From assembly GCA_027449885.1 (NCBI GenBank), contig DAIDKS010000019.1, positions 1 to 64,000 on the forward strand: a stretch of 64,000 nucleotides of DNA. Direction: 5' to 3'. How positions within the stretch are numbered: position 1 is the stretch's first letter; every line of letters begins with the position of its first letter. Made by a program: the position numbers and the translations under genes. Of the stretch, positions 1-64,000 are shown one piece after another. The notes beneath the pieces were generated by a model. That model was given only the letters and a program-made list of their open reading frames with translations, had not been told where the DNA came from and did no database searches. Source of the DNA: Acidimicrobiaceae bacterium. GTDB lineage: Bacteria; Actinomycetota; Acidimicrobiia; Acidimicrobiales; RAAP-2.

Positions 1-564
1 GTCGGCAACCCGCGCTGCTCGAAGATCTGCTGCATGTACTCGATCAAGCAGAACCAGCTGATCATGGGGACCCTGCCCCTCGCCGACGTGACGATGCACT
101 ACATCGACATCCGCGCGGCGGGCAAGCGCTACGAGGAGTTCTACCAGCAGTCGCGCGACATGGGCGCCCAGTACATCAAGGGCCGGGTCGCCTCGATCAC
201 CGAGACGCCCGAGCGCAACCTGGTGGTGCGCTACGAGGACATCGAGCACGGCGGCGCGATCACCGAGGCCGAGTACGACCTCGTCGTCCTCGCCGTCGGC
301 GTGATGCCCAACCCGGCCGCGGCCCACCTCTTCCCGGACCACGTCCTCGAGCTCGACGAGGCGGCCTTCGTCCTCGAGCCCCACGGCGACCTGCAGCCGG
401 GTCGTACCAACATCCCGGGCGTCTACGTCGCGGGGGCGGCCTCCGGGCCGAAGGACATCGTGGACTCGATCGCCCACGCCGGGGCCGCGGTCGCGGGCGT
501 GGCGGCGTACCTCGAGGCGCACCACGCCGTCGCGGTGCCGGTGCTGGAGGAGGTGGGACGATGA
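1..564 (+). CDS. HdrA/QmoA-like FAD-dependent oxidoreductase, C-terminal part (5' truncated by window edge)
   Basis: Open from base 1 in frame 1; NPRCSKICCMYSIKQ Cys motif and VLAVGVMPN / GVYVAGAASGPKDIVDSIAHAGAA typical of HdrA-family flavoproteins; ends without a C-terminal ferredoxin domain, as in QmoA. Confidence 0.85.
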   Translation, partial: VGNPRCSKICCMYSIKQNQLIMGTLPLADVTMHYIDIRAAGKRYEEFYQQSRDMGAQYIKGRVASITETPERNLVVRYEDIEHGGAITEAEYDLVVLAVGVMPNPAAAHLFPDHVLELDEAAFVLEPHGDLQPGRTNIPGVYVAGAASGPKDIVDSIAHAGAAVAGVAAYLEAHHAVAVPVLEEVGR

Positions 565-2276
565 CCGAGCGTCGCATCGGCGTCTTCATCTGCCACTGCG
601 GTGGCAACATCTCGGACTACGTCGACGTCGCCGCCGTGCGCGACGCCGTCGCCAACCTGCCCGGGGTCGCCTACGCCGAGACGGCGATGTTCGCCTGCTC
701 GGACGGGACCCAGCAGGAGATGGTCCAGCGCATCGAGGAGGAGGGGCTCGACGGACTCGTCGTCGCCTCCTGCTCCCCGAAGCTCCACCTCACGACCTTC
801 CGCGGCGTCTCGCGGCGCGCCGGGCTCAACCCCTTCCAGTACACGCAGGTGAACATCCGCGAGCAGTGCTCGTGGGCCCACACCGACGACCGGGCCGCCG
901 CCACCGAGAAGGCGACCGGCCTCGTGCGCGGGGCGATCGCCCGCACCGCCGAGAGCGACGCACTGGTGCCGCGCTCGGTCGACACGACGGCCGCGTCGCT
1001 GGTGGTGGGCGGCGGGGTGACGGGTCTGCGGGCCGCCATCGGCCTCGCCGACCTCGGCCTCGACGTCCACCTCGTCGAGCGCGGCGAGGAGCTGGGGGGC
1101 GAGGTCGCCCGCCTCGGGCGGACCTTCCCCGACGAGCACTACGGGCGCTCGATGGTCGACGAGCTGGTCGCCGAGATCGGCGAGCGGTCCCGCGTCACCG
1201 TCCACACCTCGACCGAGCTCGTCGCGAAGTCGGGCAGCTTCGGGAACTACGACGTGACGCTCGCCTCGGCCGACGGGACGAGCACCACCGCCCGGGTGGG
1301 CTCGATCGTCGTGGCGACCGGGGCCGCGTCCTACGAGCCGTCGCCGGGGGAGTTCGGCTTCGGGCTCACCGGCGTCGTCACCCTGGAGGAGTTCACCCGG
1401 GACCTCGAGAGCCGCCACGGCCGGCTCCACTTCCGCGGACGCCCGGTGCGCACGGTCGCCTACGTCTACTGCGTGGGGAGCCGCCAGGCGGACGGGAACG
1501 AGTACTGCTCGAAGTACTGCTGCTCGGCCGCGGTGCACGCCTCGGTGGAGGCGGCCGACCTCGACCCCCGGGTGCGCCAGTACCACCTCTACCGCGACGT
1601 GCGGACCTACGGGCGCTTCGAGCTGAGCTACGAGGAGTCCCGCCGACGCGGGTCGACCTACCTGCGCTACCCCGACGACGACCCGCCCCGGGTCGTCCCG
1701 ACCGAGGACGGACGGCTGCGCGTGACGGTGACCGACCTGCTCACGGAGTCGACCGAGCTCGCCATCGAGGCCGACGTGGTCGTCCTCGTCACCGGGCTCG
1801 TCCCGCGCAACAACGCCGAGCTCACCTCGCTGCTGCACCTGCCGGTCGGCAGCGACGGCTTCTACAACGAGATCCACCCCAAGTTGCGGCCGGTCGAGAC
1901 GGTGGTCGACGGCGTCCTCATCGCCGGGACCTGCCAGTCGCCCAAGACGATCGGCGAGAGCGTGGCCTCGGGGATGGCGGCCGTCACCCAGAGTGGCGCG
2001 ATGCTCATGCGCGGGGTCGCCGAGCTCGACCCCCAGGTCGCCGTCGTCGACCCCGACGCCTGCACCTGGTGCGGCGCGTGCGCGGCGGTCTGCCCCTACG
2101 AGGCGATCTCGCGCCAGGAGCTCTCCGGACGTCCGGTCGCCGTCGTCGACCCGACGGGCTGCAAGGGGTGCGGCGGGTGCGTCTCGTACTGCGAGAGCGA
2201 CGCCATCGACCTGCTCGGCAACACCGACGCCCAGGTCCGGGCGCTCATCGAGAGCATGGTGGAGGTACCGGCATGA
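561..2276 (+). CDS. HdrA/QmoB-like FAD and iron-sulfur heterodisulfide-reductase-type subunit
   Basis: RIGVFICHCGGNISDYVDV N-terminus, VVGGGVTGLRAAI Rossmann motif, EYCSKYCCSAAVHAS, two C-terminal 4Fe-4S motifs (CTWCGACAAVCP, CKGCGGCVSYCE); 4-bp overlap with upstream gene. Confidence 0.9.
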   Translation: MTERRIGVFICHCGGNISDYVDVAAVRDAVANLPGVAYAETAMFACSDGTQQEMVQRIEEEGLDGLVVASCSPKLHLTTFRGVSRRAGLNPFQYTQVNIREQCSWAHTDDRAAATEKATGLVRGAIARTAESDALVPRSVDTTAASLVVGGGVTGLRAAIGLADLGLDVHLVERGEELGGEVARLGRTFPDEHYGRSMVDELVAEIGERSRVTVHTSTELVAKSGSFGNYDVTLASADGTSTTARVGSIVVATGAASYEPSPGEFGFGLTGVVTLEEFTRDLESRHGRLHFRGRPVRTVAYVYCVGSRQADGNEYCSKYCCSAAVHASVEAADLDPRVRQYHLYRDVRTYGRFELSYEESRRRGSTYLRYPDDDPPRVVPTEDGRLRVTVTDLLTESTELAIEADVVVLVTGLVPRNNAELTSLLHLPVGSDGFYNEIHPKLRPVETVVDGVLIAGTCQSPKTIGESVASGMAAVTQSGAMLMRGVAELDPQVAVVDPDACTWCGACAAVCPYEAISRQELSGRPVAVVDPTGCKGCGGCVSYCESDAIDLLGNTDAQVRALIESMVEVPA

Positions 2277-2512
2277 CGGCCCTGCGCGACACCCGCGAGA
2301 TCATCCGCGACGAGCCCCTGATGCACCGACCGATCCTCGAGGCCCTCGCCGCGGGGCCGCGGACCATCCCCGAGATCGCGGCGACCCTGGGGCGCCCCGC
2401 CCACGAGGTCGTCTACTGGGTGATGGGCATGCGCCGCTACGGGTTCGTCGTCGAGAGCCCCGAGGCCGACGACGAGGGGTTCTTCCACTACGGACGAAAG
2501 GACGCGTCATGA
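2273..2512 (+). CDS. Small (79 aa) winged-helix-like protein inside the Hdr/Qmo operon
   Basis: ATG overlaps upstream TGA (ATGA) and its TGA overlaps the next ATG; LEALAAGPRTIPEIAATLGRPAHEVVYWVMGMRRYGFVVE resembles a wHTH. Confidence 0.7.
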   Translation: MTALRDTREIIRDEPLMHRPILEALAAGPRTIPEIAATLGRPAHEVVYWVMGMRRYGFVVESPEADDEGFFHYGRKDAS

Positions 2513-3687
2513 CGACCCTGGCCCCCCGCGTGGTCGACCCCCACCTGCTCGCCGAGCTCCAGCGCCTCGGTGCCCCCGACGTGAGCGCCTGCGTGAGTTG
2601 CGGCAACTGCACGGCCGTCTGCCCCCTCGCCGACAACGACGGGACCTTCCCGCGGCGCCTGGTGCGCTACGGCGTGGTCGGGCTGCGCGACGAGCTGCTC
2701 TCGTCGAAGGAGCTCTGGACGTGCTACCACTGCGCGGCCTGCTCGGAGAGCTGCCCGATGGAGGCCGACCCGGGCGCCTACATGGCGGCCGCGCGGCGCT
2801 ACGCGATCACCCGCTACGACCCGACGGGCGTCGCCCGACTCCTCGCGACGCGGCCCCTCGCCTCCCTCGGGGTCCTCGCGACGCTGGCGGCCCTCTTCGC
2901 CGCCCTCCTCACCCTCGATCACGGGACCGCCCCGACCGACCGGCTCGACCTCTTCCGCTTCGTGCCCGACGCGACGATCCACTGGACGGGCATCGCCGTG
3001 ATGGTCGTCGTCGTGCTCGTCGCCCTCGGCGGTCTCGTCTCGATGATCCGGGGCGTCGCCCGCCGCGAGGGGCTCGGCGCGCGCCACCTCCTCGCCGGTC
3101 GAGCCGGCTGGGCCCACGGGTGGCGGGCCGCGTGGGACGCGGCGATCGTCGAGTCGCTCGGCCAGCGTCGCTACCGGGAGGACTGCACGACGGGAACGCC
3201 CGAGCCCTGGTACCGGCGGCGATGGATCGCCCACGCCCTCACGATGTGGGGGTTCCTCGGCCTGCTCGCCGCGACGGTGCTCGACTACGGCCTGGCGCTC
3301 CTCCACGTGCGCGCCACCGGCACGCCCGAGCCGGTGTGGTACCCGGTGCGCCTGCTCGGCACGGTCGCCGGGCTGGCGCTCCTCGTCGGCGTGACGACGC
3401 TCCTCGTGAACCGCGCCCGGCGCGTGACCACCTCGGTCGAGCACTCCGAGCCCGGCGACTGGCTCCTGCTCGGGATGCTGTGGCTGGTCGGGGCGAGCGG
3501 GCTCGCCACCGAGGTCGCCCTCTACGTCGGCGGGGGACCGGCCTGGGGCTACGGGGTCTTCCTCGCTCACGTGGCGTTGGCGCTCGAGCTGCTGGTGCTG
3601 CTGCCGGTGATGAAGTTCGCCCACGTCCTCTACCGCCCGGTCGCACTCTTCTTCCACTCGCTGGTGCGCGCGACGCCGGGCTCGTGA
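2509..3687 (+). CDS. qmoC: QmoC-like fusion: HdrC-type iron-sulfur domain plus membrane cytochrome b-like domain
   Basis: CVSCGNCTAVCP and CYHCAACSESCP CCG-type ferredoxin motifs followed by about six hydrophobic helices with His residues (HWTG, HALTMWG, HVALALE, KFAHVLYRP). Confidence 0.8.
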   Translation: MTTLAPRVVDPHLLAELQRLGAPDVSACVSCGNCTAVCPLADNDGTFPRRLVRYGVVGLRDELLSSKELWTCYHCAACSESCPMEADPGAYMAAARRYAITRYDPTGVARLLATRPLASLGVLATLAALFAALLTLDHGTAPTDRLDLFRFVPDATIHWTGIAVMVVVVLVALGGLVSMIRGVARREGLGARHLLAGRAGWAHGWRAAWDAAIVESLGQRRYREDCTTGTPEPWYRRRWIAHALTMWGFLGLLAATVLDYGLALLHVRATGTPEPVWYPVRLLGTVAGLALLVGVTTLLVNRARRVTTSVEHSEPGDWLLLGMLWLVGASGLATEVALYVGGGPAWGYGVFLAHVALALELLVLLPVMKFAHVLYRPVALFFHSLVRATPGS

Positions 3688-3714
3688 GGGCCGCGCTCGC
3701 GCGCCGCCGTCGGG

Positions 3715-3720
3715 TACGGT
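3715..3720 (+). promoter_or_regulatory. TACGGT -10-like box, 7 nt before GTG 3728
   Basis: TANNNT with leaderless spacing. Confidence 0.5.
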
Positions 3721-3727
3721 GGGCCGC

Positions 3728-4894
3728 GTGAGCGCCGAGGGCGAGGATCCGACGACGGACCCCGAGTCGGCCGACGCCGGGACGCGGCGCGAGCGCCTCT
3801 TCGCCTCGGCCCGCACCGCCCGGGTGCCGCTCGCCTCGATCCTCGCGACGGTCGGCATCATCGTCGGCGTCTACGGGCTCGGCCAGGCCCTCTTCCGGCT
3901 GAAGGGCATGCTCCTGACGCTCGTCGTCGGCAGCTTCGTGGCGGTCCTGCTCAACCCGCCCGTACGGTGGCTCCAGCACCACGGACTGCGTCGACGGGGC
4001 TACGCGGTGAGCGTGGTGATGGTCGTCGCGGCGATCGCCTTCGCGGGCCTCGCCGTCGCCTTCGGCTACCCGCTGGTCAACGGGCTCACCAACCTGGCGA
4101 ACTCCCTGCCCGGCTACATCCACCAGGCCCAGACGGGCCACGGCTGGGTCGGGCACCTCATCCAGCGCTACCACGTCCAGACGTGGCTCTCCCACAACGC
4201 GGCGAAGCTCACCAACCTCGCCCAGGGACTCTCGAAGCCCGCGCTCGCCCTGGGCAAGGGGGCCGTCTCGACGACCTTCACGTTGGTCACGATGTTCTTC
4301 TACGTCATCCTCGTGCTGGTCGAGGCCCCGAAGCTCCACCAGGGCTTCATGGCGCTCGTCGCCGCCCGCCACCGCCCGGCGGTCGAGCGGTTCGGCCGCG
4401 CGGTCGCGCGGGCCTCCTTCGGCTACATGATGGGGGGACTCCTCACCTCCTTCATCGGGGCGGTCATCGTCTTCGTCACCCTGGCCGCCCTGGGGGTCCC
4501 CTACCCGCTGCTCTTCTCCCTCTGGGTCCTCCTCGTCGACTTCCTGCCCCAGATCGGCGGGGCGCTCGCGGGGGTGCCCGTCGTGCTGATGGCCGTCATC
4601 CACTCGCCCTCGTCCGGCCTCGTCACCCTGGTGGTCTTCCTCGCCTACACCCTCATCCAGAACCACGTGCTGAACCCGATCGTGATGGCGAAGACGGTCA
4701 ACGTGAACCCGTTGCTGATCTTCCTCTCGATCCTCGTGGGCGCCGAGATGGGGGCCTGGGTCGGGGGCCTCTTCGGGGGCTTCGTCGGGGTCCTCCTCGC
4801 GGTGCCCCTGGCGGCGGCGATCCACGTCGGGGTGGCCGAGATCTGGACCGCCACCCATCCCGGCGGCCCGCCCGTCGCGGAGGACTCGGCGTAG
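3728..4894 (+). CDS. AI-2E family transporter / PerM-like permease
   Basis: Multi-TM protein with LNPIVMAKTVNVNPLLIFLSILVGAEMGAWVGGLFGGFVGVLLAVPLAAAI, characteristic of the AI-2E exporter family; GTG start 7 nt after TACGGT. Confidence 0.85.
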   Translation: MSAEGEDPTTDPESADAGTRRERLFASARTARVPLASILATVGIIVGVYGLGQALFRLKGMLLTLVVGSFVAVLLNPPVRWLQHHGLRRRGYAVSVVMVVAAIAFAGLAVAFGYPLVNGLTNLANSLPGYIHQAQTGHGWVGHLIQRYHVQTWLSHNAAKLTNLAQGLSKPALALGKGAVSTTFTLVTMFFYVILVLVEAPKLHQGFMALVAARHRPAVERFGRAVARASFGYMMGGLLTSFIGAVIVFVTLAALGVPYPLLFSLWVLLVDFLPQIGGALAGVPVVLMAVIHSPSSGLVTLVVFLAYTLIQNHVLNPIVMAKTVNVNPLLIFLSILVGAEMGAWVGGLFGGFVGVLLAVPLAAAIHVGVAEIWTATHPGGPPVAEDSA

Positions 4895-4931
4895 CGGCGG
4901 GACCGGTGGGGAGATCGTAAGTCCAGACTGA

Positions 4932-4937
4932 TAAGTT
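4932..4937 (+). promoter_or_regulatory. TAAGTT -10-like box, 7 nt before GTG 4945
   Basis: TANNNT with leaderless spacing; direct repeat TAAGT around it. Confidence 0.5.
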
Positions 4938-4944
4938 AGCCGGC

Positions 4945-5379
4945 GTGCCGAGTGCGTCGCCCGACGAGGTCGCCCGCGCGGTCCAGGCGAGCGTGCGCCT
5001 GCTGACCCACCGGCTGCGCGAGGTGCCCCAGGACGGCGGCGTCTCGCTGTCGGAGGCGTCGCTGCTCGCGCGGATCGACCACCTCGGACCCCGGGACGCG
5101 GCGACCCTCGCCCGCCTCGAGGGGATCAGCGCCCAGTCGGTCGGCGCGACGGTCGCGGCCCTCGCGGCGCGCGGGCTGGTGCGCCGGCGCCCCGATCCCG
5201 AGGACGGACGGCGGCGCGTCGTCGAGCTCACGCCGTCCGGCCGGGCGGCCCTGCGGCGCCGGCGCACCCGTCGCGCGGCCCAGCTCGCGTCCGCGCTCGC
5301 CGAGGGGTTCAGCGAGGGGGAGCGGCGCCAGCTGCTCGCCGCGGTGCCCCTGATCGAGCGCCTCGCGGAGCGGCTGTGA
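4945..5379 (+). CDS. MarR family transcriptional regulator
   Basis: wHTH LARLEGISAQSVGATVAALAARGLVRRRPDPEDGRRRVVELTPSGRAAL. Confidence 0.9.
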   Translation: MPSASPDEVARAVQASVRLLTHRLREVPQDGGVSLSEASLLARIDHLGPRDAATLARLEGISAQSVGATVAALAARGLVRRRPDPEDGRRRVVELTPSGRAALRRRRTRRAAQLASALAEGFSEGERRQLLAAVPLIERLAERL

Positions 5380-7025
5380 GCGACGCGGCGGTCGTCGACG
5401 ACCGCTACCGCTGGGTGGCGCTCGCCAACACGACGGCCGCCGTCTTCATGTCGGCCCTCGACGGCTCGATCGTCCTCATCGCCCTGCCGCCGATCTTCCG
5501 GGGCATCCACCTCGACCCCCTGGCCCCGGGCTCGATCGGGTACCTGCTGTGGATGATCATGGGCTACCGGCTCGTCCAGGCCGTGCTCGTCGTGAGCGTG
5601 GGGCGCCTCGGCGACATGTACGGACGGGTGAAGATCTACAACGCGGGCTTCGTCGTCTTCACCCTGGCGTCGATCCTCCTCTCGTTCGACCCCTTCACCC
5701 GCGGCGGCGGCGCGACCTGGCTGATCGCCTGGCGCGTCCTGCAGGCCGTCGGCGGCTCGATGCTGATGGCCAACTCGGCGGCCATCCTCACCGACGCCTT
5801 CCCGGCGTCGCGGCGGGGCTTCGCCCTCGGGATCAACCAGGTGGCCGCGCTCGCGGGCCAGTTCGTCGGGCTCGTCGCCGGGGGGCTGCTCGCCAGCCTC
5901 GACTGGCGCGCCGTCTTCTGGATCAACGTCCCGATCGGCCTCTTCGGGACGGTCTGGGCCTACCGCACGCTGCGCGAGACGGGGGACCGCAAGCCCGGTC
6001 GGATCGACGTCGCGGGCAACGTCCTCTTCGCGCTCGGGCTCGGGGCCCTGCTGCTCGGGGTGACCGAGGGCGTCCAGCCCTACCACGGCCACGCGATGGG
6101 CTGGACCAACCCGGCCGTCCTCGTCGAGCTGGTGGGCGGGATGCTCGCCCTCGTCGCCTTCGTCGTCGTCGAGCGTCGTACGCCCGACCCGATGTTCGAC
6201 CTGCGCCTCTTCGCCATCCGCTCCTTCAGCGCGGGCAACGCCGCGGGCCTCGCCGTCTCGCTGGTGCGCGGGGGGCTCCAGTTCATCCTCGTCATCTGGC
6301 TCCAGGGGATCTGGCTGCCCCTGCACGGGTACCACTTCAGTCAGACGCCCCTCTGGTCGGGCGTCTTCCTCCTGCCGATGACGCTCGGCATGCTCCTCGC
6401 CGGGCCCGTCTCGGGCTACCTCTCGGACCGTTTCGGGTCGCGGCGCCTCGCCACCTCCGGCCTCGCCGTCTTCGGGGCGAGCCTGGTGGGACTGCTCCTG
6501 CTGCCGGTCGACTTCTCCTACACGCCCTTCGCCCTGCTCATCGTGGCGAACGGCGTCGGCGGGGGGATGTTCGCCGCGCCCAACACCTCGTCCATCATGG
6601 GGGCGGTGCCGGCGAACCAGCGCGGCGAGGCCTCCGGGATGCGCGCCACCTTCCTCAACTCGGGCACCGCGCTCTCCATCGGCGTCTTCTTCTCGATCAT
6701 GATCGCCGGGCTGGCGCGCCACCTGCCGCGGGCGCTCGTCTCGGGACTCACCCGTCACGGCGTGGCCCCGGCCGCCGCGGCCCACGTGGCCGCGCTGCCG
6801 CCGGTCGCGTCGCTCTTCGCCACGCTGCTCGGGGTGAACCCCGTCGCCCACCTCCTCGGCGCCGCGCACGCCGGGGTCTCGGAGCTCGTCACGAGCCCGG
6901 CCTTCTTCGCGCGCCTGCTCGTCGCCCCCTTCGGGGACGGCCTGAGCCCGGTGCTGTGGGTGGCGATCGGCCTCACGGCGCTCGCCGCGCTGGCGTCGGC
7001 GCTGCGCGAGCCCGACGGCCGCTAG
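5376..7025 (+). CDS. DHA2-type MFS transporter (EmrB/QacA-like)
   Basis: ALDGSIVLIALPPI, GRLGDMYGRVKIYN, about 14 predicted TM helices; overlaps the MarR stop by 4 bp. Confidence 0.9.
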   Translation: MSDAAVVDDRYRWVALANTTAAVFMSALDGSIVLIALPPIFRGIHLDPLAPGSIGYLLWMIMGYRLVQAVLVVSVGRLGDMYGRVKIYNAGFVVFTLASILLSFDPFTRGGGATWLIAWRVLQAVGGSMLMANSAAILTDAFPASRRGFALGINQVAALAGQFVGLVAGGLLASLDWRAVFWINVPIGLFGTVWAYRTLRETGDRKPGRIDVAGNVLFALGLGALLLGVTEGVQPYHGHAMGWTNPAVLVELVGGMLALVAFVVVERRTPDPMFDLRLFAIRSFSAGNAAGLAVSLVRGGLQFILVIWLQGIWLPLHGYHFSQTPLWSGVFLLPMTLGMLLAGPVSGYLSDRFGSRRLATSGLAVFGASLVGLLLLPVDFSYTPFALLIVANGVGGGMFAAPNTSSIMGAVPANQRGEASGMRATFLNSGTALSIGVFFSIMIAGLARHLPRALVSGLTRHGVAPAAAAHVAALPPVASLFATLLGVNPVAHLLGAAHAGVSELVTSPAFFARLLVAPFGDGLSPVLWVAIGLTALAALASALREPDGR

Positions 7026-7029
7026 TCCG

Positions 7030-8016
7030 TCACTGCTCGACGGTCACCGGGGTGCCGAGGGGGGTGTAGGGCCACAGGGCCCCGGCCTCGACGAAGGGCA
7101 TCTCCACGCAGCCGAGGCTCTGCGGCCAGCCGTAGGTGGAGCGGATGAAGCCGTGGAGGGCGTCACCGCCGTTGAAGTAGGAGGTCCAGGGGATCCCGGT
7201 GTCGTGGTAGGGCTTGCCGTTGGGCAGGATGCCCGACATGGTCGTGACCTTGTAGCGCAAGTAGACGAGGAAGGTGCCGTTCTCGGTGGGCGAGGCGGTG
7301 ATGCCCGTGTTCACGAGGGTCGTCATCGACATCACGCCGTTGCGGTAGAGCCAGAGGCGCTCGGGCTGGGTCTGGCTCACGACGACCCAGTTGTAGGTCT
7401 CGTTCGAGAACTGGTGCTTGATGCCCGCGGTGACGAGGGCGACCCAGGTCGGCGTGTCCATGCCGCCCGTCACCGGCAGGTTGTGCTGGGCCTGGAAGCG
7501 CATGACGGCCCCGCGGAAGAGCGGCGTGATGCCCCCGACCTGCCACTCGCTCTTGAGCGACGCCGGGAGGTGGGCGAAGCGCCACGCGTAGTGGCCCTTC
7601 TGCGGGATCACGTAGCTGACGGCGGGCGCCCGACGCGTCACGGGCGTTCGCGTCGTGGTCGTGGTCGTCGAGGTCGAGGTCGAGGTGGAGGTCGAGGTGG
7701 ACGTCGAGGTGGACGTCGACGTCGAGGTGGAGGTGGAGGTGGTCGGCGGGGCCGTCGTCGTGGTGGTGCTCGTCGAGGTCGTCGTGGTGGTGGGCACGGG
7801 TCGCGCGGGGGCGGTGGCCGCCACGAAGGCGACGGGCAGGTAGCGCAGGTAGGCGAAGATCTGGTCCGCGAGGGCCACGCTGTAGACCACGCGGTTGGGG
7901 TTGATCGCCGTCGTCGTCCGCTTCCCCTGCGCGAGGGCCGGGGAGGCCGCGAGGGTCGGCAGGGCGGCGACCACGGCGACCGCGGCTAGAAGTCCTCGTC
8001 CACGGGTCGTTCGCAC
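7030..8016 (-). CDS. Secreted L,D-transpeptidase (YkuD) with Thr/Ser-repeat linker and peptidoglycan-binding-like segment
   Basis: Signal peptide; HGFIRSTYGWPQSLGCVEM catalytic Cys motif; MRFQAQHNLPVTGGMDTPTWVAL PGB-like; TSTSTSTS linker. Confidence 0.85.
   Translation of the reverse strand: MRTTRGRGLLAAVAVVAALPTLAASPALAQGKRTTTAINPNRVVYSVALADQIFAYLRYLPVAFVAATAPARPVPTTTTTSTSTTTTTAPPTTSTSTSTSTSTSTSTSTSTSTSTSTTTTTTRTPVTRRAPAVSYVIPQKGHYAWRFAHLPASLKSEWQVGGITPLFRGAVMRFQAQHNLPVTGGMDTPTWVALVTAGIKHQFSNETYNWVVVSQTQPERLWLYRNGVMSMTTLVNTGITASPTENGTFLVYLRYKVTTMSGILPNGKPYHDTGIPWTSYFNGGDALHGFIRSTYGWPQSLGCVEMPFVEAGALWPYTPLGTPVTVEQ
7655..7790 (-). repeat. Low-complexity hexanucleotide (GTCGAG/GTGGAG) array encoding the (TS)n linker
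   Basis: Repeated gtcgaggtcgaggtggaggtcgag pattern in the + strand sequence. Confidence 0.85.
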
Positions 8017-8022
8017 AGGTAA

Positions 8023-8028
8023 ACCCTA
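8023..8028 (-). promoter_or_regulatory. TAGGGT -10-like box (minus strand), 6 nt before GTG 8016
   Basis: Minus-strand gaTAGGGTttacctGTG. Confidence 0.5.
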
Positions 8029-8113
8029 TCGAGAGGTGGCGAACGACGGAACGCCACCCCGACGATTCCTGCGGCCGGGTCCGGGCCCGGGGAGCGGGTA
8101 CTGTTCGTCGGCA

Positions 8114-9256
8114 ATGAGGGGTACGCGTCACGTCGGGGTGGGAGTGGCGGTCGCCGTCGCCCTCACCCTCGTCCCGTTGGCCGGCGCCGTCCTCGACGGC
8201 CGGGCGACGGCGGGCGGGGCCTCGGGTCCGACCACCACGATCGCCGGCACGACGACCACCACGACCGGCCCGACCACCACGATCGCCGGCACGACGACCA
8301 CCACGGTCGCCGGCACGACCACGACGACCGCCCCGGGTGAGACGACGTCGACCACGACGCCGTCCTCGACGACGAGCACCCTGCCGCCGACGACGACCAC
8401 GACGATCCCGCCCCTCACCATCTCGTGGCCGACCGCGGTGAGCGCGGCGATCTACGTCCCCGACCTCTCGCTCGTCGCCTCCTCGCCCCAGCAGCCGCGC
8501 GTCCCGATCGCCAGCATCACGAAGATGATGACCACCTGGGTCGTCCTGCACCGTCTGCCCCTCGCTCGCGGGGCGACCGGGCCCTGCCACGTGGTGACCC
8601 CGCACGACCTCGCCATCTTCCACCACGACCTCGCGACCGACCAGTCGAACGCCGCGGTCGCGGTGGGCGAGCGTCTCTGCGAGTCGACGCTGCTGCGCGG
8701 GCTGCTCGTCCACTCGGCCGGGGACTTCGCGGAGATCCTGGTCGAGATGACGGGGCTCAACGACGCGCAATTCGTCGCCCTCATGAACCGCGACGCCGCG
8801 GCGCTCGGGCTGCGCTCGACCCACTACGTGGACGTCACGGGCATCGGGCCGGGCGACCGCTCGACCGCGCTCGACCAGGCCCACCTGGCCGACATCCTGA
8901 TGTCGGGGGAGCCGGTCGTCGCGCCGATCGTCACGCTGCCGTGGGTCCGCCTGCCGGTCGCGGGGATCGTCTCCTCCTACACCCCCTACGTTGGGCAGGG
9001 GGGCGTCGTCGGCGTGAAGTCGGGCTACACGAACGTCGCCGGCGGGTGCGACGTCATGGCCGTCAACTTCGTGGTCGGGACCCTCTCGTATCGCGCGTAC
9101 GTCGTGGTGCTCGGCGTCGTCGGGCCGAACGCGATCGTTCGCTCCGGCACCCTGGCCCTCGGGATCGCCCGGCAGGTCCGCCTCGGGGTCCGCGTCGCGC
9201 GCACCACCGCGGGCTCGCACCTCGTCTGGACCGGCAGCCCCGCCTACCTCCGCTGA
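8114..9256 (+). CDS. D-alanyl-D-alanine carboxypeptidase (peptidase S11) with Thr-rich linker
   Basis: PIASITKMMTTWV (SxxK), HSAGDFAEILVEMTGLND, VGVKSGYTNVAGGC (K-S/T-G); signal peptide; Thr repeats. Confidence 0.88.
   Translation: MRGTRHVGVGVAVAVALTLVPLAGAVLDGRATAGGASGPTTTIAGTTTTTTGPTTTIAGTTTTTVAGTTTTTAPGETTSTTTPSSTTSTLPPTTTTTIPPLTISWPTAVSAAIYVPDLSLVASSPQQPRVPIASITKMMTTWVVLHRLPLARGATGPCHVVTPHDLAIFHHDLATDQSNAAVAVGERLCESTLLRGLLVHSAGDFAEILVEMTGLNDAQFVALMNRDAAALGLRSTHYVDVTGIGPGDRSTALDQAHLADILMSGEPVVAPIVTLPWVRLPVAGIVSSYTPYVGQGGVVGVKSGYTNVAGGCDVMAVNFVVGTLSYRAYVVVLGVVGPNAIVRSGTLALGIARQVRLGVRVARTTAGSHLVWTGSPAYLR
8228..8305 (+). repeat. 42-bp-period tandem repeat (36-bp identical core twice) encoding a Thr-rich linker
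   Basis: ccgaccaccacgatcgccggcacgacgaccaccacg at 8228-8263 and again at 8270-8305. Confidence 0.9.
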
Positions 9257-9303
9257 CGCGAGCCTCGCGGGCGCGACCGGGCCGGGTGCTACCGTCGGGC
9301 CCC

Positions 9304-11913
9304 GTGGGTCGGGGGAGTGACGGAGGACGACGAGGGGGGTGGCGGCGCCACCTCAACGCCGCTCTCGCCCTGGTCACGAGTGGTCTCGTCGTCGCGGCCG
9401 CCCTCGTGGGGTCCGTGCCGACCGTGCCGCCGCTCGGCGCGGCCTTCGACCCCCTCACCGGGGTGTGGCAGATGACGGCGGGCGCGTCCGTCGCTCGCTC
9501 GATGACGCTCACGGCGGGCGTGGGCCACGACGTCACCGTCTCCTTCGACGCGGGGGGAGTCCCCACGATCACCGCGGCCACCGACGCCGACGCGATGTAC
9601 GCCGAGGGCTACGTGACGGCTCGTTACCGACTCCTCGAGATGGACCTCGAGCGCCGTCTCGGCGAGGGAACGCTGTCGGCCGTCCTCGGCTCGAGCGCCC
9701 TCGCCTCCGACGAGCTCCAGCTGAGCCTCGGGCTGACGCGCACGGCGCAGGCGGAGTGGGACTCGCTCGGTCCCTCGAGTCCGCAGCGCCAGCTGCTCGT
9801 CGCCTACTCGAAGGGCGTCAACCTGGCGATGAGCCAGATGGAGGCGAGCCACCAGCTGCCCGCGGCGATGACGCTGCTCGACTACCGGCCGGCTCCCTGG
9901 ACCCCGGTCGACACGCTCGTCGTCCAGGGGGACCTCACCGAGGAGCTTGACTACACGACCTCTCCGGCCGACATGGCGCTCCTCGAGCGCCACCTCGGCT
10001 CGGCGCGCACGGCCGCGTGGTTCCCCGTGACGCCGACCACCCCGCAGGCCCCCTACGACCCCGGCCCCTACGTCGCGGCCCCGCTCGTCCCGATCCACGG
10101 GGTCATCCCCGGCACGACGCCGACGCCGGGCGTCGCCGTCCCGCCGGCACCCGGGCGCTCGAGCGTCCCCTCGGCCGCCGTCGGGTCCCCTCCGCGCTCG
10201 GGCGCGCAGCGCGCCGAGGCCGCCTCGCTCATGGGGTGGATCGGTCGGCTCACCACGACCGTGCGCCACTACGGGGCCTCCAACAACTGGGTCGTCGCGC
10301 CGTCGCGTAGCGCGAACGGTCAGGCCCTCCTGGCGAACGACCCCCACCTCCCCCAGACCCTGCCGAGCGTCTGGTACGAAGTGGCGATCGACACCCCGGA
10401 CCTGCGCCTCGCGGGCGTCGAGGCGCCCGGACTGCCCGGGATCCTCCTCGGGCGCAACGACCGCGTGGCGTGGGGCTTCACCGACACCCAGAACCAGGCG
10501 ACCCTGCTCTACCGCGAGACCCTGAGCGCGACCAACCCCTCCTACTACCGCTGGCGGGGGCGGTGGCACGCGCTGCGCACCGTGCGATACCACATCGCGG
10601 TCGCGGGCGGCGCGAGCGTGGACTACCCGGTGCGGATCTCGGTCCACGGGCCGCTCGTCTCCCTGCCCGGGGGCACCTACGCCCTGTGGTGGGCGGGCGA
10701 CCTGCCCAACCAGGACCTGCTCGCCCTCGTCGGGCTGTGGCACGCGAGGGACGCCGCCCAGGTCCGCGCGGCCCTCCAGCACTGGACCGCCCCCACCCAG
10801 AACATCGCCTACGCCGACTCGGCCGGCCACGTCGGCATCATCGCGCCGGGGGTCTACCCCGAGACGGCCCACGGCGTCCCGTGGCTGCCGCTCTCGGGCA
10901 CCGGGGCGGACGACGTCGTCGGGACGATCCCGCCCCGCGCCGTTCCCCAGGTGGCGGACCCCGTCGCCGGCTACGCCGTCTCGGCGAACCAGCGACCGGT
11001 CACCGCCGCCTACCCGTACTACATCGGCACGGTCTACGACTTCTTCGACCCGGGCTACCGCGCCCTCACCATCTCGTCGCGACTGGCCGCGGCCCCGGCG
11101 GCCACGACCGCGACGATGGCCTCCATCGAGACCGACCTTCGCGACCGGTTGGCCGTCACGCTCACCGGACCCCTGGTCGCCGCGGTCCGCGCGAGCGGGG
11201 TGGCGTCGAGCGCGAGCGGACGCGCGGCCCTCGCCCTCCTCACCCACTGGGACGGGACGATGAGCGCCGCGTCGGGGGCGGCGGCCCTCTACTGGACGTG
11301 GCTCGGGGACTACGCGCGCGACGTCTTCGGTCCGTGGTGGAGGGCGACGCACGTGCCGGTCGGGCTCGACGCCAACCTGGCGATCACCCCGGCGACCGAC
11401 GCCGCCCTCGTGATGGACCTGGAGACCTGGTCGACGCGGCCAACCCGCGGGTCGGCCCTCACGCTGCCCGACGGCCACGCGCGCTCGGCCGCCACCGTGA
11501 TGGCCCAGGCCTTCACCCAGGCCGTGGCCCACCTCACCCGCCAGGAGGGGCCGCCGGTCGCCTGGCGGTGGGACCACCTCCAGAGCCGCCAGTTCGCCTC
11601 GCTGACCAACGCGCCGGCCCTCGGTTACGGGCCGCGGGGATCGGGCGGCGACGCCTTCACCCCCGACGCGGCCGACGGCTTCCCGATCGCCGGCACCGGT
11701 CCCAGCTGGCGCGAGATCATCGCCCTCGGCCCAGCGCGCCCCGGCGCGGCGCCGGCGACGAGCACCGGGGTCTACCCGGGAGGGCAGAGCGAGAACCCGC
11801 TCTCTCCCTGGTACGAGACGTGGGTGACCACGTGGTGGGACGGACGAAGCCACCCCCTGCCGAACCCGACCCGACCGGCGCGCCCGATCGCCACCTGGGA
11901 GCTGCGGCCGTGA
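9304..11913 (+). CDS. Penicillin acylase family (Ntn-hydrolase) protein, membrane anchored or secreted
   Basis: YGASNNWVVAPSRSANGQALLANDPHLPQTLPSVWYEV (Ser nucleophile motif), GRNDRVAWGFTDTQNQ, N-terminal hydrophobic segment. Confidence 0.92.
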   Translation: MGRGSDGGRRGGWRRHLNAALALVTSGLVVAAALVGSVPTVPPLGAAFDPLTGVWQMTAGASVARSMTLTAGVGHDVTVSFDAGGVPTITAATDADAMYAEGYVTARYRLLEMDLERRLGEGTLSAVLGSSALASDELQLSLGLTRTAQAEWDSLGPSSPQRQLLVAYSKGVNLAMSQMEASHQLPAAMTLLDYRPAPWTPVDTLVVQGDLTEELDYTTSPADMALLERHLGSARTAAWFPVTPTTPQAPYDPGPYVAAPLVPIHGVIPGTTPTPGVAVPPAPGRSSVPSAAVGSPPRSGAQRAEAASLMGWIGRLTTTVRHYGASNNWVVAPSRSANGQALLANDPHLPQTLPSVWYEVAIDTPDLRLAGVEAPGLPGILLGRNDRVAWGFTDTQNQATLLYRETLSATNPSYYRWRGRWHALRTVRYHIAVAGGASVDYPVRISVHGPLVSLPGGTYALWWAGDLPNQDLLALVGLWHARDAAQVRAALQHWTAPTQNIAYADSAGHVGIIAPGVYPETAHGVPWLPLSGTGADDVVGTIPPRAVPQVADPVAGYAVSANQRPVTAAYPYYIGTVYDFFDPGYRALTISSRLAAAPAATTATMASIETDLRDRLAVTLTGPLVAAVRASGVASSASGRAALALLTHWDGTMSAASGAAALYWTWLGDYARDVFGPWWRATHVPVGLDANLAITPATDAALVMDLETWSTRPTRGSALTLPDGHARSAATVMAQAFTQAVAHLTRQEGPPVAWRWDHLQSRQFASLTNAPALGYGPRGSGGDAFTPDAADGFPIAGTGPSWREIIALGPARPGAAPATSTGVYPGGQSENPLSPWYETWVTTWWDGRSHPLPNPTRPARPIATWELRP

Positions 11914-12341
11914 CCGTCCACGCACCCCGCAGCGCCGCGGTGACCCACGGGCGGGGTCCTCGCTACCTCGCGCGCGCGGCCGTCGAGCTCGTCGTCGCGA
12001 CGGCCGTGGTGTGGATCGCCCTCGGGTGGGGCGCGTGGTGGATGACGCTCATCGTCGCGATCGTCGTCGGGTTCACGGTGCGGCGGACGCGACGGGCGTG
12101 GGTGGTCGGTGTCGGGGCCGGACTGCTCGGCTGGGGCCTCCCGCTCGCCTGGCGCGCCCTCGGCGCGCCGGTGGGCGGCGCCGCGAGGGACATCTCCTCG
12201 CTGATGGGCTACTCCGTGAGCGGCGTCGCCCTCCTGGTGACCCTCGTCGTGGGTGGGGCGCTCGGCGCGTGCGGGACGTGGCTGGGCCGCGCGGCGCGGG
12301 CCTATCGACCGCACCGTCACGGCTCGACGAGCTCCCGCTGA
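11910..12341 (+). CDS. Small hypothetical membrane protein
   Basis: GTG overlapping the acylase TGA; several hydrophobic helices (VVATAVVWIALGWGAWWMTLIVAIVVGF). Confidence 0.6.
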   Translation: MTVHAPRSAAVTHGRGPRYLARAAVELVVATAVVWIALGWGAWWMTLIVAIVVGFTVRRTRRAWVVGVGAGLLGWGLPLAWRALGAPVGGAARDISSLMGYSVSGVALLVTLVVGGALGACGTWLGRAARAYRPHRHGSTSSR

Positions 12342-12452
12342 CGCGGGAGGGACCATCCTCGACGTCGACGCACCGCCGTCGGAATAGACGCACCGCGATC
12401 GGTTTCCTCGTCGCACGCGGGCTGGTCCGCGAACGACGAGAGGGGTCACTCC

Positions 12453-13241
12453 ATGACGACGACGGTCCCGCGCGACGAGGTCGCGCACGAGAGTGGTGGG
12501 ACGGGCCGACTGGCCCTCCGCGGCGCGGGCGCCGGCCTGCTCGGGGGAGTGGTGCTGGCCATGGTCGTGATGGTCGTGATGGGCCTCGCGGGGCAGGGCT
12601 TCTGGAGCCCGGTCAACCTCGGCATCCCGGCCTTCGTGACCACGGTGGCGCCCCCGCTCACGATGCTGCCGGCCCTGCTCCGCGCCATGGGCGTCGCCCT
12701 CCCGGCCTCGGCGATGGGCCCGCTGGGATCCGCGATCGCGAGTGGCCACCTCAGCTCGGCGATGGCCCAGCAGCTCGGGGCCCAGCTCGAGTCGATGCAC
12801 GTGCCGGCGAGCACGGTCGCCCCGATGGGACAGCTCATGACGGGTCACGCGACGAACGCGACGGTGAGCACCCTGCTCTCGACGATGAGCCCGCGGGCTC
12901 GCGACGCCGTGATGGCGGCGATGCCGGTGAGTGGCGGGCGCGTCGTCCTCGGACTGATGCTGCACATGATGATGTCGGCCGCCCTCGGCGCCGCGTTCTT
13001 CCTCGTGATCGTCGCCCTACGACGTCGGGGCCTCGGTGTGGTGCGCGGTACCGGTGGCGTGATCGGCGCGGGGGTCCTCGGCGGAGCCGTCGTCTACGCG
13101 GTGATGCGCTGGGTCTTGCTCCCCCCCACGAACTCGATGATGGCCTTCGTCCCCCAGTGGGCCTTCTTCGCGGCGCACCTGATGTTCGGTCTCGTGGTGG
13201 GAGCCCTCCTCGCCCGCACGATGGTGACGCGGCCCGCCTGA
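12453..13241 (+). CDS. Hypothetical multi-TM membrane protein
   Basis: Met-rich hydrophobic segments (LGGVVLAMVVMVVMGLAGQGFW; VLGLMLHMMMSAALGAAFFLVIVAL). Confidence 0.65.
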   Translation: MTTTVPRDEVAHESGGTGRLALRGAGAGLLGGVVLAMVVMVVMGLAGQGFWSPVNLGIPAFVTTVAPPLTMLPALLRAMGVALPASAMGPLGSAIASGHLSSAMAQQLGAQLESMHVPASTVAPMGQLMTGHATNATVSTLLSTMSPRARDAVMAAMPVSGGRVVLGLMLHMMMSAALGAAFFLVIVALRRRGLGVVRGTGGVIGAGVLGGAVVYAVMRWVLLPPTNSMMAFVPQWAFFAAHLMFGLVVGALLARTMVTRPA

Positions 13242-13242
13242 G

Positions 13243-13292
13243 GTCCCGCGCCCCGTCGACGGTCGGTCGACGCCGTCGACGGGGCGCGGGAC
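13243..13292. terminator. Perfect 18-bp stem with 14-nt loop, candidate terminator
   Basis: gtcccgcgccccgtcgac (13243-13260) pairs exactly with gtcgacggggcgcgggac (13275-13292); short T run follows (catcgttt). Confidence 0.7.
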
Positions 13293-13431
13293 CATCGTTT
13301 CTCGCGAGGGTCCTCATAGCGGTCGCCTATTGACCCTGATTCGGTCGGCTGGCGACGCGGCGACGGCCGAAGGTCGCTTTTGCGTGAACGGGACGTCGCC
13401 GTGAGGATGAGGGCGGAAGTGGAGGTGGTGA

Positions 13432-14649
13432 ATGGTGAACCGCGTAGCCCCCCGTCACCTGGTGGCCGCGTCGTGGCGTGACGCCGCCCGTCCGCCCGAT
13501 CGTCCCGTCACGGTGCCCGCCCTGCGGGTCGGGATGGTCGGCACCTATCCACCGACCGAGTGCGGGATCGCGACCTTCACGCGCAACCTGCGGGCGGCGA
13601 TCGGCGAGCAGCGTCCCGAGTGGCAGCTGCCCGTGGTGCGACTCCTCGAGGACGAGGACACCCCGGCGCTCGCCGAGGTGGCCGCCTCGTGGGTTCGGGG
13701 CCGTCCGCGCACGCTCGAGGGAGCGCGTCGCACCCTCGCCGAGTGCGACGTCGCGATCGTCCAGCACGAGTTCGGCATCTTCGACGGGCCCGACGGCGAC
13801 GCGGTGATCAACCTCGTCGACGACCTGCGCACGCCCCTCGTCGTCGTCTTCCACACCATCCTCACCACGCCGAGTCGCCGCCAGCGCCGCATCATGACGG
13901 CGCTGCTGCGCCGCGCGGCCCTCGCGGTGACGCCGAGCTCGTCCGCCCTCGAGCGCTTGCGCGCGACCTACTGGGCGCCCCGCTCCACCCTCGTCCCCCA
14001 CGGCGCCTCCGACAACTTCGCGGCCTCGCCGGGCGAGCGGCGAACCGGCGACACCGTCCTCACCTGGGGGCTGCTCGGTCCGGGGAAGGGACTCGAGTCG
14101 GCCATCGAGGCGGTGTCGCGGCTCGGGGACCTGCGGCCCCCCGTGACCTACGTGATCGCCGGCCACACCCATCCCCACGTGCGCGCCCGTGGCGACGACT
14201 ACCGCCAGTCGCTGGTCGACGTGGCGGCCCGTCTCGGCGTCGCGGACCGAGTCCGCTTCGACGACCAGTATCGGGACCGCGCGTCGCTCAACGCGCTCAT
14301 CCGCTCCGCCGACGTCGTCCTCTTGCCCTACGAGTCGCGCGACCAGGTCTGCTCCGGCGTGCTCGTCGAGGCGCTGGCCTCGGCCCGGCCGGTCGTCGCC
14401 ACTCGCTTCCCCCACGCGGTCGAACTGCTGTCGGATGGTGCGGGCATCCTCGTCCCCCACGGTGACGTCGACGCCATGAGCCGGGCGCTACGCCGCGTCC
14501 TGCGCACGCCGGGCGTCGCCGGGTCGCTCTCGAGCGCCGCCCGAGAGGTCGGGGAGACCCTCGTCTGGCCCCGGGTCGGCGAGCAGTTCGCTCGCCACCT
14601 CGCGGCCGTCGCGGCGACGGCCCGCCCTGCGGAGGGGGGGCGGCGATGA
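13432..14649 (+). CDS. Glycosyltransferase family 4-like protein
   Basis: VGMVGTYPPTECGIATFTRNL, LLPYESRDQVCSGVLVEALASARPVVATRFPHAVELL (GT4 donor-site E-x7-E-like region). Confidence 0.88.
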   Translation: MVNRVAPRHLVAASWRDAARPPDRPVTVPALRVGMVGTYPPTECGIATFTRNLRAAIGEQRPEWQLPVVRLLEDEDTPALAEVAASWVRGRPRTLEGARRTLAECDVAIVQHEFGIFDGPDGDAVINLVDDLRTPLVVVFHTILTTPSRRQRRIMTALLRRAALAVTPSSSALERLRATYWAPRSTLVPHGASDNFAASPGERRTGDTVLTWGLLGPGKGLESAIEAVSRLGDLRPPVTYVIAGHTHPHVRARGDDYRQSLVDVAARLGVADRVRFDDQYRDRASLNALIRSADVVLLPYESRDQVCSGVLVEALASARPVVATRFPHAVELLSDGAGILVPHGDVDAMSRALRRVLRTPGVAGSLSSAAREVGETLVWPRVGEQFARHLAAVAATARPAEGGRR

Positions 14650-15668
14650 TCCTCGATCACCTGGCCCGCCTCACCGACGCCCGAGGGATCGTCGAGCACG
14701 CCGACGGGGCGCGCCCGGCACGGCGCTTCGGCTACTGCACCGACGACGCCGGGCGACTGCTCGGGCTCGTCGCCGCGCTGCCGCCGAACCTCGCCACCCG
14801 GCGCCTCGCGCTCGCCGCCGTCGGCTTCCTCGAGGCGGCGCGATCCGAGTCGGAGGTCTTCCGCCTGCGCCGGATCGGGGACGACTGGACCGACGACCAG
14901 CCGAGCGACGACGCGACGGGCCGGGCCCTCCAGGGCCTCGCCGGCGGCGCCCACGCGCCGTGGGCGGACGTCCGACGCCGCTCGCGGGCCCTCCTCGAGT
15001 CGGTCGGGTCGTTCACCTCACCCTTCGCCCGCGCCAGCGCCCACGTCGTCCTCGCGGCGGTGACGCTCCTCGAGCGGGACCCGACGGACCCGGTCGGACG
15101 GCGGCTCCTCGACGACGGGGCGTCCGGCCTGCCCGAGGCCGGACGCGACACGCGGTGGCCGTGGCCCGAGCCCCGTCTCACCTACGCGAACGCCCTCCTG
15201 CCGGAGGCCCTGCTCGCCGGGGCCCACGCTCGGGGCGACGCCAGCGGGGCGGAGCGGGCGCTCCGCCTGCTCGCGTGGCTCGTCGTCGAGGAGACCCGGG
15301 GGGATCACTTCAGCTTCGTCCCGGCGACCGGTCGCGGACCACGCGAGCGGGGCCCGGCCTTCGACCAGCAGCCCATCGAGGCCTGGGCCATGGCCGACGC
15401 GGCGACCCGGGCGTGGCGCCTCACCGGCGATCCCCACTGGGCGGAGGTCGTGCGGATGGCGAGGGCCTGGTTCGCGGGTCGCAACGACGTGGGGATCACG
15501 GTCGGTGACGTCGCGACCGGAGCGGGATTCGACGGCCTGCGCCGCGACGGCGTCAATCACAATCAGGGCGCCGAGTCCACGATGGCCTTCGTCGCCACGT
15601 GCTGGCGCGCCGCTCAGGTGTCGGGCCGCGCGGGGCCCCGCGTGCTCGTGGAAGGAGGCGTCGCATGA
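14646..15668 (+). CDS. Uncharacterised helical ((alpha/alpha)-barrel-like) protein associated with GT4/GH130
   Basis: YCTDDAGRLLGL, WPWPEPRLTYANALLPEALLAGA, FDQQPIEAWAMADA, VNHNQGAESTMAFVATCWRA; overlaps both neighbours. Confidence 0.65.
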   Translation: MILDHLARLTDARGIVEHADGARPARRFGYCTDDAGRLLGLVAALPPNLATRRLALAAVGFLEAARSESEVFRLRRIGDDWTDDQPSDDATGRALQGLAGGAHAPWADVRRRSRALLESVGSFTSPFARASAHVVLAAVTLLERDPTDPVGRRLLDDGASGLPEAGRDTRWPWPEPRLTYANALLPEALLAGAHARGDASGAERALRLLAWLVVEETRGDHFSFVPATGRGPRERGPAFDQQPIEAWAMADAATRAWRLTGDPHWAEVVRMARAWFAGRNDVGITVGDVATGAGFDGLRRDGVNHNQGAESTMAFVATCWRAAQVSGRAGPRVLVEGGVA

Positions 15669-16651
15669 CGACCGACGGCGAACTGCTGCACCGCTTCGGG
15701 GGGAACCCGATCCTCACGGCCCACGACCTGCCGGTGACGGTGAACGCCATCTTCAACCCCGGGGCCACGGTCTTCGAGGGGCAGACGCTGCTCCTCGTCC
15801 GCGTCGAGCACCGCTCGGGACTGTCGTCCTTCGCCGTCGCGCTGAGCGAGGACGGCCTCACCGACTGGCGCATCGACCCCGTGCGCGGCCTCGAGCCCGA
15901 GCTCGACTCGTTCGAGGAGCACTGGGGGATCGAGGACCCGCGGATCACGAAGATCGGGGACGAGTACTTCGTCGTCTACGTGGGCTACTCCCCGGCCGGG
16001 CCCCTCGTGCTGCTCGCGACGACGAAGGACTTCATCACCTGGGTCCGGCGCGGGGTGCTAATGACGCCCGACGACAAGGACGCCACGCTCTTCCCGACCC
16101 TCTTCGACGGGCGCTGGGCCCTGATCCACCGACCCTCGCCGACGTCGCGGGGGCTCGGGGCCCACGTGTGGCTCTCCTTCAGTCCCGACCTGCGCCACTG
16201 GGGCAGCTCGCGCATCCTGCTGCCCGCGCGCCGCGGTGGCTGGTGGGACGCGAACAAGGTCGGGATCGGCCCGCCGCCCCTGCTCACCGAGGCCGGCTGG
16301 CTCATCTGCTACCACGGGGTGCGAGTGACGGCCGCCGGCGCCATCTACCGACTGGGCCTCGCGCTGCTCGACGCCGAGGATCCCCGCCGTCTCATCGCCC
16401 GGGGCAACGAGTGGATCCTCGGGCCGTCCACCCCCTACGAGCGCAGTGGTGACGTGGACGACGTGATCTTCCCCTGCGGGTGGGTCCTCCGCGACGACGG
16501 CGACACGATCCACCTCTACTACGGGGCGGCCGACAGCACGGTCTGCGTCGCCGAGGGCAGCCTCGCCGAACTCCTCGACCACGTGAGCCGCCACCCGGTG
16601 CGCACCGAGTCCGAGGCCGGCATGGGGGCCCTCGGTCGCTGGCCCGTCTGA
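15665..16651 (+). CDS. GH130-family beta-mannoside phosphorylase-like protein
   Basis: GGNPILTAHDLPVTVNAIFNPGATVF, LLVRVEHRSG, WGIEDPRITKIGDEYFVVYVGYS, HGVR, YYGAADSTVCVAEG. Confidence 0.85.
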   Translation: MTTDGELLHRFGGNPILTAHDLPVTVNAIFNPGATVFEGQTLLLVRVEHRSGLSSFAVALSEDGLTDWRIDPVRGLEPELDSFEEHWGIEDPRITKIGDEYFVVYVGYSPAGPLVLLATTKDFITWVRRGVLMTPDDKDATLFPTLFDGRWALIHRPSPTSRGLGAHVWLSFSPDLRHWGSSRILLPARRGGWWDANKVGIGPPPLLTEAGWLICYHGVRVTAAGAIYRLGLALLDAEDPRRLIARGNEWILGPSTPYERSGDVDDVIFPCGWVLRDDGDTIHLYYGAADSTVCVAEGSLAELLDHVSRHPVRTESEAGMGALGRWPV

Positions 16652-16662
16652 GGCGATGCCGC

Positions 16663-17253
16663 CTACGGGCGCGTCGACCCGCGAACGACCGCGAGGTCGC
16701 GCCGGGTCCACACGACGCGCACGTCGACGAAGCCGGCGCGCGCCAGGAGCGTCAGCGTGGTCGCGAGGGAGCAGGGCCGGTCGTAACCGTCGTCGAGGGG
16801 GATGACGGCATCGCGCGGGTCGTCGGGCACGACGACGTCACCCAGGATGAAGCGACCTCCCGGGGTGAGTCGGGCGGCGACGCGGGCCAGGAGGTCGCCC
16901 TTCTCGTCGTCGGTCAGGTGGTGCACCGCGAGGGCGCTCACCACGACGTCGAAGGGCCCGACCGGGAGCTCCGCGGTGAGGTCCTGGACGCGCAGCGTCG
17001 CCCGCGGCAGCAGCGCGCCCGCCCGTTCGAGCATCTCGGGACTGAGGTCGACGCCGGTGAGGGTCGCGTCGGGGGCGAGCCGGGCCAGGCGCTCGAGCGT
17101 CGTCCCCGTCCCCGTCCCGAGGTCGAGGATCGCCGTGGGGAGAGGATCACTCGCCGCCCGGGCGATCAGGTCCTGGAGCAGGTCGTAGTCCGACACCTCG
17201 GCCCGCACCAGCTCGAGGTAGCGGTCGGGATGGAAGTGGAACTGGTCGGCCAC
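16663..17253 (-). CDS. Class I SAM-dependent methyltransferase
   Basis: AILDLGTGTGTTLERLARLAPDATLTGVDLSPEML; PGGRFILGDVVVP; start uncertain (GTG near 17253 or further upstream). Confidence 0.8.
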   Translation of the reverse strand: MADQFHFHPDRYLELVRAEVSDYDLLQDLIARAASDPLPTAILDLGTGTGTTLERLARLAPDATLTGVDLSPEMLERAGALLPRATLRVQDLTAELPVGPFDVVVSALAVHHLTDDEKGDLLARVAARLTPGGRFILGDVVVPDDPRDAVIPLDDGYDRPCSLATTLTLLARAGFVDVRVVWTRRDLAVVRGSTRP

Positions 17254-17279
17254 GGCCCGGCGCTCGACGATCGAGCCGT

Positions 17280-18743
17280 CTAGAGGTTCTGCTCGAACTC
17301 CGCGACCTCGAGGTCGGCCGCGTGGCGGTCGCCGGGGGCCGGCATCGTGAAGTACGGCGCGCCCTTCACCCAGTACCAGACCATGGGGATGAGGCCGATG
17401 GCCATGGCGCCGAGCCCCACCACGAGGGTCGTGGCGTTGAGGCCGGGGATGACCTTGGTGAAGATCCACGCCATGAAGATGGCCCCGGCGAGCGGCCAGA
17501 GCCCCATGAAGACGAAGTTCTTCGCCGAGCGGAAGATCTGGCGCCGGTAGAGGATGACGACAGAGAAGCCGGCGAGGCTGTAGTAGATGGCGATCTGGAG
17601 ACCGATCGCGTTGTAGCCGTCGGTCAGGATGCTGGAGACCGAGCCGATGTACTGGCTGGCGACGAAGAGCAGCAGCGAGATAGCGGCCACCGCGACGGTC
17701 GCGACGACCGGGGTCTGGCGCGTGGCGTGGGTGCGCCCGAGCGACGCCGGCAGCGTGCGGTCGCGGCCCATCGTGTAGAGGGTGCGCGTCACCTGGATGA
17801 TGGTCGTCTCGAGGGTCGCGACGGTGGAGAGCAGCACCGCCACCACGATCAGCTTGCCGCCGGTCCCCCGCCAGACCGACTGGCCGAGGACCTGCAGGAT
17901 GTCGGCGGCGTTGTTGGGGTTGTTCAGCTGGGCCGGGGTCAGGACCGTCGCCGACGCGATGGTGAAGACCTCGTAGAGGCAGAAGACGACGAAGGCCCCG
18001 ATGAGCCCGCCCGCTCCCGAGGTCTTGTGGGACTCCTTCGTCTCCTCCGAGAGGTTCGCGGTGACGTCCCAGCCCCAGTAGTAGAAGGCGGCGAGGAGGG
18101 CGCCCGCGACGAATCCCGAGGATCCCTTGGCGTGGAAGATCGACGGGTTGAACCAACTCCACGAGAAGTGCACGGCGTGGTGGGCGTGGAAGATCGCGAG
18201 GAGGGCGAACAGCAACAGCAGCGTCACCTCGATGCTCGACATGATGATCTGCACCTTCACGGTGACGGTGACGCCCGCCGCGACCGCGCCGATCATGAGG
18301 AGGAAGAAGACCGCTCCGAAGATCGTGACCAACGTGGTGTTCGACGCCAGTCGGGTCGAGAAGAGGCTGATCACCGAGGACCCGGCTGGGAAGGTCGCGA
18401 TCACCATGAAGATGAGGGCCGAGACGACGAGGGCCCACCCCGACAGGTAGCCGAGGACTGGGTGGAGGGCTCGGCGCACCCAGGAGTAGGCGGCGCCGGC
18501 GTGCTGGTCCGTCTTGTTCAGGTAGTTGAACGCGAAGACGATCCCGAACATGAAGATGCCGCAGTAGAGGAGGGCCGCGGCGCCGCCGTAGAGGACGGCC
18601 CCGAACAGGGCGGTCGTCGTCGCGGCGATCGAGTACGCGGGAGCCGACCCCGCGACCCCCATGACCGCCGAGTCGAAGAGCCCGAGGGCCCCCGACCGGA
18701 GCGAGTGCTCTCGCTCGCCCCCCTGTCGCGCGACGTCTGTCAT
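17280..18743 (-). CDS. APC superfamily amino acid permease
   Basis: GLFDSAVMGVAGSAPAYSIAAT, KTDQHAGAAYSWVRRALHPVLGYLSGW, about 12 TM; ATG at 18743 (longer ORF start runs through the tRNA). Confidence 0.9.
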   Translation of the reverse strand: MTDVARQGGEREHSLRSGALGLFDSAVMGVAGSAPAYSIAATTTALFGAVLYGGAAALLYCGIFMFGIVFAFNYLNKTDQHAGAAYSWVRRALHPVLGYLSGWALVVSALIFMVIATFPAGSSVISLFSTRLASNTTLVTIFGAVFFLLMIGAVAAGVTVTVKVQIIMSSIEVTLLLLFALLAIFHAHHAVHFSWSWFNPSIFHAKGSSGFVAGALLAAFYYWGWDVTANLSEETKESHKTSGAGGLIGAFVVFCLYEVFTIASATVLTPAQLNNPNNAADILQVLGQSVWRGTGGKLIVVAVLLSTVATLETTIIQVTRTLYTMGRDRTLPASLGRTHATRQTPVVATVAVAAISLLLFVASQYIGSVSSILTDGYNAIGLQIAIYYSLAGFSVVILYRRQIFRSAKNFVFMGLWPLAGAIFMAWIFTKVIPGLNATTLVVGLGAMAIGLIPMVWYWVKGAPYFTMPAPGDRHAADLEVAEFEQNL

Positions 18744-18901
18744 TGCCGACCCCCTCGTGGCGGTGCTCAAGGAAAAACTGAGGAAACCTACCACGGCTCG
18801 CGAGGGGTCGCGGCGATGTCTCGGAGGCGATTCGAATGTCGCCCTCGAGGAGGCGTCGCCGACTTCCCGAGCCCTGTCGCCGCGAGGTCGTTCACGCCGA
18901 G

Positions 18902-18977
18902 TGGTGGGCCGCCCGGGTCTCGATCCCGGCACCTTGAGATTAAAAGTCTCCTGCTCTACCCGATGAGCTAGCGGCCC
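18902..18977 (-). tRNA. tRNA-Lys (anticodon TTT), CCA encoded
   Basis: Minus strand GGGCCGCTAGCTCATCGGGTAGAGCAGGAGACTTTTAATCTCAAGGTGCCGGGATCGAGACCCGGGCGGCCCACCA: acceptor, D, anticodon and T arms pair; anticodon loop CTTTTAA. Confidence 0.93.
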
Positions 18978-19282
18978 GGCGGATGGAGATTCGCAATGCG
19001 AGATGGCCAATCCCCTGTCTCGAGAGGCTAGCCCACGCGATTTGGCGAGCCGCGGGGCCCCGCAGCGGCACCCCAGCCATCGGCGACCTCGATCATCACG
19101 ACGTTCGCCGCGTCACGCTGCGTATCGACGCGGGCACGGCGCTGAGGTGGAGAGCATGGCGTGGACGTCGCGCCCGAAGCGTGCGACGACGACTCGGGTG
19201 GTGGCGTGCTCGATCCTCGGTCGTCAGAGGCGCGACCACGCGGGACGGGTGACGTCGGGCTGGTGGGGCTCCCCGGCCCGTG

Positions 19283-20533
19283 TCACGCCCGACACCGCAC
19301 CGCCGAGAGGGGGAGGGCTACCCCCATCGTCCTGGTACCGGCGCCCATCGACATCGGCGCGAAGAAGGACACCACCAGCGCCGACTCGCTCGACTGAAGG
19401 GCCGTCACGGGATCCCGTCGCGTTGCTGAGGGTAGGACGGCACGGGTGGCGCACCACGCGGTGGATCCCGCCTTGAGCATCTCCAGGTGTTCCGCTGTCG
19501 CGAGGGGCGTGCCCGCGACCGCCACGAGGGTACCGTTCGCCGCGAGAGTCATGATCTGTCCCCACGGAGCGAATCTCCCTCCGACCGGTGCTCCGCCAAT
19601 CTTCGGGAGAGACACCGGCGTCCAGTGAACCCCGTCATGGGTGAAGAGCAGGGCGTTTGATCTCGTGCGATCGACAAGGAACTCGTCACCGGACGCGGTG
19701 TCGATGAGCTGCTGGCTACCACATTGGTTGACCGAGTTGACGGCACCTGCCGCGCGCCACCGCGTCGCCCCTCCGACTTCGTCGAAAGCGCCGACGAGCA
19801 CGGACTGCTTCCACTCCGACATCCCACACGCACCCTGGGGAGCCTCGGGGCCGAAGATCACGCAGGGCGCTCCGGCCGGACAGTTCAGGCCCGCGTCGGC
19901 CCAGGAGCGTCCACCTGTTGCCGACGCCGCGATCACGAAGGCCGCCGATTGTCCCGGTGTCGGCGGGAAGAAGTAGTTGGACGAGTAGAGCATCTCCACG
20001 CCGCGGGGCCGCTCGACGAAACCTGCGAAGTCCGTCAGCGAGTAGCCCGTCGGCGGGGGCACGAACCGCCAACTCCTGCCCACGTTCGTCGTCACCAGGG
20101 CTACCGCGTAGGAAGGCGGTATCAACCCACCGTGGGCTGCTGCGAAGGCGGCGTAGATGGTCTTCGGGTGACTCGGGTCTAGCGCGACGTCCTCGCACGC
20201 GACGACCGCCGTCGTACTCCCGGGCAAGGACGACAGCGCCAGGTGGGATCTCGTCAGCATCGGCCCGACCGACCGGTCCGGGACGAGCGTGGGTCGACCC
20301 GCGCCCGAGGCGATCTCCACGCCCTTCGGGGTGCACCACCCGGCGGTGGCGCTCCCGGGCTGGGCGGCGATCGGACTCCCCCATCCGGAGGGCTGGACGA
20401 GCAGGGGTCGGACGCGGCCGAGGGACGCCCACGGAACCGAACGGCCACTCGACAGAGCCATCGATGGCGTCGCCGCCGTGGCGCTCGCCCCCACCAGGGC
20501 GATGGCGAGAGCGATGCGGCGGACGGTGACCAC
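19283..20533 (-). CDS. Secreted Asp-box (BNR/sialidase-like) propeller-type protein
   Basis: Signal peptide MVTVRRIALAIALVGASATAATPSMA; TTNVGRSW, SATGGRSW and THDGVHW repeats resemble Asp boxes. Confidence 0.65.
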   Translation of the reverse strand: MVTVRRIALAIALVGASATAATPSMALSSGRSVPWASLGRVRPLLVQPSGWGSPIAAQPGSATAGWCTPKGVEIASGAGRPTLVPDRSVGPMLTRSHLALSSLPGSTTAVVACEDVALDPSHPKTIYAAFAAAHGGLIPPSYAVALVTTNVGRSWRFVPPPTGYSLTDFAGFVERPRGVEMLYSSNYFFPPTPGQSAAFVIAASATGGRSWADAGLNCPAGAPCVIFGPEAPQGACGMSEWKQSVLVGAFDEVGGATRWRAAGAVNSVNQCGSQQLIDTASGDEFLVDRTRSNALLFTHDGVHWTPVSLPKIGGAPVGGRFAPWGQIMTLAANGTLVAVAGTPLATAEHLEMLKAGSTAWCATRAVLPSATRRDPVTALQSSESALVVSFFAPMSMGAGTRTMGVALPLSAVRCRA

Positions 20534-20853
20534 GGCTCACTGTGTCACGCCGTCGTCGACCGCGGAGGGTCGGGGAGGGAGATGCGCGACGGCGTCGCCC
20601 GTCCTCGTCCCCGCACCGGCGGGCTGACGGCAGCGACGCACCGGGCCACCGCTGCCGATCGGCGACGACACCCGTGTGGGCACGAGGACCCGTGCGGGTG
20701 CCGTGGTCTCCCGATCCGGGGGTAGTCCCCGTGAGCTGGTCTCGACGGACCCGTCGAGCCGCTCGTCCCCCCCTCCGTCAGTGGCTCGACGGTGTCCGGC
20801 GCCCGTCGGAGGTGGTCGAGCGACGTCCGCGGGGCGGGCCGGACTCCTCGGGG

Positions 20854-21501
20854 CTAGAGGGAGCGCAGCGCGTCGAGGAGGTCGCTCACCTCGGCGCGCC
20901 GGGTGTAGTCGGGATCGACGAAGCGCCACGCGACGCGTCCGTCGCGACCCACGACGTACGTCGCCGGCACCGGCAACTCGTGGGTGTCGTCGCCGTTGTG
21001 CGCGGGGACGTCGATGCCCCAGGACTCGTAGAGGGGCCACAGACCGGCCGGCATGGTGAAGACGAGGCCGAACTCGCGGGCGACCCGATTGCCCACGTCG
21101 GAGAGGACGGGGAAGGGGAGGTCGTTCCGCTCGGTCGTCGTGAGCGACATGTCGGGGGTCTCGGGTGAGATGGCCACGATGGTCGCCGAGAGCGCGCGGA
21201 ACTCGTCGAGGGCCGCCGCGTAGGCGCGCAGCTGGAGGTTGCAGTAGGGGCACCAGCCACCGCGGTAGAAGGTGACGACCAGGGGGCCGCGCTCGAGCAG
21301 GTCGTCGGCGCGCACCGTCGCGCCGTTGGCTCCGGGGAGCGCGAAGCGGGGGATGCGCCCGCCGACGCCGAGGGAGCCCTCGACGATCTGGAGCGCCGCC
21401 ACCTCGGCGGTCGCGCCGTCGACGACGGCCCGCGTCGTCTCGTCCATCCGAGCGCGCGAGGCCTCGCGCCGCTCGTCCAACTGTCGTCCGAGACTCTCCA
21501 C
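20854..21501 (-). CDS. Peroxiredoxin-like (AhpC/TSA superfamily) protein
   Basis: LVVTFYRGGWCPYCNLQLRAYAAALDEF; aaggagg SD upstream on the minus strand. Confidence 0.9.
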   Translation of the reverse strand: MESLGRQLDERREASRARMDETTRAVVDGATAEVAALQIVEGSLGVGGRIPRFALPGANGATVRADDLLERGPLVVTFYRGGWCPYCNLQLRAYAAALDEFRALSATIVAISPETPDMSLTTTERNDLPFPVLSDVGNRVAREFGLVFTMPAGLWPLYESWGIDVPAHNGDDTHELPVPATYVVGRDGRVAWRFVDPDYTRRAEVSDLLDALRSL

Positions 21502-21541
21502 GACACCTCCTTCGGGTGCCCAGCGTAGGGGTGCGCCCGCG

Positions 21542-22336
21542 TCAGGGTGCCGGGCGGCTCGGAGCGACGGCGCGGGCGTCGAGCGGGTAGCCGGTGAGCG
21601 GGGAGAAGTCGGCGATGAGCGCGAAGCGGTCGCCGCGGATGAGGGTCACGCGCCACTCGACGGTCCGCTCGGCGTCACGGGTGTGGCGCGAGATGGCGAG
21701 CGCCGCGACGTCCGCGGGTAGGTCGAGGAGTGCGCGGTCGTCGGGGGCGGGCACGACGGCGCGGATCTGCTCGCGGCCCGTGACGAGTCGCACCCCGGCT
21801 CGCCGCTGCAGCTCGGTGTAGAGGGCGGTGTGGGAGAAGTCGGCGTCGCGCAGATCCGCCCCGACGTCGGCGGGCAGCCAGACCCGGTCGAGGGCGAGGG
21901 GCTCGCCCCCGGCGAGTCGGAGCCGCTCGAGGAAGAAGAGGGGGTCGGCCGCGTCGCGGCCGAGCTCTCGCGCCGCCGCGGGGTCCCGGCGGGTGTCGCG
22001 GACGCGCACGACGCTCTGCTGGTCGAGCCCGGCCGCCTCGACGGCGTCGTAGAGGGTGTAGATGGCGCCGAGGGGCTGCTCGATCAGGGGGGTCGGCGCG
22101 ACCCGCGGCCGACGACCGCGCTCGGCGATGATCGTGCCCTCGTCGCGCAGGCGTCGCATCGCCTCGCGAACGGTGTTGCGGCTGACGCCGTACTCCTCCG
22201 CGAGGTCGAGCTCGCCCGGGAAGTCGTCGCGGAACTCTCCGGCGACGAGGCGCGCCACTAGCCGGTCGTAGAGCTGGGCCCAGAGCGGGAGGGGGCTGTC
22301 GCGATCCAGCTCGCTGGCTCGGGTCATCGGGCTCAC
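21542..22336 (-). CDS. GntR family regulator (HutC/UTRA type)
   Basis: EYGVSRNTVREAMRRLRDEGTIIAERGRRPRV HTH; UTRA-like effector domain. Confidence 0.9.
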   Translation of the reverse strand: MSPMTRASELDRDSPLPLWAQLYDRLVARLVAGEFRDDFPGELDLAEEYGVSRNTVREAMRRLRDEGTIIAERGRRPRVAPTPLIEQPLGAIYTLYDAVEAAGLDQQSVVRVRDTRRDPAAARELGRDAADPLFFLERLRLAGGEPLALDRVWLPADVGADLRDADFSHTALYTELQRRAGVRLVTGREQIRAVVPAPDDRALLDLPADVAALAISRHTRDAERTVEWRVTLIRGDRFALIADFSPLTGYPLDARAVAPSRPAP

Positions 22337-22386
22337 CTTCCCACGGGATCGTTCGCAGTCTAGGGAGGAGGGTGCGGTGGCGTGCT

Positions 22387-22400
22387 AATGTACCTACATT
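22387..22400. promoter_or_regulatory. Palindrome AATGTA-CC-TACATT, candidate GntR operator
   Basis: Perfect 6-bp inverted repeat, AT-rich in a GC-rich divergent intergenic region between gntR and tauE. Confidence 0.6.
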
Positions 22401-22466
22401 CGGACATTCACGGAGCGAGTCGGCGATGCGGGGTGAGCGGGGCGCCTCGAGCGGGTGGGGGGCGCG

Positions 22467-23303
22467 ATGATGGCGACCGCCTCACTGGCCGCCGCCCTCG
22501 GGGTCGCCATCGGGCTGTCACTCGGCGCCCTCGGCGGTGGGGGATCGATCCTCACGGTCCCGGCGCTCGTCTACGCCCTCGGGGTGAGCCCCCGTCACGC
22601 GACCGACGCCTCGCTCCTCATCGTTGGCCTGAGCGCCCTGATCGGCATGTGGGGTCACCACCGCGCGGGGCGTGTGCGCTGGGGCGTCGGGACGAGCGTC
22701 GGCGTCGTGAGCGTCCTCGGCTCGATCGTCGGCACGGCCCTCAATAGGCGGATCGATCCGAACCTCCTGCTCGCGCTCTTCGCCGCCCTGATGTTCGTGG
22801 TGGCCGCCCTCATGATCCGGCGCGACCGCCGCGCGGCGGCGCCACGGGGTGCGGCACTTGGCGTCGAGCCCGCGACGCCGTCGGGGGGCGGCCTCGACGT
22901 CGCCACGCGTACGCGGCCCGCGGGGACGCGCACCCGGCCCGCGCTCGTGGTCGCGGTGGGAGTCGTGGTCGGGTTCCTCACCGGGTTCCTCGGCGTCGGG
23001 GGTGGCTTCGTCATCGTGCCGAGCCTCGTGCTCGCCCTGGGCTTCGACCTCGCCGAGGCGGTCGGGACGTCGCTGCTCATCATCGCGATGAGCAGCGCGC
23101 TCGCCATCCTCGAGCGCCACGGCGTGAGCGGCGTGCCCGGGAGCGTGCTCGCGTCCTTCTCGGTGAGTGCCATGATCGCCGCTCTCGCCGGCAATCAGGT
23201 GGCGGGTCGCGTCTCGGCCCGGCGCCTGAATCAGGGCTTCGTGGTCCTGGTGATCGCCGTCGCCTGCTACGTGGCGATTCGCAGCGGCCTCGCTCTCGCC
23301 TGA
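22467..23303 (+). CDS. TauE/SafE family sulfite/sulfonate exporter-like protein
   Basis: GALGGGGSILTVPALVYALGVSPRHATDASL and GFLTGFLGVGGGFVIVPSLVLALGFDLAEAVGTSLLI. Confidence 0.9.
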   Translation: MMATASLAAALGVAIGLSLGALGGGGSILTVPALVYALGVSPRHATDASLLIVGLSALIGMWGHHRAGRVRWGVGTSVGVVSVLGSIVGTALNRRIDPNLLLALFAALMFVVAALMIRRDRRAAAPRGAALGVEPATPSGGGLDVATRTRPAGTRTRPALVVAVGVVVGFLTGFLGVGGGFVIVPSLVLALGFDLAEAVGTSLLIIAMSSALAILERHGVSGVPGSVLASFSVSAMIAALAGNQVAGRVSARRLNQGFVVLVIAVACYVAIRSGLALA

Positions 23304-23369
23304 CGCGCCTCGACCTCCCGCCCGGCTCCGGGGATAGGGTGACGACGAGTCGCGACCCGAGGGGGGATC

Positions 23370-25379
23370 ATGGCCGACGAGACGACGCCCGGGACGACCG
23401 CGGACGACGGGGTGGCCCCGGGTGAGATCCCGGCGATGGTGCGCGAGAGCGCTCTCGTCGCACCGACCTATCCCCGCAGCGGACGGCTGCCGGTCACGAC
23501 CCCGCAGGAGTACGCGGAGCTCTACGCGCGATCGATCGACGACGTCGGTGGCTACTGGGCGGGTGTCGCCCGGGAGCTCGAGTGGATGGGGGGCTGGCCG
23601 TCGAGCGAGAACCTCGTCGGGAGCCTGGCCGACGGCTTCTCGTTCTTCCCGGGCGCGCGCGGCAACGTCAGCGTCAACTGCGTGGACCGCCACGCGCGCT
23701 CGACCCCCGACAAGGTCGCGATCCACTGGATCGGCGAGGACGGCACCCGCCGGTCGTGGACCTACGCCGAGTTCGCCGACGAGACGGCGCGGCTGGCGCA
23801 GGCGCTGCGCGACCTCGGCGTCGGGACCGGCGACGTGGTGGCCGTCTACCTGCCCAACCTGCTCGAGACGTTCGCGGTCGTCCACGCCTGCCTGCGCCTC
23901 GGGGCCATCTACAACATCGTCTTCTCGGGATTCTCGCCGTCGGCCCTCGCCGACCGCATCATCGACACCGGCGCCAAGGTCGTCGTCACCGCCGACGAGA
24001 CCTTCCGGCGCGGTCGCGCCATCACGCTGAAGGCCACGCTCGACCAGGTCCTCGACGGGCTGCCCAGCGTCGAGCACGTCGTCGTGGTGCGTCGCAGCGC
24101 CAACCCCGCGGTGCCGATGTCGGCTCCTCGCGACGTCTACTACGACGAGCTCCTGGCCGCGACGACCGGGCGCGCCGACCCCGTCGCTCTCGAGGCCAAC
24201 GACCCCGGCTTCATCATCTACACGAGCGGCACCAGCGCGAAGCCCAAGGGCCTCGTGCACAGCGGGATCGGGTTCATGATCGGCGCCTACCACAACGTCC
24301 GCTACGCGCTCGACCTCGGGCCCGAGGACGTCTACTGGTGCACCGCGGACTGCGGCTGGCTGACGTTCCCGATCTTCGAGCTCATCGGCGCGACGGCGCA
24401 CGGTGCCACGATGATCGCCACCGAGGGGGCCCTCGACTTCCCCGCCCCCGACCGTCTCTACTCGATCCTCCAGGAGTACGGCGTCACGAAGGTCTTCACC
24501 GCGCCGACCGTCCTGCGCATGCTGGCGCGCCAGGGAGCCGAGCTCGCGCGGCCCTTCGACCTCTCGGCACTGCGGCTCATCGCCCTCGTGGGGGAGCCCC
24601 TCGACGCGACGACGTGGTGGTGGGTGCGCGAGCACGTGGGGGACGGGAGCGTGGAGATCAACAACACCTACGGGCAGAGTGAGACGGGGAGCGCCTGGAC
24701 CTCGTCGCTCGTAGGGGTGACGTGGGCGAAGCCGGGGTCGTGTGGTCCAGCCCTGCCCGGTCACGACTACGCGATCGTCGACGTCGACGGCGAGCCGGCC
24801 GGTGTGGGGGCGACGGGCTACCTGACGCTGACCCAGCCCTTCCCGACCCTCTTTCGCGGGGTGTGGCGCGATCCGGCTCGTTACCGCACCCAGTACTTCA
24901 CGCGCTTCGGACCCTCGCGCTACGACAGCGCCGACGCCGCGATCGAGGACGGCGACGGCCACGTCTGGGTGATCGGGCGCGTCGACGACGTCATCAACGT
25001 GGCGGCGCACCGTCTCTCGACCATGGAGATGGAGAGCGCGCTGCTGACGGTGCCGGGCGTCGCCGAGGCCGCGGTGATCGGCGTGGCCGACCCGGTGAAG
25101 GGCCAGGTTCCCGAGGCCTTCGTCACGCTGGCCGCCGGGGCGGCCGGGCGGGTGAGCGAGGCGGACCTGAGCGAGCGACTCGTCGAGTCGATCGGCGCGA
25201 TCGCGCGGCCGCGGCGGGTGCACGTCCTGTCGACGATGCCCCGCACCCGCAGCGGCAAGATCGTCCGGCGCCTCCTGCGCGAGCTCGTCGTGGACGGCGC
25301 GGCCCGCGGCGACGTGAGCGGCCTCGAGGATCCCGAGGTCCTCGCCCAGCTCGAGAGCGAGCTCGGCGAGGACCGCTGA
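23370..25379 (+). CDS. Acetyl-CoA synthetase-like acyl-CoA synthetase (AMP-forming)
   Basis: YTSGTSAKPKGLVHS, YGQSETGSAW, RTRSGKIVRRLLREL; ACS-type N-terminal domain (YWAGVARELEW). Confidence 0.9.
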   Translation: MADETTPGTTADDGVAPGEIPAMVRESALVAPTYPRSGRLPVTTPQEYAELYARSIDDVGGYWAGVARELEWMGGWPSSENLVGSLADGFSFFPGARGNVSVNCVDRHARSTPDKVAIHWIGEDGTRRSWTYAEFADETARLAQALRDLGVGTGDVVAVYLPNLLETFAVVHACLRLGAIYNIVFSGFSPSALADRIIDTGAKVVVTADETFRRGRAITLKATLDQVLDGLPSVEHVVVVRRSANPAVPMSAPRDVYYDELLAATTGRADPVALEANDPGFIIYTSGTSAKPKGLVHSGIGFMIGAYHNVRYALDLGPEDVYWCTADCGWLTFPIFELIGATAHGATMIATEGALDFPAPDRLYSILQEYGVTKVFTAPTVLRMLARQGAELARPFDLSALRLIALVGEPLDATTWWWVREHVGDGSVEINNTYGQSETGSAWTSSLVGVTWAKPGSCGPALPGHDYAIVDVDGEPAGVGATGYLTLTQPFPTLFRGVWRDPARYRTQYFTRFGPSRYDSADAAIEDGDGHVWVIGRVDDVINVAAHRLSTMEMESALLTVPGVAEAAVIGVADPVKGQVPEAFVTLAAGAAGRVSEADLSERLVESIGAIARPRRVHVLSTMPRTRSGKIVRRLLRELVVDGAARGDVSGLEDPEVLAQLESELGEDR

Positions 25380-25419
25380 ACGACGCGGCCCGGCGACCCC
25401 GAGGGGCCGCCGGGCCGAG

Positions 25420-25425
25420 TAGTTT
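25420..25425 (+). promoter_or_regulatory. TAGTTT -10-like box, 7 nt before GTG 25433
   Basis: TANNNT with leaderless spacing. Confidence 0.5.
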
Positions 25426-25432
25426 CGTCGCC

Positions 25433-25618
25433 GTGAGCGATGACGCCCCGCTGATCGGATCCCTCTCCGCGACCCTCGACGCGGTCGACCGGGCGCTCGA
25501 GCGGCTCCGGGACGGCAGCTACCGGACCTGCGCGACGTGCGGGGCGCCCATCGAGGACGCCCATCTCGCCGCCGATCCGCTGCGAACCCGCTGCGGGGCC
25601 CACCTCGAGATCGCCTGA
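25433..25618 (+). CDS. Small TraR/DksA-type zinc-finger-like protein (61 aa)
   Basis: ALERLRDGSYRTCATCGAPIEDAHLAADPLRTRCGAH; GTG 7 nt after TAGTTT. Confidence 0.7.
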   Translation: MSDDAPLIGSLSATLDAVDRALERLRDGSYRTCATCGAPIEDAHLAADPLRTRCGAHLEIA

Positions 25619-25622
25619 GCGA

Positions 25623-26039
25623 CTACTTCTTGGTCGCCCAGAAGACGTCGGCGATGCCGTCGATCTCCTCGAGGAGCCGGTCGGCCACCGCGACGTCGTT
25701 CGTCTTCTTCGCCTCGCCGGCCGACTTGGTGGCCTTCCAGAAGAGGTCGTGGAGATTGCCGTAGGTGGCCAGGTGCTCGGGCTTGAAGTAGTCCGTCCAC
25801 AGGACCCACAGGTGGTGCTTCACCAGCTCGCAGCGCTCCTCCTTGATGAGGTTCGCGCGGACGCGGAAGTCCTCGTCGCTCGAGGCGTTGTGCTTCTCCA
25901 TGATCGCCTTGACCGACTGGGCCTCGATGCGGGCCTGGGCGGGGTCGTACACGCCGCAGGGCAGGTCGCAGTGGGCGTGGGCGGTCAGGGGCGTGCCGTG
26001 CGCCGTGAGGAGGGCGCTGAGGCGGGTGCGGATCGTCAT
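25623..26039 (-). CDS. sodN: Nickel-type superoxide dismutase
   Basis: HCDLPCGVYDPAQARIEAQSVKAIMEK Ni-hook motif after a 22-residue propeptide. Confidence 0.97.
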   Translation of the reverse strand: MTIRTRLSALLTAHGTPLTAHAHCDLPCGVYDPAQARIEAQSVKAIMEKHNASSDEDFRVRANLIKEERCELVKHHLWVLWTDYFKPEHLATYGNLHDLFWKATKSAGEAKKTNDVAVADRLLEEIDGIADVFWATKK

Positions 26040-26124
26040 GTCGGGCCTTTCGAGTCGCGCACCGGGCGGTGCGGTATGGGTACCAGCACGCAGGTTACCG
26101 AGCGGCGCCCGGTATCGTTCGCCC

Positions 26125-26451
26125 GTGGCCCTGGTCGACCTCGTCGCTCGGCGCGTCGCGATCGTCGGCGACTCGATGCGTCCCACGCTGGACGACGGCG
26201 ACGAGGTCATCGCCCTACGGCCCTGGCGACCGGTGCGCCGAGGCGACCTCGTCGTCCTCGTCGATCCCCGCGAGCCGCGCCGGTGGCTCGTCAAGCGCGT
26301 CGGGGAGCGTCGCGGGGCTCGCCTCGATCTGCGCGGCGACAACCCCGACCGCTCGACCGACTCGCGAGACTTCGGTCTCGTCGCCGTCCGTGACGTCCGC
26401 TACCTCGTGCCCGCGCGACTCAACGGGCTCGCCCGCGGGGCGCGCCGGTAG
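26125..26451 (+). CDS. sodX: Nickel-type SOD maturation protease (S26 family)
   Basis: VGDSMRPTLDDGDEVIALRP and WLVKRVGER Ser/Lys dyad; divergent from sodN. Confidence 0.92.
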   Translation: MALVDLVARRVAIVGDSMRPTLDDGDEVIALRPWRPVRRGDLVVLVDPREPRRWLVKRVGERRGARLDLRGDNPDRSTDSRDFGLVAVRDVRYLVPARLNGLARGARR

Positions 26452-26460
26452 GCTGCGGCC

Positions 26461-27678
26461 GTGACGCGCCTGGCGATCCTCTCCTACCACACCTGCCCCC
26501 TCAGCCAGCCGGGCACGGGTGACGGGGGCGGGATGAACGTCTACGTGCGCGAGCTCGCGAGCGCCCTCGCGCGCCTCGGGCACGAGGTCGACGTCTACAC
26601 CCGTCGCGACCACCCCTCGGCCCGCGACGTCGTCGCGGTCGAGCCGGGCTTTCGCATCCACCACGTGACGGCCGGACCGGTCGCCCCGGTCGAGCGGGCC
26701 CACCTGCCCCGCTACGTCGAGGAGTTCACGCGCGGCGTCGCGGCCTCGTTCCGCTGCACCGGAGCCCCCGACGCGATCCACGCCAACTACTGGCTGAGCG
26801 GGTTGGCGGGCCATCCGCTGAAGCACGAGTTCGGCATCCCCCTCGTCGTCACGTTCCACACTCTCGAGCGGGTGAAGGCGGTCGACTACGAGCCCGAGTC
26901 CGAGGAGCGCGGTGAGCAGGAGGAGGCCATCATCGGCTGCGCCGACGCCGTCCTCGCGAGCTGCGACGTCGAGGTCGAGCAGTTCCTCCACCTCTACGAC
27001 GCCCCTCCCTCGCGCGTGCACGTGGTGCCCCTCGGCGTCCAGCACGCCTTCTTCGCTCCGGGACACCGGCCCCAGGCCCGCCGCGCCCTGGGTCTGCGGG
27101 CCGAGGCGACCCAGCTGCTCTTCGTCGGACGCCTCCAGGCGCTGAAGGGGGTGGACCTCGCCCTCGAGACCCTGATCGAGCTGCGCGCGCGCGGACGCGA
27201 CGCCGACCTCGCCATCGTGGGCGGCCCGTCGGGGCCCGACGGCCGGGCCATGCTGTCCCATCTGCACCGCCGCGTCGCCGAGGCCGGGGTGATCGATCAC
27301 GTCGCCTTCGTGGCACCCCAGGCCCACCAGCTCCTCTCCTCGTGGATGCGCGCGGCCGACGTGACCCTCGTGCCCAGCCGCAGCGAGAGCTTCGGACTCG
27401 TGGCCCTCGAGTCCTCCGCCTGCGGCACCCCGGTCGTCGCGAGCGACGTCGGCGGGCTCGCCACGCTCGTCGAGCCGGGGGTGAACGGGCTCCTCGTGCC
27501 CTCGCGCGCCCCGGCGGACTGGGCCGAGGCCGTCGAGAGCGTGCTCGCGGTCGACCGGGCCCCGGCCCTCTCGGCCGGAGCGGTGCGCCTCGCCCGTCGC
27601 TACACCTGGCGCGCCGCGGCCGACGCCCTCGCCGGACTGACGCGCTCGCTCGTCGACGACGGGCTGGTGCGCTGCTAG
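26461..27678 (+). CDS. mshA: GT4 glycosyltransferase, MshA-like (mycothiol biosynthesis)
   Basis: LSYHTCPLSQPGTGDGGGMNVYVRELASAL, HANYWLSGLAG, SRSESFGLVALESSACGTPVVAS; followed by a YbjN-like gene as in Mycobacterium. Confidence 0.85.
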   Translation: MTRLAILSYHTCPLSQPGTGDGGGMNVYVRELASALARLGHEVDVYTRRDHPSARDVVAVEPGFRIHHVTAGPVAPVERAHLPRYVEEFTRGVAASFRCTGAPDAIHANYWLSGLAGHPLKHEFGIPLVVTFHTLERVKAVDYEPESEERGEQEEAIIGCADAVLASCDVEVEQFLHLYDAPPSRVHVVPLGVQHAFFAPGHRPQARRALGLRAEATQLLFVGRLQALKGVDLALETLIELRARGRDADLAIVGGPSGPDGRAMLSHLHRRVAEAGVIDHVAFVAPQAHQLLSSWMRAADVTLVPSRSESFGLVALESSACGTPVVASDVGGLATLVEPGVNGLLVPSRAPADWAEAVESVLAVDRAPALSAGAVRLARRYTWRAAADALAGLTRSLVDDGLVRC

Positions 27679-27680
27679 CC

Positions 27681-28160
27681 GTGCGCTTCGACGTCGGCGG
27701 CGACGACGCTCCGCGTCGCGTCGACGACGCCCTGCGGACCTGGCGCGACCACGCGGCGACCACGGGGCATCCCGCGGAGCTCGAGGGCCCGAGTGGGCCG
27801 GACGAGCACGGCCAGCACCACTGGCTGCTGCGCCTGCGCGGCGAGGAGCGCGACGTCATCACCCTCTGGTTCGCCCTGCGCCAGCGCAGCGTGCGGGTCG
27901 AGGCCGAGGTCACCCCCGCACCCGAGCGGCCCGAGGCCGTCTACCGCTACGCGCTCACGCGCAATCGCGAGGCGCGCAGCGCCTGGCTGGCCCTCGGTCC
28001 CGAGGACGGCCTCTACCTCGTGAGCGTCGTGCCCCTCGAGGAGTTCCACGACGCCCGGCTGGAGGAGCTGGTCGCCGAGTGCCTGGTCACCGTGGACGAG
28101 ATCTACCCGACGGCCATGTCGCTCGGCATGCCGTGGTTCCGGCGCCGGCCGCGACGGTGA
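27681..28160 (+). CDS. YbjN domain-containing protein
   Basis: VITLWFALRQRSVRVEAEVTPAPERPEAVYRYALTRN; LEEFHDARLEELVAECLVTVDEIYP. Confidence 0.7.
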   Translation: MRFDVGGDDAPRRVDDALRTWRDHAATTGHPAELEGPSGPDEHGQHHWLLRLRGEERDVITLWFALRQRSVRVEAEVTPAPERPEAVYRYALTRNREARSAWLALGPEDGLYLVSVVPLEEFHDARLEELVAECLVTVDEIYPTAMSLGMPWFRRRPRR

Positions 28161-28176
28161 TTGGGTACCCTGGCGC

Positions 28177-28983
28177 ATGGCCTTGCGACTCCTGATCGTC
28201 GGTGGCGGCAAGATGGGCTCGGCGCTCGCCGAGGGCCTCGTGCGCGCCGCCTGGTGCCCCCCGAGCGAGCTGGGCGTGGTCGAGCCCTCGCGCGAGGCGC
28301 GCGAGTCGCTCGCCGTACGCCTGCCGGGCGTCACGGTCCTGGCCCAGGCCGAGATCGGCGACGTCGACGAGGCGACCGGGGCCGTGCTCTGCGTCAAGCC
28401 CGACCAGGCCGAGTCGGTCGCCCGCTCGATCGGGGCGCTCGGGATCGGGCGGGTCCTCTCGGTCGTCGCGGGACTGGCGACGGCCCGCCTGGAGGCCGCT
28501 CTGCCCCGACCGATCCCGGTCGTTCGGTCGATGCCCAACACCCCGGTCCTCGTCGGACGCGGGGCGAGCGCCATCGCCGGGGGCGCGCACGTGCGGGCGG
28601 AGGACCTCGAGTGGGCCGAGTCGATCCTCGGCGCGGTCGGCTCGGTGGTCCGGGTCACCGAGCGCAACATCGACGCGGTGACGGGCCTCTCGGGCCCCAT
28701 GCCCGCCTACCTCTACCTGGTGATCGAGGCCCTCATCGAGGCCGGCGTGCACCAGGGGCTGACGCGTGAGGTGTCGCGTCGGCTCGTCGTCGACACCTTC
28801 GCCGGGTCGGCCGAGCTCCTCCAGTCGACGGGGGCCACCCCCGAAGAGCTCCGCGCCCAGGTGACCTCGCCCGGTGGCACCACCGCCGCCGGCCTGCGGG
28901 CCCTCGAGTCCCACGCCGTGCGCGCGGCCTTCCTCGACGCCGTGGCGGCCGCCGCCGAGCGGAGCCGACAGCTCGGCCGTTGA
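28177..28983 (+). CDS. proC: Pyrroline-5-carboxylate reductase
   Basis: IVGGGKMGSALAEGLVRAA, VRSMPNTPVLVGRGASAI, TGLSGPMPAYLYLVIEALIEAGV, SPGGTTAAGL. Confidence 0.95.
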   Translation: MALRLLIVGGGKMGSALAEGLVRAAWCPPSELGVVEPSREARESLAVRLPGVTVLAQAEIGDVDEATGAVLCVKPDQAESVARSIGALGIGRVLSVVAGLATARLEAALPRPIPVVRSMPNTPVLVGRGASAIAGGAHVRAEDLEWAESILGAVGSVVRVTERNIDAVTGLSGPMPAYLYLVIEALIEAGVHQGLTREVSRRLVVDTFAGSAELLQSTGATPEELRAQVTSPGGTTAAGLRALESHAVRAAFLDAVAAAAERSRQLGR

Positions 28984-28990
28984 GCCTGGG

Positions 28991-28996
28991 TAGCGT
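28991..28996 (+). promoter_or_regulatory. TAGCGT -10-like box, 7 nt before rex ATG 29004
   Basis: TANNNT with leaderless spacing. Confidence 0.5.
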
Positions 28997-29003
28997 GAGG
29001 GCG

Positions 29004-29693
29004 ATGTCGACCCCTCGCGCGCGTCAGCGGCGACTCTCGGCCGCGACGGTGGCGCGCCTGCCCCTCTACCAGCGCGTCGTCGCCGACGCGGCCCACCGGG
29101 GGGAGTCGGTCGTCGACTCGACGGTGCTCGGCACGCGCGCCGGCGTCACGCCGGCGACCGTGCGGCGCGACCTCGCCGGGCTCGGGACGCTGGGGACTCG
29201 CGGGACGGGCTACGAGGTCGACCTCCTGGGCCGGCGCCTCGCCGAGGCCCTCGGCCACGACCGACGCTGCGACGTCGTCCTCGTCGGGCTCGGCCACCTG
29301 GGTCACGCCCTCGCCCCGTCCCGGACCTTCCTCGCCCCCGGAGCCCGCCTGAGCGCCCTCTACGACGTCGACCCCGACGTGGTGGGGACCGAGGTCGGGG
29401 GACTCGTCGTGCGGGACCTCGCCGACGGCGTCGAGACGGCGTCGGTCGCGGTGCTCGCGGTGCCGGCGTCCGCCGCCCAGGACGTGGCGGAGCGGTGCGT
29501 GCGCGCGGGGATCCGGGCCCTGCTCAACTTCTCGCCGGCCGTCCTGCGCCTGCCGCCCGGGGTCGCCGTCCAGGACGTCGACCTCTCCACGGAGCTCCAG
29601 ATCCTCCTCTTCCACCTGCACCACGGCACCGGGCCCCTCGCCGGGGGGCTGTGGCGCGACCTGGCCCCGGGCGGGAGCGACGCCCTGTCGTAG
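29004..29693 (+). CDS. rex: Redox-sensing transcriptional repressor Rex
   Basis: ATVARLPLYQRVV, TPATVRRDLAGLGTLGTRGTGYEV, VLVGLGHLGHAL; directly upstream of hemA. Confidence 0.9.
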   Translation: MSTPRARQRRLSAATVARLPLYQRVVADAAHRGESVVDSTVLGTRAGVTPATVRRDLAGLGTLGTRGTGYEVDLLGRRLAEALGHDRRCDVVLVGLGHLGHALAPSRTFLAPGARLSALYDVDPDVVGTEVGGLVVRDLADGVETASVAVLAVPASAAQDVAERCVRAGIRALLNFSPAVLRLPPGVAVQDVDLSTELQILLFHLHHGTGPLAGGLWRDLAPGGSDALS

Positions 29694-29720
29694 CATGGCG
29701 GGGGTGACGAAGGGGAGACG

Positions 29721-30980
29721 ATGGCGCTGATCGCGGTGGGCCTCGACCACGAGCGCGCCCCGCTCGACCTCCTCGAGCGAGCGAGCATCCCCGAGCACGA
29801 GTGGCCCAAGGTCCTGCGCACCCTCGTCGCCCACCGCAACGTCCACGAGGCGGTTCTCGTCTCGACCTGCCTGCGCACCGAGGTGGTGGCGCGCATCGAC
29901 TTCTTCCACGGGGCCCTCGAGGACATCGCGCGGACCCTGGCGGAGGCGTCCGGGGTCACCGTCGAGGAGATCGAGCCCGTGATCCGCATCGCCTTCGACC
30001 GTGGCGTCGCTCGTCACCTCTTCAGCGTCGCGGGGGGCCTGCGATCCGTCGTCCCCGGCGAGTTCGAGGTCCTCGGCCAGCTCCGGCGCGCCCTCGAGGT
30101 GGCCCTCGACGAGCAGACGGCCGGCGAGGAGATGTCCGACCTCTTCCATCGGGCCATCGCCTCCGGTCGCCGGGTGCGGGCCGAGACGGCCATCGCGCGC
30201 GGGACCACGAGCTTCGCCTCGGCCGCCGTGACCCTCGCCGACGAGCTGCTCGGACCAGAGCTCGCCGGGGCCGAGGTCACCGTGCTCGGCGCGGGCCAGC
30301 TCGCCGAGGGAGTGGCGCGCACCCTGCTCGACCCCGTGAGGGCGATCGCGTCCCTGCGCCTGGCCAACCGGACGCCGATGCGGGCGACGACGCTCGCCGC
30401 GGCGCTCGGCGACGACCGCGTTCGGGTCGTCGACTGGGCCGACCGGGCGTCCGCGAGCCGCTCGTCGCGCCTCGTCGTCGTCGCCGTGGAGGCCCCCGCC
30501 CCCGTGCTCGGGGTCGGCGACCTCGCCGCGTCGTCCGGGCTGCTCGTCGTGGACCTCGGCATGCCGCGGGCCGTCGAGCCGGCGGTCGCGGACCTGCCGG
30601 GCGTGCGACGGATCGACATCGACGACCTGCGCGCGCGGGTGGCCGGCGCCCTCGACGAGCGGCGCGAGGCCCTCGCGGCGGCCACGTCCATCGTCGAGGC
30701 CGACGTGGAGCACTACCTCGCCGAGCGGCGGAGCCGCGGGGCCGCCGGGATCGTGCGCGACCTGCGCGCGCACTTCGACGACGTCGTCGCCGCCGAGCTG
30801 GAGCGGCGGGCGAGCGAGCTGGCGGCCCTCGATCCGGCCGCCCGGGAGATCGCCGTCTCGCTCGTGCGCTCGACGGTGGCGAAGATCGCCCACCGCCCGA
30901 CGATCGCGCTCAAGGAGGGGGCCGGCAGCGATCAGGGGGTGCGCCTCGCGGACGCCGCGCGGGCGCTCTTCGGACTGTGA
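29721..30980 (+). CDS. hemA: Glutamyl-tRNA reductase
   Basis: VGLDHERAPLDLLERA, LVSTCLRTEVVARIDFFHG, VLGAGQLAEGVARTL. Confidence 0.95.
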   Translation: MALIAVGLDHERAPLDLLERASIPEHEWPKVLRTLVAHRNVHEAVLVSTCLRTEVVARIDFFHGALEDIARTLAEASGVTVEEIEPVIRIAFDRGVARHLFSVAGGLRSVVPGEFEVLGQLRRALEVALDEQTAGEEMSDLFHRAIASGRRVRAETAIARGTTSFASAAVTLADELLGPELAGAEVTVLGAGQLAEGVARTLLDPVRAIASLRLANRTPMRATTLAAALGDDRVRVVDWADRASASRSSRLVVVAVEAPAPVLGVGDLAASSGLLVVDLGMPRAVEPAVADLPGVRRIDIDDLRARVAGALDERREALAAATSIVEADVEHYLAERRSRGAAGIVRDLRAHFDDVVAAELERRASELAALDPAAREIAVSLVRSTVAKIAHRPTIALKEGAGSDQGVRLADAARALFGL

Positions 30981-31879
30981 GCGCCCTGCGGCTGGCCACG
31001 CGTCGCTCGCCCCTCGCGAGAGCCCAGGCCGAGCGTGTGCGGGCCGCCCTGGCCGCGCAGGGCGTCGAGGTCGAGGTGGTCGGTGTCGAGACGCACGGGG
31101 ATCGCGACCGTGAGCGCCCGCTCTCGTCGATGGGCGGCCAGGGCGTCTTCGCGCGCGCCATCCAGGACGACCTGCTCGCGGGGCGTGCCGACGTCGCCGT
31201 CCACAGCGCGAAGGACCTGCCCAGCGTGACGCCCGCGGGCCTCGTGCTCGCGGCCGTGCCCGAGCGCGAGGATCCGGCCGACGCCCTGCTCGGCACGGCC
31301 CTCGAGGGGCTCGCTCCCGGCGACGTCGTCGCCACGGGCTCGCCCCGCCGGCGCGCCCTCCTCCTCGAGCGCCGACCCGACCTGCGCGTCGTGGAGCTGC
31401 GGGGCAACATGGCCACCCGCTTCGCCGCGGTGGGCCGCGACGGCGTGGCGGCGGTGGTCGCGGCCGTGGCGGCCCTCGCGCGACTCGGCGAGAGCGACCG
31501 CATCGCGCAACGGCTCGATCCGGAGTGGTTCATCCCTCAAGTGGCCCAGGGCGCGATCGCCCTCGAGTGCCGGGTCGACGACGAGGCCACCCGGGCCATC
31601 CTCGCCCGGCTCGACGATCCCCACGCGTCGCGGGCCGTGCGGGCCGAGCGAGCCTTCCTCGCCGAACTCGGCGCGGGCTGCACGGTTCCGGTCGGGGCCC
31701 ACGCCACCGTCGTCGACGGGGGGCTGCGGCTGATCGGCATGATGGCGGCCGCCGACGGCTCGACGGTATTGCGGGAGAGCGCGCTCGGCACGGACCCGAC
31801 CGACCTCGGACGGACCGTGGCGAGGGAGCTGCGCGACGCGCGCGGCGGCGCGCGGCTGGCGGGGTGGAACGTCTCGTGA
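30977..31879 (+). CDS. hemC: Porphobilinogen deaminase
   Basis: LATRRSPLARAQAERVRAAL, AVHSAKDLP, RGNMATR, GAGCTVPVGAHA. Confidence 0.95.
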   Translation: MSALRLATRRSPLARAQAERVRAALAAQGVEVEVVGVETHGDRDRERPLSSMGGQGVFARAIQDDLLAGRADVAVHSAKDLPSVTPAGLVLAAVPEREDPADALLGTALEGLAPGDVVATGSPRRRALLLERRPDLRVVELRGNMATRFAAVGRDGVAAVVAAVAALARLGESDRIAQRLDPEWFIPQVAQGAIALECRVDDEATRAILARLDDPHASRAVRAERAFLAELGAGCTVPVGAHATVVDGGLRLIGMMAAADGSTVLRESALGTDPTDLGRTVARELRDARGGARLAGWNVS

Positions 31880-32571
31880 GAGTCGTGCTGACGCGCGAGG
31901 AGGGTCACAACGACGCCCTGCGCGCGCGGCTGCCGCGGGGGGCCGAGGCGATCGAGGTGCCCCTGACGCGCACGGTGTCGCGAGACCACGCGGCGGTCGC
32001 CGAGGAGGTCGCTCGCGACCCGCACGCCCCCTTCGCCGCCCTCGTCGTGACCAGCGCACGCGGGGCCGCGTACGTGGACGACGTCGTCGCCAGCCTGCGG
32101 CCGGGGTGGCGCACCTACGCCGTCGGCCCGGCGACGGCGCACGCGCTCGACGGGTTCGGCTGGGGTGCCTCGGTGGTCGGTCGGGAGGGTGCCGGGGCCC
32201 TCGGCCGCACGGTGACCGAGGGCCCCGTCCTCGTCCTCGCCGCCGCGACGACGCGGCCCGAGCTGGTCGCCGAGCTCGGACGCCGGGGCCTCGCCACCGC
32301 GACCGTCGCCTGCTACGCCACCGAGTCGCTCGTCCCCGACGAGGCGGGTCGGCGCGCCCTCCAGAGTGCCGACGTGGTGGTGATCGGGGCGCCGTCGGCG
32401 TGGGCCGTCGCCCGCTCGCTGGTGCCCCCGGCGGCGTGGGTGCTCGTGCCGGGGGCGACGACGGGCGCCGAGGTGCGCGCCACTCACGAGCGCGTCCTCG
32501 AGGGCTGGGACGGCGACCTCGCGGGACGGCTCGAGGCCCTCGAGCGTGGGGGCATTCGCGACCAGCGGTAA
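31876..32571 (+). CDS. hemD: Uroporphyrinogen-III synthase
   Basis: Position between hemC and hemB; LVVTSARGAAYV, TYAVGPATAHAL, IGAPSAWAVARSL. Confidence 0.85.
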   Translation: MRVVLTREEGHNDALRARLPRGAEAIEVPLTRTVSRDHAAVAEEVARDPHAPFAALVVTSARGAAYVDDVVASLRPGWRTYAVGPATAHALDGFGWGASVVGREGAGALGRTVTEGPVLVLAAATTRPELVAELGRRGLATATVACYATESLVPDEAGRRALQSADVVVIGAPSAWAVARSLVPPAAWVLVPGATTGAEVRATHERVLEGWDGDLAGRLEALERGGIRDQR

Positions 32572-32577
32572 TAGGCT
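32572..32577 (+). promoter_or_regulatory. TAGGCT -10-like box, 6 nt before hemB GTG 32584
   Basis: TANNNT with leaderless spacing. Confidence 0.5.
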
Positions 32578-32583
32578 CGGGGC

Positions 32584-33564
32584 GTGTTCCCCATCGATCG
32601 CCCGCGGCGTCTGCGGCGCACCGCCGCGCTGCGGCGCCTCGTCGCCGAGGCCACCCTGGATCCCGGCGACCTTATCGCCCCCCTCTTCGTCGCCGAGGGC
32701 CTCGACGCGCCACGTCCGATCGTCTCGCTGCCCGGTCAGGCCCAGCACACGATCGACTCCCTGCGACGGGAGGTCACCGAGCTCGCCCGGCGCGGCGTCG
32801 GCGGCGTGATCCTCTTCGGCGTGCCCGCGCGCAAGGACGCCGTGGGCTCGGGGGCCTACGACCCCGAGGGCATCGTCCAGGTGGCCCTGCGGGCCCTGCG
32901 CGACGACCACGGCGACGACGTCGTGGTCATGGCCGACCTCTGTCTCGACGAGTACACGGATCACGGGCACTGCGGCGTGCTCGCGTCGGACGGCACCGTC
33001 GACAACGACGCGACCCTGCCCCTCTACGCCCGGGCGGCCGTGGCCCAGGCCCGCGCCGGGGCGGCCGTCGTCGCCCCGAGCGGGATGATGGACGGCCAGG
33101 TGGGCGCGATTCGCGCGGGCCTCGACGAGGCGGGATTCGCCGACACGGTGATCATGTCCTACAGCACGAAGTACGCGAGCGGCCTCTACGGTCCCTTCCG
33201 TGAGGCCGTCGACGTCGAGATCGCCGGGGGCGGGGATCGCCGCGGGTACCAGCAGGACTACCGCAACCGACGCGAGGGCACCCGCGAGGCCCGTCTCGAC
33301 GTCGCCGAGGGGGCCGACATCGTGATGGTGAAGCCGGCCATGACCTACCTCGACGTCCTCGCCGACCTGCGTCGCGAGGTCGACGTCCCCCTCGCCGCCT
33401 ACCACGTGAGCGGCGAGTACGCCATGGTGAAGGCGGCGGCCGAGCGGGGCTGGATCGACGGGCCGGCCGTCGCGCTCGAGCAGATCACGGCCGTCCGGCG
33501 GGCCGGGGCCGACATCGTCCTCACGTACTTCGCCCGGGAGCTCGCGGAGGTGCTGGGCTCGTGA
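32584..33564 (+). CDS. hemB: Porphobilinogen synthase
   Basis: DLIAPLFVAEG, ADLCLDEYTDHGHCGVL, APSGMMDGQVGAIR, MVKPAMTYLDV. Confidence 0.96.
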   Translation: MFPIDRPRRLRRTAALRRLVAEATLDPGDLIAPLFVAEGLDAPRPIVSLPGQAQHTIDSLRREVTELARRGVGGVILFGVPARKDAVGSGAYDPEGIVQVALRALRDDHGDDVVVMADLCLDEYTDHGHCGVLASDGTVDNDATLPLYARAAVAQARAGAAVVAPSGMMDGQVGAIRAGLDEAGFADTVIMSYSTKYASGLYGPFREAVDVEIAGGGDRRGYQQDYRNRREGTREARLDVAEGADIVMVKPAMTYLDVLADLRREVDVPLAAYHVSGEYAMVKAAAERGWIDGPAVALEQITAVRRAGADIVLTYFARELAEVLGS

Positions 33565-34835
33565 GCACCAACGCGGACTGGTTCGAGCGGGCGCGACGCG
33601 TCATCCCCGGCGGGGTCGACTCCCCGGTGCGGTCGTTCCGCTCGGTCGGCGGGACCCCCTACACGGTCGCCTCGGGCGAGGGGGCCTACGTGACCGACGT
33701 GGAGGGACGGCGCTACATCGACTTCGTCCAGTCCTACGGGGCCTCCCTGCTCGGTCACGCGCACCCCGCCGTGCGCGCGGCGCTGCACGAGGCCCTCGAC
33801 CGGGGGACGACCTTCGGCGCCCCGACGCCCGGCGAGGTCCTCCTCGCGGAGGCGATGACCGAGCGCGTCCCCGGTCTCGAGCAGGTGCGCCTCGTCTCCT
33901 CGGGTACCGAGGCGGTGATGAGCGCGGTGCGCCTGGCGCGCGGGGCGACGGGACGGCGCCGGGTCGTGAAGTTCGACGGCTGCTACCACGGCCACTCCGA
34001 CGGGCTGCTCGTGGCCGGTGGCTCGGGCGTCGCCCAGCTGGGCCTCCCCGGCTCGGCGGGGGTGACCGACGGGGCCGTCGCCGACACCGTGGTCGCGCCC
34101 TACAACGTCGTCCCCGACCTCGACGAGACCGTGGCGGCCGTCGTGGTCGAGCCCGTCGCCGCCAACATGAACCTCGTCGCTCCCGAGCCCGGGTTCCTCG
34201 AGGGGCTGCGCGCGGCCTGCGACCGGGTCGGGGCGCTGCTCGTCTTCGACGAGGTAATCACCGGCTTCCGACTCGGACCGGCCGGGGCCTCGGGCCACTA
34301 CGACGTGCGACCCGATCTCTGGACCTTCGGCAAGGTGATCGGCGGGGGACTGCCGGTCGGCGCCTTCGGAGGGTCGCGTGAGGTCATGGCGCACCTCGCG
34401 CCCCTCGGCCCCGTGTACCAGGCCGGCACGCTCTCCGGGAACCCGCTGGCGACGGCCGCCGGGGCCACCGTGCTCTCGCTCGTGGGTCCCGCCGACTACG
34501 CGGAGCTCGCCGCGCGCGTCGGGCGCTTCGCCGCCGAGCTCGAGGCGGCCGTGACGTCCGCCGGACTCGCCGCGCGGGTCCCGGTCGTCGGGCCCCTCAC
34601 CGGGCTCTACGTCGCTCGGGAGCCCTTCGCGACCCCCCGCAACGTCGACGAGGTGCGGGCCGTCGTCGAGTCCGACGTCTACCCGGCCTTCTTCCACGCC
34701 CTCCTGCGTCGCGGGGTGGCCCTCGCCCCCGGGGCCTACGAGATCCTCTTCCCCTCCCTGGCCCACCGCGAGGCGGAGTACGCGCGTACCGTGGAGGCGG
34801 CCGCGGAGGCGGCCGCGGAGGTGGCGCGGGGATGA
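33561..34835 (+). CDS. hemL: Glutamate-1-semialdehyde 2,1-aminomutase
   Basis: IPGGVDSPVRSF, GTEAVMSAVRLAR, LLVFDEVITGFR, TFGKVIGGGLPVGAFGG. Confidence 0.96.
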   Translation: MSTNADWFERARRVIPGGVDSPVRSFRSVGGTPYTVASGEGAYVTDVEGRRYIDFVQSYGASLLGHAHPAVRAALHEALDRGTTFGAPTPGEVLLAEAMTERVPGLEQVRLVSSGTEAVMSAVRLARGATGRRRVVKFDGCYHGHSDGLLVAGGSGVAQLGLPGSAGVTDGAVADTVVAPYNVVPDLDETVAAVVVEPVAANMNLVAPEPGFLEGLRAACDRVGALLVFDEVITGFRLGPAGASGHYDVRPDLWTFGKVIGGGLPVGAFGGSREVMAHLAPLGPVYQAGTLSGNPLATAAGATVLSLVGPADYAELAARVGRFAAELEAAVTSAGLAARVPVVGPLTGLYVAREPFATPRNVDEVRAVVESDVYPAFFHALLRRGVALAPGAYEILFPSLAHREAEYARTVEAAAEAAAEVARG

Positions 34836-35917
34836 CGCCCCTGCACAGTGAGGGGTGGACGGTCCGACCGAGCGTGACGCCCGGTGGGCCGACCTCGCCG
34901 GTCACGCTCGTCGCCGACGACGAGGGGCTCACCCAGGTCGTCGGGATCCACCCCGAGACCTTCGAGACGCCCTGGGCGGTCGTCGCCGACCTGCGTCTCA
35001 CGCGCCGGGGACGTCGACTCACGCTCGAGGCGCACGTGGGGGAGCGCGACGTCCGCTGGCGGCGTCGCGACCTCGACGACTTCGAGGAGTGGCGCGAGGT
35101 CGTCCTCGCCCACGGGGGCCTGGTGCGGCGTCGGCCGGCGCGGGTCGGGGTCGTCGCGGTAGCGGCCGCGGTCGTCCTCGCCTCTCTCGGGGGGGTGCTC
35201 GCCGCCGTGCTCGGCGGGCGCGTCAACCCGAAGGTCGAGCGACGCGACGCGACGAACGCCAACCTGACCCTGGCCGACCTTCCGGCGGGGTGGGGGACGA
35301 CGGCGGGGGGCTACCTCGCCTATCTGGTGCCCCCGGCCGGCGAGGTGGTCACCTCGACCTCGTCGACGGTCGCCGGGACCGACGTGGTGGGTGAGGCCGT
35401 GGCCTCCCTGTTCCAGCGCTGCCTCGGTGTGAGCAACGCCGCCGACCGCGTCTTCGGCGAGGCCGGCCAGCTGCCCGACTACCAGGTGAGCTCGGCCGTC
35501 TTCCACGTGACGACGCCCTACGAGACCGAGGTCGCGACGACCTCGCAGTACTACCGGACGACCTCGATGGTGAGCCGTGACGTCGCCGAGATGTCCCGCC
35601 ACGGCTTCGGGGCCTGCTTCGCCCAGGCCAACGCGACCGCCCTGCTCTACAACTACGCGAGCGACACCACGCCGCCGTCCGGGGCCCAGTCCTGGACCCC
35701 CGTCACGTACGCCCGCGGCTGGGCGCGCGGGGGCGTCGTGCCGGTCGACCTTCCCGGCGTCGAGGGGAACTACTCCCTCGCCGTGGCCGTCGTCGCGAGC
35801 GGCCACTACGAGGTCACCCTCACCGCGCTGGTGCCGTCGTGGCCCGCCGCGCAGCCCCTGCTCAATCGACTCGTGGGGACGCTCAAGTCCCGGCTCGCCG
35901 GCGGCTCGGCGGCCTGA
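34832..35917 (+). CDS. Hypothetical membrane-anchored protein with large extracytoplasmic domain
   Basis: Single TM VGVVAVAAAVVLASLGGVLAAVL; overlaps hemL stop. Confidence 0.6.
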   Translation: MTPLHSEGWTVRPSVTPGGPTSPVTLVADDEGLTQVVGIHPETFETPWAVVADLRLTRRGRRLTLEAHVGERDVRWRRRDLDDFEEWREVVLAHGGLVRRRPARVGVVAVAAAVVLASLGGVLAAVLGGRVNPKVERRDATNANLTLADLPAGWGTTAGGYLAYLVPPAGEVVTSTSSTVAGTDVVGEAVASLFQRCLGVSNAADRVFGEAGQLPDYQVSSAVFHVTTPYETEVATTSQYYRTTSMVSRDVAEMSRHGFGACFAQANATALLYNYASDTTPPSGAQSWTPVTYARGWARGGVVPVDLPGVEGNYSLAVAVVASGHYEVTLTALVPSWPAAQPLLNRLVGTLKSRLAGGSAA

Positions 35918-36700
35918 TCAGCCGCCGGCCAGCGAGACGACGAGGTCGGTCGCGAAGCCGGCGAGGAGGCCCGCCGCGATCCCCACGTAGACGGTGGTCG
36001 CGTGGCGCGAGCGGCCCAGGACGAAGAGGATCTGCCCCACCACGTAGACGATCGACCCTCCGGCGAGCGACAGGAAGAGGATCCGCAGCGCCGTCGAGGT
36101 CGCCACCCATCCGACGAGGGTCCCGATCGTGGTCGGCCCGCCGCCGATGAGGGCCGCCAGCGCGAGGAATCCCCAGCCCGGGCGACGCTCGGCGCCGGCG
36201 AGGGGACTCACGATCCCGAAGCCCTCGGTGGCGTTGTGCAGGGCGAAGCCGACGACGAGCACCGTCGAGAGCCCGAGGGCGCCGCTGCGGGCCGACGCCC
36301 CGATGGCGAGGCCCTCGCCGAAGTTGTGCAGGCCGATGCCCGAGGCGATCATCAGGCTCAGCTCCCGCGCGCTCGGAGTGGCGTTCCCCCGTCGGGTGCG
36401 CCGACCGACCAGCACGAGGGCGAGCAGCCCGACGGCCGTCCCCACGAGCAGCAGGGCGACGTAGAGGACGGCGCGACCCGGGTGGCCCGCGCCGCGGTGC
36501 ACGGCGGCGAGGGCGTCCTGGACCGGGGCGAGCGCGTTGGCGAAGACGTCGACCACGAGGAAGATCAGCACGCCGACGGCGAGGGCGCTCAGCAGGGCCC
36601 GCAGCCGCTCGGCCGGGTGGCGCAGCCGGCCCACCGGCAGGCCGAGCACGATGGTCGCGCCGGCGACGAAGCCGAGGACGAGCGTGCGCGCCAGCGACAT
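35918..36700 (-). CDS. ZIP family metal transporter
   Basis: ASGIGLHNFGEGLAIGAS and GFALHNATEGFGIV. Confidence 0.85.
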   Translation of the reverse strand: MSLARTLVLGFVAGATIVLGLPVGRLRHPAERLRALLSALAVGVLIFLVVDVFANALAPVQDALAAVHRGAGHPGRAVLYVALLLVGTAVGLLALVLVGRRTRRGNATPSARELSLMIASGIGLHNFGEGLAIGASARSGALGLSTVLVVGFALHNATEGFGIVSPLAGAERRPGWGFLALAALIGGGPTTIGTLVGWVATSTALRILFLSLAGGSIVYVVGQILFVLGRSRHATTVYVGIAAGLLAGFATDLVVSLAGG

Positions 36701-38028
36701 CAGTCGTCGTCGCGGCCGGCCCCGAGGAGCCGGCTGAGGGCCCGCTCGGGCACGATCTCGCTGAGGCGGGCGAGTCCGCGGTAGGCGGCCTCGCCCGGGC
36801 CGCGGCCCGAGGGGCTCATGAGGTTCGCCATCACCACGAGCACCTCGCGCATGACGGGCTCGACGCGCATGCCCAGTCCGACGCAGGCGGCGAGGATCCG
36901 CGGCTCGGAGATGAGGCGGACGAAGGCCCGCGCCACGCGGTAGTACTCGCCGTAGGCGTCGTCGAGGCGCTGCTCGTAGAGGGAGAGGCGCGCCAGGTCG
37001 CCCCCGGCCAGGGCCTCGCCGATCGCGCCCGCGGCGAGGCGACCGGTCTCGTAGCCGTAGGCGATGCCCTCGCCGTTGAAGGGGTTGATGGCCGCCGCCG
37101 CGTCGCCGACCACGAGGGTGTTGGGGCCGACGTGGGGCCCGCGGGCGAGTCCCATGGGGAGCCGCCCGCCCGTCGGCGCGCCGAGCGAGGTCTCCGGGGT
37201 GAGGCCCCAGGCCTCGCCGATCTGGGCGACGAAGTAGTCCTGCAGCTTGGTGGTGTTGACGCCCTTCCAGGCGCCGTCGGTGGAGAGGAGGCCGACCCCG
37301 ACGTTGACGCGCCCGTCGCCCAGGGGGAAGATCCAGCCGTAGCCCGGCACCACGGTGCCCGAGGGGTCACGGATGTCGAGGTGGGACTCGATCCAGGGCT
37401 CGCGGCTGCGCTCGCTGTGGTAGTAACCGCGCAGGGCCATGCCCATCGGCCACTGCCGGTTGCGGGTGACCCCGAGCTCGCGGCCGAGGCGCGAGTTCTG
37501 CCCGTCGGCGACGACGACGACGCGGGCGCGCAGCTCGCGCGTCGCCCCCGTCGCCTTGTCCTTCACGACGACGCCCGCGGCACCGCGCAGCCCGCCCGCG
37601 GTCGGGGCCGAGGGCTCGAGGAGGGCGGTCGCCTCGGTCCCGGTGAGGACGGTGGCGCCGTGCGCGGCGGCGTGATCGGCGACCAGGCCGTCCAGGTCGA
37701 AGCGGGTGATCGTGTAGCCGTAGTGCGGGAAGACGGGGTGCTCGGGCCACTGCATCTCGAGCGAGGCCCCGAAGCCGAACGCGCGCAGTCCCTCGTAGCG
37801 GTGACCCTTCGCGGCGACCGCCGACTCGAGGCCCATGGCCGCGAGCTGGTGGACCGAGCGCGGGGTGAGACCGTCGCCGCAGGTCTTCTCGCGCGGGTAG
37901 GTCTTGCGCTCGACGAGCGTCACCGACCAGCCCGCGGCGGCGAGCCAGTAGGCGCACGACGCCCCCGAGGGGCCACCTCCCACGATGACGACGTCGGTGG
38001 TCGAGTTGGGGTCCGCGGCGTTCGACAC
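36700..38028 (-). CDS. Geranylgeranyl reductase family FAD-dependent oxidoreductase (menaquinone/isoprenoid reductase-like)
   Basis: VVIVGGGPSGASCAYWLAAAGWSVTLVERKTYPREKTCGDGLTPRSV; VVGDAAAAINPFNGEGIAYGYETGRLAA. Confidence 0.88.
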   Translation of the reverse strand: MSNAADPNSTTDVVIVGGGPSGASCAYWLAAAGWSVTLVERKTYPREKTCGDGLTPRSVHQLAAMGLESAVAAKGHRYEGLRAFGFGASLEMQWPEHPVFPHYGYTITRFDLDGLVADHAAAHGATVLTGTEATALLEPSAPTAGGLRGAAGVVVKDKATGATRELRARVVVVADGQNSRLGRELGVTRNRQWPMGMALRGYYHSERSREPWIESHLDIRDPSGTVVPGYGWIFPLGDGRVNVGVGLLSTDGAWKGVNTTKLQDYFVAQIGEAWGLTPETSLGAPTGGRLPMGLARGPHVGPNTLVVGDAAAAINPFNGEGIAYGYETGRLAAGAIGEALAGGDLARLSLYEQRLDDAYGEYYRVARAFVRLISEPRILAACVGLGMRVEPVMREVLVVMANLMSPSGRGPGEAAYRGLARLSEIVPERALSRLLGAGRDDD

Positions 38029-38099
38029 GGGACGCAGCCTAGGCCGGTGACGATTCGCTCGATCACGAACAATCGGCCCACCGCGGTCTGGTAGAAAGT

Positions 38100-38549
38100 A
38101 TGGACGTGGACCAGTACCTCCCCATACTGGGACTTCTTGTGCTCGGCGTGCTGTTCGCGTCCGGCTCGTTTGTCGCGTCGGCCCTGTTGGCCCCGCACAA
38201 GCGGCCCACGGACGCGAAGACCGCACCCTACGAGTGCGGGATCGTCCCCGAGTACGAGCCGCCCCAGCGCTTCCCCGTGCGCTTCTACCTCGTGGCGATG
38301 ATCTTCGTGATCTTCGACATCGAAGTGGTCTTCATGTACCCCTTCGCGGTCGTGTTCCGCCAGCTGGGCCTCTTCGGCCTGATCGAGGTGCTGGCCTTCT
38401 CGCTCACGGTGTTCGCGGCGCTGATCTTCCTCGTCAGCGAGGGCGCCCTCTCCTGGGGGCCGGCGAAGCACCTGGCGAAGGGCATGCCCGCGCGCACCAG
38501 CTCGTCGACCATCGTGCGCATCGGCGTCGACGCGGGGCGGGCGGCGTAG
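38100..38549 (+). CDS. nuoA: NADH-quinone oxidoreductase subunit A (start ATG 38100 or GTG 38106)
   Basis: [45 protein letters not shown]. Confidence 0.95.
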
Positions 38550-39112
38550 TGGCGCTCGAAGACCTCCAGCACAACTTCCTGACCGGCCGTCTCGAGGACC
38601 TGGTGCGCTGGGCGCGTCGGGCCTCCGTCTGGCCGGCCACCTTCGGGCTCGCCTGCTGCGCCATCGAGATGATGGCGAGCGGCGCCGCCGACTTCGACCT
38701 CGCCCGCTTCGGGATGGAGGTGTTCCGCAACTCGCCGCGCCAGGCCGACCTCATGATCGTGGCCGGGCGCGTGAGCCAGAAGATGGCCCCGGTCCTGCGT
38801 CAGGTCTACGACCAGATGATGGAGCCCAAGTGGGTCCTCTCGATGGGCGTGTGCGCCTCGACCGGCGGACTGTTCAACAACTACGCGATCGTCCAGGGCG
38901 TCGACCAGATCGTTCCGGTCGACGTCTACGCGCCGGGGTGCCCGCCGAGCCCCGAGACGCTGATGCACGCGATCCTGACGCTGCACGAGCAGATCCGCAC
39001 CGGCGAGATCATGAAGCGTCGCGCCACCGGCAATCCGGTCCACCTCGACCACGCGGAGAGCCCCTGGACGCCCGAGGTCCCGGTGGCGGTACGACTGGGG
39101 ACGCCCAAGTGA
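38549..39112 (+). CDS. nuoB: NADH-quinone oxidoreductase subunit B
   Basis: [43 protein letters not shown]. Confidence 0.96.
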
Positions 39113-39600
39113 TGGAGCTGCCCGCCGACGCTCCTGCCGTCATCACCGCCGACGCCCTGCGCGCCGACCTCGGGTGCTTCCCGACCCGCGAGCAGTACCA
39201 CGACCTCGTCGCCGCGTTCAAGGCCGACGGCTTCGAGGTCTGCGCCGACCTCTGCGCGGTGGACTACCTCGAGCACGCGGAGCGCGCGGTGCCCGAGGGC
39301 GTCACGCCGACCCGGTTCGAGGTCGTCGTCAACCTCCTGTCGATGTCCCGCCGCGAGCGCGTGCGCATTCGCGTCCAGGCCGGCGACGTCGAGCCCGAGG
39401 TCGACTCGCTGTTCGACCTCTATCCCGGCAGCGAGGCCATGGAGCGCGAGGCCTTCGACCTCCTGGGCGTGATCTTCCGGGGCCACCCCGACCTCACGCG
39501 CATCCTCATGCCCGAGGACTGGGAGGGCCACCCGCTGCGCAAGGACTACGGGACCGGCCGGGTGCCCGTGCAATTCAAGGAAGCGCCAGGTCCCCGATGA
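39112..39600 (+). CDS. nuoC: NADH-quinone oxidoreductase subunit C
   Basis: EREAFDLLGVIFRGHPDLTRILMPEDWEGHPLRKDY. Confidence 0.95.
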   Translation: MELPADAPAVITADALRADLGCFPTREQYHDLVAAFKADGFEVCADLCAVDYLEHAERAVPEGVTPTRFEVVVNLLSMSRRERVRIRVQAGDVEPEVDSLFDLYPGSEAMEREAFDLLGVIFRGHPDLTRILMPEDWEGHPLRKDYGTGRVPVQFKEAPGPR

Positions 39601-40949
39601 GCGAGCCCACGGTACGCACCGCCGAGCGCCTCGAGGCGCTCACCGCCGAGACGAGCGAGGGCCCCCAGGAGCTCCAGCGCCGCGAGGCCACGCCGGCGAG
39701 CGAGCTCGGCCGCGAGGTCGGCTCGGTCGTCCGCATCGGCGACGCGCCCTTCAACCCCGACGACGTCGACTACGAGCGGGCCGACGACGAGACGATGATC
39801 ATCAACATGGGTCCGTCGCACCCGTCGACCCACGGCGTGCTGCGGATCATGCTCGAGCTCGACGGTGAGATCGTGCTGCGCGCGAAGCCGGTCATCGGCT
39901 ACTTGCACACCGGCATGGAGAAGACCGGCGAGATGCTGAGCTACGTCCAGGGGGCGACGAACGTCACCCGCATGGACTACCTGAGCCCGGTCATCAACGA
40001 GCTCTCGTACTCGATGGCCGTCGAGGCCCTCCTCGGGATCGAGGTCCCGGAGCGGGCCGTGTGGATCCGGATGATGATGAGCGAGCTCAACCGCATCAGC
40101 TCGCACCTCGTCTGGATGGCCACCAACGGCATGGACCTCGGGTCCACGTCGATGATGATCTACGGGTTCCGCGAGCGCGAGCTCATCCTCGCCTTCTTCG
40201 AGAAGACCGCGGGCCTGCGTCTCAACCTCAACTACGTGCGTCCCGGCGGCGTCGCCGCCGACCTGCCCGACGGCTGGGAGGACGACGTCGAGGTCATCTG
40301 CGACACGATCTACGAGCGCACCTTCGAGTACGACGAGCTGCTCACCGGCCAGCCCATCTTCCGCCAGCGCATGGTGGGCGTGGCGCCGATCTCGGCCGAG
40401 GAGGCCCTGGCGCTCGGGGTCACGGGTCCGCTCCTGCGATCGACGGGCGTGCCGTGGGACCTGCGACGGACGATGCCGTACCTCGCCTACGACCAGGTCG
40501 ACTTCGACGTCATCGTCGGGACGTACGGTGACAACTTCGACCGCTACGCGATCCGCCTGAACGAGATCCGCGAGTCGGTCCGGATCATCCGCCAGTGCCT
40601 CGAGCGCATGCCCGCCGGCGACTACCGCAGCCAGGACCCCAAGGTGACGCCGCCGCCGCGCGCGCGCATCGGCGAGTCCATGGAGGCGCTGATCCACCAC
40701 TTCAAGCTGTTCACCGAGGGCTTCCACGTTCCCGCGGGCGAGGTGTACTCGGCCGTCGAGTCCCCCCGCGGCGAGCACGGCTGCTACATCGTGAGCGACG
40801 GGGGGCCCAAGCCCTACCGGATGCACGTGCGCGCCCCGAGCTTCGTGAACCTGCAGGCCATCCCGCTGCTCATGCGCGGCGCCTCGATGGCCGACGCCAT
40901 CACCGTGATCTCGACGGTGGACCCGATCATGGGAGAGGTAGACCGATGA
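39597..40949 (+). CDS. nuoD: NADH-quinone oxidoreductase subunit D
   Basis: NMGPSHPSTHGVLRI, GYLHTGMEKTGEM, YVRPGGVAADLP. Confidence 0.96.
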   Translation: MSEPTVRTAERLEALTAETSEGPQELQRREATPASELGREVGSVVRIGDAPFNPDDVDYERADDETMIINMGPSHPSTHGVLRIMLELDGEIVLRAKPVIGYLHTGMEKTGEMLSYVQGATNVTRMDYLSPVINELSYSMAVEALLGIEVPERAVWIRMMMSELNRISSHLVWMATNGMDLGSTSMMIYGFRERELILAFFEKTAGLRLNLNYVRPGGVAADLPDGWEDDVEVICDTIYERTFEYDELLTGQPIFRQRMVGVAPISAEEALALGVTGPLLRSTGVPWDLRRTMPYLAYDQVDFDVIVGTYGDNFDRYAIRLNEIRESVRIIRQCLERMPAGDYRSQDPKVTPPPRARIGESMEALIHHFKLFTEGFHVPAGEVYSAVESPRGEHGCYIVSDGGPKPYRMHVRAPSFVNLQAIPLLMRGASMADAITVISTVDPIMGEVDR

Positions 40950-41566
40950 GTCATTTCCGCGCAGACGTGCGCCAGCGGGCCGAGGAGCTCGTGGCGCTCT
41001 ACCCGCGCCGGCGCTCCGCCATGCTGCCGATGCTGCACCTGGCCCAGGAGCAGGACGGGTACGTGACCGACGGAGCGATCGAGGAGATCGCCGAGCTGAC
41101 CGGGACGACCCCGGCCGAGGTCCGCGGGACCGCCGCCTTCTATGACATGTTCCACCTCGAGCCGGTCGGTCGCTACGTGGTGGGCGTCTGCACCAACGTC
41201 GCCTGCCTGCTGGCCGGCGGCGAGGACCTCCTCGAGCACGCCAGCCGCACCCTCGGCTGCGCGGTCGGCGGCACGAGCGAGGACGGCCTGTTCACCCTCG
41301 AGGAGACCGAGTGCCTGGCCGACTGCAACATCGCGCCCGTCGTCCAGGTCAACCACCGCTACGTCCGCACGACGACCCCCGAGGCCCTCGACCAGCTGGT
41401 CACCGACCTGCGGGCCGGACGTCTCGACGCCGACGTGCCGCCCCACGGGACCCTGATCCGCGTGCGGCGCAACGGCGGCCTGCGCGTGGAGCGCGAGGAG
41501 CTGAGCGCCGAGCGCGCCGCGGCGCGAGCCGCGCGCGACGCCCGGGCGGCGACGGAGGCGAAGTAA
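40946..41566 (+). CDS. nuoE: NADH-quinone oxidoreductase subunit E
   Basis: AMLPMLHLAQEQDGYVTDGAIEEIAELTG; CTNVACLLAGG...ECLADCNIAPVVQVN. Confidence 0.95.
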   Translation: MSHFRADVRQRAEELVALYPRRRSAMLPMLHLAQEQDGYVTDGAIEEIAELTGTTPAEVRGTAAFYDMFHLEPVGRYVVGVCTNVACLLAGGEDLLEHASRTLGCAVGGTSEDGLFTLEETECLADCNIAPVVQVNHRYVRTTTPEALDQLVTDLRAGRLDADVPPHGTLIRVRRNGGLRVEREELSAERAAARAARDARAATEAK

Positions 41567-42871
41567 GTGGCCAGTCTCGACGCCCCCCGCATCGTCTCGT
41601 CGCGCTCCGAGTTCGCCGACTCCTTCACCCTGGCCCGCTACCTCGCGACCGGCGGCTACGAGGGCCTGCGCAAGGCCCTCACCATGTTCCCGGAGGCCGT
41701 CGCGGCCGAGGTCGACGCGGCCTCGCTGCTGGGACGCGGCGGGGCCGGGTTCCCCGCCGGACGCAAGTGGTCGATGCTGCGCAAGTCGCCCGTCTCCTAC
41801 CTCGTCGTCAACGGTGACGAGTCCGAGCCGGCGACGTTCAAGGACCACTACCTCGTCGAGCGCGACCCGCACCAGCTGGTCGAGGGCGTGATCATCGCCG
41901 CCTACGCGCTCCAGGTGACCCAGGCCTTCATCTTCCTGCGCGGCGAGTTCGCCCTCGGACTCGAGCGGGTCCAGCAGGCGGTCAACGACGCCTACGACCA
42001 CGGCGCGCTGGGTCGCAAGATCTTCGGCTCGGACTTCTCCCTCGACATCGTGGTGCACCCGGGAGCGGGTGCCTACATCTGCGGCGAGGAGACCTCGCTC
42101 ATCGAGGCGCTCGAGGGCAAGCGGGGCTTCCCGCGCATCAAGCCGCCCTTCTTCCCGGCCGTGACCGGCCTCTATGGCGAGCCGACGGTGGTGAACAACG
42201 TCGAGACCATGTCGAACCTGCCCTGGATCGTGACCCACGGGGGCGCGGCCTTCGCCGCCCTCGGGGCCGGCCGCTCCGCCGGCACGCGCCTCTTCGCCCT
42301 CTCGGGGCGGGTCAACCGACCCGGCGTGTACGAGATCGAGATGGTGAAGAACACCTTCCGCGACCTCATCTACGACCCCGCCCTCGGCGGCGGCGTTGTC
42401 GACGACCGTCCGGTGCGGGCCTTCATCCCCGGGGGCGTCTCGGCGCCCTGGTTCGGCCCGGAACAGCTCGACCTGCCGCTGGGTCAGGACGAGGTGGGGG
42501 CCCAGGGCTCGATGCTCGGCTCGGGATCGATCGTCGTCATGGACGACACGACGTGCCCGGTGCGGGCGGCGTGGCGCATCACCAAGTTCTTCTCCCGGGA
42601 GTCGTGCGGTCAGTGCACGCCGTGCCGGGAGGGGTCGGGCTGGCTCGAGCGGATCATGTACCGCCTCGAGCACGGCGGCGGTCGCGCCGAGGACGTCGAC
42701 CTCCTCCTCGACCTCTGCGACAACATCGCCCCCGGGCTCACGTGGCCGCCCGCGCAGACGACGATCTGCGTTCTCGGCCCCTCGATCCCCTCGTCGATCA
42801 AGTCGGCCATCACCATGTTCCGCGACGACTTCCTCGCGCACGCGCACCACGGGGGCTGCCCGCATGACTGA
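41567..42871 (+). CDS. nuoF: NADH-quinone oxidoreductase subunit F
   Basis: LLGRGGAGFPAGRKW, NGDESEPATFKD, GAGAYICGEETSLIEALEGKRGFPRIKPPFF, ESCGQCTPCREG. Confidence 0.96.
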   Translation: MASLDAPRIVSSRSEFADSFTLARYLATGGYEGLRKALTMFPEAVAAEVDAASLLGRGGAGFPAGRKWSMLRKSPVSYLVVNGDESEPATFKDHYLVERDPHQLVEGVIIAAYALQVTQAFIFLRGEFALGLERVQQAVNDAYDHGALGRKIFGSDFSLDIVVHPGAGAYICGEETSLIEALEGKRGFPRIKPPFFPAVTGLYGEPTVVNNVETMSNLPWIVTHGGAAFAALGAGRSAGTRLFALSGRVNRPGVYEIEMVKNTFRDLIYDPALGGGVVDDRPVRAFIPGGVSAPWFGPEQLDLPLGQDEVGAQGSMLGSGSIVVMDDTTCPVRAAWRITKFFSRESCGQCTPCREGSGWLERIMYRLEHGGGRAEDVDLLLDLCDNIAPGLTWPPAQTTICVLGPSIPSSIKSAITMFRDDFLAHAHHGGCPHD

Positions 42872-45449
42872 CCAGACCACGACCTCCGTCACGATCACCC
42901 TCAACGGGCGACCCGTCGCGGCCCAGCCGGGCGAGCTCCTCATCGAGGCCGCGGCCCGGGCCGGGGACTACATCCCCCGCTTCTGCTACCACCCGCGCAT
43001 GGAGCCCGTCGGCGTCTGCCGCATGTGCCTCGTCGAGGTGGAGGGACCCCGCGGAGCGACCCTGCAGCCGGCCTGCTACATCCGGGTGAACGACGGCATG
43101 GTCGTCGACACCGGCAGCGACCGCGTGAAGAAGGCCCAGGACGGCGTCCTCGAGTTCCTCCTCGCCAACCACCCGCTCGACTGCCCGGTCTGCGACAAGG
43201 GTGGCGAGTGCCCGCTCCAGGACCAGGCGCTGGCCCACGGCTCGGGCGAGACCCGCTTCATCGAGGAGAAGCGCCACTTCGAGAAGCCGATCAGCATCGG
43301 ACCGCTGGTCCTGCTCGACCGCGAGCGGTGCATCCAGTGCTCGCGCTGCACCCGCTTCGCCGCCGAGGTCGCGGGCGACGCCCAGATCGACTTCGCCGGG
43401 CGCGGCGACCTGATTGAGGTGGCCCCGTCACCCGAGCACCCGTTCGACTCGGTCTTCTCCGGCAACACCGTCCAGATCTGCCCGGTCGGGGCGCTCACGG
43501 CGAAGCCCTACCGCTTCACCGCTCGTCCGTGGGACCTCGAGCAGGTCGAGAGCACCTGCACCACCTGCGCCGTGGGGTGCCGCGTCGCGGTCCAGTCGTC
43601 GGGGAACCGCCTGACGCGGGTGCTCGGCGTCGACTCCGACCCGGTCAACCACGGTTGGCTGTGCGACAAGGGCCGCTTCACCCTCGACAGCGTCGACGGC
43701 AACGAGGAGTCGACCGACCCGCTCTCGCCGGCGACCCGGATCGCCACGCCGCTCGTCCGTCGCGACGGCTCCCTCGAGCCCGCGACCTGGGGCGAGGCCC
43801 TGGCCGAGGCCGCGCGCCTGCTCGGCGCCGCCGCGGCCACCGAGGGTGGCGTGGGCGCCATCGGCGGTGCCGCGCTGACGAACGAGGGCGCCTACGCCTG
43901 GGGCCGCCTGGTCCGCGAGGCGCTCGGCAGCGACCACCTCGACGCCCAGTACGGCGACGGACTCGACCCCGTCCTGGTCCAGGCGCTGCCGGCCGCGACG
44001 ATCGACGAGGCCGCGTCGGCCCGCGTGATCGTGAACCTCGCCGGGGACCTGCGCGAGACGCTGCCGGTCCTCTTCCTGCGCCTGCGCGCCCCGCTCGCGG
44101 CCGGCCGCGGCGCCCTCATCGAGATGGGTGCCGGGACGAGCTCGCTCGCCCCGCTCGCCCGCGTGAGCCTGCCGACCCGACCCGGTGAGGCGGACCGCGT
44201 CGCGGCCGCGCTCTGCGGTGACGCGGTCGACCACACCCTGACCCTGGGCGAGTTCGACCTCGCCGAGGCGCGCTCGCTGCTCGGCGAGGGCGAGGGCGTC
44301 GTCGTCGTGCTCGGCCGCTCGAACCTGGCCGAGGACCCCGCCGTCGTCGAGTCGGCGGCCCGGCGACTCGCTCAGCGCTTCCCGGCCGCGCGGTTCCTCG
44401 TGGGCCTGCGCCGCGCCAACGTGCGCGGTGCGCTCGACATGGGCCTCGCCCCGCGCCTCGCCCCGGGCCGTCGCCTCCGGGAGGGTGGGCGCGACGCCCT
44501 GGCGCAGCTCGCCGCCCTGCGCGAGGGTCGCCAGCGCGCGGTCCTCGTCCTCGGCGGCTGCCTGCTCGGCAACGTGATGGACGCCGAGGGCGCCCGCGAG
44601 GCCCTCGAGCGGGCCGACGTGGTCGTCGTGACGGGTCACGGGGGGGCCACCCTGCAGCACGCCGACGTGGTGCTGCCCGCGGCCGTCTCCTACGAGCGCT
44701 ACGGCACGGTGACCAACCTCGAGGGCCGCGTCACCGCGCTGGCGCCGAAGCTGGTGGCACCGGGCAGTGCCTGGAACGACGTGGCCATCGCCGCCGAGTT
44801 GGCTCACGCCCTCGGGCACCCGCTCGACCTCGACTCGATCGAGGCGGCGGCCCGTGAGATCGAGCGCACCACGGGCTACCCGGCGCTCTCGGTGCTGACC
44901 GACCCCCACGTCGAGGGCGTCCTCGCCGGACGGGGCGACCGCGTCGAGCGTCGTCCGCTCGACCCGATGGCCTTCCCCGGGATTCGCTCGACCGACACCG
45001 TGGGCCTGGCGAGCTTCGCCGGGGCCGTCGCCCAGCCCGACGCCCCCGGTGCGGGGCGCCTGGGCGAGCCGAGCCTGGCCGACGTGACGACGCGCCCGGT
45101 CAGCGTGCCGCCGCCCGACGCCTACGCGCTCGGGCTGGTCGTCGACCACCGTCTCTACGACCGCGGCATCGCGATGACCGGCTCGCCGGCCCTCGCCGAC
45201 CAGGTCGCTCCGGCGACACTCGGACTGGGTCGCGTGGAGCTCGACCGTCTGGGGCTCGCCGAGGGTGACACGGTCAGCGTGCGCTCCGCGCGGGGGGCCG
45301 CCGACCTGACGGTGGCGCTCGACGCCGGGCTCGTCCGGGGCGTCGCGCGCCTCGCGGCGAACTCGCGGGACGCCGCCGGTGTCGACGTCGTGCGGGCCCT
45401 GGTCGACGCCGACGCCACGATCACCCCGATCCGACTGGAGACCCGATGA
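42864..45449 (+). CDS. nuoG: NADH-quinone oxidoreductase subunit G
   Basis: FCYHPRMEPVGVCRMCLVEVEGP, HPLDCPVCDKGGECPLQDQAL, CTTCAVGCRV. Confidence 0.95.
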   Translation: MTDQTTTSVTITLNGRPVAAQPGELLIEAAARAGDYIPRFCYHPRMEPVGVCRMCLVEVEGPRGATLQPACYIRVNDGMVVDTGSDRVKKAQDGVLEFLLANHPLDCPVCDKGGECPLQDQALAHGSGETRFIEEKRHFEKPISIGPLVLLDRERCIQCSRCTRFAAEVAGDAQIDFAGRGDLIEVAPSPEHPFDSVFSGNTVQICPVGALTAKPYRFTARPWDLEQVESTCTTCAVGCRVAVQSSGNRLTRVLGVDSDPVNHGWLCDKGRFTLDSVDGNEESTDPLSPATRIATPLVRRDGSLEPATWGEALAEAARLLGAAAATEGGVGAIGGAALTNEGAYAWGRLVREALGSDHLDAQYGDGLDPVLVQALPAATIDEAASARVIVNLAGDLRETLPVLFLRLRAPLAAGRGALIEMGAGTSSLAPLARVSLPTRPGEADRVAAALCGDAVDHTLTLGEFDLAEARSLLGEGEGVVVVLGRSNLAEDPAVVESAARRLAQRFPAARFLVGLRRANVRGALDMGLAPRLAPGRRLREGGRDALAQLAALREGRQRAVLVLGGCLLGNVMDAEGAREALERADVVVVTGHGGATLQHADVVLPAAVSYERYGTVTNLEGRVTALAPKLVAPGSAWNDVAIAAELAHALGHPLDLDSIEAAAREIERTTGYPALSVLTDPHVEGVLAGRGDRVERRPLDPMAFPGIRSTDTVGLASFAGAVAQPDAPGAGRLGEPSLADVTTRPVSVPPPDAYALGLVVDHRLYDRGIAMTGSPALADQVAPATLGLGRVELDRLGLAEGDTVSVRSARGAADLTVALDAGLVRGVARLAANSRDAAGVDVVRALVDADATITPIRLETR

Positions 45450-46681
45450 CGACGTTCGCCACGGTCGACCCGCTCTTCAACCACGGCGTGACGTGGGCCG
45501 TGCTGCTCATCGTCATCATCAAGGCCGTGGTCGGCTTCGCCGCGCTGATGGGCTCGGTCACCCTCATGATCTGGTTCGAGCGCAAGGCGATCTCGGACAT
45601 GCAGAGCCGCATCGGACCCCAGCGCTGGGGACCGTTCGGGCTCCTGCAGACCCTCGCCGACGGCATCAAGCTCTTCTTCAAGGAGGACCTGATGCCGGCC
45701 GAGGCAGATCGCTTCGTCTTCAAGCTGGCCCCGTACCTCGCCCTGGTGCCGGCCCTCATCACCTTCTCGATCATCCCGATCGGCGGGACCGTCACCGTCG
45801 CGGGCCACGTCATCGACCTGCAGGTCGCCAATCCGCCGATCGGCATCCTGGTGATGCTCGCCATGTCGGGCATCTCCGTCTACGGCGTGATCCTCGCGGG
45901 CTGGTCGTCGGGCTCCAAGTATCCGCTCATGTCCTCGGTCCGCGCGAGCGCCCAGATGATCAGCTACGAGGCCGCTCTCGGCATGACGATCGTGACGGTC
46001 GTTCTGGCGACGGGCTCGCTCTCGACCCACGACATCGTCACCGCCCAGGCCCACGGGATCTGGCACTGGAACGTGATCCGGCTGGGCGTCGTCCCCTTCA
46101 TCGTCTTCGTGATGGCGATCACGGCCGAGCTCAACCGCCCCCCCTTCGACGTGGTCGAGGCCGAGAGCGAGCTGGTGGGCGGCTTCCACACCGAGTACTC
46201 CAGCCTGCGCTTCGCCCTGTTCTTCCTCGCCGAGTTCATGAACGTCATCACGATGTCGGCCATGATCGTGACGCTCTTCCTCGGTGGCCCCGCCGGCTGG
46301 GTGCCCAACATCCCGCACCTGCGCTGGGTCTTCCCGATCCTGTGGTTCCTCGCCAAGACGACCGGCTTCGCCTTCGTCTACGTGTGGTTCCGTGGAGCCC
46401 TGCCGCGCTTCCGCTACGACCAGCTGATGGACCTCGGCTGGAAGCGGCTCATTCCGCTCAGCCTCGGCTGGATGCTCATCGTCGCCGGGTTCCTCGTCAA
46501 CCGGTCCTGGGGATTCCTCATGGCCGCCCTGGTGCTCATCGCCTACATCGTGCTGACTCGGGCCTTCGAGCTCGGTGACGGACGGCGCGGCGACGTGCTG
46601 CCGACGGTCGGCGAGCGACCGCTGCCGGGTGCCGTGCTGCGCGCCTGGACGGACCGCGACTCGCGCGAGGAGGAGGAGTAA
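45446..46681 (+). CDS. nuoH: NADH-quinone oxidoreductase subunit H
   Basis: RIGPQRWGPFGLLQTLADGIKLFFKED; ELNRPPFDVVEAESELVGGFHTEYSSLRFALFFLAEF. Confidence 0.96.
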   Translation: MTTFATVDPLFNHGVTWAVLLIVIIKAVVGFAALMGSVTLMIWFERKAISDMQSRIGPQRWGPFGLLQTLADGIKLFFKEDLMPAEADRFVFKLAPYLALVPALITFSIIPIGGTVTVAGHVIDLQVANPPIGILVMLAMSGISVYGVILAGWSSGSKYPLMSSVRASAQMISYEAALGMTIVTVVLATGSLSTHDIVTAQAHGIWHWNVIRLGVVPFIVFVMAITAELNRPPFDVVEAESELVGGFHTEYSSLRFALFFLAEFMNVITMSAMIVTLFLGGPAGWVPNIPHLRWVFPILWFLAKTTGFAFVYVWFRGALPRFRYDQLMDLGWKRLIPLSLGWMLIVAGFLVNRSWGFLMAALVLIAYIVLTRAFELGDGRRGDVLPTVGERPLPGAVLRAWTDRDSREEEE

Positions 46682-47421
46682 TGGCGCGCCCGCTCGACTT
46701 CTTCGGGGGCTTCAAGCTCACCTTCCAGCACCTGACCCGTCCCCGGGTCACGGTGAGCTACCCCGAGGCCAAGCGGCCCAAGCAGCCGCGCCAGCACGGC
46801 CGCCACGTCCTCAACCGCTACGAGGACGGGATGGAGAAGTGCATCGGGTGCGAGCTGTGCGCGGGCGTCTGCCCCGTGAACTGCATCTACGTCCGCGGCC
46901 TCGACAACCCGCCCGACCACCCGGTCAGCCCGGGGGAGCGCTACGGGTACGTCTACGAGATCAACTACCTGCGCTGCATCCACTGCGACATGTGCGTGGA
47001 GGCGTGCCCGACGCAGGCGATCACCGAGTCGAAGCTCTTCGAGTTCTCCTTCACCAACCGCGCCGACGCCATCTACACCAAGGCCGAGCTGCTGGTCGAC
47101 GACCACGGCGAGCCCCAGCGCCTGCCCTGGGAGGACTGGCGCGACGGGGAGTCGGCCATGACCGGCGGCTGGATGCGCGCCACGTCACCGGCCGGTGACG
47201 CCGACTTCGAGGGCGTCGTCCAGTGGACCGGCGACCTCGGGGTGGGCGTGCGGGCCGCCGAGGGCGGACAGTCGGGTCAGCGCGACGACGAGGCGACCGG
47301 CTCCAAGCCCCTGCGCTACGCCTTCGTGAACCACCTGAACCCGGCCGACGTCCCCGCGGAGCTGCGCGGTCGCCGCGCCCGCCGGGTCGCCGCGCCGCGT
47401 CGCCAGAAGGGGAGCAAATGA
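46681..47421 (+). CDS. nuoI: NADH-quinone oxidoreductase subunit I
   Basis: [16 protein letters not shown] and [16 protein letters not shown]. Confidence 0.96.
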
Positions 47422-48020
47422 TCGCCGCCACCGTGCCCGACGTGCTCGTCTTCGTGACGGCCGCACTGCTCATCGTGGTGGGCGCCCTCGGGGTGCTCGC
47501 CGTGAGGAACCCCGTCCACGCGGCCCTCAGCCTCATCATGACCCTCTTCGGCGTGGCGATCGCCTTCGTGGCCCAGTCGGCGGACTTCCTCGCCGCGGTC
47601 CAGGTCATCGTCTACGCGGGCGCCATCGTGGTCCTGTTCCTGTTCGTGATCATGTTCCTCGGCGTCGACCGGCGCGAGCACGTGGAGGTCGAGCCCCTCG
47701 TGGGCCAGCGCGCCTTCGCGGGGATCGGCGTCGTCATCACCGTGGCGGGCATCGTGGCGCTCATGGCGAAGAGCCACTGGGTCACCGGGGCCGTCGCGGT
47801 GTCGGGCGGGGGCGCGCCCATCGTGCCCGGCTCGGCCAACGTGCGCGAGGTCGGCACGGCCGTCTTCACGACGTACCTGTTCGCGTTCGAGGCCACGGCC
47901 GCGCTGCTCATCATCGCGGTGGTCGGCGCCGTGCTGCTCGCGCGCCGGGAGCGGCGTCGCGACGAGATGGACGAGGCGACCGCGTCGGCGGCGCCCGAGA
48001 CCGAGGGGAGCGATCGATGA
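47418..48020 (+). CDS. nuoJ: NADH-quinone oxidoreductase subunit J
   Basis: [54 protein letters not shown]. Confidence 0.95.
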
Positions 48021-48322
48021 CCGTCCCGGCGGCGTGGTACCTGGTCCTGGCGGCGATCCTCTTCGGGATCGGCGCGCTCGGGCTGCTCACGCGACGCAGT
48101 GCCCTGATCATGTTCATGTGCGTGGAGCTGATGCTCAACGCCGTCAACCTCACCTTCGTCACCTTCTCGCGCACCCTGCGGGACATCGGAGGCCAGGCCG
48201 CCGTGTTCTTCGTCATGGTGGTGGCGGCCGCCGAGGTGACGGTCGGGCTGGGGATCGTGGTCTCGGTCTTCCGTCGTCGCAACTCCACCTCGGTCGACGA
48301 GCTCGCGGAGATGAAGGGCTGA
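48017..48322 (+). CDS. nuoK: NADH-quinone oxidoreductase subunit K
   Basis: [21 protein letters not shown]...[19 protein letters not shown]. Confidence 0.95.
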
Positions 48323-48323
48323 C

Positions 48324-50195
48324 ATGGCACACCTCGCGACCCTGATCCTCCTCCTACCGCTCGCCGGCTTCCTCATCGTCCTGCTGAACGGCGGGCGCAT
48401 GAGCGAGCGCGCGATCGGCGCCGTCGGCACCTCGGCCGTCGGGCTCAGCTTCGTGGCGACGGTGGCGACCTTCGTGTCGCTGCTGCACCACCGCGAGCGC
48501 GAAGTCACGGTGCACCTGTTCACGTGGATCTCCACCGGGACCTTGCACGTCCCGGCGGCCCTGCTGGTGGACCCGCTCGCCATCACGATGGCACTCTTCG
48601 TCACCGGCATCTCGACGCTGATCCACCTGTACTCGATCGGGTACATGCACGGCGAGCGCGACTTCCGGAAGTTCTTCCTCTACCTGAACCTCTTCGTCTT
48701 CTCGATGCTGACCCTGGTCCTGGCGGACAACCTGCTGATGACCTTCGTCGGCTGGGAGGGCGTGGGGGTCTGCTCGTACTGGCTGGTGAGCTACTACTTC
48801 GACCGCGACAGCGCCGCGACCGCGGGCAAGAAGGCCTTCATCTACAACCGGGTCGGTGACGTGGGGCTGATGACGGCGATGTTCCTGCTCTTCACCCACC
48901 TCCACACGCTGACCTACCTCACCGTGTTCAACCGGGCGGGCACGCTCAGCCCGACGGTCGCGACCCTGACCGTCCTCGCGCTGCTGCTCGCCGCCACGGG
49001 CAAGAGCGCTCAGATCCCGCTGTTCAACTGGCTGCCCGACGCCATGGAGGGCCCGACCCCGGTGTCGGCCCTCATCCACGCGGCGACCATGGTCACCGCG
49101 GGCGTCTACCTGCTCGTTCGCATGGGTCCGGTCCTGGCGCTCTCGTCCGGCGGTCGGGCCACCATCGCCGTCGTCGGGGGGGTGACGGCGTTCGTCGCCG
49201 CCACCATCGCCACCGCCCAGAAGGACATCAAGAAGGTCCTGGCCTTCTCCACGGTCTCCCAGATCGGCTACATGGTCCTCGCGGTCGGCTCGGGCGCGTA
49301 CTCCGCCGCCATCTTCCTGATGGTCGCCCACGCCTTCTTCAAGGCCCTCCTCTTCCTCGGCTCGGGATCGGTGATCCACGCGCTCTCGGGCGAGCAGGAC
49401 ATGCGCAAGATGGGTGGTCTGGCGCGCTACCTGCCGCTCACCTTCCCGACCTTCCTCATCGGCTGGCTGGCGATCTCGGGCATCCCGCCCTTCGCGGGCT
49501 TCTGGGCGAAGGGCGACGTCCTCACCAACACCTACGGCTACTCGAAGCCCCTGTGGCTGCTCGGGGTGATCACGGCCATCCTCACCGGTTACTACATGAG
49601 CCGGCTCTTCGTGCTCACCTTCCGGGGCACCGAGCGATTCCGTGAGGTGACCCACGGTCACGACCCGCACGAGTCGCCGTGGGTGATGACGGTCCCGCTC
49701 GTCGTCCTGGCGACGCTCTCGGTCCTCGGCGGGGTGATCGACCTGCCCTGGATCCACCACAACTCGTTGGCCGGCTTCCTCGACCCGACGCTCGGCTACC
49801 TGCCGAGCCACGGCGTGACCAGCACGGCCGCGCAGTACACGCTGGCCGGGGTCGACATCGTGGCGGCCGTCCTCGGACTGCTCGCCGCCTTCTCGATCTG
49901 GCGGAGCCGGGTCTCCTCGGACACCTGGGAGAAGCCGTTCTTCGAGCGGGTCTGGCGCTGGGACGACGCGTACGACGCGGTCCTCGGTCGCCCGCTCACG
50001 GCGCTCGCCGTCGTCGGCGAGCGCGTCGTCGAGCCGCGGATCGTCGACGGGGCGGTGGCGGCCGTCGCCGGCGGCGTGCGCCACAGCGCCGAGGGCCTGC
50101 GCAAGGTCCAGTCGGGCTTCGTTCGTCACTACGCACTCGCGACGGTCCTCGGGCTCGCGGTCGTCGTCGTCTATCTCGTCGCGAGGGTCGGGTAG
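48324..50195 (+). CDS. nuoL: NADH-quinone oxidoreductase subunit L
   Basis: TFVGWEGVGVCSYWLVSYYF; GKSAQIPLFNWLPDAMEGPTPVSALIHAATMVTAGVYLLVRM. Confidence 0.96.
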   Translation: MAHLATLILLLPLAGFLIVLLNGGRMSERAIGAVGTSAVGLSFVATVATFVSLLHHREREVTVHLFTWISTGTLHVPAALLVDPLAITMALFVTGISTLIHLYSIGYMHGERDFRKFFLYLNLFVFSMLTLVLADNLLMTFVGWEGVGVCSYWLVSYYFDRDSAATAGKKAFIYNRVGDVGLMTAMFLLFTHLHTLTYLTVFNRAGTLSPTVATLTVLALLLAATGKSAQIPLFNWLPDAMEGPTPVSALIHAATMVTAGVYLLVRMGPVLALSSGGRATIAVVGGVTAFVAATIATAQKDIKKVLAFSTVSQIGYMVLAVGSGAYSAAIFLMVAHAFFKALLFLGSGSVIHALSGEQDMRKMGGLARYLPLTFPTFLIGWLAISGIPPFAGFWAKGDVLTNTYGYSKPLWLLGVITAILTGYYMSRLFVLTFRGTERFREVTHGHDPHESPWVMTVPLVVLATLSVLGGVIDLPWIHHNSLAGFLDPTLGYLPSHGVTSTAAQYTLAGVDIVAAVLGLLAAFSIWRSRVSSDTWEKPFFERVWRWDDAYDAVLGRPLTALAVVGERVVEPRIVDGAVAAVAGGVRHSAEGLRKVQSGFVRHYALATVLGLAVVVVYLVARVG

Positions 50196-50197
50196 GT

Positions 50198-51697
50198 ATG
50201 CACTCTTCACTCTGGTTGACCCTGCTCATCCTCGTGCCCGCGGTCGGGGCGCTCCTCGCGGCGGCCGCGCGCCGTCGGGACGGCGCGGCCTTCGCGGTCG
50301 GGGTCGCGACCTCGCTCGTCGAGCTCGTGCTCGCGGTCGTGGTCACCGTCCTCTACAACCCGCACGTGGCCCACGCCGGCACCTTCGACTTCGTCGGGCG
50401 CTGGGTCCTCGCCGCGCCCTTCGGGCTGGCCTACGACGTGGGCGTCGACGGCATCTCGGTGTTCCTCGTGCTGCTGAGCGCGATCGTCCTCCCGCTGGCC
50501 CTCCTCGGGGCTCGGGACCGACGCCGCGAACCGGCCTTCGTCGGCTGGCTCCTGCTGTTGACGGCGGCGACGGTGGCGAGCTTCGTCGCGCGCGACCTCC
50601 TGATGTTCTTCCTCGCCTTCGAGCTGACGCTGGTGCCGAGCTACTTCCTCGTCGCCCAGTGGGGTGGCCCGCAGCGGGCCCGGGCCGCGCTCAAGTTCTT
50701 CGTCTACACCTTCGCCGGCTCGGCCTTCCTCTTCGTCGGGATGCTGTACGTCGCCTTCGCGCACCAGCACGCGACCGGTGGGGCGCTGAGCTTCTCCTAC
50801 TCGGTGCTCCAGGGAACGGTGCTCCCGCGCTCGACCCAGGTATGGCTCTTCCTGGCCTTCGCCGCGGCCTTCGCGGTGAAGTCACCGATCTGGCCCTTCC
50901 ACACCTGGTCGCCCGTGGCGTACGCCGAGGCGCCAACGGCGGGCTCGATGGAGCTCTCGGCGCTGCTCGCGAAGCTCGGCTCCTACGGACTGCTGCGCTT
51001 CGCGGTCGGACTCTTCCCGCTCGGGCTCGCGGACCTGCGTCCCTGGCTCGCGACGCTCGCGGTGATCGGCATCCTCTACGGCTCGGCCCTCGCCGCGGTC
51101 ACCCCGGACCTCAAGCGGGTCGTCGCCTACTCGTCGCTCGCGCAGATGGGCTTCGTGACCCTGGGCGTCGTGACCGGGTCGAAGATCGCCATGGTGGGCG
51201 CCGTGCTCTTGATGTTCAACCACGGCATCATCACGGCGGGCCTCTTCCTCGTGATCGGCTTCATCGAGCGTCGTCGGGGCACCGCGACCATCGCGGACCT
51301 GCGCGGCCTCCAGGGTCCGGCGCCGGTCCTCGCCGCCCTCTTCACGGTCGTGATGCTGGCCTCGATCGGCCTACCGGGGCTCTCAGGATTCGTGAGCGAG
51401 TTCCTCGTGCTGCTCGGCGCCTTCACCACCCACCCGTGGTGGGCACTGGTGGCCACCCTCGGGGTGGTGCTCGCCGCCCTCTACCTCCTCTGGGCCTACC
51501 AGCGGGTCTTCCACGGACGGGCCACCGGGCCCAATGAGGCCGTGGCCGACGCGACCCACGCGGAGCGCTGGGTCCTCGCGCCGATCGTGGTCCTGGTGGT
51601 CGTGCTCGGCGTCTTCCCGAAGCCCGTGATCGATCGGATCACGCCCTCGGTCCAGCAGTTGATCGTCCACGTCGCGCCGGCGGGGGTATCCAAGTGA
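50198..51697 (+). CDS. nuoM: NADH-quinone oxidoreductase subunit M
   Basis: FLAFELTLVPSYFLVAQWGG; KSPIWPFHTWSPVAYAEAPTAGSMELSALLAKLGSYGLLRF. Confidence 0.96.
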   Translation: MHSSLWLTLLILVPAVGALLAAAARRRDGAAFAVGVATSLVELVLAVVVTVLYNPHVAHAGTFDFVGRWVLAAPFGLAYDVGVDGISVFLVLLSAIVLPLALLGARDRRREPAFVGWLLLLTAATVASFVARDLLMFFLAFELTLVPSYFLVAQWGGPQRARAALKFFVYTFAGSAFLFVGMLYVAFAHQHATGGALSFSYSVLQGTVLPRSTQVWLFLAFAAAFAVKSPIWPFHTWSPVAYAEAPTAGSMELSALLAKLGSYGLLRFAVGLFPLGLADLRPWLATLAVIGILYGSALAAVTPDLKRVVAYSSLAQMGFVTLGVVTGSKIAMVGAVLLMFNHGIITAGLFLVIGFIERRRGTATIADLRGLQGPAPVLAALFTVVMLASIGLPGLSGFVSEFLVLLGAFTTHPWWALVATLGVVLAALYLLWAYQRVFHGRATGPNEAVADATHAERWVLAPIVVLVVVLGVFPKPVIDRITPSVQQLIVHVAPAGVSK

Positions 51698-53166
51698 GCC
51701 TGACCATTCCGTCGATCCACTACCTGGTGCTGCTGCCGACGCTGATCCTCTTCGGCGCGTCGCTGCTCCTCCTCGTCGTCTCGGCCCTCGTGCGCCGGCC
51801 CCTGCGGCCCGCGGCGGGAACGGCCGTGACGGTGCTCGCGAGCGTCGCCACCCTGGTCGTCACCGTCGCCCAGTGGCGCGACATCGACCGCCACGGGGCC
51901 TCCACGACCGTCGCCCACGCCCTCGCCCTCGACGGGTTCTCGGTCGTGGCGACGGCGGTCATCGCGGTGAGCCTGGGCCTCGCGGCCCTGGTCTCCCACG
52001 ACTGGATGACCCGGGCCCGCGTCGTCGGCTCCGAGTACCACGTGCTGGCCCTCGCCTCGGCGGCCGGGGCCGTCCTCATGACCCAGGCCAACGACCTGGT
52101 CGTCATCTTCCTCGGCCTGGAGATCATGTCGATCGGGCTCTACGTGCTCGTCGCCTTCGACCGCCAGCGGACCCGCTCGGCCGAGGCCGCGTTGAAGTAC
52201 TTCCTGCTCGGGAGCTTCGCGTCGGCGATCTTCGTCTACGGGGCGGCCCTCGTCTACGGGGCGACCGGCACCACGAACCTGTCGAGCGTGGCCTACTTCC
52301 TCGGCTCGAACGTGCTCCTGCGGCCCGGACTCCTCTACGCCGGTGGCGCGCTGCTGCTGATCGGCTTCGCCTTCAAGGTGGCGGCCGTGCCGTTCCACCT
52401 CTGGTCGCCCGACGTCTACGAGGGGGCCCCGACGCCGGTGACCGGCTTCATGGCGGCCATCGTGAAGGTCGGCGCGTTCGCCGCGCTGCTGCGGGTCCTG
52501 GTGAGCGCCCTCGGGACCCAGATGACCACCTGGCGACCCATCCTGTGGGCCCTCGTGGCGCTGACGACCGTGATCGGTGCCTCACTGGCCATCGTCCAGC
52601 GCAACGTGAAGCGCATGCTGGCCTACTCCTCGATCAACCACGCCGGCTTCATCCTGCTCGGGGTGTGGTCGGGGACGGTCCCCGGCGCCTCGGCGGCCCT
52701 CTTCTACCTGGCGACCTACGCGCCGGTGGTGGTGGCCTCCTTCGCCGTGCTAACCCTCGTGGGCGGCGAGGCGGAGGACCGTCACGACATCGCCCACTAC
52801 CGCGGGCTGGCGCGGCGCCAGCCGTGGCTCGGCGCGGCCCTCGCGGTCCTGCTCCTGAGCCAGCTGGGCGTGCCGCTCACCACGGGCTTCTACGCGAAGT
52901 TCTCGGTGCTGGCGGCGGCCGTCGACGCCGGCGGCGGGGCCCTCGCCGTCGTCGCGCTGCTCGGTGCGGCCATCGCCACGGTCTTCTACCTGCGCTGGAC
53001 GCTGACGCTCTTCGCCGAGGACGAGGTCGACGCCGATCGCGTGCCGGTGCCGCCGGCGACGGCGATCGCCATCGGCCTCGGGGTCGCCGTGACGCTGGTC
53101 TTCGGGCTCTGGCCGGGGCCGATCGCCGCGCTCACCCAGCACGCCACGCTGCTCTTCACCCCGTGA
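51694..53166 (+). CDS. nuoN: NADH-quinone oxidoreductase subunit N
   Basis: FLGLEIMSIGLYVLVAFDR; FKVAAVPFHLWSPDVYEGAPTPVTGFMAAIVKVGAF. Confidence 0.95.
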   Translation: MSLTIPSIHYLVLLPTLILFGASLLLLVVSALVRRPLRPAAGTAVTVLASVATLVVTVAQWRDIDRHGASTTVAHALALDGFSVVATAVIAVSLGLAALVSHDWMTRARVVGSEYHVLALASAAGAVLMTQANDLVVIFLGLEIMSIGLYVLVAFDRQRTRSAEAALKYFLLGSFASAIFVYGAALVYGATGTTNLSSVAYFLGSNVLLRPGLLYAGGALLLIGFAFKVAAVPFHLWSPDVYEGAPTPVTGFMAAIVKVGAFAALLRVLVSALGTQMTTWRPILWALVALTTVIGASLAIVQRNVKRMLAYSSINHAGFILLGVWSGTVPGASAALFYLATYAPVVVASFAVLTLVGGEAEDRHDIAHYRGLARRQPWLGAALAVLLLSQLGVPLTTGFYAKFSVLAAAVDAGGGALAVVALLGAAIATVFYLRWTLTLFAEDEVDADRVPVPPATAIAIGLGVAVTLVFGLWPGPIAALTQHATLLFTP

Positions 53167-54005
53167 GGGTCGCGGTCGCCACCTGCGCCGGTGACGACGT
53201 CGACGTCGACAGCCCGCTGCTCCTGGACGCCCTCGCGGGCGTCGGAGTGGCGGCCGAGCTCGCGGTGTGGGACGATCCCGCCGTCGCGTGGGAGGGCTTC
53301 GACCTCACCGTGGTGCGCTCGACGTGGGACTACGCGCCGCGTCGCGACGAGTTCCTCGCCTGGGCTCGCGCGCGACGGCGGATCGTGAACCGCCCGGAGA
53401 TCCTCGAGTACTCGACCGACAAGCACTACCTGGCCGACCTCGCGGCGCGCGGGTACCCGGTCGTCCCGAGCCACTTCTGCGATCGGGGCGCGACGCCGGT
53501 CTTCCCCGACGGGGCCTTCGTGGTGAAGCCGACCGTCGGGGCCGGCTCGATCGACGCCACCCGCTACCGGGCCGACGAGGTCGACGCGGCCCGGGCTCAC
53601 GTCGCCCGCCTCCACGCGGCGGGCCGCGACGCGCTGATCCAGCCCTACCTCGACAGCGTCGACTCGCGAGGCGAGCACGCCCTCGTCTTCATCGGGGGCG
53701 CCTTCAGCCACGCGATGACGAAGGGCGCGATGCTCAACGTCGACGGCGGCGCCCGCACGGCCCTGTTCCGGCGCGAGCGGATGAGCGCGACGGCGCCCGA
53801 TCCCGACGCGCGAGCGATTGCCGAGCGGGTCCTCGCCGACCCCCGCTTCGCCGACCTCCTCTACGCCCGCGTCGACCTGCTCGCCGCGCCGGAGGGATGG
53901 CGCATCCTCGAGCTGGAGCTCGCCGAGCCGTCGCTCTTCCTCACCCACGTCCCGGACGCCGCCCACCGCCTGGCCCGGGCGGTCCGGTCGACCCTCGAGG
54001 CGTGA
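53163..54005 (+). CDS. ATP-grasp domain protein
   Basis: VVRSTWDYAPRRDEFLAWARA, GAFVVKPTVGAGSIDATRY, ILELELAEPSLFL; overlaps nuoN stop. Confidence 0.75.
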   Translation: MRVAVATCAGDDVDVDSPLLLDALAGVGVAAELAVWDDPAVAWEGFDLTVVRSTWDYAPRRDEFLAWARARRRIVNRPEILEYSTDKHYLADLAARGYPVVPSHFCDRGATPVFPDGAFVVKPTVGAGSIDATRYRADEVDAARAHVARLHAAGRDALIQPYLDSVDSRGEHALVFIGGAFSHAMTKGAMLNVDGGARTALFRRERMSATAPDPDARAIAERVLADPRFADLLYARVDLLAAPEGWRILELELAEPSLFLTHVPDAAHRLARAVRSTLEA

Positions 54006-54463
54006 GCCCCGTCCGGCGCCGGCTCGCCGCCCCGCTGGCGGCGTCCCTCGCCCTCGCCCTCACCGCCCCGACGCTCGCCGGCGCCACCGGGTGGTCCGCG
54101 ACGGCCGTGCTCGGGCCGCGCGTGCGCTGCCCGGCGCCGCTGCGGCGCTCCGGCCTCACCTGCGTCGCGACGCCCCCGATCACCGCGCACCGGGGCGCCG
54201 ACGCGCTGATCGTCGAGATGCGCGTCGCCGGGACGCGGCGGGCCTGCGTCGGGATCTCGGTCGCGACGCGCACGGTCGCCGGCCTGACCCAGGCCTGCGC
54301 CACCCCGGGCCACCTCGCGCGACTCGTGGAGCGGCTCTCCGCGCGCGACGCGGCGGGCCTGCGGGTCGCCGTCTTCCTCACGAGCGGCTCGCCGTCGCGT
54401 CCGATCGCCCCGCAGGGCGGCCCGGTCGTCCAGCGGGTCGGCCTGCGACTGCTCGCGCCCTAG
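54002..54463 (+). CDS. Hypothetical secreted Cys-containing protein (153 aa)
   Basis: Signal-peptide-like LAAPLAASLALALTAPTLAGATG; four Cys; overlaps ATP-grasp stop. Confidence 0.6.
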   Translation: MSPVRRRLAAPLAASLALALTAPTLAGATGWSATAVLGPRVRCPAPLRRSGLTCVATPPITAHRGADALIVEMRVAGTRRACVGISVATRTVAGLTQACATPGHLARLVERLSARDAAGLRVAVFLTSGSPSRPIAPQGGPVVQRVGLRLLAP

Positions 54464-57462
54464 CGGCGCGTGGCGCGCTCGGCGGCCGCGAGGACCTCCT
54501 CGGGCACCACCGTTCCCGGTCGGTTGGCCGGGTCGTTCGCGAGGAAGCGCCCGATGACCGGGATCTCGGTGATGGACTCGGCCCGGAGGGTCGCCGCGAC
54601 GACCGGGACGAAGGACTCGGCGGCGGGGTAGACGAGGTAGCGGGGCAGCCAGGTCGGCTGGTACTTCGCGTTGAAGGACCACAGGGTCTCGATCGGCAGG
54701 ATGCCCGAGAGGCGCTTGAGGGCCCAGCGCTCGATGCGGGTGAAGGTCCCCTCGCCCCGCTCCCCGTCGAGGACCGAGCGGAAGGCCGCGAAGTTGAGGC
54801 TCAGCCCGCGCCCGCCGTGCTCGCGCAGGTACTCGATCGTCGAGCAGAGGGCGTAGTCGATCAGTCCGTTGGGGTGCTCGCCGGGGTCGCGGCGCATGAG
54901 GTCGAGCGAGTAGCCGTTGAGGGCCGGCGAGGGCACGAACTGCAGGACGGCCGCTGGTCGCTGGTCGGGTCCGAGGACGATCGTGAGGAGCAGGCCCTCG
55001 TCCTTCGGGTCGAAGAGACGCCCCAGCATCATCGAGAAGCCCCGCTCCCCGTCGCCCCGGCGCAGCATGGCGATGAGCTCGAGCAGCGCCGGCACCCGGG
55101 CCGGGTCGATGGTCGCGGGGTCGGCGAACTCGACCGTGTAGCCGTGGCGGGCCAGGCGGGAGCAGGCCTGGCGGAGCCCCTTCATCTTGCCGCCCTCGAG
55201 GGAGAAGGTCGGGCAGTCGACGATGGCCTCGTCGCCGAGGTAGATCGAGTGCAGCCCGGCCGCGTGGTAGATGGGGAGCCACTCGGCGCCGGCGCCCATC
55301 ACGGCGATCGTCCAGCCCCGCGACTCGGCGTAGGCGCGGAAGGAGGAGAAGGCGCTCACGCGCTCGGCCTCGGGCCCGACCGGGTCGGGCGAGACGAGGG
55401 CGACCCCGCCGTAGACGGCGTAGGCGACCAGGGTGTCGCGGAAGAAGAAGAACTGCTTGTCGTCGCGCAGGGCGAAGTAGTCGAGCGTGCCCCGTCCGTG
55501 GCGCCGGACGATCTCCCGGGCCCGCAGCTCGGCGAGGCGGCGCTCGGTGGAGCCGGCGTGGGTCGAGATGCGCCGGTCGACGACCGGCCGCGTCACCAGG
55601 TAGAGGGCCGTCACGATGAGGGTGAACCCGACGGCCGTGAGCGAGGCGGTGGCGAAGTCGCCCACCCGATCGGGCAGGGGGATCGCCGTGACGCCGACGA
55701 GGCGCTCGACGACGGCCGCGAGCACCGTCGGCCAGCTCGGCAGGTGGGTGTGGCGACCGGTCGCCTCGATGCCGAGGGTGGCGACCACCACGGCGAAGAG
55801 GGCGAGCAGTCCGACGCGGGGCAGGGCCTCGCGGGCGCTCGAGCGGTCGGTGGCCGCGCTGAAGTGCGAGCGCGTGAGCACGAGGAAGGCGAGGATGGCG
55901 ACGGCGAGCAGGGGAGAGAGGAGGCTCCCCGCGCGTACCAGGTGGGCGACGGCGGTGGCCCCGAGAGCGATCACCGCGACGGTCCAGGCGCGGCGCTGAC
56001 CGCGGCGCAGCCCGCGCGCGAGCATGATCATCGCCACGCCGGCGAGGGCGGTGAGGGCGGCGGCCGACCGGGCGACGCCCAGGGGGAGGAGGGTCTCCAC
56101 GGCGCGGAGCCGGCCCCGCAGCGGGGGCAGGGTCGTGACGGCGACGTCGATCAGGCCGTCGAGGAGGATCAGGCCGCTCGCCACGCGGCGAATCGTCCGC
56201 TCCCGGCGCTGCGCCTCGAGGGAGCCGACCGAGACGGGGTAGGGGTCGCCCATCGGCCACGACCCCGCGAGGCCGGTCGTCGTCGGGAGGGCCGGCTGGA
56301 CCGGCGCGTCGGCCACGATCCGCTCGAGGAGTCGGCCCCGGCGCCGTCGCGGTGACTGACCGGCGTAGAGGCGGACCTGGACGGCGCTCGCCGCCTCCAC
56401 CTCGACGATGCCCAGCCGCTCGACGGTCGTGAAGACCGGGGGCAGTCCGAACCGCCCGTGGCGCTCGATCGCCACGACGCGGGAGGGTCCGGGGGCGGCG
56501 CAGACGCCGCGGTCGAGGAAGGCGAGGGCCGGGCGGGGAGCCCCGCCGACGACGGCCCCGGCGCCGCCGCGCTCGGCGACGCGCCGGGCGTACTCGAGGG
56601 CGGCCACTCCGGCGACCGTGGTCTGGGCCAGGGGCTCGGCGAGGGCCGGGGTGGCGGTGCGGGCGGTGTGGTCGAAGCGCCGCCGCACGAGCAGTCCGGC
56701 GACGGCGGCGACCGCCCCCTCGATCAGGGCGACGAGGGCCAGGGTCACGAGGAGGTGGCCCCAGAACCCGACGGGGTGGGGGGTGTGGAGCCCGACGTGG
56801 ACCCTCAGGTGGAACTCGTGGTGGGTGAGGTGGTTGAGGACCGAGGCGAGCGTGCTGTAGAGGTCGGCGAAGAGGATCAGCAGGATCGGCGCCCACACCC
56901 AGGGCCCGAGGCGCCGGTAGAGGACGCGCGAGGCGGCGAAGCGGGCGAGCGCGTCGGGGTCCTCGAGGCGGTCGGCGTCCACGCGCTCCGTCGCCGGCAC
57001 GCGGTCGAGGTCGGTGGCGCAGGAGCCGGCCGCGATGGCGAGGTCGCGGACCCCGCCCGAGGCGGCCACCTGGCAGAGGACCTCGCCGGCGAACTCGACC
57101 CCCAGCGCCTCGAAGGGGGCCCGGGCCGCCTCGCGCGTGGCGAAGTCCCCGTCGAGCCGTCCCGGGAGCACGACGCACCGGTGCTCGGGCAGTCGGCAGA
57201 ACGCGGCGAGGGCGCGGGCGAGCTCCGGCCGGGCCGCGAGCGTGGCGCGGGCGACCTCGGCGAGGTCCTCGCCCGGCTCCGGGCGCAGGAGGTTCCCCGC
57301 GAGGACGACGACGGCCGCGTCGTCGATCGTGGCGAGGAGGTCGAGGAACTCGCGCAGGGGGCGTCCCGCCGGATCGACGGCCGCCGAGAGGGCCAGGTCG
57401 CTCAGGACGTAGACGTGATGCCCGTAGGGAATTGGTAGCGTGAGACGGTCGGTCGCTCCCAC
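54460..57462 (-). CDS. Fusion: degenerate metallophosphoesterase-like N-terminus, TM region, MprF-type (DUF2156) C-terminal domain
   Basis: N-term YVLSDLALS / VVVLAGNLL / VVLPGRLDGD; C-term LDYFALRDDKQFFFFRDTLVAYAVYGGVALVSPDPVGP...GGKMKGLRQACSRLARHGYTVEFADP; GTG start at 57462. Confidence 0.8.
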   Translation of the reverse strand: MGATDRLTLPIPYGHHVYVLSDLALSAAVDPAGRPLREFLDLLATIDDAAVVVLAGNLLRPEPGEDLAEVARATLAARPELARALAAFCRLPEHRCVVLPGRLDGDFATREAARAPFEALGVEFAGEVLCQVAASGGVRDLAIAAGSCATDLDRVPATERVDADRLEDPDALARFAASRVLYRRLGPWVWAPILLILFADLYSTLASVLNHLTHHEFHLRVHVGLHTPHPVGFWGHLLVTLALVALIEGAVAAVAGLLVRRRFDHTARTATPALAEPLAQTTVAGVAALEYARRVAERGGAGAVVGGAPRPALAFLDRGVCAAPGPSRVVAIERHGRFGLPPVFTTVERLGIVEVEAASAVQVRLYAGQSPRRRRGRLLERIVADAPVQPALPTTTGLAGSWPMGDPYPVSVGSLEAQRRERTIRRVASGLILLDGLIDVAVTTLPPLRGRLRAVETLLPLGVARSAAALTALAGVAMIMLARGLRRGQRRAWTVAVIALGATAVAHLVRAGSLLSPLLAVAILAFLVLTRSHFSAATDRSSAREALPRVGLLALFAVVVATLGIEATGRHTHLPSWPTVLAAVVERLVGVTAIPLPDRVGDFATASLTAVGFTLIVTALYLVTRPVVDRRISTHAGSTERRLAELRAREIVRRHGRGTLDYFALRDDKQFFFFRDTLVAYAVYGGVALVSPDPVGPEAERVSAFSSFRAYAESRGWTIAVMGAGAEWLPIYHAAGLHSIYLGDEAIVDCPTFSLEGGKMKGLRQACSRLARHGYTVEFADPATIDPARVPALLELIAMLRRGDGERGFSMMLGRLFDPKDEGLLLTIVLGPDQRPAAVLQFVPSPALNGYSLDLMRRDPGEHPNGLIDYALCSTIEYLREHGGRGLSLNFAAFRSVLDGERGEGTFTRIERWALKRLSGILPIETLWSFNAKYQPTWLPRYLVYPAAESFVPVVAATLRAESITEIPVIGRFLANDPANRPGTVVPEEVLAAAERATRR

Positions 57463-57495
57463 GAGCCCAGTCTCGCAGAGTCGGCGGGACGACCG

Positions 57496-57987
57496 GTGAG
57501 GACCATGGACGAGGCACCCCTGAACTGGCGATGGCGGGCCGACCCGGTGCCCGGGGGACCCGCCGTGATCTTCGACATCGACGGCGTCCTGGCCGACGCC
57601 GCCGGTCGCCAGCACTACCTGGAGTGGGGCGACTGGCGCGCCTTCTTCGACGCCTGCGGGGACGACCCGGTGGTCGAGGAGATCGACCGCCTGCTGGACC
57701 TGCTCGACGCCGACCTCTCGATCGTGCTGCTCACCGGTCGGCCGCTACGGGTCCAGCCCCACACGCTCGGCTGGCTCGAGCGCTACCAGGTGCGCTGGGA
57801 CCTGCTCGTGATGCGCCCCTACGGCGACAGCCGGGACGTCGACCACTTCAAGCGGGCCGCCCTCACGGGGCTGCGCGACCACGGCTTCGACGTGCGCCTG
57901 GCCCTCGACGACGACCCGAAGAACCACGCGATGTACGTGGACGAGGGCGTCCCGTGCATCTACATCCACTCCGGCTACTACCCCTAG
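57496..57987 (+). CDS. HAD-superfamily phosphatase domain protein
   Basis: VIFDIDGVLADAAGRQHYL, IVLLTGRPLRVQPHT, VRLALDDDPKNHAMYVDEGVPCIYIHSGYYP. Confidence 0.8.
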   Translation: MRTMDEAPLNWRWRADPVPGGPAVIFDIDGVLADAAGRQHYLEWGDWRAFFDACGDDPVVEEIDRLLDLLDADLSIVLLTGRPLRVQPHTLGWLERYQVRWDLLVMRPYGDSRDVDHFKRAALTGLRDHGFDVRLALDDDPKNHAMYVDEGVPCIYIHSGYYP

Positions 57988-59399
57988 TCCCGGCCGGCGA
58001 GCACCTCGCGGGCGACGGCGCGACCCGACGCGATCGAGGCCGGGACCCCGACGCCGTCGTAGGAGCTGCCGGCGAGGTGGAGGCCCACGCGCGCGGCCGC
58101 GGCCCGGGCCCGCTCGACGAGGGCGGCGTGGCCCACCCTGTACTGCGCGAGTCCCTCGGTCCAGCGCGAGACCGCGACCTCGCGCGGCGCGCCGGCGCCC
58201 ACGAGGAGGCCCAGTTCCTCGACGACGCGGGCGACGAGCGCGTCGTCGTCCATCTCGCTCCAGCGCCGGTCGTCGATCCGCCCGACGTGGACCCGCAGCA
58301 GCGTCTCGCCCTCGCGCGCGAGGTGGGGCCACTTGCGATCGAGGAAGGTGAGCGCCGTCGTCATCATGGTCCCCCCGTCCCGCCACGGCGTGCCCAGGGG
58401 GACGAGCACACCGGTCCCGGCGGGGGGCAGTCGGAGGTCGTCGGCCCCGAAGAGCAGCGCGACCATGGCCGCTCCGGCCCGGTCGACCCGGGCGAGGGCC
58501 GCGAGGTCGTCGTCGAGCCCCCCGACGAGCTGGGCGGTGGCGACGGCCGGGGTCGCCAGGATCACGGCGTCGGCCGGGGTGACCGTCGCGTCGGTCTCGA
58601 CGAGCCACCGGGGTCCCGTTGCGGCCCGCCGCACCGCGCTCACGGCGACGCCCGTGCGCACGAGGACCCCGCGCTCCTCGAGCGCCCGACGCAGGGTGGG
58701 GGGCAGGGAGCCGAGGCCGTCGCGCAGCGAGTAGAAGGCCGGCCCCGTCGGCGTGGGGGCCGCGTCCGTCGGCGCCGGCGGCGTCAGCGCCTTCATGAGG
58801 GATCCCCCGCGACGCGCCGCGGCGAGCAGCGGGGGGAAGACGGTCGCGGCGGAGAGGTCGTCGATCCGTCCGGCCTGGATGCCCCCGATCATGGGCTCGA
58901 CGATCGTCGCGGCGATCTCGTCGCCGAGCTTCGTGCGCACGATGCGTCCGATCGAGGCGTCCTCGCCGACCTCGAGGGGGGCCGGCCACCAGAGGTCGCG
59001 GCGGGCGGCCCAGCGGGCCCGCCAGGACAGGCCGGCCTCGCGTACCGCGTCGACCGTGGTGGGCACGCCGAGGGAGAGGGAGCGGGGGATCGGCACCAGT
59101 CGGGCGCCCACGTAGAGGGAGGCCCCGCTCGCGGCGATCGGGACGAGGTCGTCGGCGCGCCCGAGCTCGGTGATGAGCTGGGTCGCCTCGGGTCGGCGGG
59201 CCAGGTAGCCGTCGGGCCCGAGGTCGACGGTCCGCCCCCCGAAGGTCCCCGCGAGGAGGGGTCCGCCCACGCGCCCGGCGGCTTCGATCACCTCGACGCG
59301 GGGCGCGTCCGGTCCGGGGCCGGACGGCCCCCCGGTCAGCTCCCAGGCCGCCGCCAGGCCGGCGAGGCCGCCGCCCACGACGACGACCGAGCGCGTCAC
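57984..59399 (-). CDS. hemY: Protoporphyrinogen/coproporphyrinogen III oxidase (FAD-dependent, HemY/CgoX-like)
   Basis: VVVVGGGLAGLAAAWEL, GRTVDLGPDGYLARRPEA, AGRIDDLSAATVFPPLLAAARRGGSL; adjacent to hemH-hemE. Confidence 0.88.
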   Translation of the reverse strand: MTRSVVVVGGGLAGLAAAWELTGGPSGPGPDAPRVEVIEAAGRVGGPLLAGTFGGRTVDLGPDGYLARRPEATQLITELGRADDLVPIAASGASLYVGARLVPIPRSLSLGVPTTVDAVREAGLSWRARWAARRDLWWPAPLEVGEDASIGRIVRTKLGDEIAATIVEPMIGGIQAGRIDDLSAATVFPPLLAAARRGGSLMKALTPPAPTDAAPTPTGPAFYSLRDGLGSLPPTLRRALEERGVLVRTGVAVSAVRRAATGPRWLVETDATVTPADAVILATPAVATAQLVGGLDDDLAALARVDRAGAAMVALLFGADDLRLPPAGTGVLVPLGTPWRDGGTMMTTALTFLDRKWPHLAREGETLLRVHVGRIDDRRWSEMDDDALVARVVEELGLLVGAGAPREVAVSRWTEGLAQYRVGHAALVERARAAAARVGLHLAGSSYDGVGVPASIASGRAVAREVLAGRD

Positions 59400-60301
59400 G
59401 AGTGGGCGACGACGACGTCGGCCAGGACGTCGATGAAGGCCGGGTCGGCGTTGAGCGAGGCCGTGCGCACCAGGGTGATCCCGACCTCGCGGGCGACGGT
59501 CTGGGCGTCCACGTCGATGTCGTAGAGGACCTCGAGGTGGTCGGCGACGAAGCCGATGGGGCAGGAGACGACGTCGGTGACGCCCTCGCGGGCCTTGGTG
59601 CGCAGGACCTCGAGGATGTCGGGTCCGATCCACGGGTCGGCGGTGCGCCCGGCCGACTGCCAGGCGACGTCGTAGCGCTCGACGCCGGCGAGCTCCGCCG
59701 CCCGCCGCGCGCTCTCGGCGAGCTGGTCGGGGTAGGTGTCGCCGCGCTCGAGGATCCGCTGGGGCAGCGAGTGGGCGGAGAAGATCACCTCGGTCGTCGC
59801 GCGCCGGGCCGGGTCGAGGGTGGCGAGCGCCGCGCGCACTCGTCGGGCGATCAGTTCGAGGAACCCGGGAGTGTCCCACCACGCCCCGACCGGGCGGAAG
59901 GCGACGTCCGGCCCGAGGGCCTCGCGCGCGCGGGCCATGTACTCGTCCGTCGACATGGACGACGAGTGCGGGGCGAGGGCCAGGCCGATGACCTCGGTGA
60001 CGCCGTCCGCGGCGAAGCTCGCGGCCGTCTCCTCGATGAGTGGCGGCTCGTACTTCGCGCCGAAGCGCACGTCGTAGTGGAGGGGGTAGCGGCGCGCGAG
60101 CGTCGCCGAGAGCGCGTCGACCTGCTCGCGGGTGCGCGCGGCGAGGGGCGAGGCGCCCCCGATCGCGTCGTAGCGCCGGACGAGGTCGGCCAGGAGCTCG
60201 GGGGTCGGCGGTCGACCGTGGCGAATGCGGGTGTAGTAGGGCGCCACCGCCTCACGGCTCGACGGGGTGCCGTAGGCCATCACGAGGACTCCGGTCGTCA
60301 T
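59396..60301 (-). CDS. hemH: Ferrochelatase
   Basis: GVLVMAYGTPSS, EVIFSAHSLPQRILERGDTYPDQL, VVSCPIGFVADHLEVLYDIDVDA. Confidence 0.94.
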   Translation of the reverse strand: MTTGVLVMAYGTPSSREAVAPYYTRIRHGRPPTPELLADLVRRYDAIGGASPLAARTREQVDALSATLARRYPLHYDVRFGAKYEPPLIEETAASFAADGVTEVIGLALAPHSSSMSTDEYMARAREALGPDVAFRPVGAWWDTPGFLELIARRVRAALATLDPARRATTEVIFSAHSLPQRILERGDTYPDQLAESARRAAELAGVERYDVAWQSAGRTADPWIGPDILEVLRTKAREGVTDVVSCPIGFVADHLEVLYDIDVDAQTVAREVGITLVRTASLNADPAFIDVLADVVVAHS

Positions 60302-61341
60302 ACCCCGGCCCTCCCCTCGTCGTGGACCACCCGAACGATGGCCTCGAGCACGGCGGGGTCCGTCGACGGTAGGACGCCGTGACCGAGGTTGAAGACGTGT
60401 CCCGGGGCCGTCCCCGCCCGCGCGAGCACCTCGCGCGCGGCGGCGACGCCGAGGTCGACGTCACTGACGCACCGGGCGGGGTCGAGGTTGCCCTGGACGG
60501 CACGGTCGCCGACCCGACCACGGGCGGTGTCGAGGTCGACGCGCCAGTCGACGCCCACGACGTCGCTGCCGGCGCTCGCCATGAGGTCGAGTAGCTCCCC
60601 GGTGCCGACCCCGAACAGGATCGTCGGCACGCCGAGGTCGGCCACGCCCTCGAGGACGCGCTGGGTGGGCTCGAGGGCGAAGCGGCGGTACTCGTCGCGC
60701 GAGAGCGACCCGGCCCAGGAGTCGAAGAGCTGCAGGGCCCGCGCCCCGTGGGCCACCTGGAGTCGCAGGAAGGCGATGGTGATCTCGACGAGCCGATCGC
60801 TCATCGCGGCGAAGAGCGCCGGGTCGCGGTGCATCAGGCCCTTCACGTTGACGAAGTCGCGGCTCGGTGCGCCCTCGACGAGGTAGCTCGCCACGGTGAA
60901 GGGGGCGCCGGCGAAGCCGATGAGGGGGACGTCGGGAGAGAGCTCGGCGACGACCCGATCGACCGTCGCGGTGACGTGGGCGACGTCGCCCGCCTCGAGG
61001 GCGCGGAGTCGCTCGAGGTCGGCGCGCGTGCGCAGGGGACGCTCGACGACGGGCCCGCGGCCCGGGACGACGTCGACGCCGACGCCGATGGCGTGGTAGG
61101 GCACGACGATGTCCGAGAAGAGGATGGCCGCGTCGACGCCGTAGCGCCGCACCGGCTGGAGGGTCACCTCGGCCGCGACGGCCGGGTCGGCGATCGCCTC
61201 GAGGATCGAGCCGCTCCCCCGCAGGGCCCGGTACTCCGGCAGCGATCGTCCGGCTTGGCGCATGAACCACACCGGGACGTGGTCGACGCGTTCCCCCCGG
61301 CACGCTCGCAACAGGACTGGCTCCACGATCTCCTCCGCCAT
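60298..61341 (-). CDS. hemE: Uroporphyrinogen decarboxylase (start ATG 61341 or GTG 61326)
   Basis: PVWFMRQAGRSLPEYR, FAGAPFTVASYLVEG, QLFDSWAGSLSRDEYRRF, FNLGHGVLPSTDP. Confidence 0.95.
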   Translation of the reverse strand: MAEEIVEPVLLRACRGERVDHVPVWFMRQAGRSLPEYRALRGSGSILEAIADPAVAAEVTLQPVRRYGVDAAILFSDIVVPYHAIGVGVDVVPGRGPVVERPLRTRADLERLRALEAGDVAHVTATVDRVVAELSPDVPLIGFAGAPFTVASYLVEGAPSRDFVNVKGLMHRDPALFAAMSDRLVEITIAFLRLQVAHGARALQLFDSWAGSLSRDEYRRFALEPTQRVLEGVADLGVPTILFGVGTGELLDLMASAGSDVVGVDWRVDLDTARGRVGDRAVQGNLDPARCVSDVDLGVAAAREVLARAGTAPGHVFNLGHGVLPSTDPAVLEAIVRVVHDEGRAGV

Positions 61342-61420
61342 CCAGCCTACGGGGAGCGGGCGGGAGAGGAGACCCGTGAGGGCCACTAGAATCGTCAGAC
61401 CCGTTTCGAGGGAGTCGTTG

Positions 61421-63724
61421 ATGGCCCACCAGCGCGAGATCTCCGAGGAGCAGGCCTTCCTCGACCGTGCCCTCGCGGCCCTGGATCACATGCGAGCGGA
61501 GGCGCGGGCCCTGCGCGACAGCGTGGCGGTGGCCTCGATGCGCGGCGCGGGTGACCTCGTGGAGCGCGACGTCGTGATGGGCACGGCGCTCCAGCGCCTG
61601 GACCAGCTGGCCATCGGCGATCAGCCCCTGTTCTTCGGTCGCATCGACTACGCGCCCGACGGCGACGGCCCCGGCGACGCGTTCCACGTGGGGCGCCTCG
61701 CCGTCTCCGACGAGAACCTGAACCCGCTGGTCGTCGACTGGCGCGCGCCCGTGGCCGAGCCCTTCTATCGGGCGACCGGCGTCGAGCCGCTACGCCTGGC
61801 GCGACGGCGCCACGTGGCGATCCGCGCCCGCGAGGTGGTCGGCGTGGAGGACGAGTTCTTCGCGGGCGCCGACGGCGACCTGGCCCTGTCCGACGACGAG
61901 GTGCGCGCCGTGACCGACGAGGGCCTGGTCGACGGCGGCTTCGCCCTCGGCGGGCCGGCGGCCCTCCTCGCCGCGCTCGGGCGGGCCCGCACGGGCCGCA
62001 TGGGCGACATAGTGGCGACGATCCAGGGGGAGCAGGACCGCGTCATCCGCACGCCGCTGCCCGGGATCCTCCTCGTCCAGGGGGGACCGGGAACGGGCAA
62101 GACCGCGGTCGCCCTGCACCGCGCGGCCTACCTCCTCTACACCCACCGCGCGACCCTGGAGCGTCAGGGCGTCCTCGTCGTCGGACCGAATCCGCTCTTC
62201 CTCAACTACATCGAGAACGTGCTGCCCTCGCTCGGCGAGTCCGGCGTCACCCTCTCGACGATCGCCGGCCTCGTGCCGAACGTGCCGGTCCGCGGGCGCG
62301 ACGGGGAGGCGGTGGCCCGGCTGAAGGGTGACCCCCGCATGGTCCGGGTCATCGCCCAGGCCGTGCGGACCCGCGAGCGGCCCCTGCGCCGCGACGTGGA
62401 GATCCCGCTCGGTCGGGCCGTCCTCGTGCTGCGCGCCGCCGACACGGTCGACGTGGTGGAGCGGGCGCGCCGGCGTCCGGGCAACCACAACCAGCGGCGC
62501 TCGGCCGTGGGGCGCGAGATCGCTCAGCGCCTGGCCCAGCGCTACTACGACCGCTTCGTGCGCGACGAGGGCGAGGGTGTGAGCGGCGTCGTCGAGCTCG
62601 CCGACCAGATTCGGGCGACGCCGGCCTTCAAGGAGGCCCTCCAGCGGATGTGGCCGCGCCTGTCCGGCCAGGAGCTCCTGCACGACCTGTTCGGGGCCCC
62701 GGCCCTGATCCGGGCCGCGGGACGGGGCGTGCTCCGTGACGAGGAGTGCGAGATGCTCGTGCGCCCGCGCTCGAGCTCGCTCGACGAGATCCCCTGGACG
62801 ATCGCCGACACGGCCCTCGTCGACGAGGCCCGCGTCCTGCTCGGGCCCCGTCGCCGTCCCCGTCCCGCCACCAAGAGCGTGGAGGCCTTCCTGGAGGGCG
62901 TCGACCTCGACAGCTACAGCGGCGACGTGCGCGCCGCCGCGTTGCGCGAGGCGGCGCGCCTGGCCGCCGCCGCGCCCGAGGAGCGCGACGAGGCCGAGTT
63001 CGTCACCTACGGCCACATCGTGGTCGACGAGGCCCAGGATCTCTCGGTCATGCAGCTACGGGTACTGCGCCGACGCGACCTCGCGGGATCGATGACGATC
63101 GTCGGCGACATGGGCCAGTCGACGGCGACGGCCGCCGTCTCGTCGTGGGACACCGTGCTCGACGCCCTCGAGCCCCGGCGTCCCGTCACGCGCGTCGACC
63201 TCACCGTCAGCTACCGCACCCCGGAGGAGGTCCTCGACGCCGCCGCGCCGACGCTGGCCGCGTCGGGGAGCGACCTCGAGCCGCCCCGACCCGTCCGGCG
63301 CGCCGGGACGAGTCCGGAGATCCGCTGCCTCGACGACGAGGGGGCCCTCGCCGCCGAGCTGGCGCCGATCGTGGCGCGGGAGCTGGCGGCCGTCGCCCCC
63401 GGGCGGGTCGCCGTCATCGCCCCGGAGAGCCGGGTCGAGGAGATCTGCCGTCGTCTGGTGGCCGACGGGCTGGCCGCCGTCGACCCCACGGTCGAGGAGT
63501 CGGCGGGACTCGCCGCGGACCTCGTCGTCGTGGCGGCCGAGGGGGCGCACGGGCTCGAGTTCGACGCCGTGGTCGTGGTGGACCCCGTCACCATCGCCGC
63601 GCGGGGCTCGGCGGCCGGCGCGCCCACGCCGCGCGGCCTGCGCACGCTCTACGTGGCGATGACGCGCCCGACGCGCCGACTCACCGTCCTCGGGGTCGGA
63701 TCCCTCCCGGCCTCGTTGCTGTGA
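61421..63724 (+). CDS. helD: HelD-like UvrD/Rep-superfamily helicase (RNA polymerase-associated type)
   Basis: YFGRIDY-like FFGRIDYAPDGD, VVDWRAPVAEPFYRAT, QGGPGTGKTAVALHRAAYLLYT, VVDEAQDLSVMQLRVLRRR, GDMGQST. Confidence 0.85.
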   Translation: MAHQREISEEQAFLDRALAALDHMRAEARALRDSVAVASMRGAGDLVERDVVMGTALQRLDQLAIGDQPLFFGRIDYAPDGDGPGDAFHVGRLAVSDENLNPLVVDWRAPVAEPFYRATGVEPLRLARRRHVAIRAREVVGVEDEFFAGADGDLALSDDEVRAVTDEGLVDGGFALGGPAALLAALGRARTGRMGDIVATIQGEQDRVIRTPLPGILLVQGGPGTGKTAVALHRAAYLLYTHRATLERQGVLVVGPNPLFLNYIENVLPSLGESGVTLSTIAGLVPNVPVRGRDGEAVARLKGDPRMVRVIAQAVRTRERPLRRDVEIPLGRAVLVLRAADTVDVVERARRRPGNHNQRRSAVGREIAQRLAQRYYDRFVRDEGEGVSGVVELADQIRATPAFKEALQRMWPRLSGQELLHDLFGAPALIRAAGRGVLRDEECEMLVRPRSSSLDEIPWTIADTALVDEARVLLGPRRRPRPATKSVEAFLEGVDLDSYSGDVRAAALREAARLAAAAPEERDEAEFVTYGHIVVDEAQDLSVMQLRVLRRRDLAGSMTIVGDMGQSTATAAVSSWDTVLDALEPRRPVTRVDLTVSYRTPEEVLDAAAPTLAASGSDLEPPRPVRRAGTSPEIRCLDDEGALAAELAPIVARELAAVAPGRVAVIAPESRVEEICRRLVADGLAAVDPTVEESAGLAADLVVVAAEGAHGLEFDAVVVVDPVTIAARGSAAGAPTPRGLRTLYVAMTRPTRRLTVLGVGSLPASLL

Positions 63725-63766
63725 GGGGTCTTAGGGGCGAAATAGCGGTCATCTCGACCGGTCCAC

Positions 63767-63772
63767 TAGAAA
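63767..63772 (+). promoter_or_regulatory. TAGAAA(T) -10-like box, 7 nt before GTG 63780
   Basis: AT-rich box in GC-rich DNA with leaderless spacing. Confidence 0.5.
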
Positions 63773-63779
63773 TGTCGCC

Positions 63780-64000
63780 GTGAGTCAGGCGCTCCCCCTC
63801 GACAGCCTGGCGACGCCGGAGAAGATCGTCCACGATCGTCCGCCGATGCTGGCCATCGGCGTCATGATCTGGCTCGGCTCAGAGCTGATGTTCTTCTCGG
63901 GGCTGTTCGCCGCCCTCTTCACCATCCGCGCCCACCTGGCCGCGTGGCCACCCCAGGGCACCCACCTCGACACCCTGCAGGCCGGCATCTTCACGATCAT
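63780..64000 (+). CDS. Cytochrome c oxidase subunit III, N-terminal part (3' truncated; not in supplied ORF list)
   Basis: GTG at 63780 translates VSQALPLDSLATPEKIVHDRPPMLAIGVMIWLGSELMFFSGLFAALFTIRAHLAAWPPQGTHLDTLQAGIFTI, open to the window end. Confidence 0.85.
   Translation, partial: MSQALPLDSLATPEKIVHDRPPMLAIGVMIWLGSELMFFSGLFAALFTIRAHLAAWPPQGTHLDTLQAGIFTI

What the first reader, a model, noticed from the sequence alone, without database searches (positions are those of the whole stretch)
1..3687. Qmo/Hdr-like membrane electron-transfer operon in an apparently actinobacterial genome
Sequence shows two consecutive HdrA-type flavoproteins (the first without a C-terminal ferredoxin, the second with two 4Fe-4S motifs) followed by an HdrC-type ferredoxin fused to a cytochrome b-like membrane domain. 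That arrangement matches QmoABC, which links the quinone pool to APS reductase in sulfate reducers, or runs in reverse in some sulfur oxidisers. The second subunit (571 aa) stops after the ferredoxin and appears to lack the MvhD-type extension I expect for QmoB, so this may be a distinct variant. Inference: a membrane complex coupling quinones to sulfur or other low-potential redox chemistry.
Basis: partly seen in the sequence, partly recalled or inferred. Interest (0 to 1): 0.72.

Follow-up and report, generated by a model that had tools for sequence, protein, structure and literature searches.

The report
Sulfur-carrier-linked Qmo-like membrane redox operon
This actinobacterium carries one copy of a gene set, found in the same order in at least eleven bacterial phyla, that appears to pass electrons between protein-bound sulfur, the membrane quinone pool and (here) NAD(P)H; it looks like, but is not, the well-known sulfate-reduction complex QmoABC.

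Summary
The window starts at a contig end. The missing part is on contig C2, which shares 141 identical bases with the window, and a close relative (L018) runs unbroken across the join. The full operon is tusA - mvhD - dsrE2 - hdrA with a GltD/NfnB-like NAD(P)H domain inserted (909 aa) - hdrA - wHTH - qmoC. The MvhD "missing" from QmoB is a separate upstream gene.

It is not canonical QmoABC. Canonical loci fetched as controls are aprBA-qmoABC with QmoB-MvhD fused. All three subunits fall in separate clades from those. No AprA, ATP-sulfurylase or DsrA was found in the 84%-complete genome. Yet the module recurs: TusA and MvhD lie upstream in 58 of 58 testable loci, and the wHTH gene sits between qmoB and qmoC in 75 of 77, across 11 phyla. 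I found no description of it in the literature held.

Best reading: a menaquinone-coupled (here also NAD(P)H-coupled) oxidoreductase acting on sulfane sulfur carried by TusA/DsrE2. Direction and chemistry are inferred.

The parts
1..564 (+). C-terminal part (187 aa) of the first HdrA-type flavoprotein ('QmoA'); the other ~720 aa, including the inserted GltD domain, lie on contig C2 (L009, - strand), outside the window
   Evidence: NCBIfam HdrA2 162 bits; exact 141-base overlap with contig C2 and contiguity in L018 5327-8056
561..2276 (+). second HdrA-type flavoprotein ('QmoB-like', 571 aa): HdrA N-domain with C11/C13/C46/C71, FAD domain, CxGSR..CSxxCC cluster motif, two C-terminal 4Fe-4S motifs, no MvhD extension
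   Evidence: NCBIfam HdrA2 457 bits; PDB HdrA 9sfi_A E=3e-105; invariant Cys over 79 loci
2273..2512 (+). small winged-helix protein (79 aa, 'p79'), translationally coupled between qmoB-like and qmoC-like genes
   Evidence: present between B and C in 75 of 77 loci; AlphaFold2 pLDDT 93 winged helix; Foldseek hits ArsR/MarR-type winged helices; no Pfam or NCBIfam hit
2509..3687 (+). QmoC-like protein (392 aa): HdrC-type double 4Fe-4S domain fused to a membrane domain with four invariant His (two b haems predicted)
   Evidence: NF038018 qmoC 187.7 bits, below its cut-off of 300; 8 invariant Cys and 4 His >=99% over 80 loci, hydrophobic segments

Best explanation
The operon encodes a membrane-bound, quinone-coupled sulfane-sulfur (persulfide) oxidoreductase built on a Qmo-like plan. 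TusA and DsrE2 carry sulfur as a persulfide on one invariant cysteine each. The persulfide/thiol couple on these carriers exchanges electrons with the two HdrA-type flavoproteins, with stand-alone MvhD as a [2Fe-2S] link. Electrons pass through the 4Fe-4S clusters to the QmoC-like subunit, whose two b haems exchange them with menaquinone. In this organism and the other GltD-bearing versions, the inserted Nfn/GltD-like domain adds an NAD(P)H port, so electrons can be shared among NAD(P)H, quinone and carrier-bound sulfur. Most likely net role: reduction of carrier-bound sulfane sulfur to sulfide/thiol, or its reverse, to balance redox state and dispose of or use polysulfide-type sulfur. Shown by sequence: gene content and order, cofactor motifs, conservation, separateness from canonical Qmo. 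Inferred: the substrate, the direction, the electron path and the role of the winged-helix protein.
For: TusA and MvhD upstream in 58 of 58 loci with enough sequence, DsrE2 in 44 of 58, winged-helix gene between B and C in 75 of 77, 11 phyla. Invariant carrier cysteines: TusA C46 70/70, DsrE2 C122 59/59. QmoC: 8 invariant Cys and 4 His. Full ferredoxin and HdrA cluster motifs in A and B. The insert's nearest solved relatives are the A subunits of NfnABC and StnABC and NfnL, with a conserved GGGN(V/T)A(M/I)D...R nucleotide motif. Rhodanese, DsrE-like and SQR-like genes recur nearby. The operon's TusA is the only TusA found in the genome.
Against: No catalytic subunit with a known disulfide or persulfide site (HdrB CCG type) is in the operon, and no member has been assayed. 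Direction cannot be read from sequence: some actinobacterial neighbourhoods carry an SQR-like gene, which favours a sulfide-oxidising setting. The host has two haem-copper oxidases, so it is no obvious anaerobic sulfur respirer. TusA and DsrE2 could be served by the complex for a biosynthetic rather than an energy purpose. DsrE2 was missing from 14 of the 58 loci.
Confidence: 0.58

Rival explanations
1. Sulfur oxidation rather than reduction: persulfide sulfur delivered by DsrE2/TusA (for example from sulfide:quinone oxidoreductase) is oxidised at the HdrA flavoproteins. Electrons go to menaquinone through QmoC and partly uphill to NAD(P)+ through the inserted GltD domain.
For: SQR-like gene next to the operon in L037, L038, L042, L043 and an SQR-like gene elsewhere in the own genome; aerobic terminal oxidases present. 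Habitat of the relatives was not verified.
Against: The HdrB-type noncubane-cluster subunits and lipoate-binding proteins that define the known Hdr-like sulfur-oxidising system are absent from the operon; no dsrA, aprA or sat found for later steps.
Confidence: 0.22
2. Canonical QmoABC: electron link between quinones and APS reductase, forward or reverse.
For: Same overall plan (two HdrA flavoproteins plus HdrC-cytochrome b); best named NCBIfam match of the third gene is qmoC.
Against: 187.7 bits against a cut-off of 300. A gap separates canonical (373-525 bits) from module (163-219 bits) QmoC in three searches. Different clade for C and for A/B. QmoB lacks the fused MvhD that canonical QmoB has. 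No aprA or sat in the genome searched. One Desulfarculaceae genome, G041, has both types.
Confidence: 0.05
3. The complex is a generic NAD(P)H/quinone/ferredoxin flavin-bifurcating oxidoreductase. TusA and DsrE2 serve another purpose (sulfur supply for Fe-S assembly of the complex, or tRNA thiolation) and are only co-transcribed.
For: The only TusA found in this genome is the one in the operon, so it may have housekeeping duties; HdrA-type flavoproteins can bifurcate (established for methanogen HdrABC); QmoA keeps the HdrA-like R-A-(F/A)-G-K motif with K in 75 of 75.
Against: TusA linkage in 58 of 58 loci over 11 phyla, plus DsrE2 and recurring rhodanese, DsrE and SQR genes, is hard to explain by housekeeping; only 2 of the 25 genomes of this genus searched, own included, carry the fused QmoA.
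Confidence: 0.15

Closest known systems
Canonical QmoABC (type I, aprBA-linked) of sulfate reducers and Chlorobi
   Same: Two tandem HdrA-type flavoproteins followed by an HdrC-type ferredoxin fused to a cytochrome-b-like membrane domain; MvhD-type [2Fe-2S] component present
   Different: MvhD separate, not fused to QmoB; TusA, DsrE2 and a winged-helix gene in the operon; GltD insert in QmoA; no aprBA or sat; separate clades for A, B and C
'Type II' Qmo proteins (PMC10504309)
   Different: That paper's main text does not describe the TusA/DsrE2/MvhD/winged-helix linkage or the GltD insert in the passages read. Whether the Ammonifex or Vulcanisaeta sequences fall in this clade could not be tested
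Type III HdrA (GltD inserted) of ANME-1 and Bathyarchaeota (PMC12054007)
   Same: GltD domain inserted between the two clusters of the HdrA internal ferredoxin
   Different: Bacterial; partnered with QmoC, TusA and DsrE2 rather than HdrBC or Mvh; nucleotide motif GxGxxA, where the paper reports GxGxxG
Hdr-like sulfur-oxidising system (sHdr: HdrC1B1AhypHdrC2B2 with LbpA, TusA, DsrE)
   Same: HdrA-type flavoprotein with TusA and DsrE carriers
   Different: No HdrB, no lipoate-binding protein; has two HdrA and a membrane QmoC
NfnABC / StnABC bifurcating transhydrogenases
   Same: Nearest solved relatives of the inserted domain
   Different: Only the GltD-like domain is shared

Membership tests
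Canonical QmoABC | QmoC scores above the curated NF038018 cut-off (300 bits) | tested here: not met
   187.7 bits; canonical loci 373-525, module loci 163-219, nothing between
Canonical QmoABC | QmoB carries a C-terminal MvhD domain | tested here: not met
   571-aa QmoB-like ends after the ferredoxin; canonical QmoB is 722-774 aa in most control loci with an MvhD match at the C-terminus in most; here mvhD is a separate gene
Canonical QmoABC | Linked to aprBA/sat, or these present in the genome | tested here: not met
   aprA below cut-off (29.8 bits, a weak partial flavoprotein match), no ATP-sulfurylase; genome 84% complete, so absence is provisional
Canonical QmoABC | Groups with canonical QmoC, QmoA and QmoB in trees | tested here: not met
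   canonical QmoC one clade at 100*; module A 98*, module B 100*, canonical A and B nearer each other than to either
Canonical QmoABC | Di-haem b membrane domain with double 4Fe-4S domain | tested here: met
   8 invariant Cys, 4 invariant His
Type II Qmo (PMC10504309) | Clades with the Ammonifex degensii and Vulcanisaeta moutnovskia proteins | not testable with these tools
Type III HdrA (GltD-inserted) | GltD domain inserted in the HdrA internal ferredoxin region | tested here: met
   Fer4_20 + Pyr_redox_2 at 153-536, between C106-C116 and C623-C633
Type III HdrA (GltD-inserted) | NAD-type GxGxxG motif | tested here: inconclusive
   second Rossmann motif is GGGN(V/T)A, i.e. GxGxxA, in every row; it is not certain that the paper scored the same motif
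sHdr sulfur-oxidising system | HdrB (CCG) and lipoate-binding protein genes in the cluster | tested here: not met
   seven-gene content; the only CCG protein found in the genome is a 675-aa Fe-S reductase on contig C25, not in the operon
FlxABCD-HdrABC | HdrB plus FlxABCD | tested here: not met
   no HdrB-type gene in the operon; Flx genes not searched for one by one

The most novel reading that the evidence does not exclude
A previously undescribed, widespread bacterial energy-conserving complex in which carrier-protein-bound sulfane sulfur (TusA/DsrE2 persulfide), NAD(P)H and menaquinone meet on one HdrA-derived flavin machine. The GltD-bearing forms would be three-way (bifurcating or confurcating) sulfur/NAD(P)H/quinone oxidoreductases, assembled independently of canonical QmoABC.
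Probability: 0.3. Interest if true: 0.82.

Novelty: new variant of a known kind. Interest (0 to 1): 0.6.

Why it matters
Genomes with these genes will be read as having "qmoABC" and hence APS-based sulfate reduction or sulfur oxidation, which here would be wrong. If the linkage means what it seems to, many heterotrophs not known to me for sulfur metabolism (Actinotalea, Cellulomonas, Prolixibacter, Granulicella-like MAGs) have a membrane enzyme for carrier-bound sulfur. That would connect sulfur trafficking proteins, whose redox partners are mostly unknown outside Dsr and sHdr, to respiration, and it is testable in existing isolates.

Tried and rejected
Tested and rejected: canonical QmoABC (scores, trees, gene linkage). 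HdrABC/sHdr (no HdrB in the operon; the only CCG protein is elsewhere). The idea that 571 aa means a truncated QmoB (mvhD is a separate gene; the proteins of close relatives end at about the same place). A chance or mis-assembled join of C2 and C19 (141 exact bases and contiguity in L018).

Unresolved: one or more origins of the GltD insert. QmoA-core trees reject one clade weakly (p-AU 0.026), while the inserted GltD domains themselves group apart from seven freestanding ones, so one gain with losses or domain transfer stays possible. The 909-aa AlphaFold model is only fair (pLDDT 76, pTM 0.59; Fe-S regions under 50), so no electron path is read from it.

Led nowhere: literature phrases for "Qmo-like", "QmoC-like" or MvhD with TusA.
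Full report
What is there. Window 1-3687 holds four genes on the + strand with 4-base overlaps: 1-564, the C-terminus of an HdrA-type flavoprotein; 561-2276, a 571-aa HdrA-type flavoprotein (HdrA2 model 457 bits; PDB HdrA E=3e-105); 2273-2512, 79 aa; 2509-3687, 392 aa, qmoC model E=4e-55 but 187.7 bits against a cut-off of 300.

The start of the operon lies outside the window. The window is contig C19 from its first base. The - strand of contig C2 ends in the same 141 bases. In L018 (JAJZUS010000002.1, an Actinomycetes MAG; QmoC 98% identical; DNA about 94-95% identical) both pieces map to one unbroken stretch. The intact operon there is TusA 4076-4402, MvhD/FlpD 4403-4816, DsrE2 4826-5311, HdrA with inserted GltD 5327-8056 (909 aa), HdrA 8053-9768, 79-aa protein 9765-10004, QmoC-like 10001-11179. 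Pfam and NCBIfam confirm TusA (PF01206), FlpD/MvhD (PF02662), DsrE_2 (PF13686; NF047629 at 90 bits, below its cut-off of 210) and, in the 909-aa protein, Fer4_20 plus Pyr_redox_2 inside an HdrA frame. On C2 itself the same genes are seen, and the only TusA found in the genome is there.

The module is conserved. A scan of genome contigs with the QmoC-like protein gave 80 loci, the best of at least 294. Gene order was read by BLAST against the L018 proteins and by a small profile for the 79-aa family. Where at least 2.5 kb upstream of qmoA is held, TusA and MvhD are upstream in 58 of 58 and DsrE2 is in the locus in 44 of 58; the 79-aa gene sits between B and C in 75 of 77; the loci come from 11 named phyla. 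The sample was chosen by QmoC similarity, so this shows linkage, not a census. In 396 Actinomycetota genomes, 6 carry a module-scoring QmoC (163-198 bits) and 17 a canonical one (400-468 bits). Of 25 genomes of this genus searched, own included, two carry the full fused QmoA. The module is therefore patchy. Other recurring neighbours are rhodanese (14 loci), further DsrE-like proteins and an SQR-like flavoprotein (these named from sequence by eye, not by a model).

Cofactor motifs. Over 80 QmoC: eight invariant Cys and four His at 99-100% (H158, H242, H354, H372), with hydrophobic segments around them. QmoA: C106/109/112/116 and C623/626/629/633 flank the insert, then the HdrA cluster C715/728/732/733. 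QmoB: C11/13/46/71, C304/316/320/321 and the two C-terminal clusters. TusA C46 and DsrE2 C122 are invariant. The insert is at one site, after A(x)P(xx)A(x)I and before the second cluster, in both groups that have it. Its nearest solved relatives are NfnABC/StnABC A subunits and NfnL, and its second Rossmann motif is GGGN(V/T)A. By the criterion in PMC12054007 that would be NADP-type rather than NAD-type, but specificity was not tested and I call it NAD(P)H.

Is it QmoABC? As controls I fetched Desulfobacterota loci with QmoC above the cut-off: aprB-aprA-qmoA-qmoB-qmoC, with QmoB 722-774 aa in most and, in most, an MvhD match at its C-terminus (apr genes recognised by their characteristic N-termini, not by a model). 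Scores are bimodal, 373-525 against 163-219, in three searches. One genome (G041, Desulfarculaceae JdFR-97) has both types. In the QmoC tree the canonical proteins are one clade (100*), apart from all module proteins. In a tree of the shared HdrA core, module A (98*) and module B (100*) are separate clades, and canonical QmoA and QmoB are nearer each other than either is to the module. So the module is Qmo-like by plan and appears to have been built independently from HdrA-type parts. This fits PMC10504309, which reports at least two origins of QmoAB(C) and a type II of unknown role. No aprA above cut-off, ATP-sulfurylase or dsrA was found in the own genome, which is 84% complete.

How it most likely works. 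Two dedicated persulfide carriers, a [2Fe-2S] protein, two flavo-iron-sulfur proteins and a di-haem quinone subunit in one transcription unit point to electron exchange between carrier-bound sulfane sulfur and menaquinone, with an NAD(P)H port in the GltD forms. Carrier cysteines, clusters, haem ligands and linkage are shown by sequence; substrate, direction and path are inference. No HdrB is present, so the persulfide would have to react at a flavin or at the HdrA clusters, which is unproven. I favour reduction or redox balancing, with sulfur oxidation the main rival (SQR-like neighbours, aerobic host).

The 79-aa protein is a confident winged helix (pLDDT 93) resembling ArsR/MarR-type proteins. 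Its fixed place between two structural genes suggests a subunit or a dedicated regulator; the data do not separate these.

GltD insert. It is found in Actinomycetota, Bacillota, one Chloroflexota, half the Bacteroidota and one Myxococcota locus. QmoA-core trees need two changes and reject a single clade at p=0.026; the insert domains nevertheless group together against seven freestanding ones. Number of origins open.

Literature. Nine full-text searches of the held open-access library found no description of this linkage. Subscription papers and preprints are not held, so novelty is provisional.

Noticed in passing
window ~45446-48020: Complex I genes (nuoH-, nuoI- and nuoJ-like) on the + strand; the genome also has two haem-copper oxidase subunit I genes, so the host looks aerobic.
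   Followed up: partly
window 3719-7025: Downstream of the operon: AI-2E-type permease, MarR-type regulator and an MFS transporter, also syntenic in L018; not seen as recurring neighbours of the module elsewhere.
   Followed up: no
L011 4127-6908 (own contig C1): Fusion of two 4Fe-4S motifs with a ferredoxin-NADP-reductase-like domain, next to an SQR-like flavoprotein; a rhodanese is nearby at C1:34076.
   Followed up: no
L158 8423-9622 (G041:C8): A second module-scoring QmoC in a Desulfarculaceae genome without adjacent QmoA/B, besides one complete module and one canonical QmoC.
   Followed up: no
L147 / L178 (G060): Divergent QmoC next to an HdrA-GltD-like gene in a Desulfobacterota genome, possibly a further combination of the same parts.
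   Followed up: no
L187-L198 (Actinomycetota): 17 of 396 Actinomycetota genomes, in two unnamed families, carry canonical-scoring QmoC; whether aprBA is next to it was not checked.
   Followed up: no
L053, L055, L064 and similar; L059, L074, L076, L077: Acidobacteriota versions have an ArsR-like gene upstream of tusA, Bacteroidota versions a Crp/Fnr-like gene: possible dedicated regulators.
   Followed up: no
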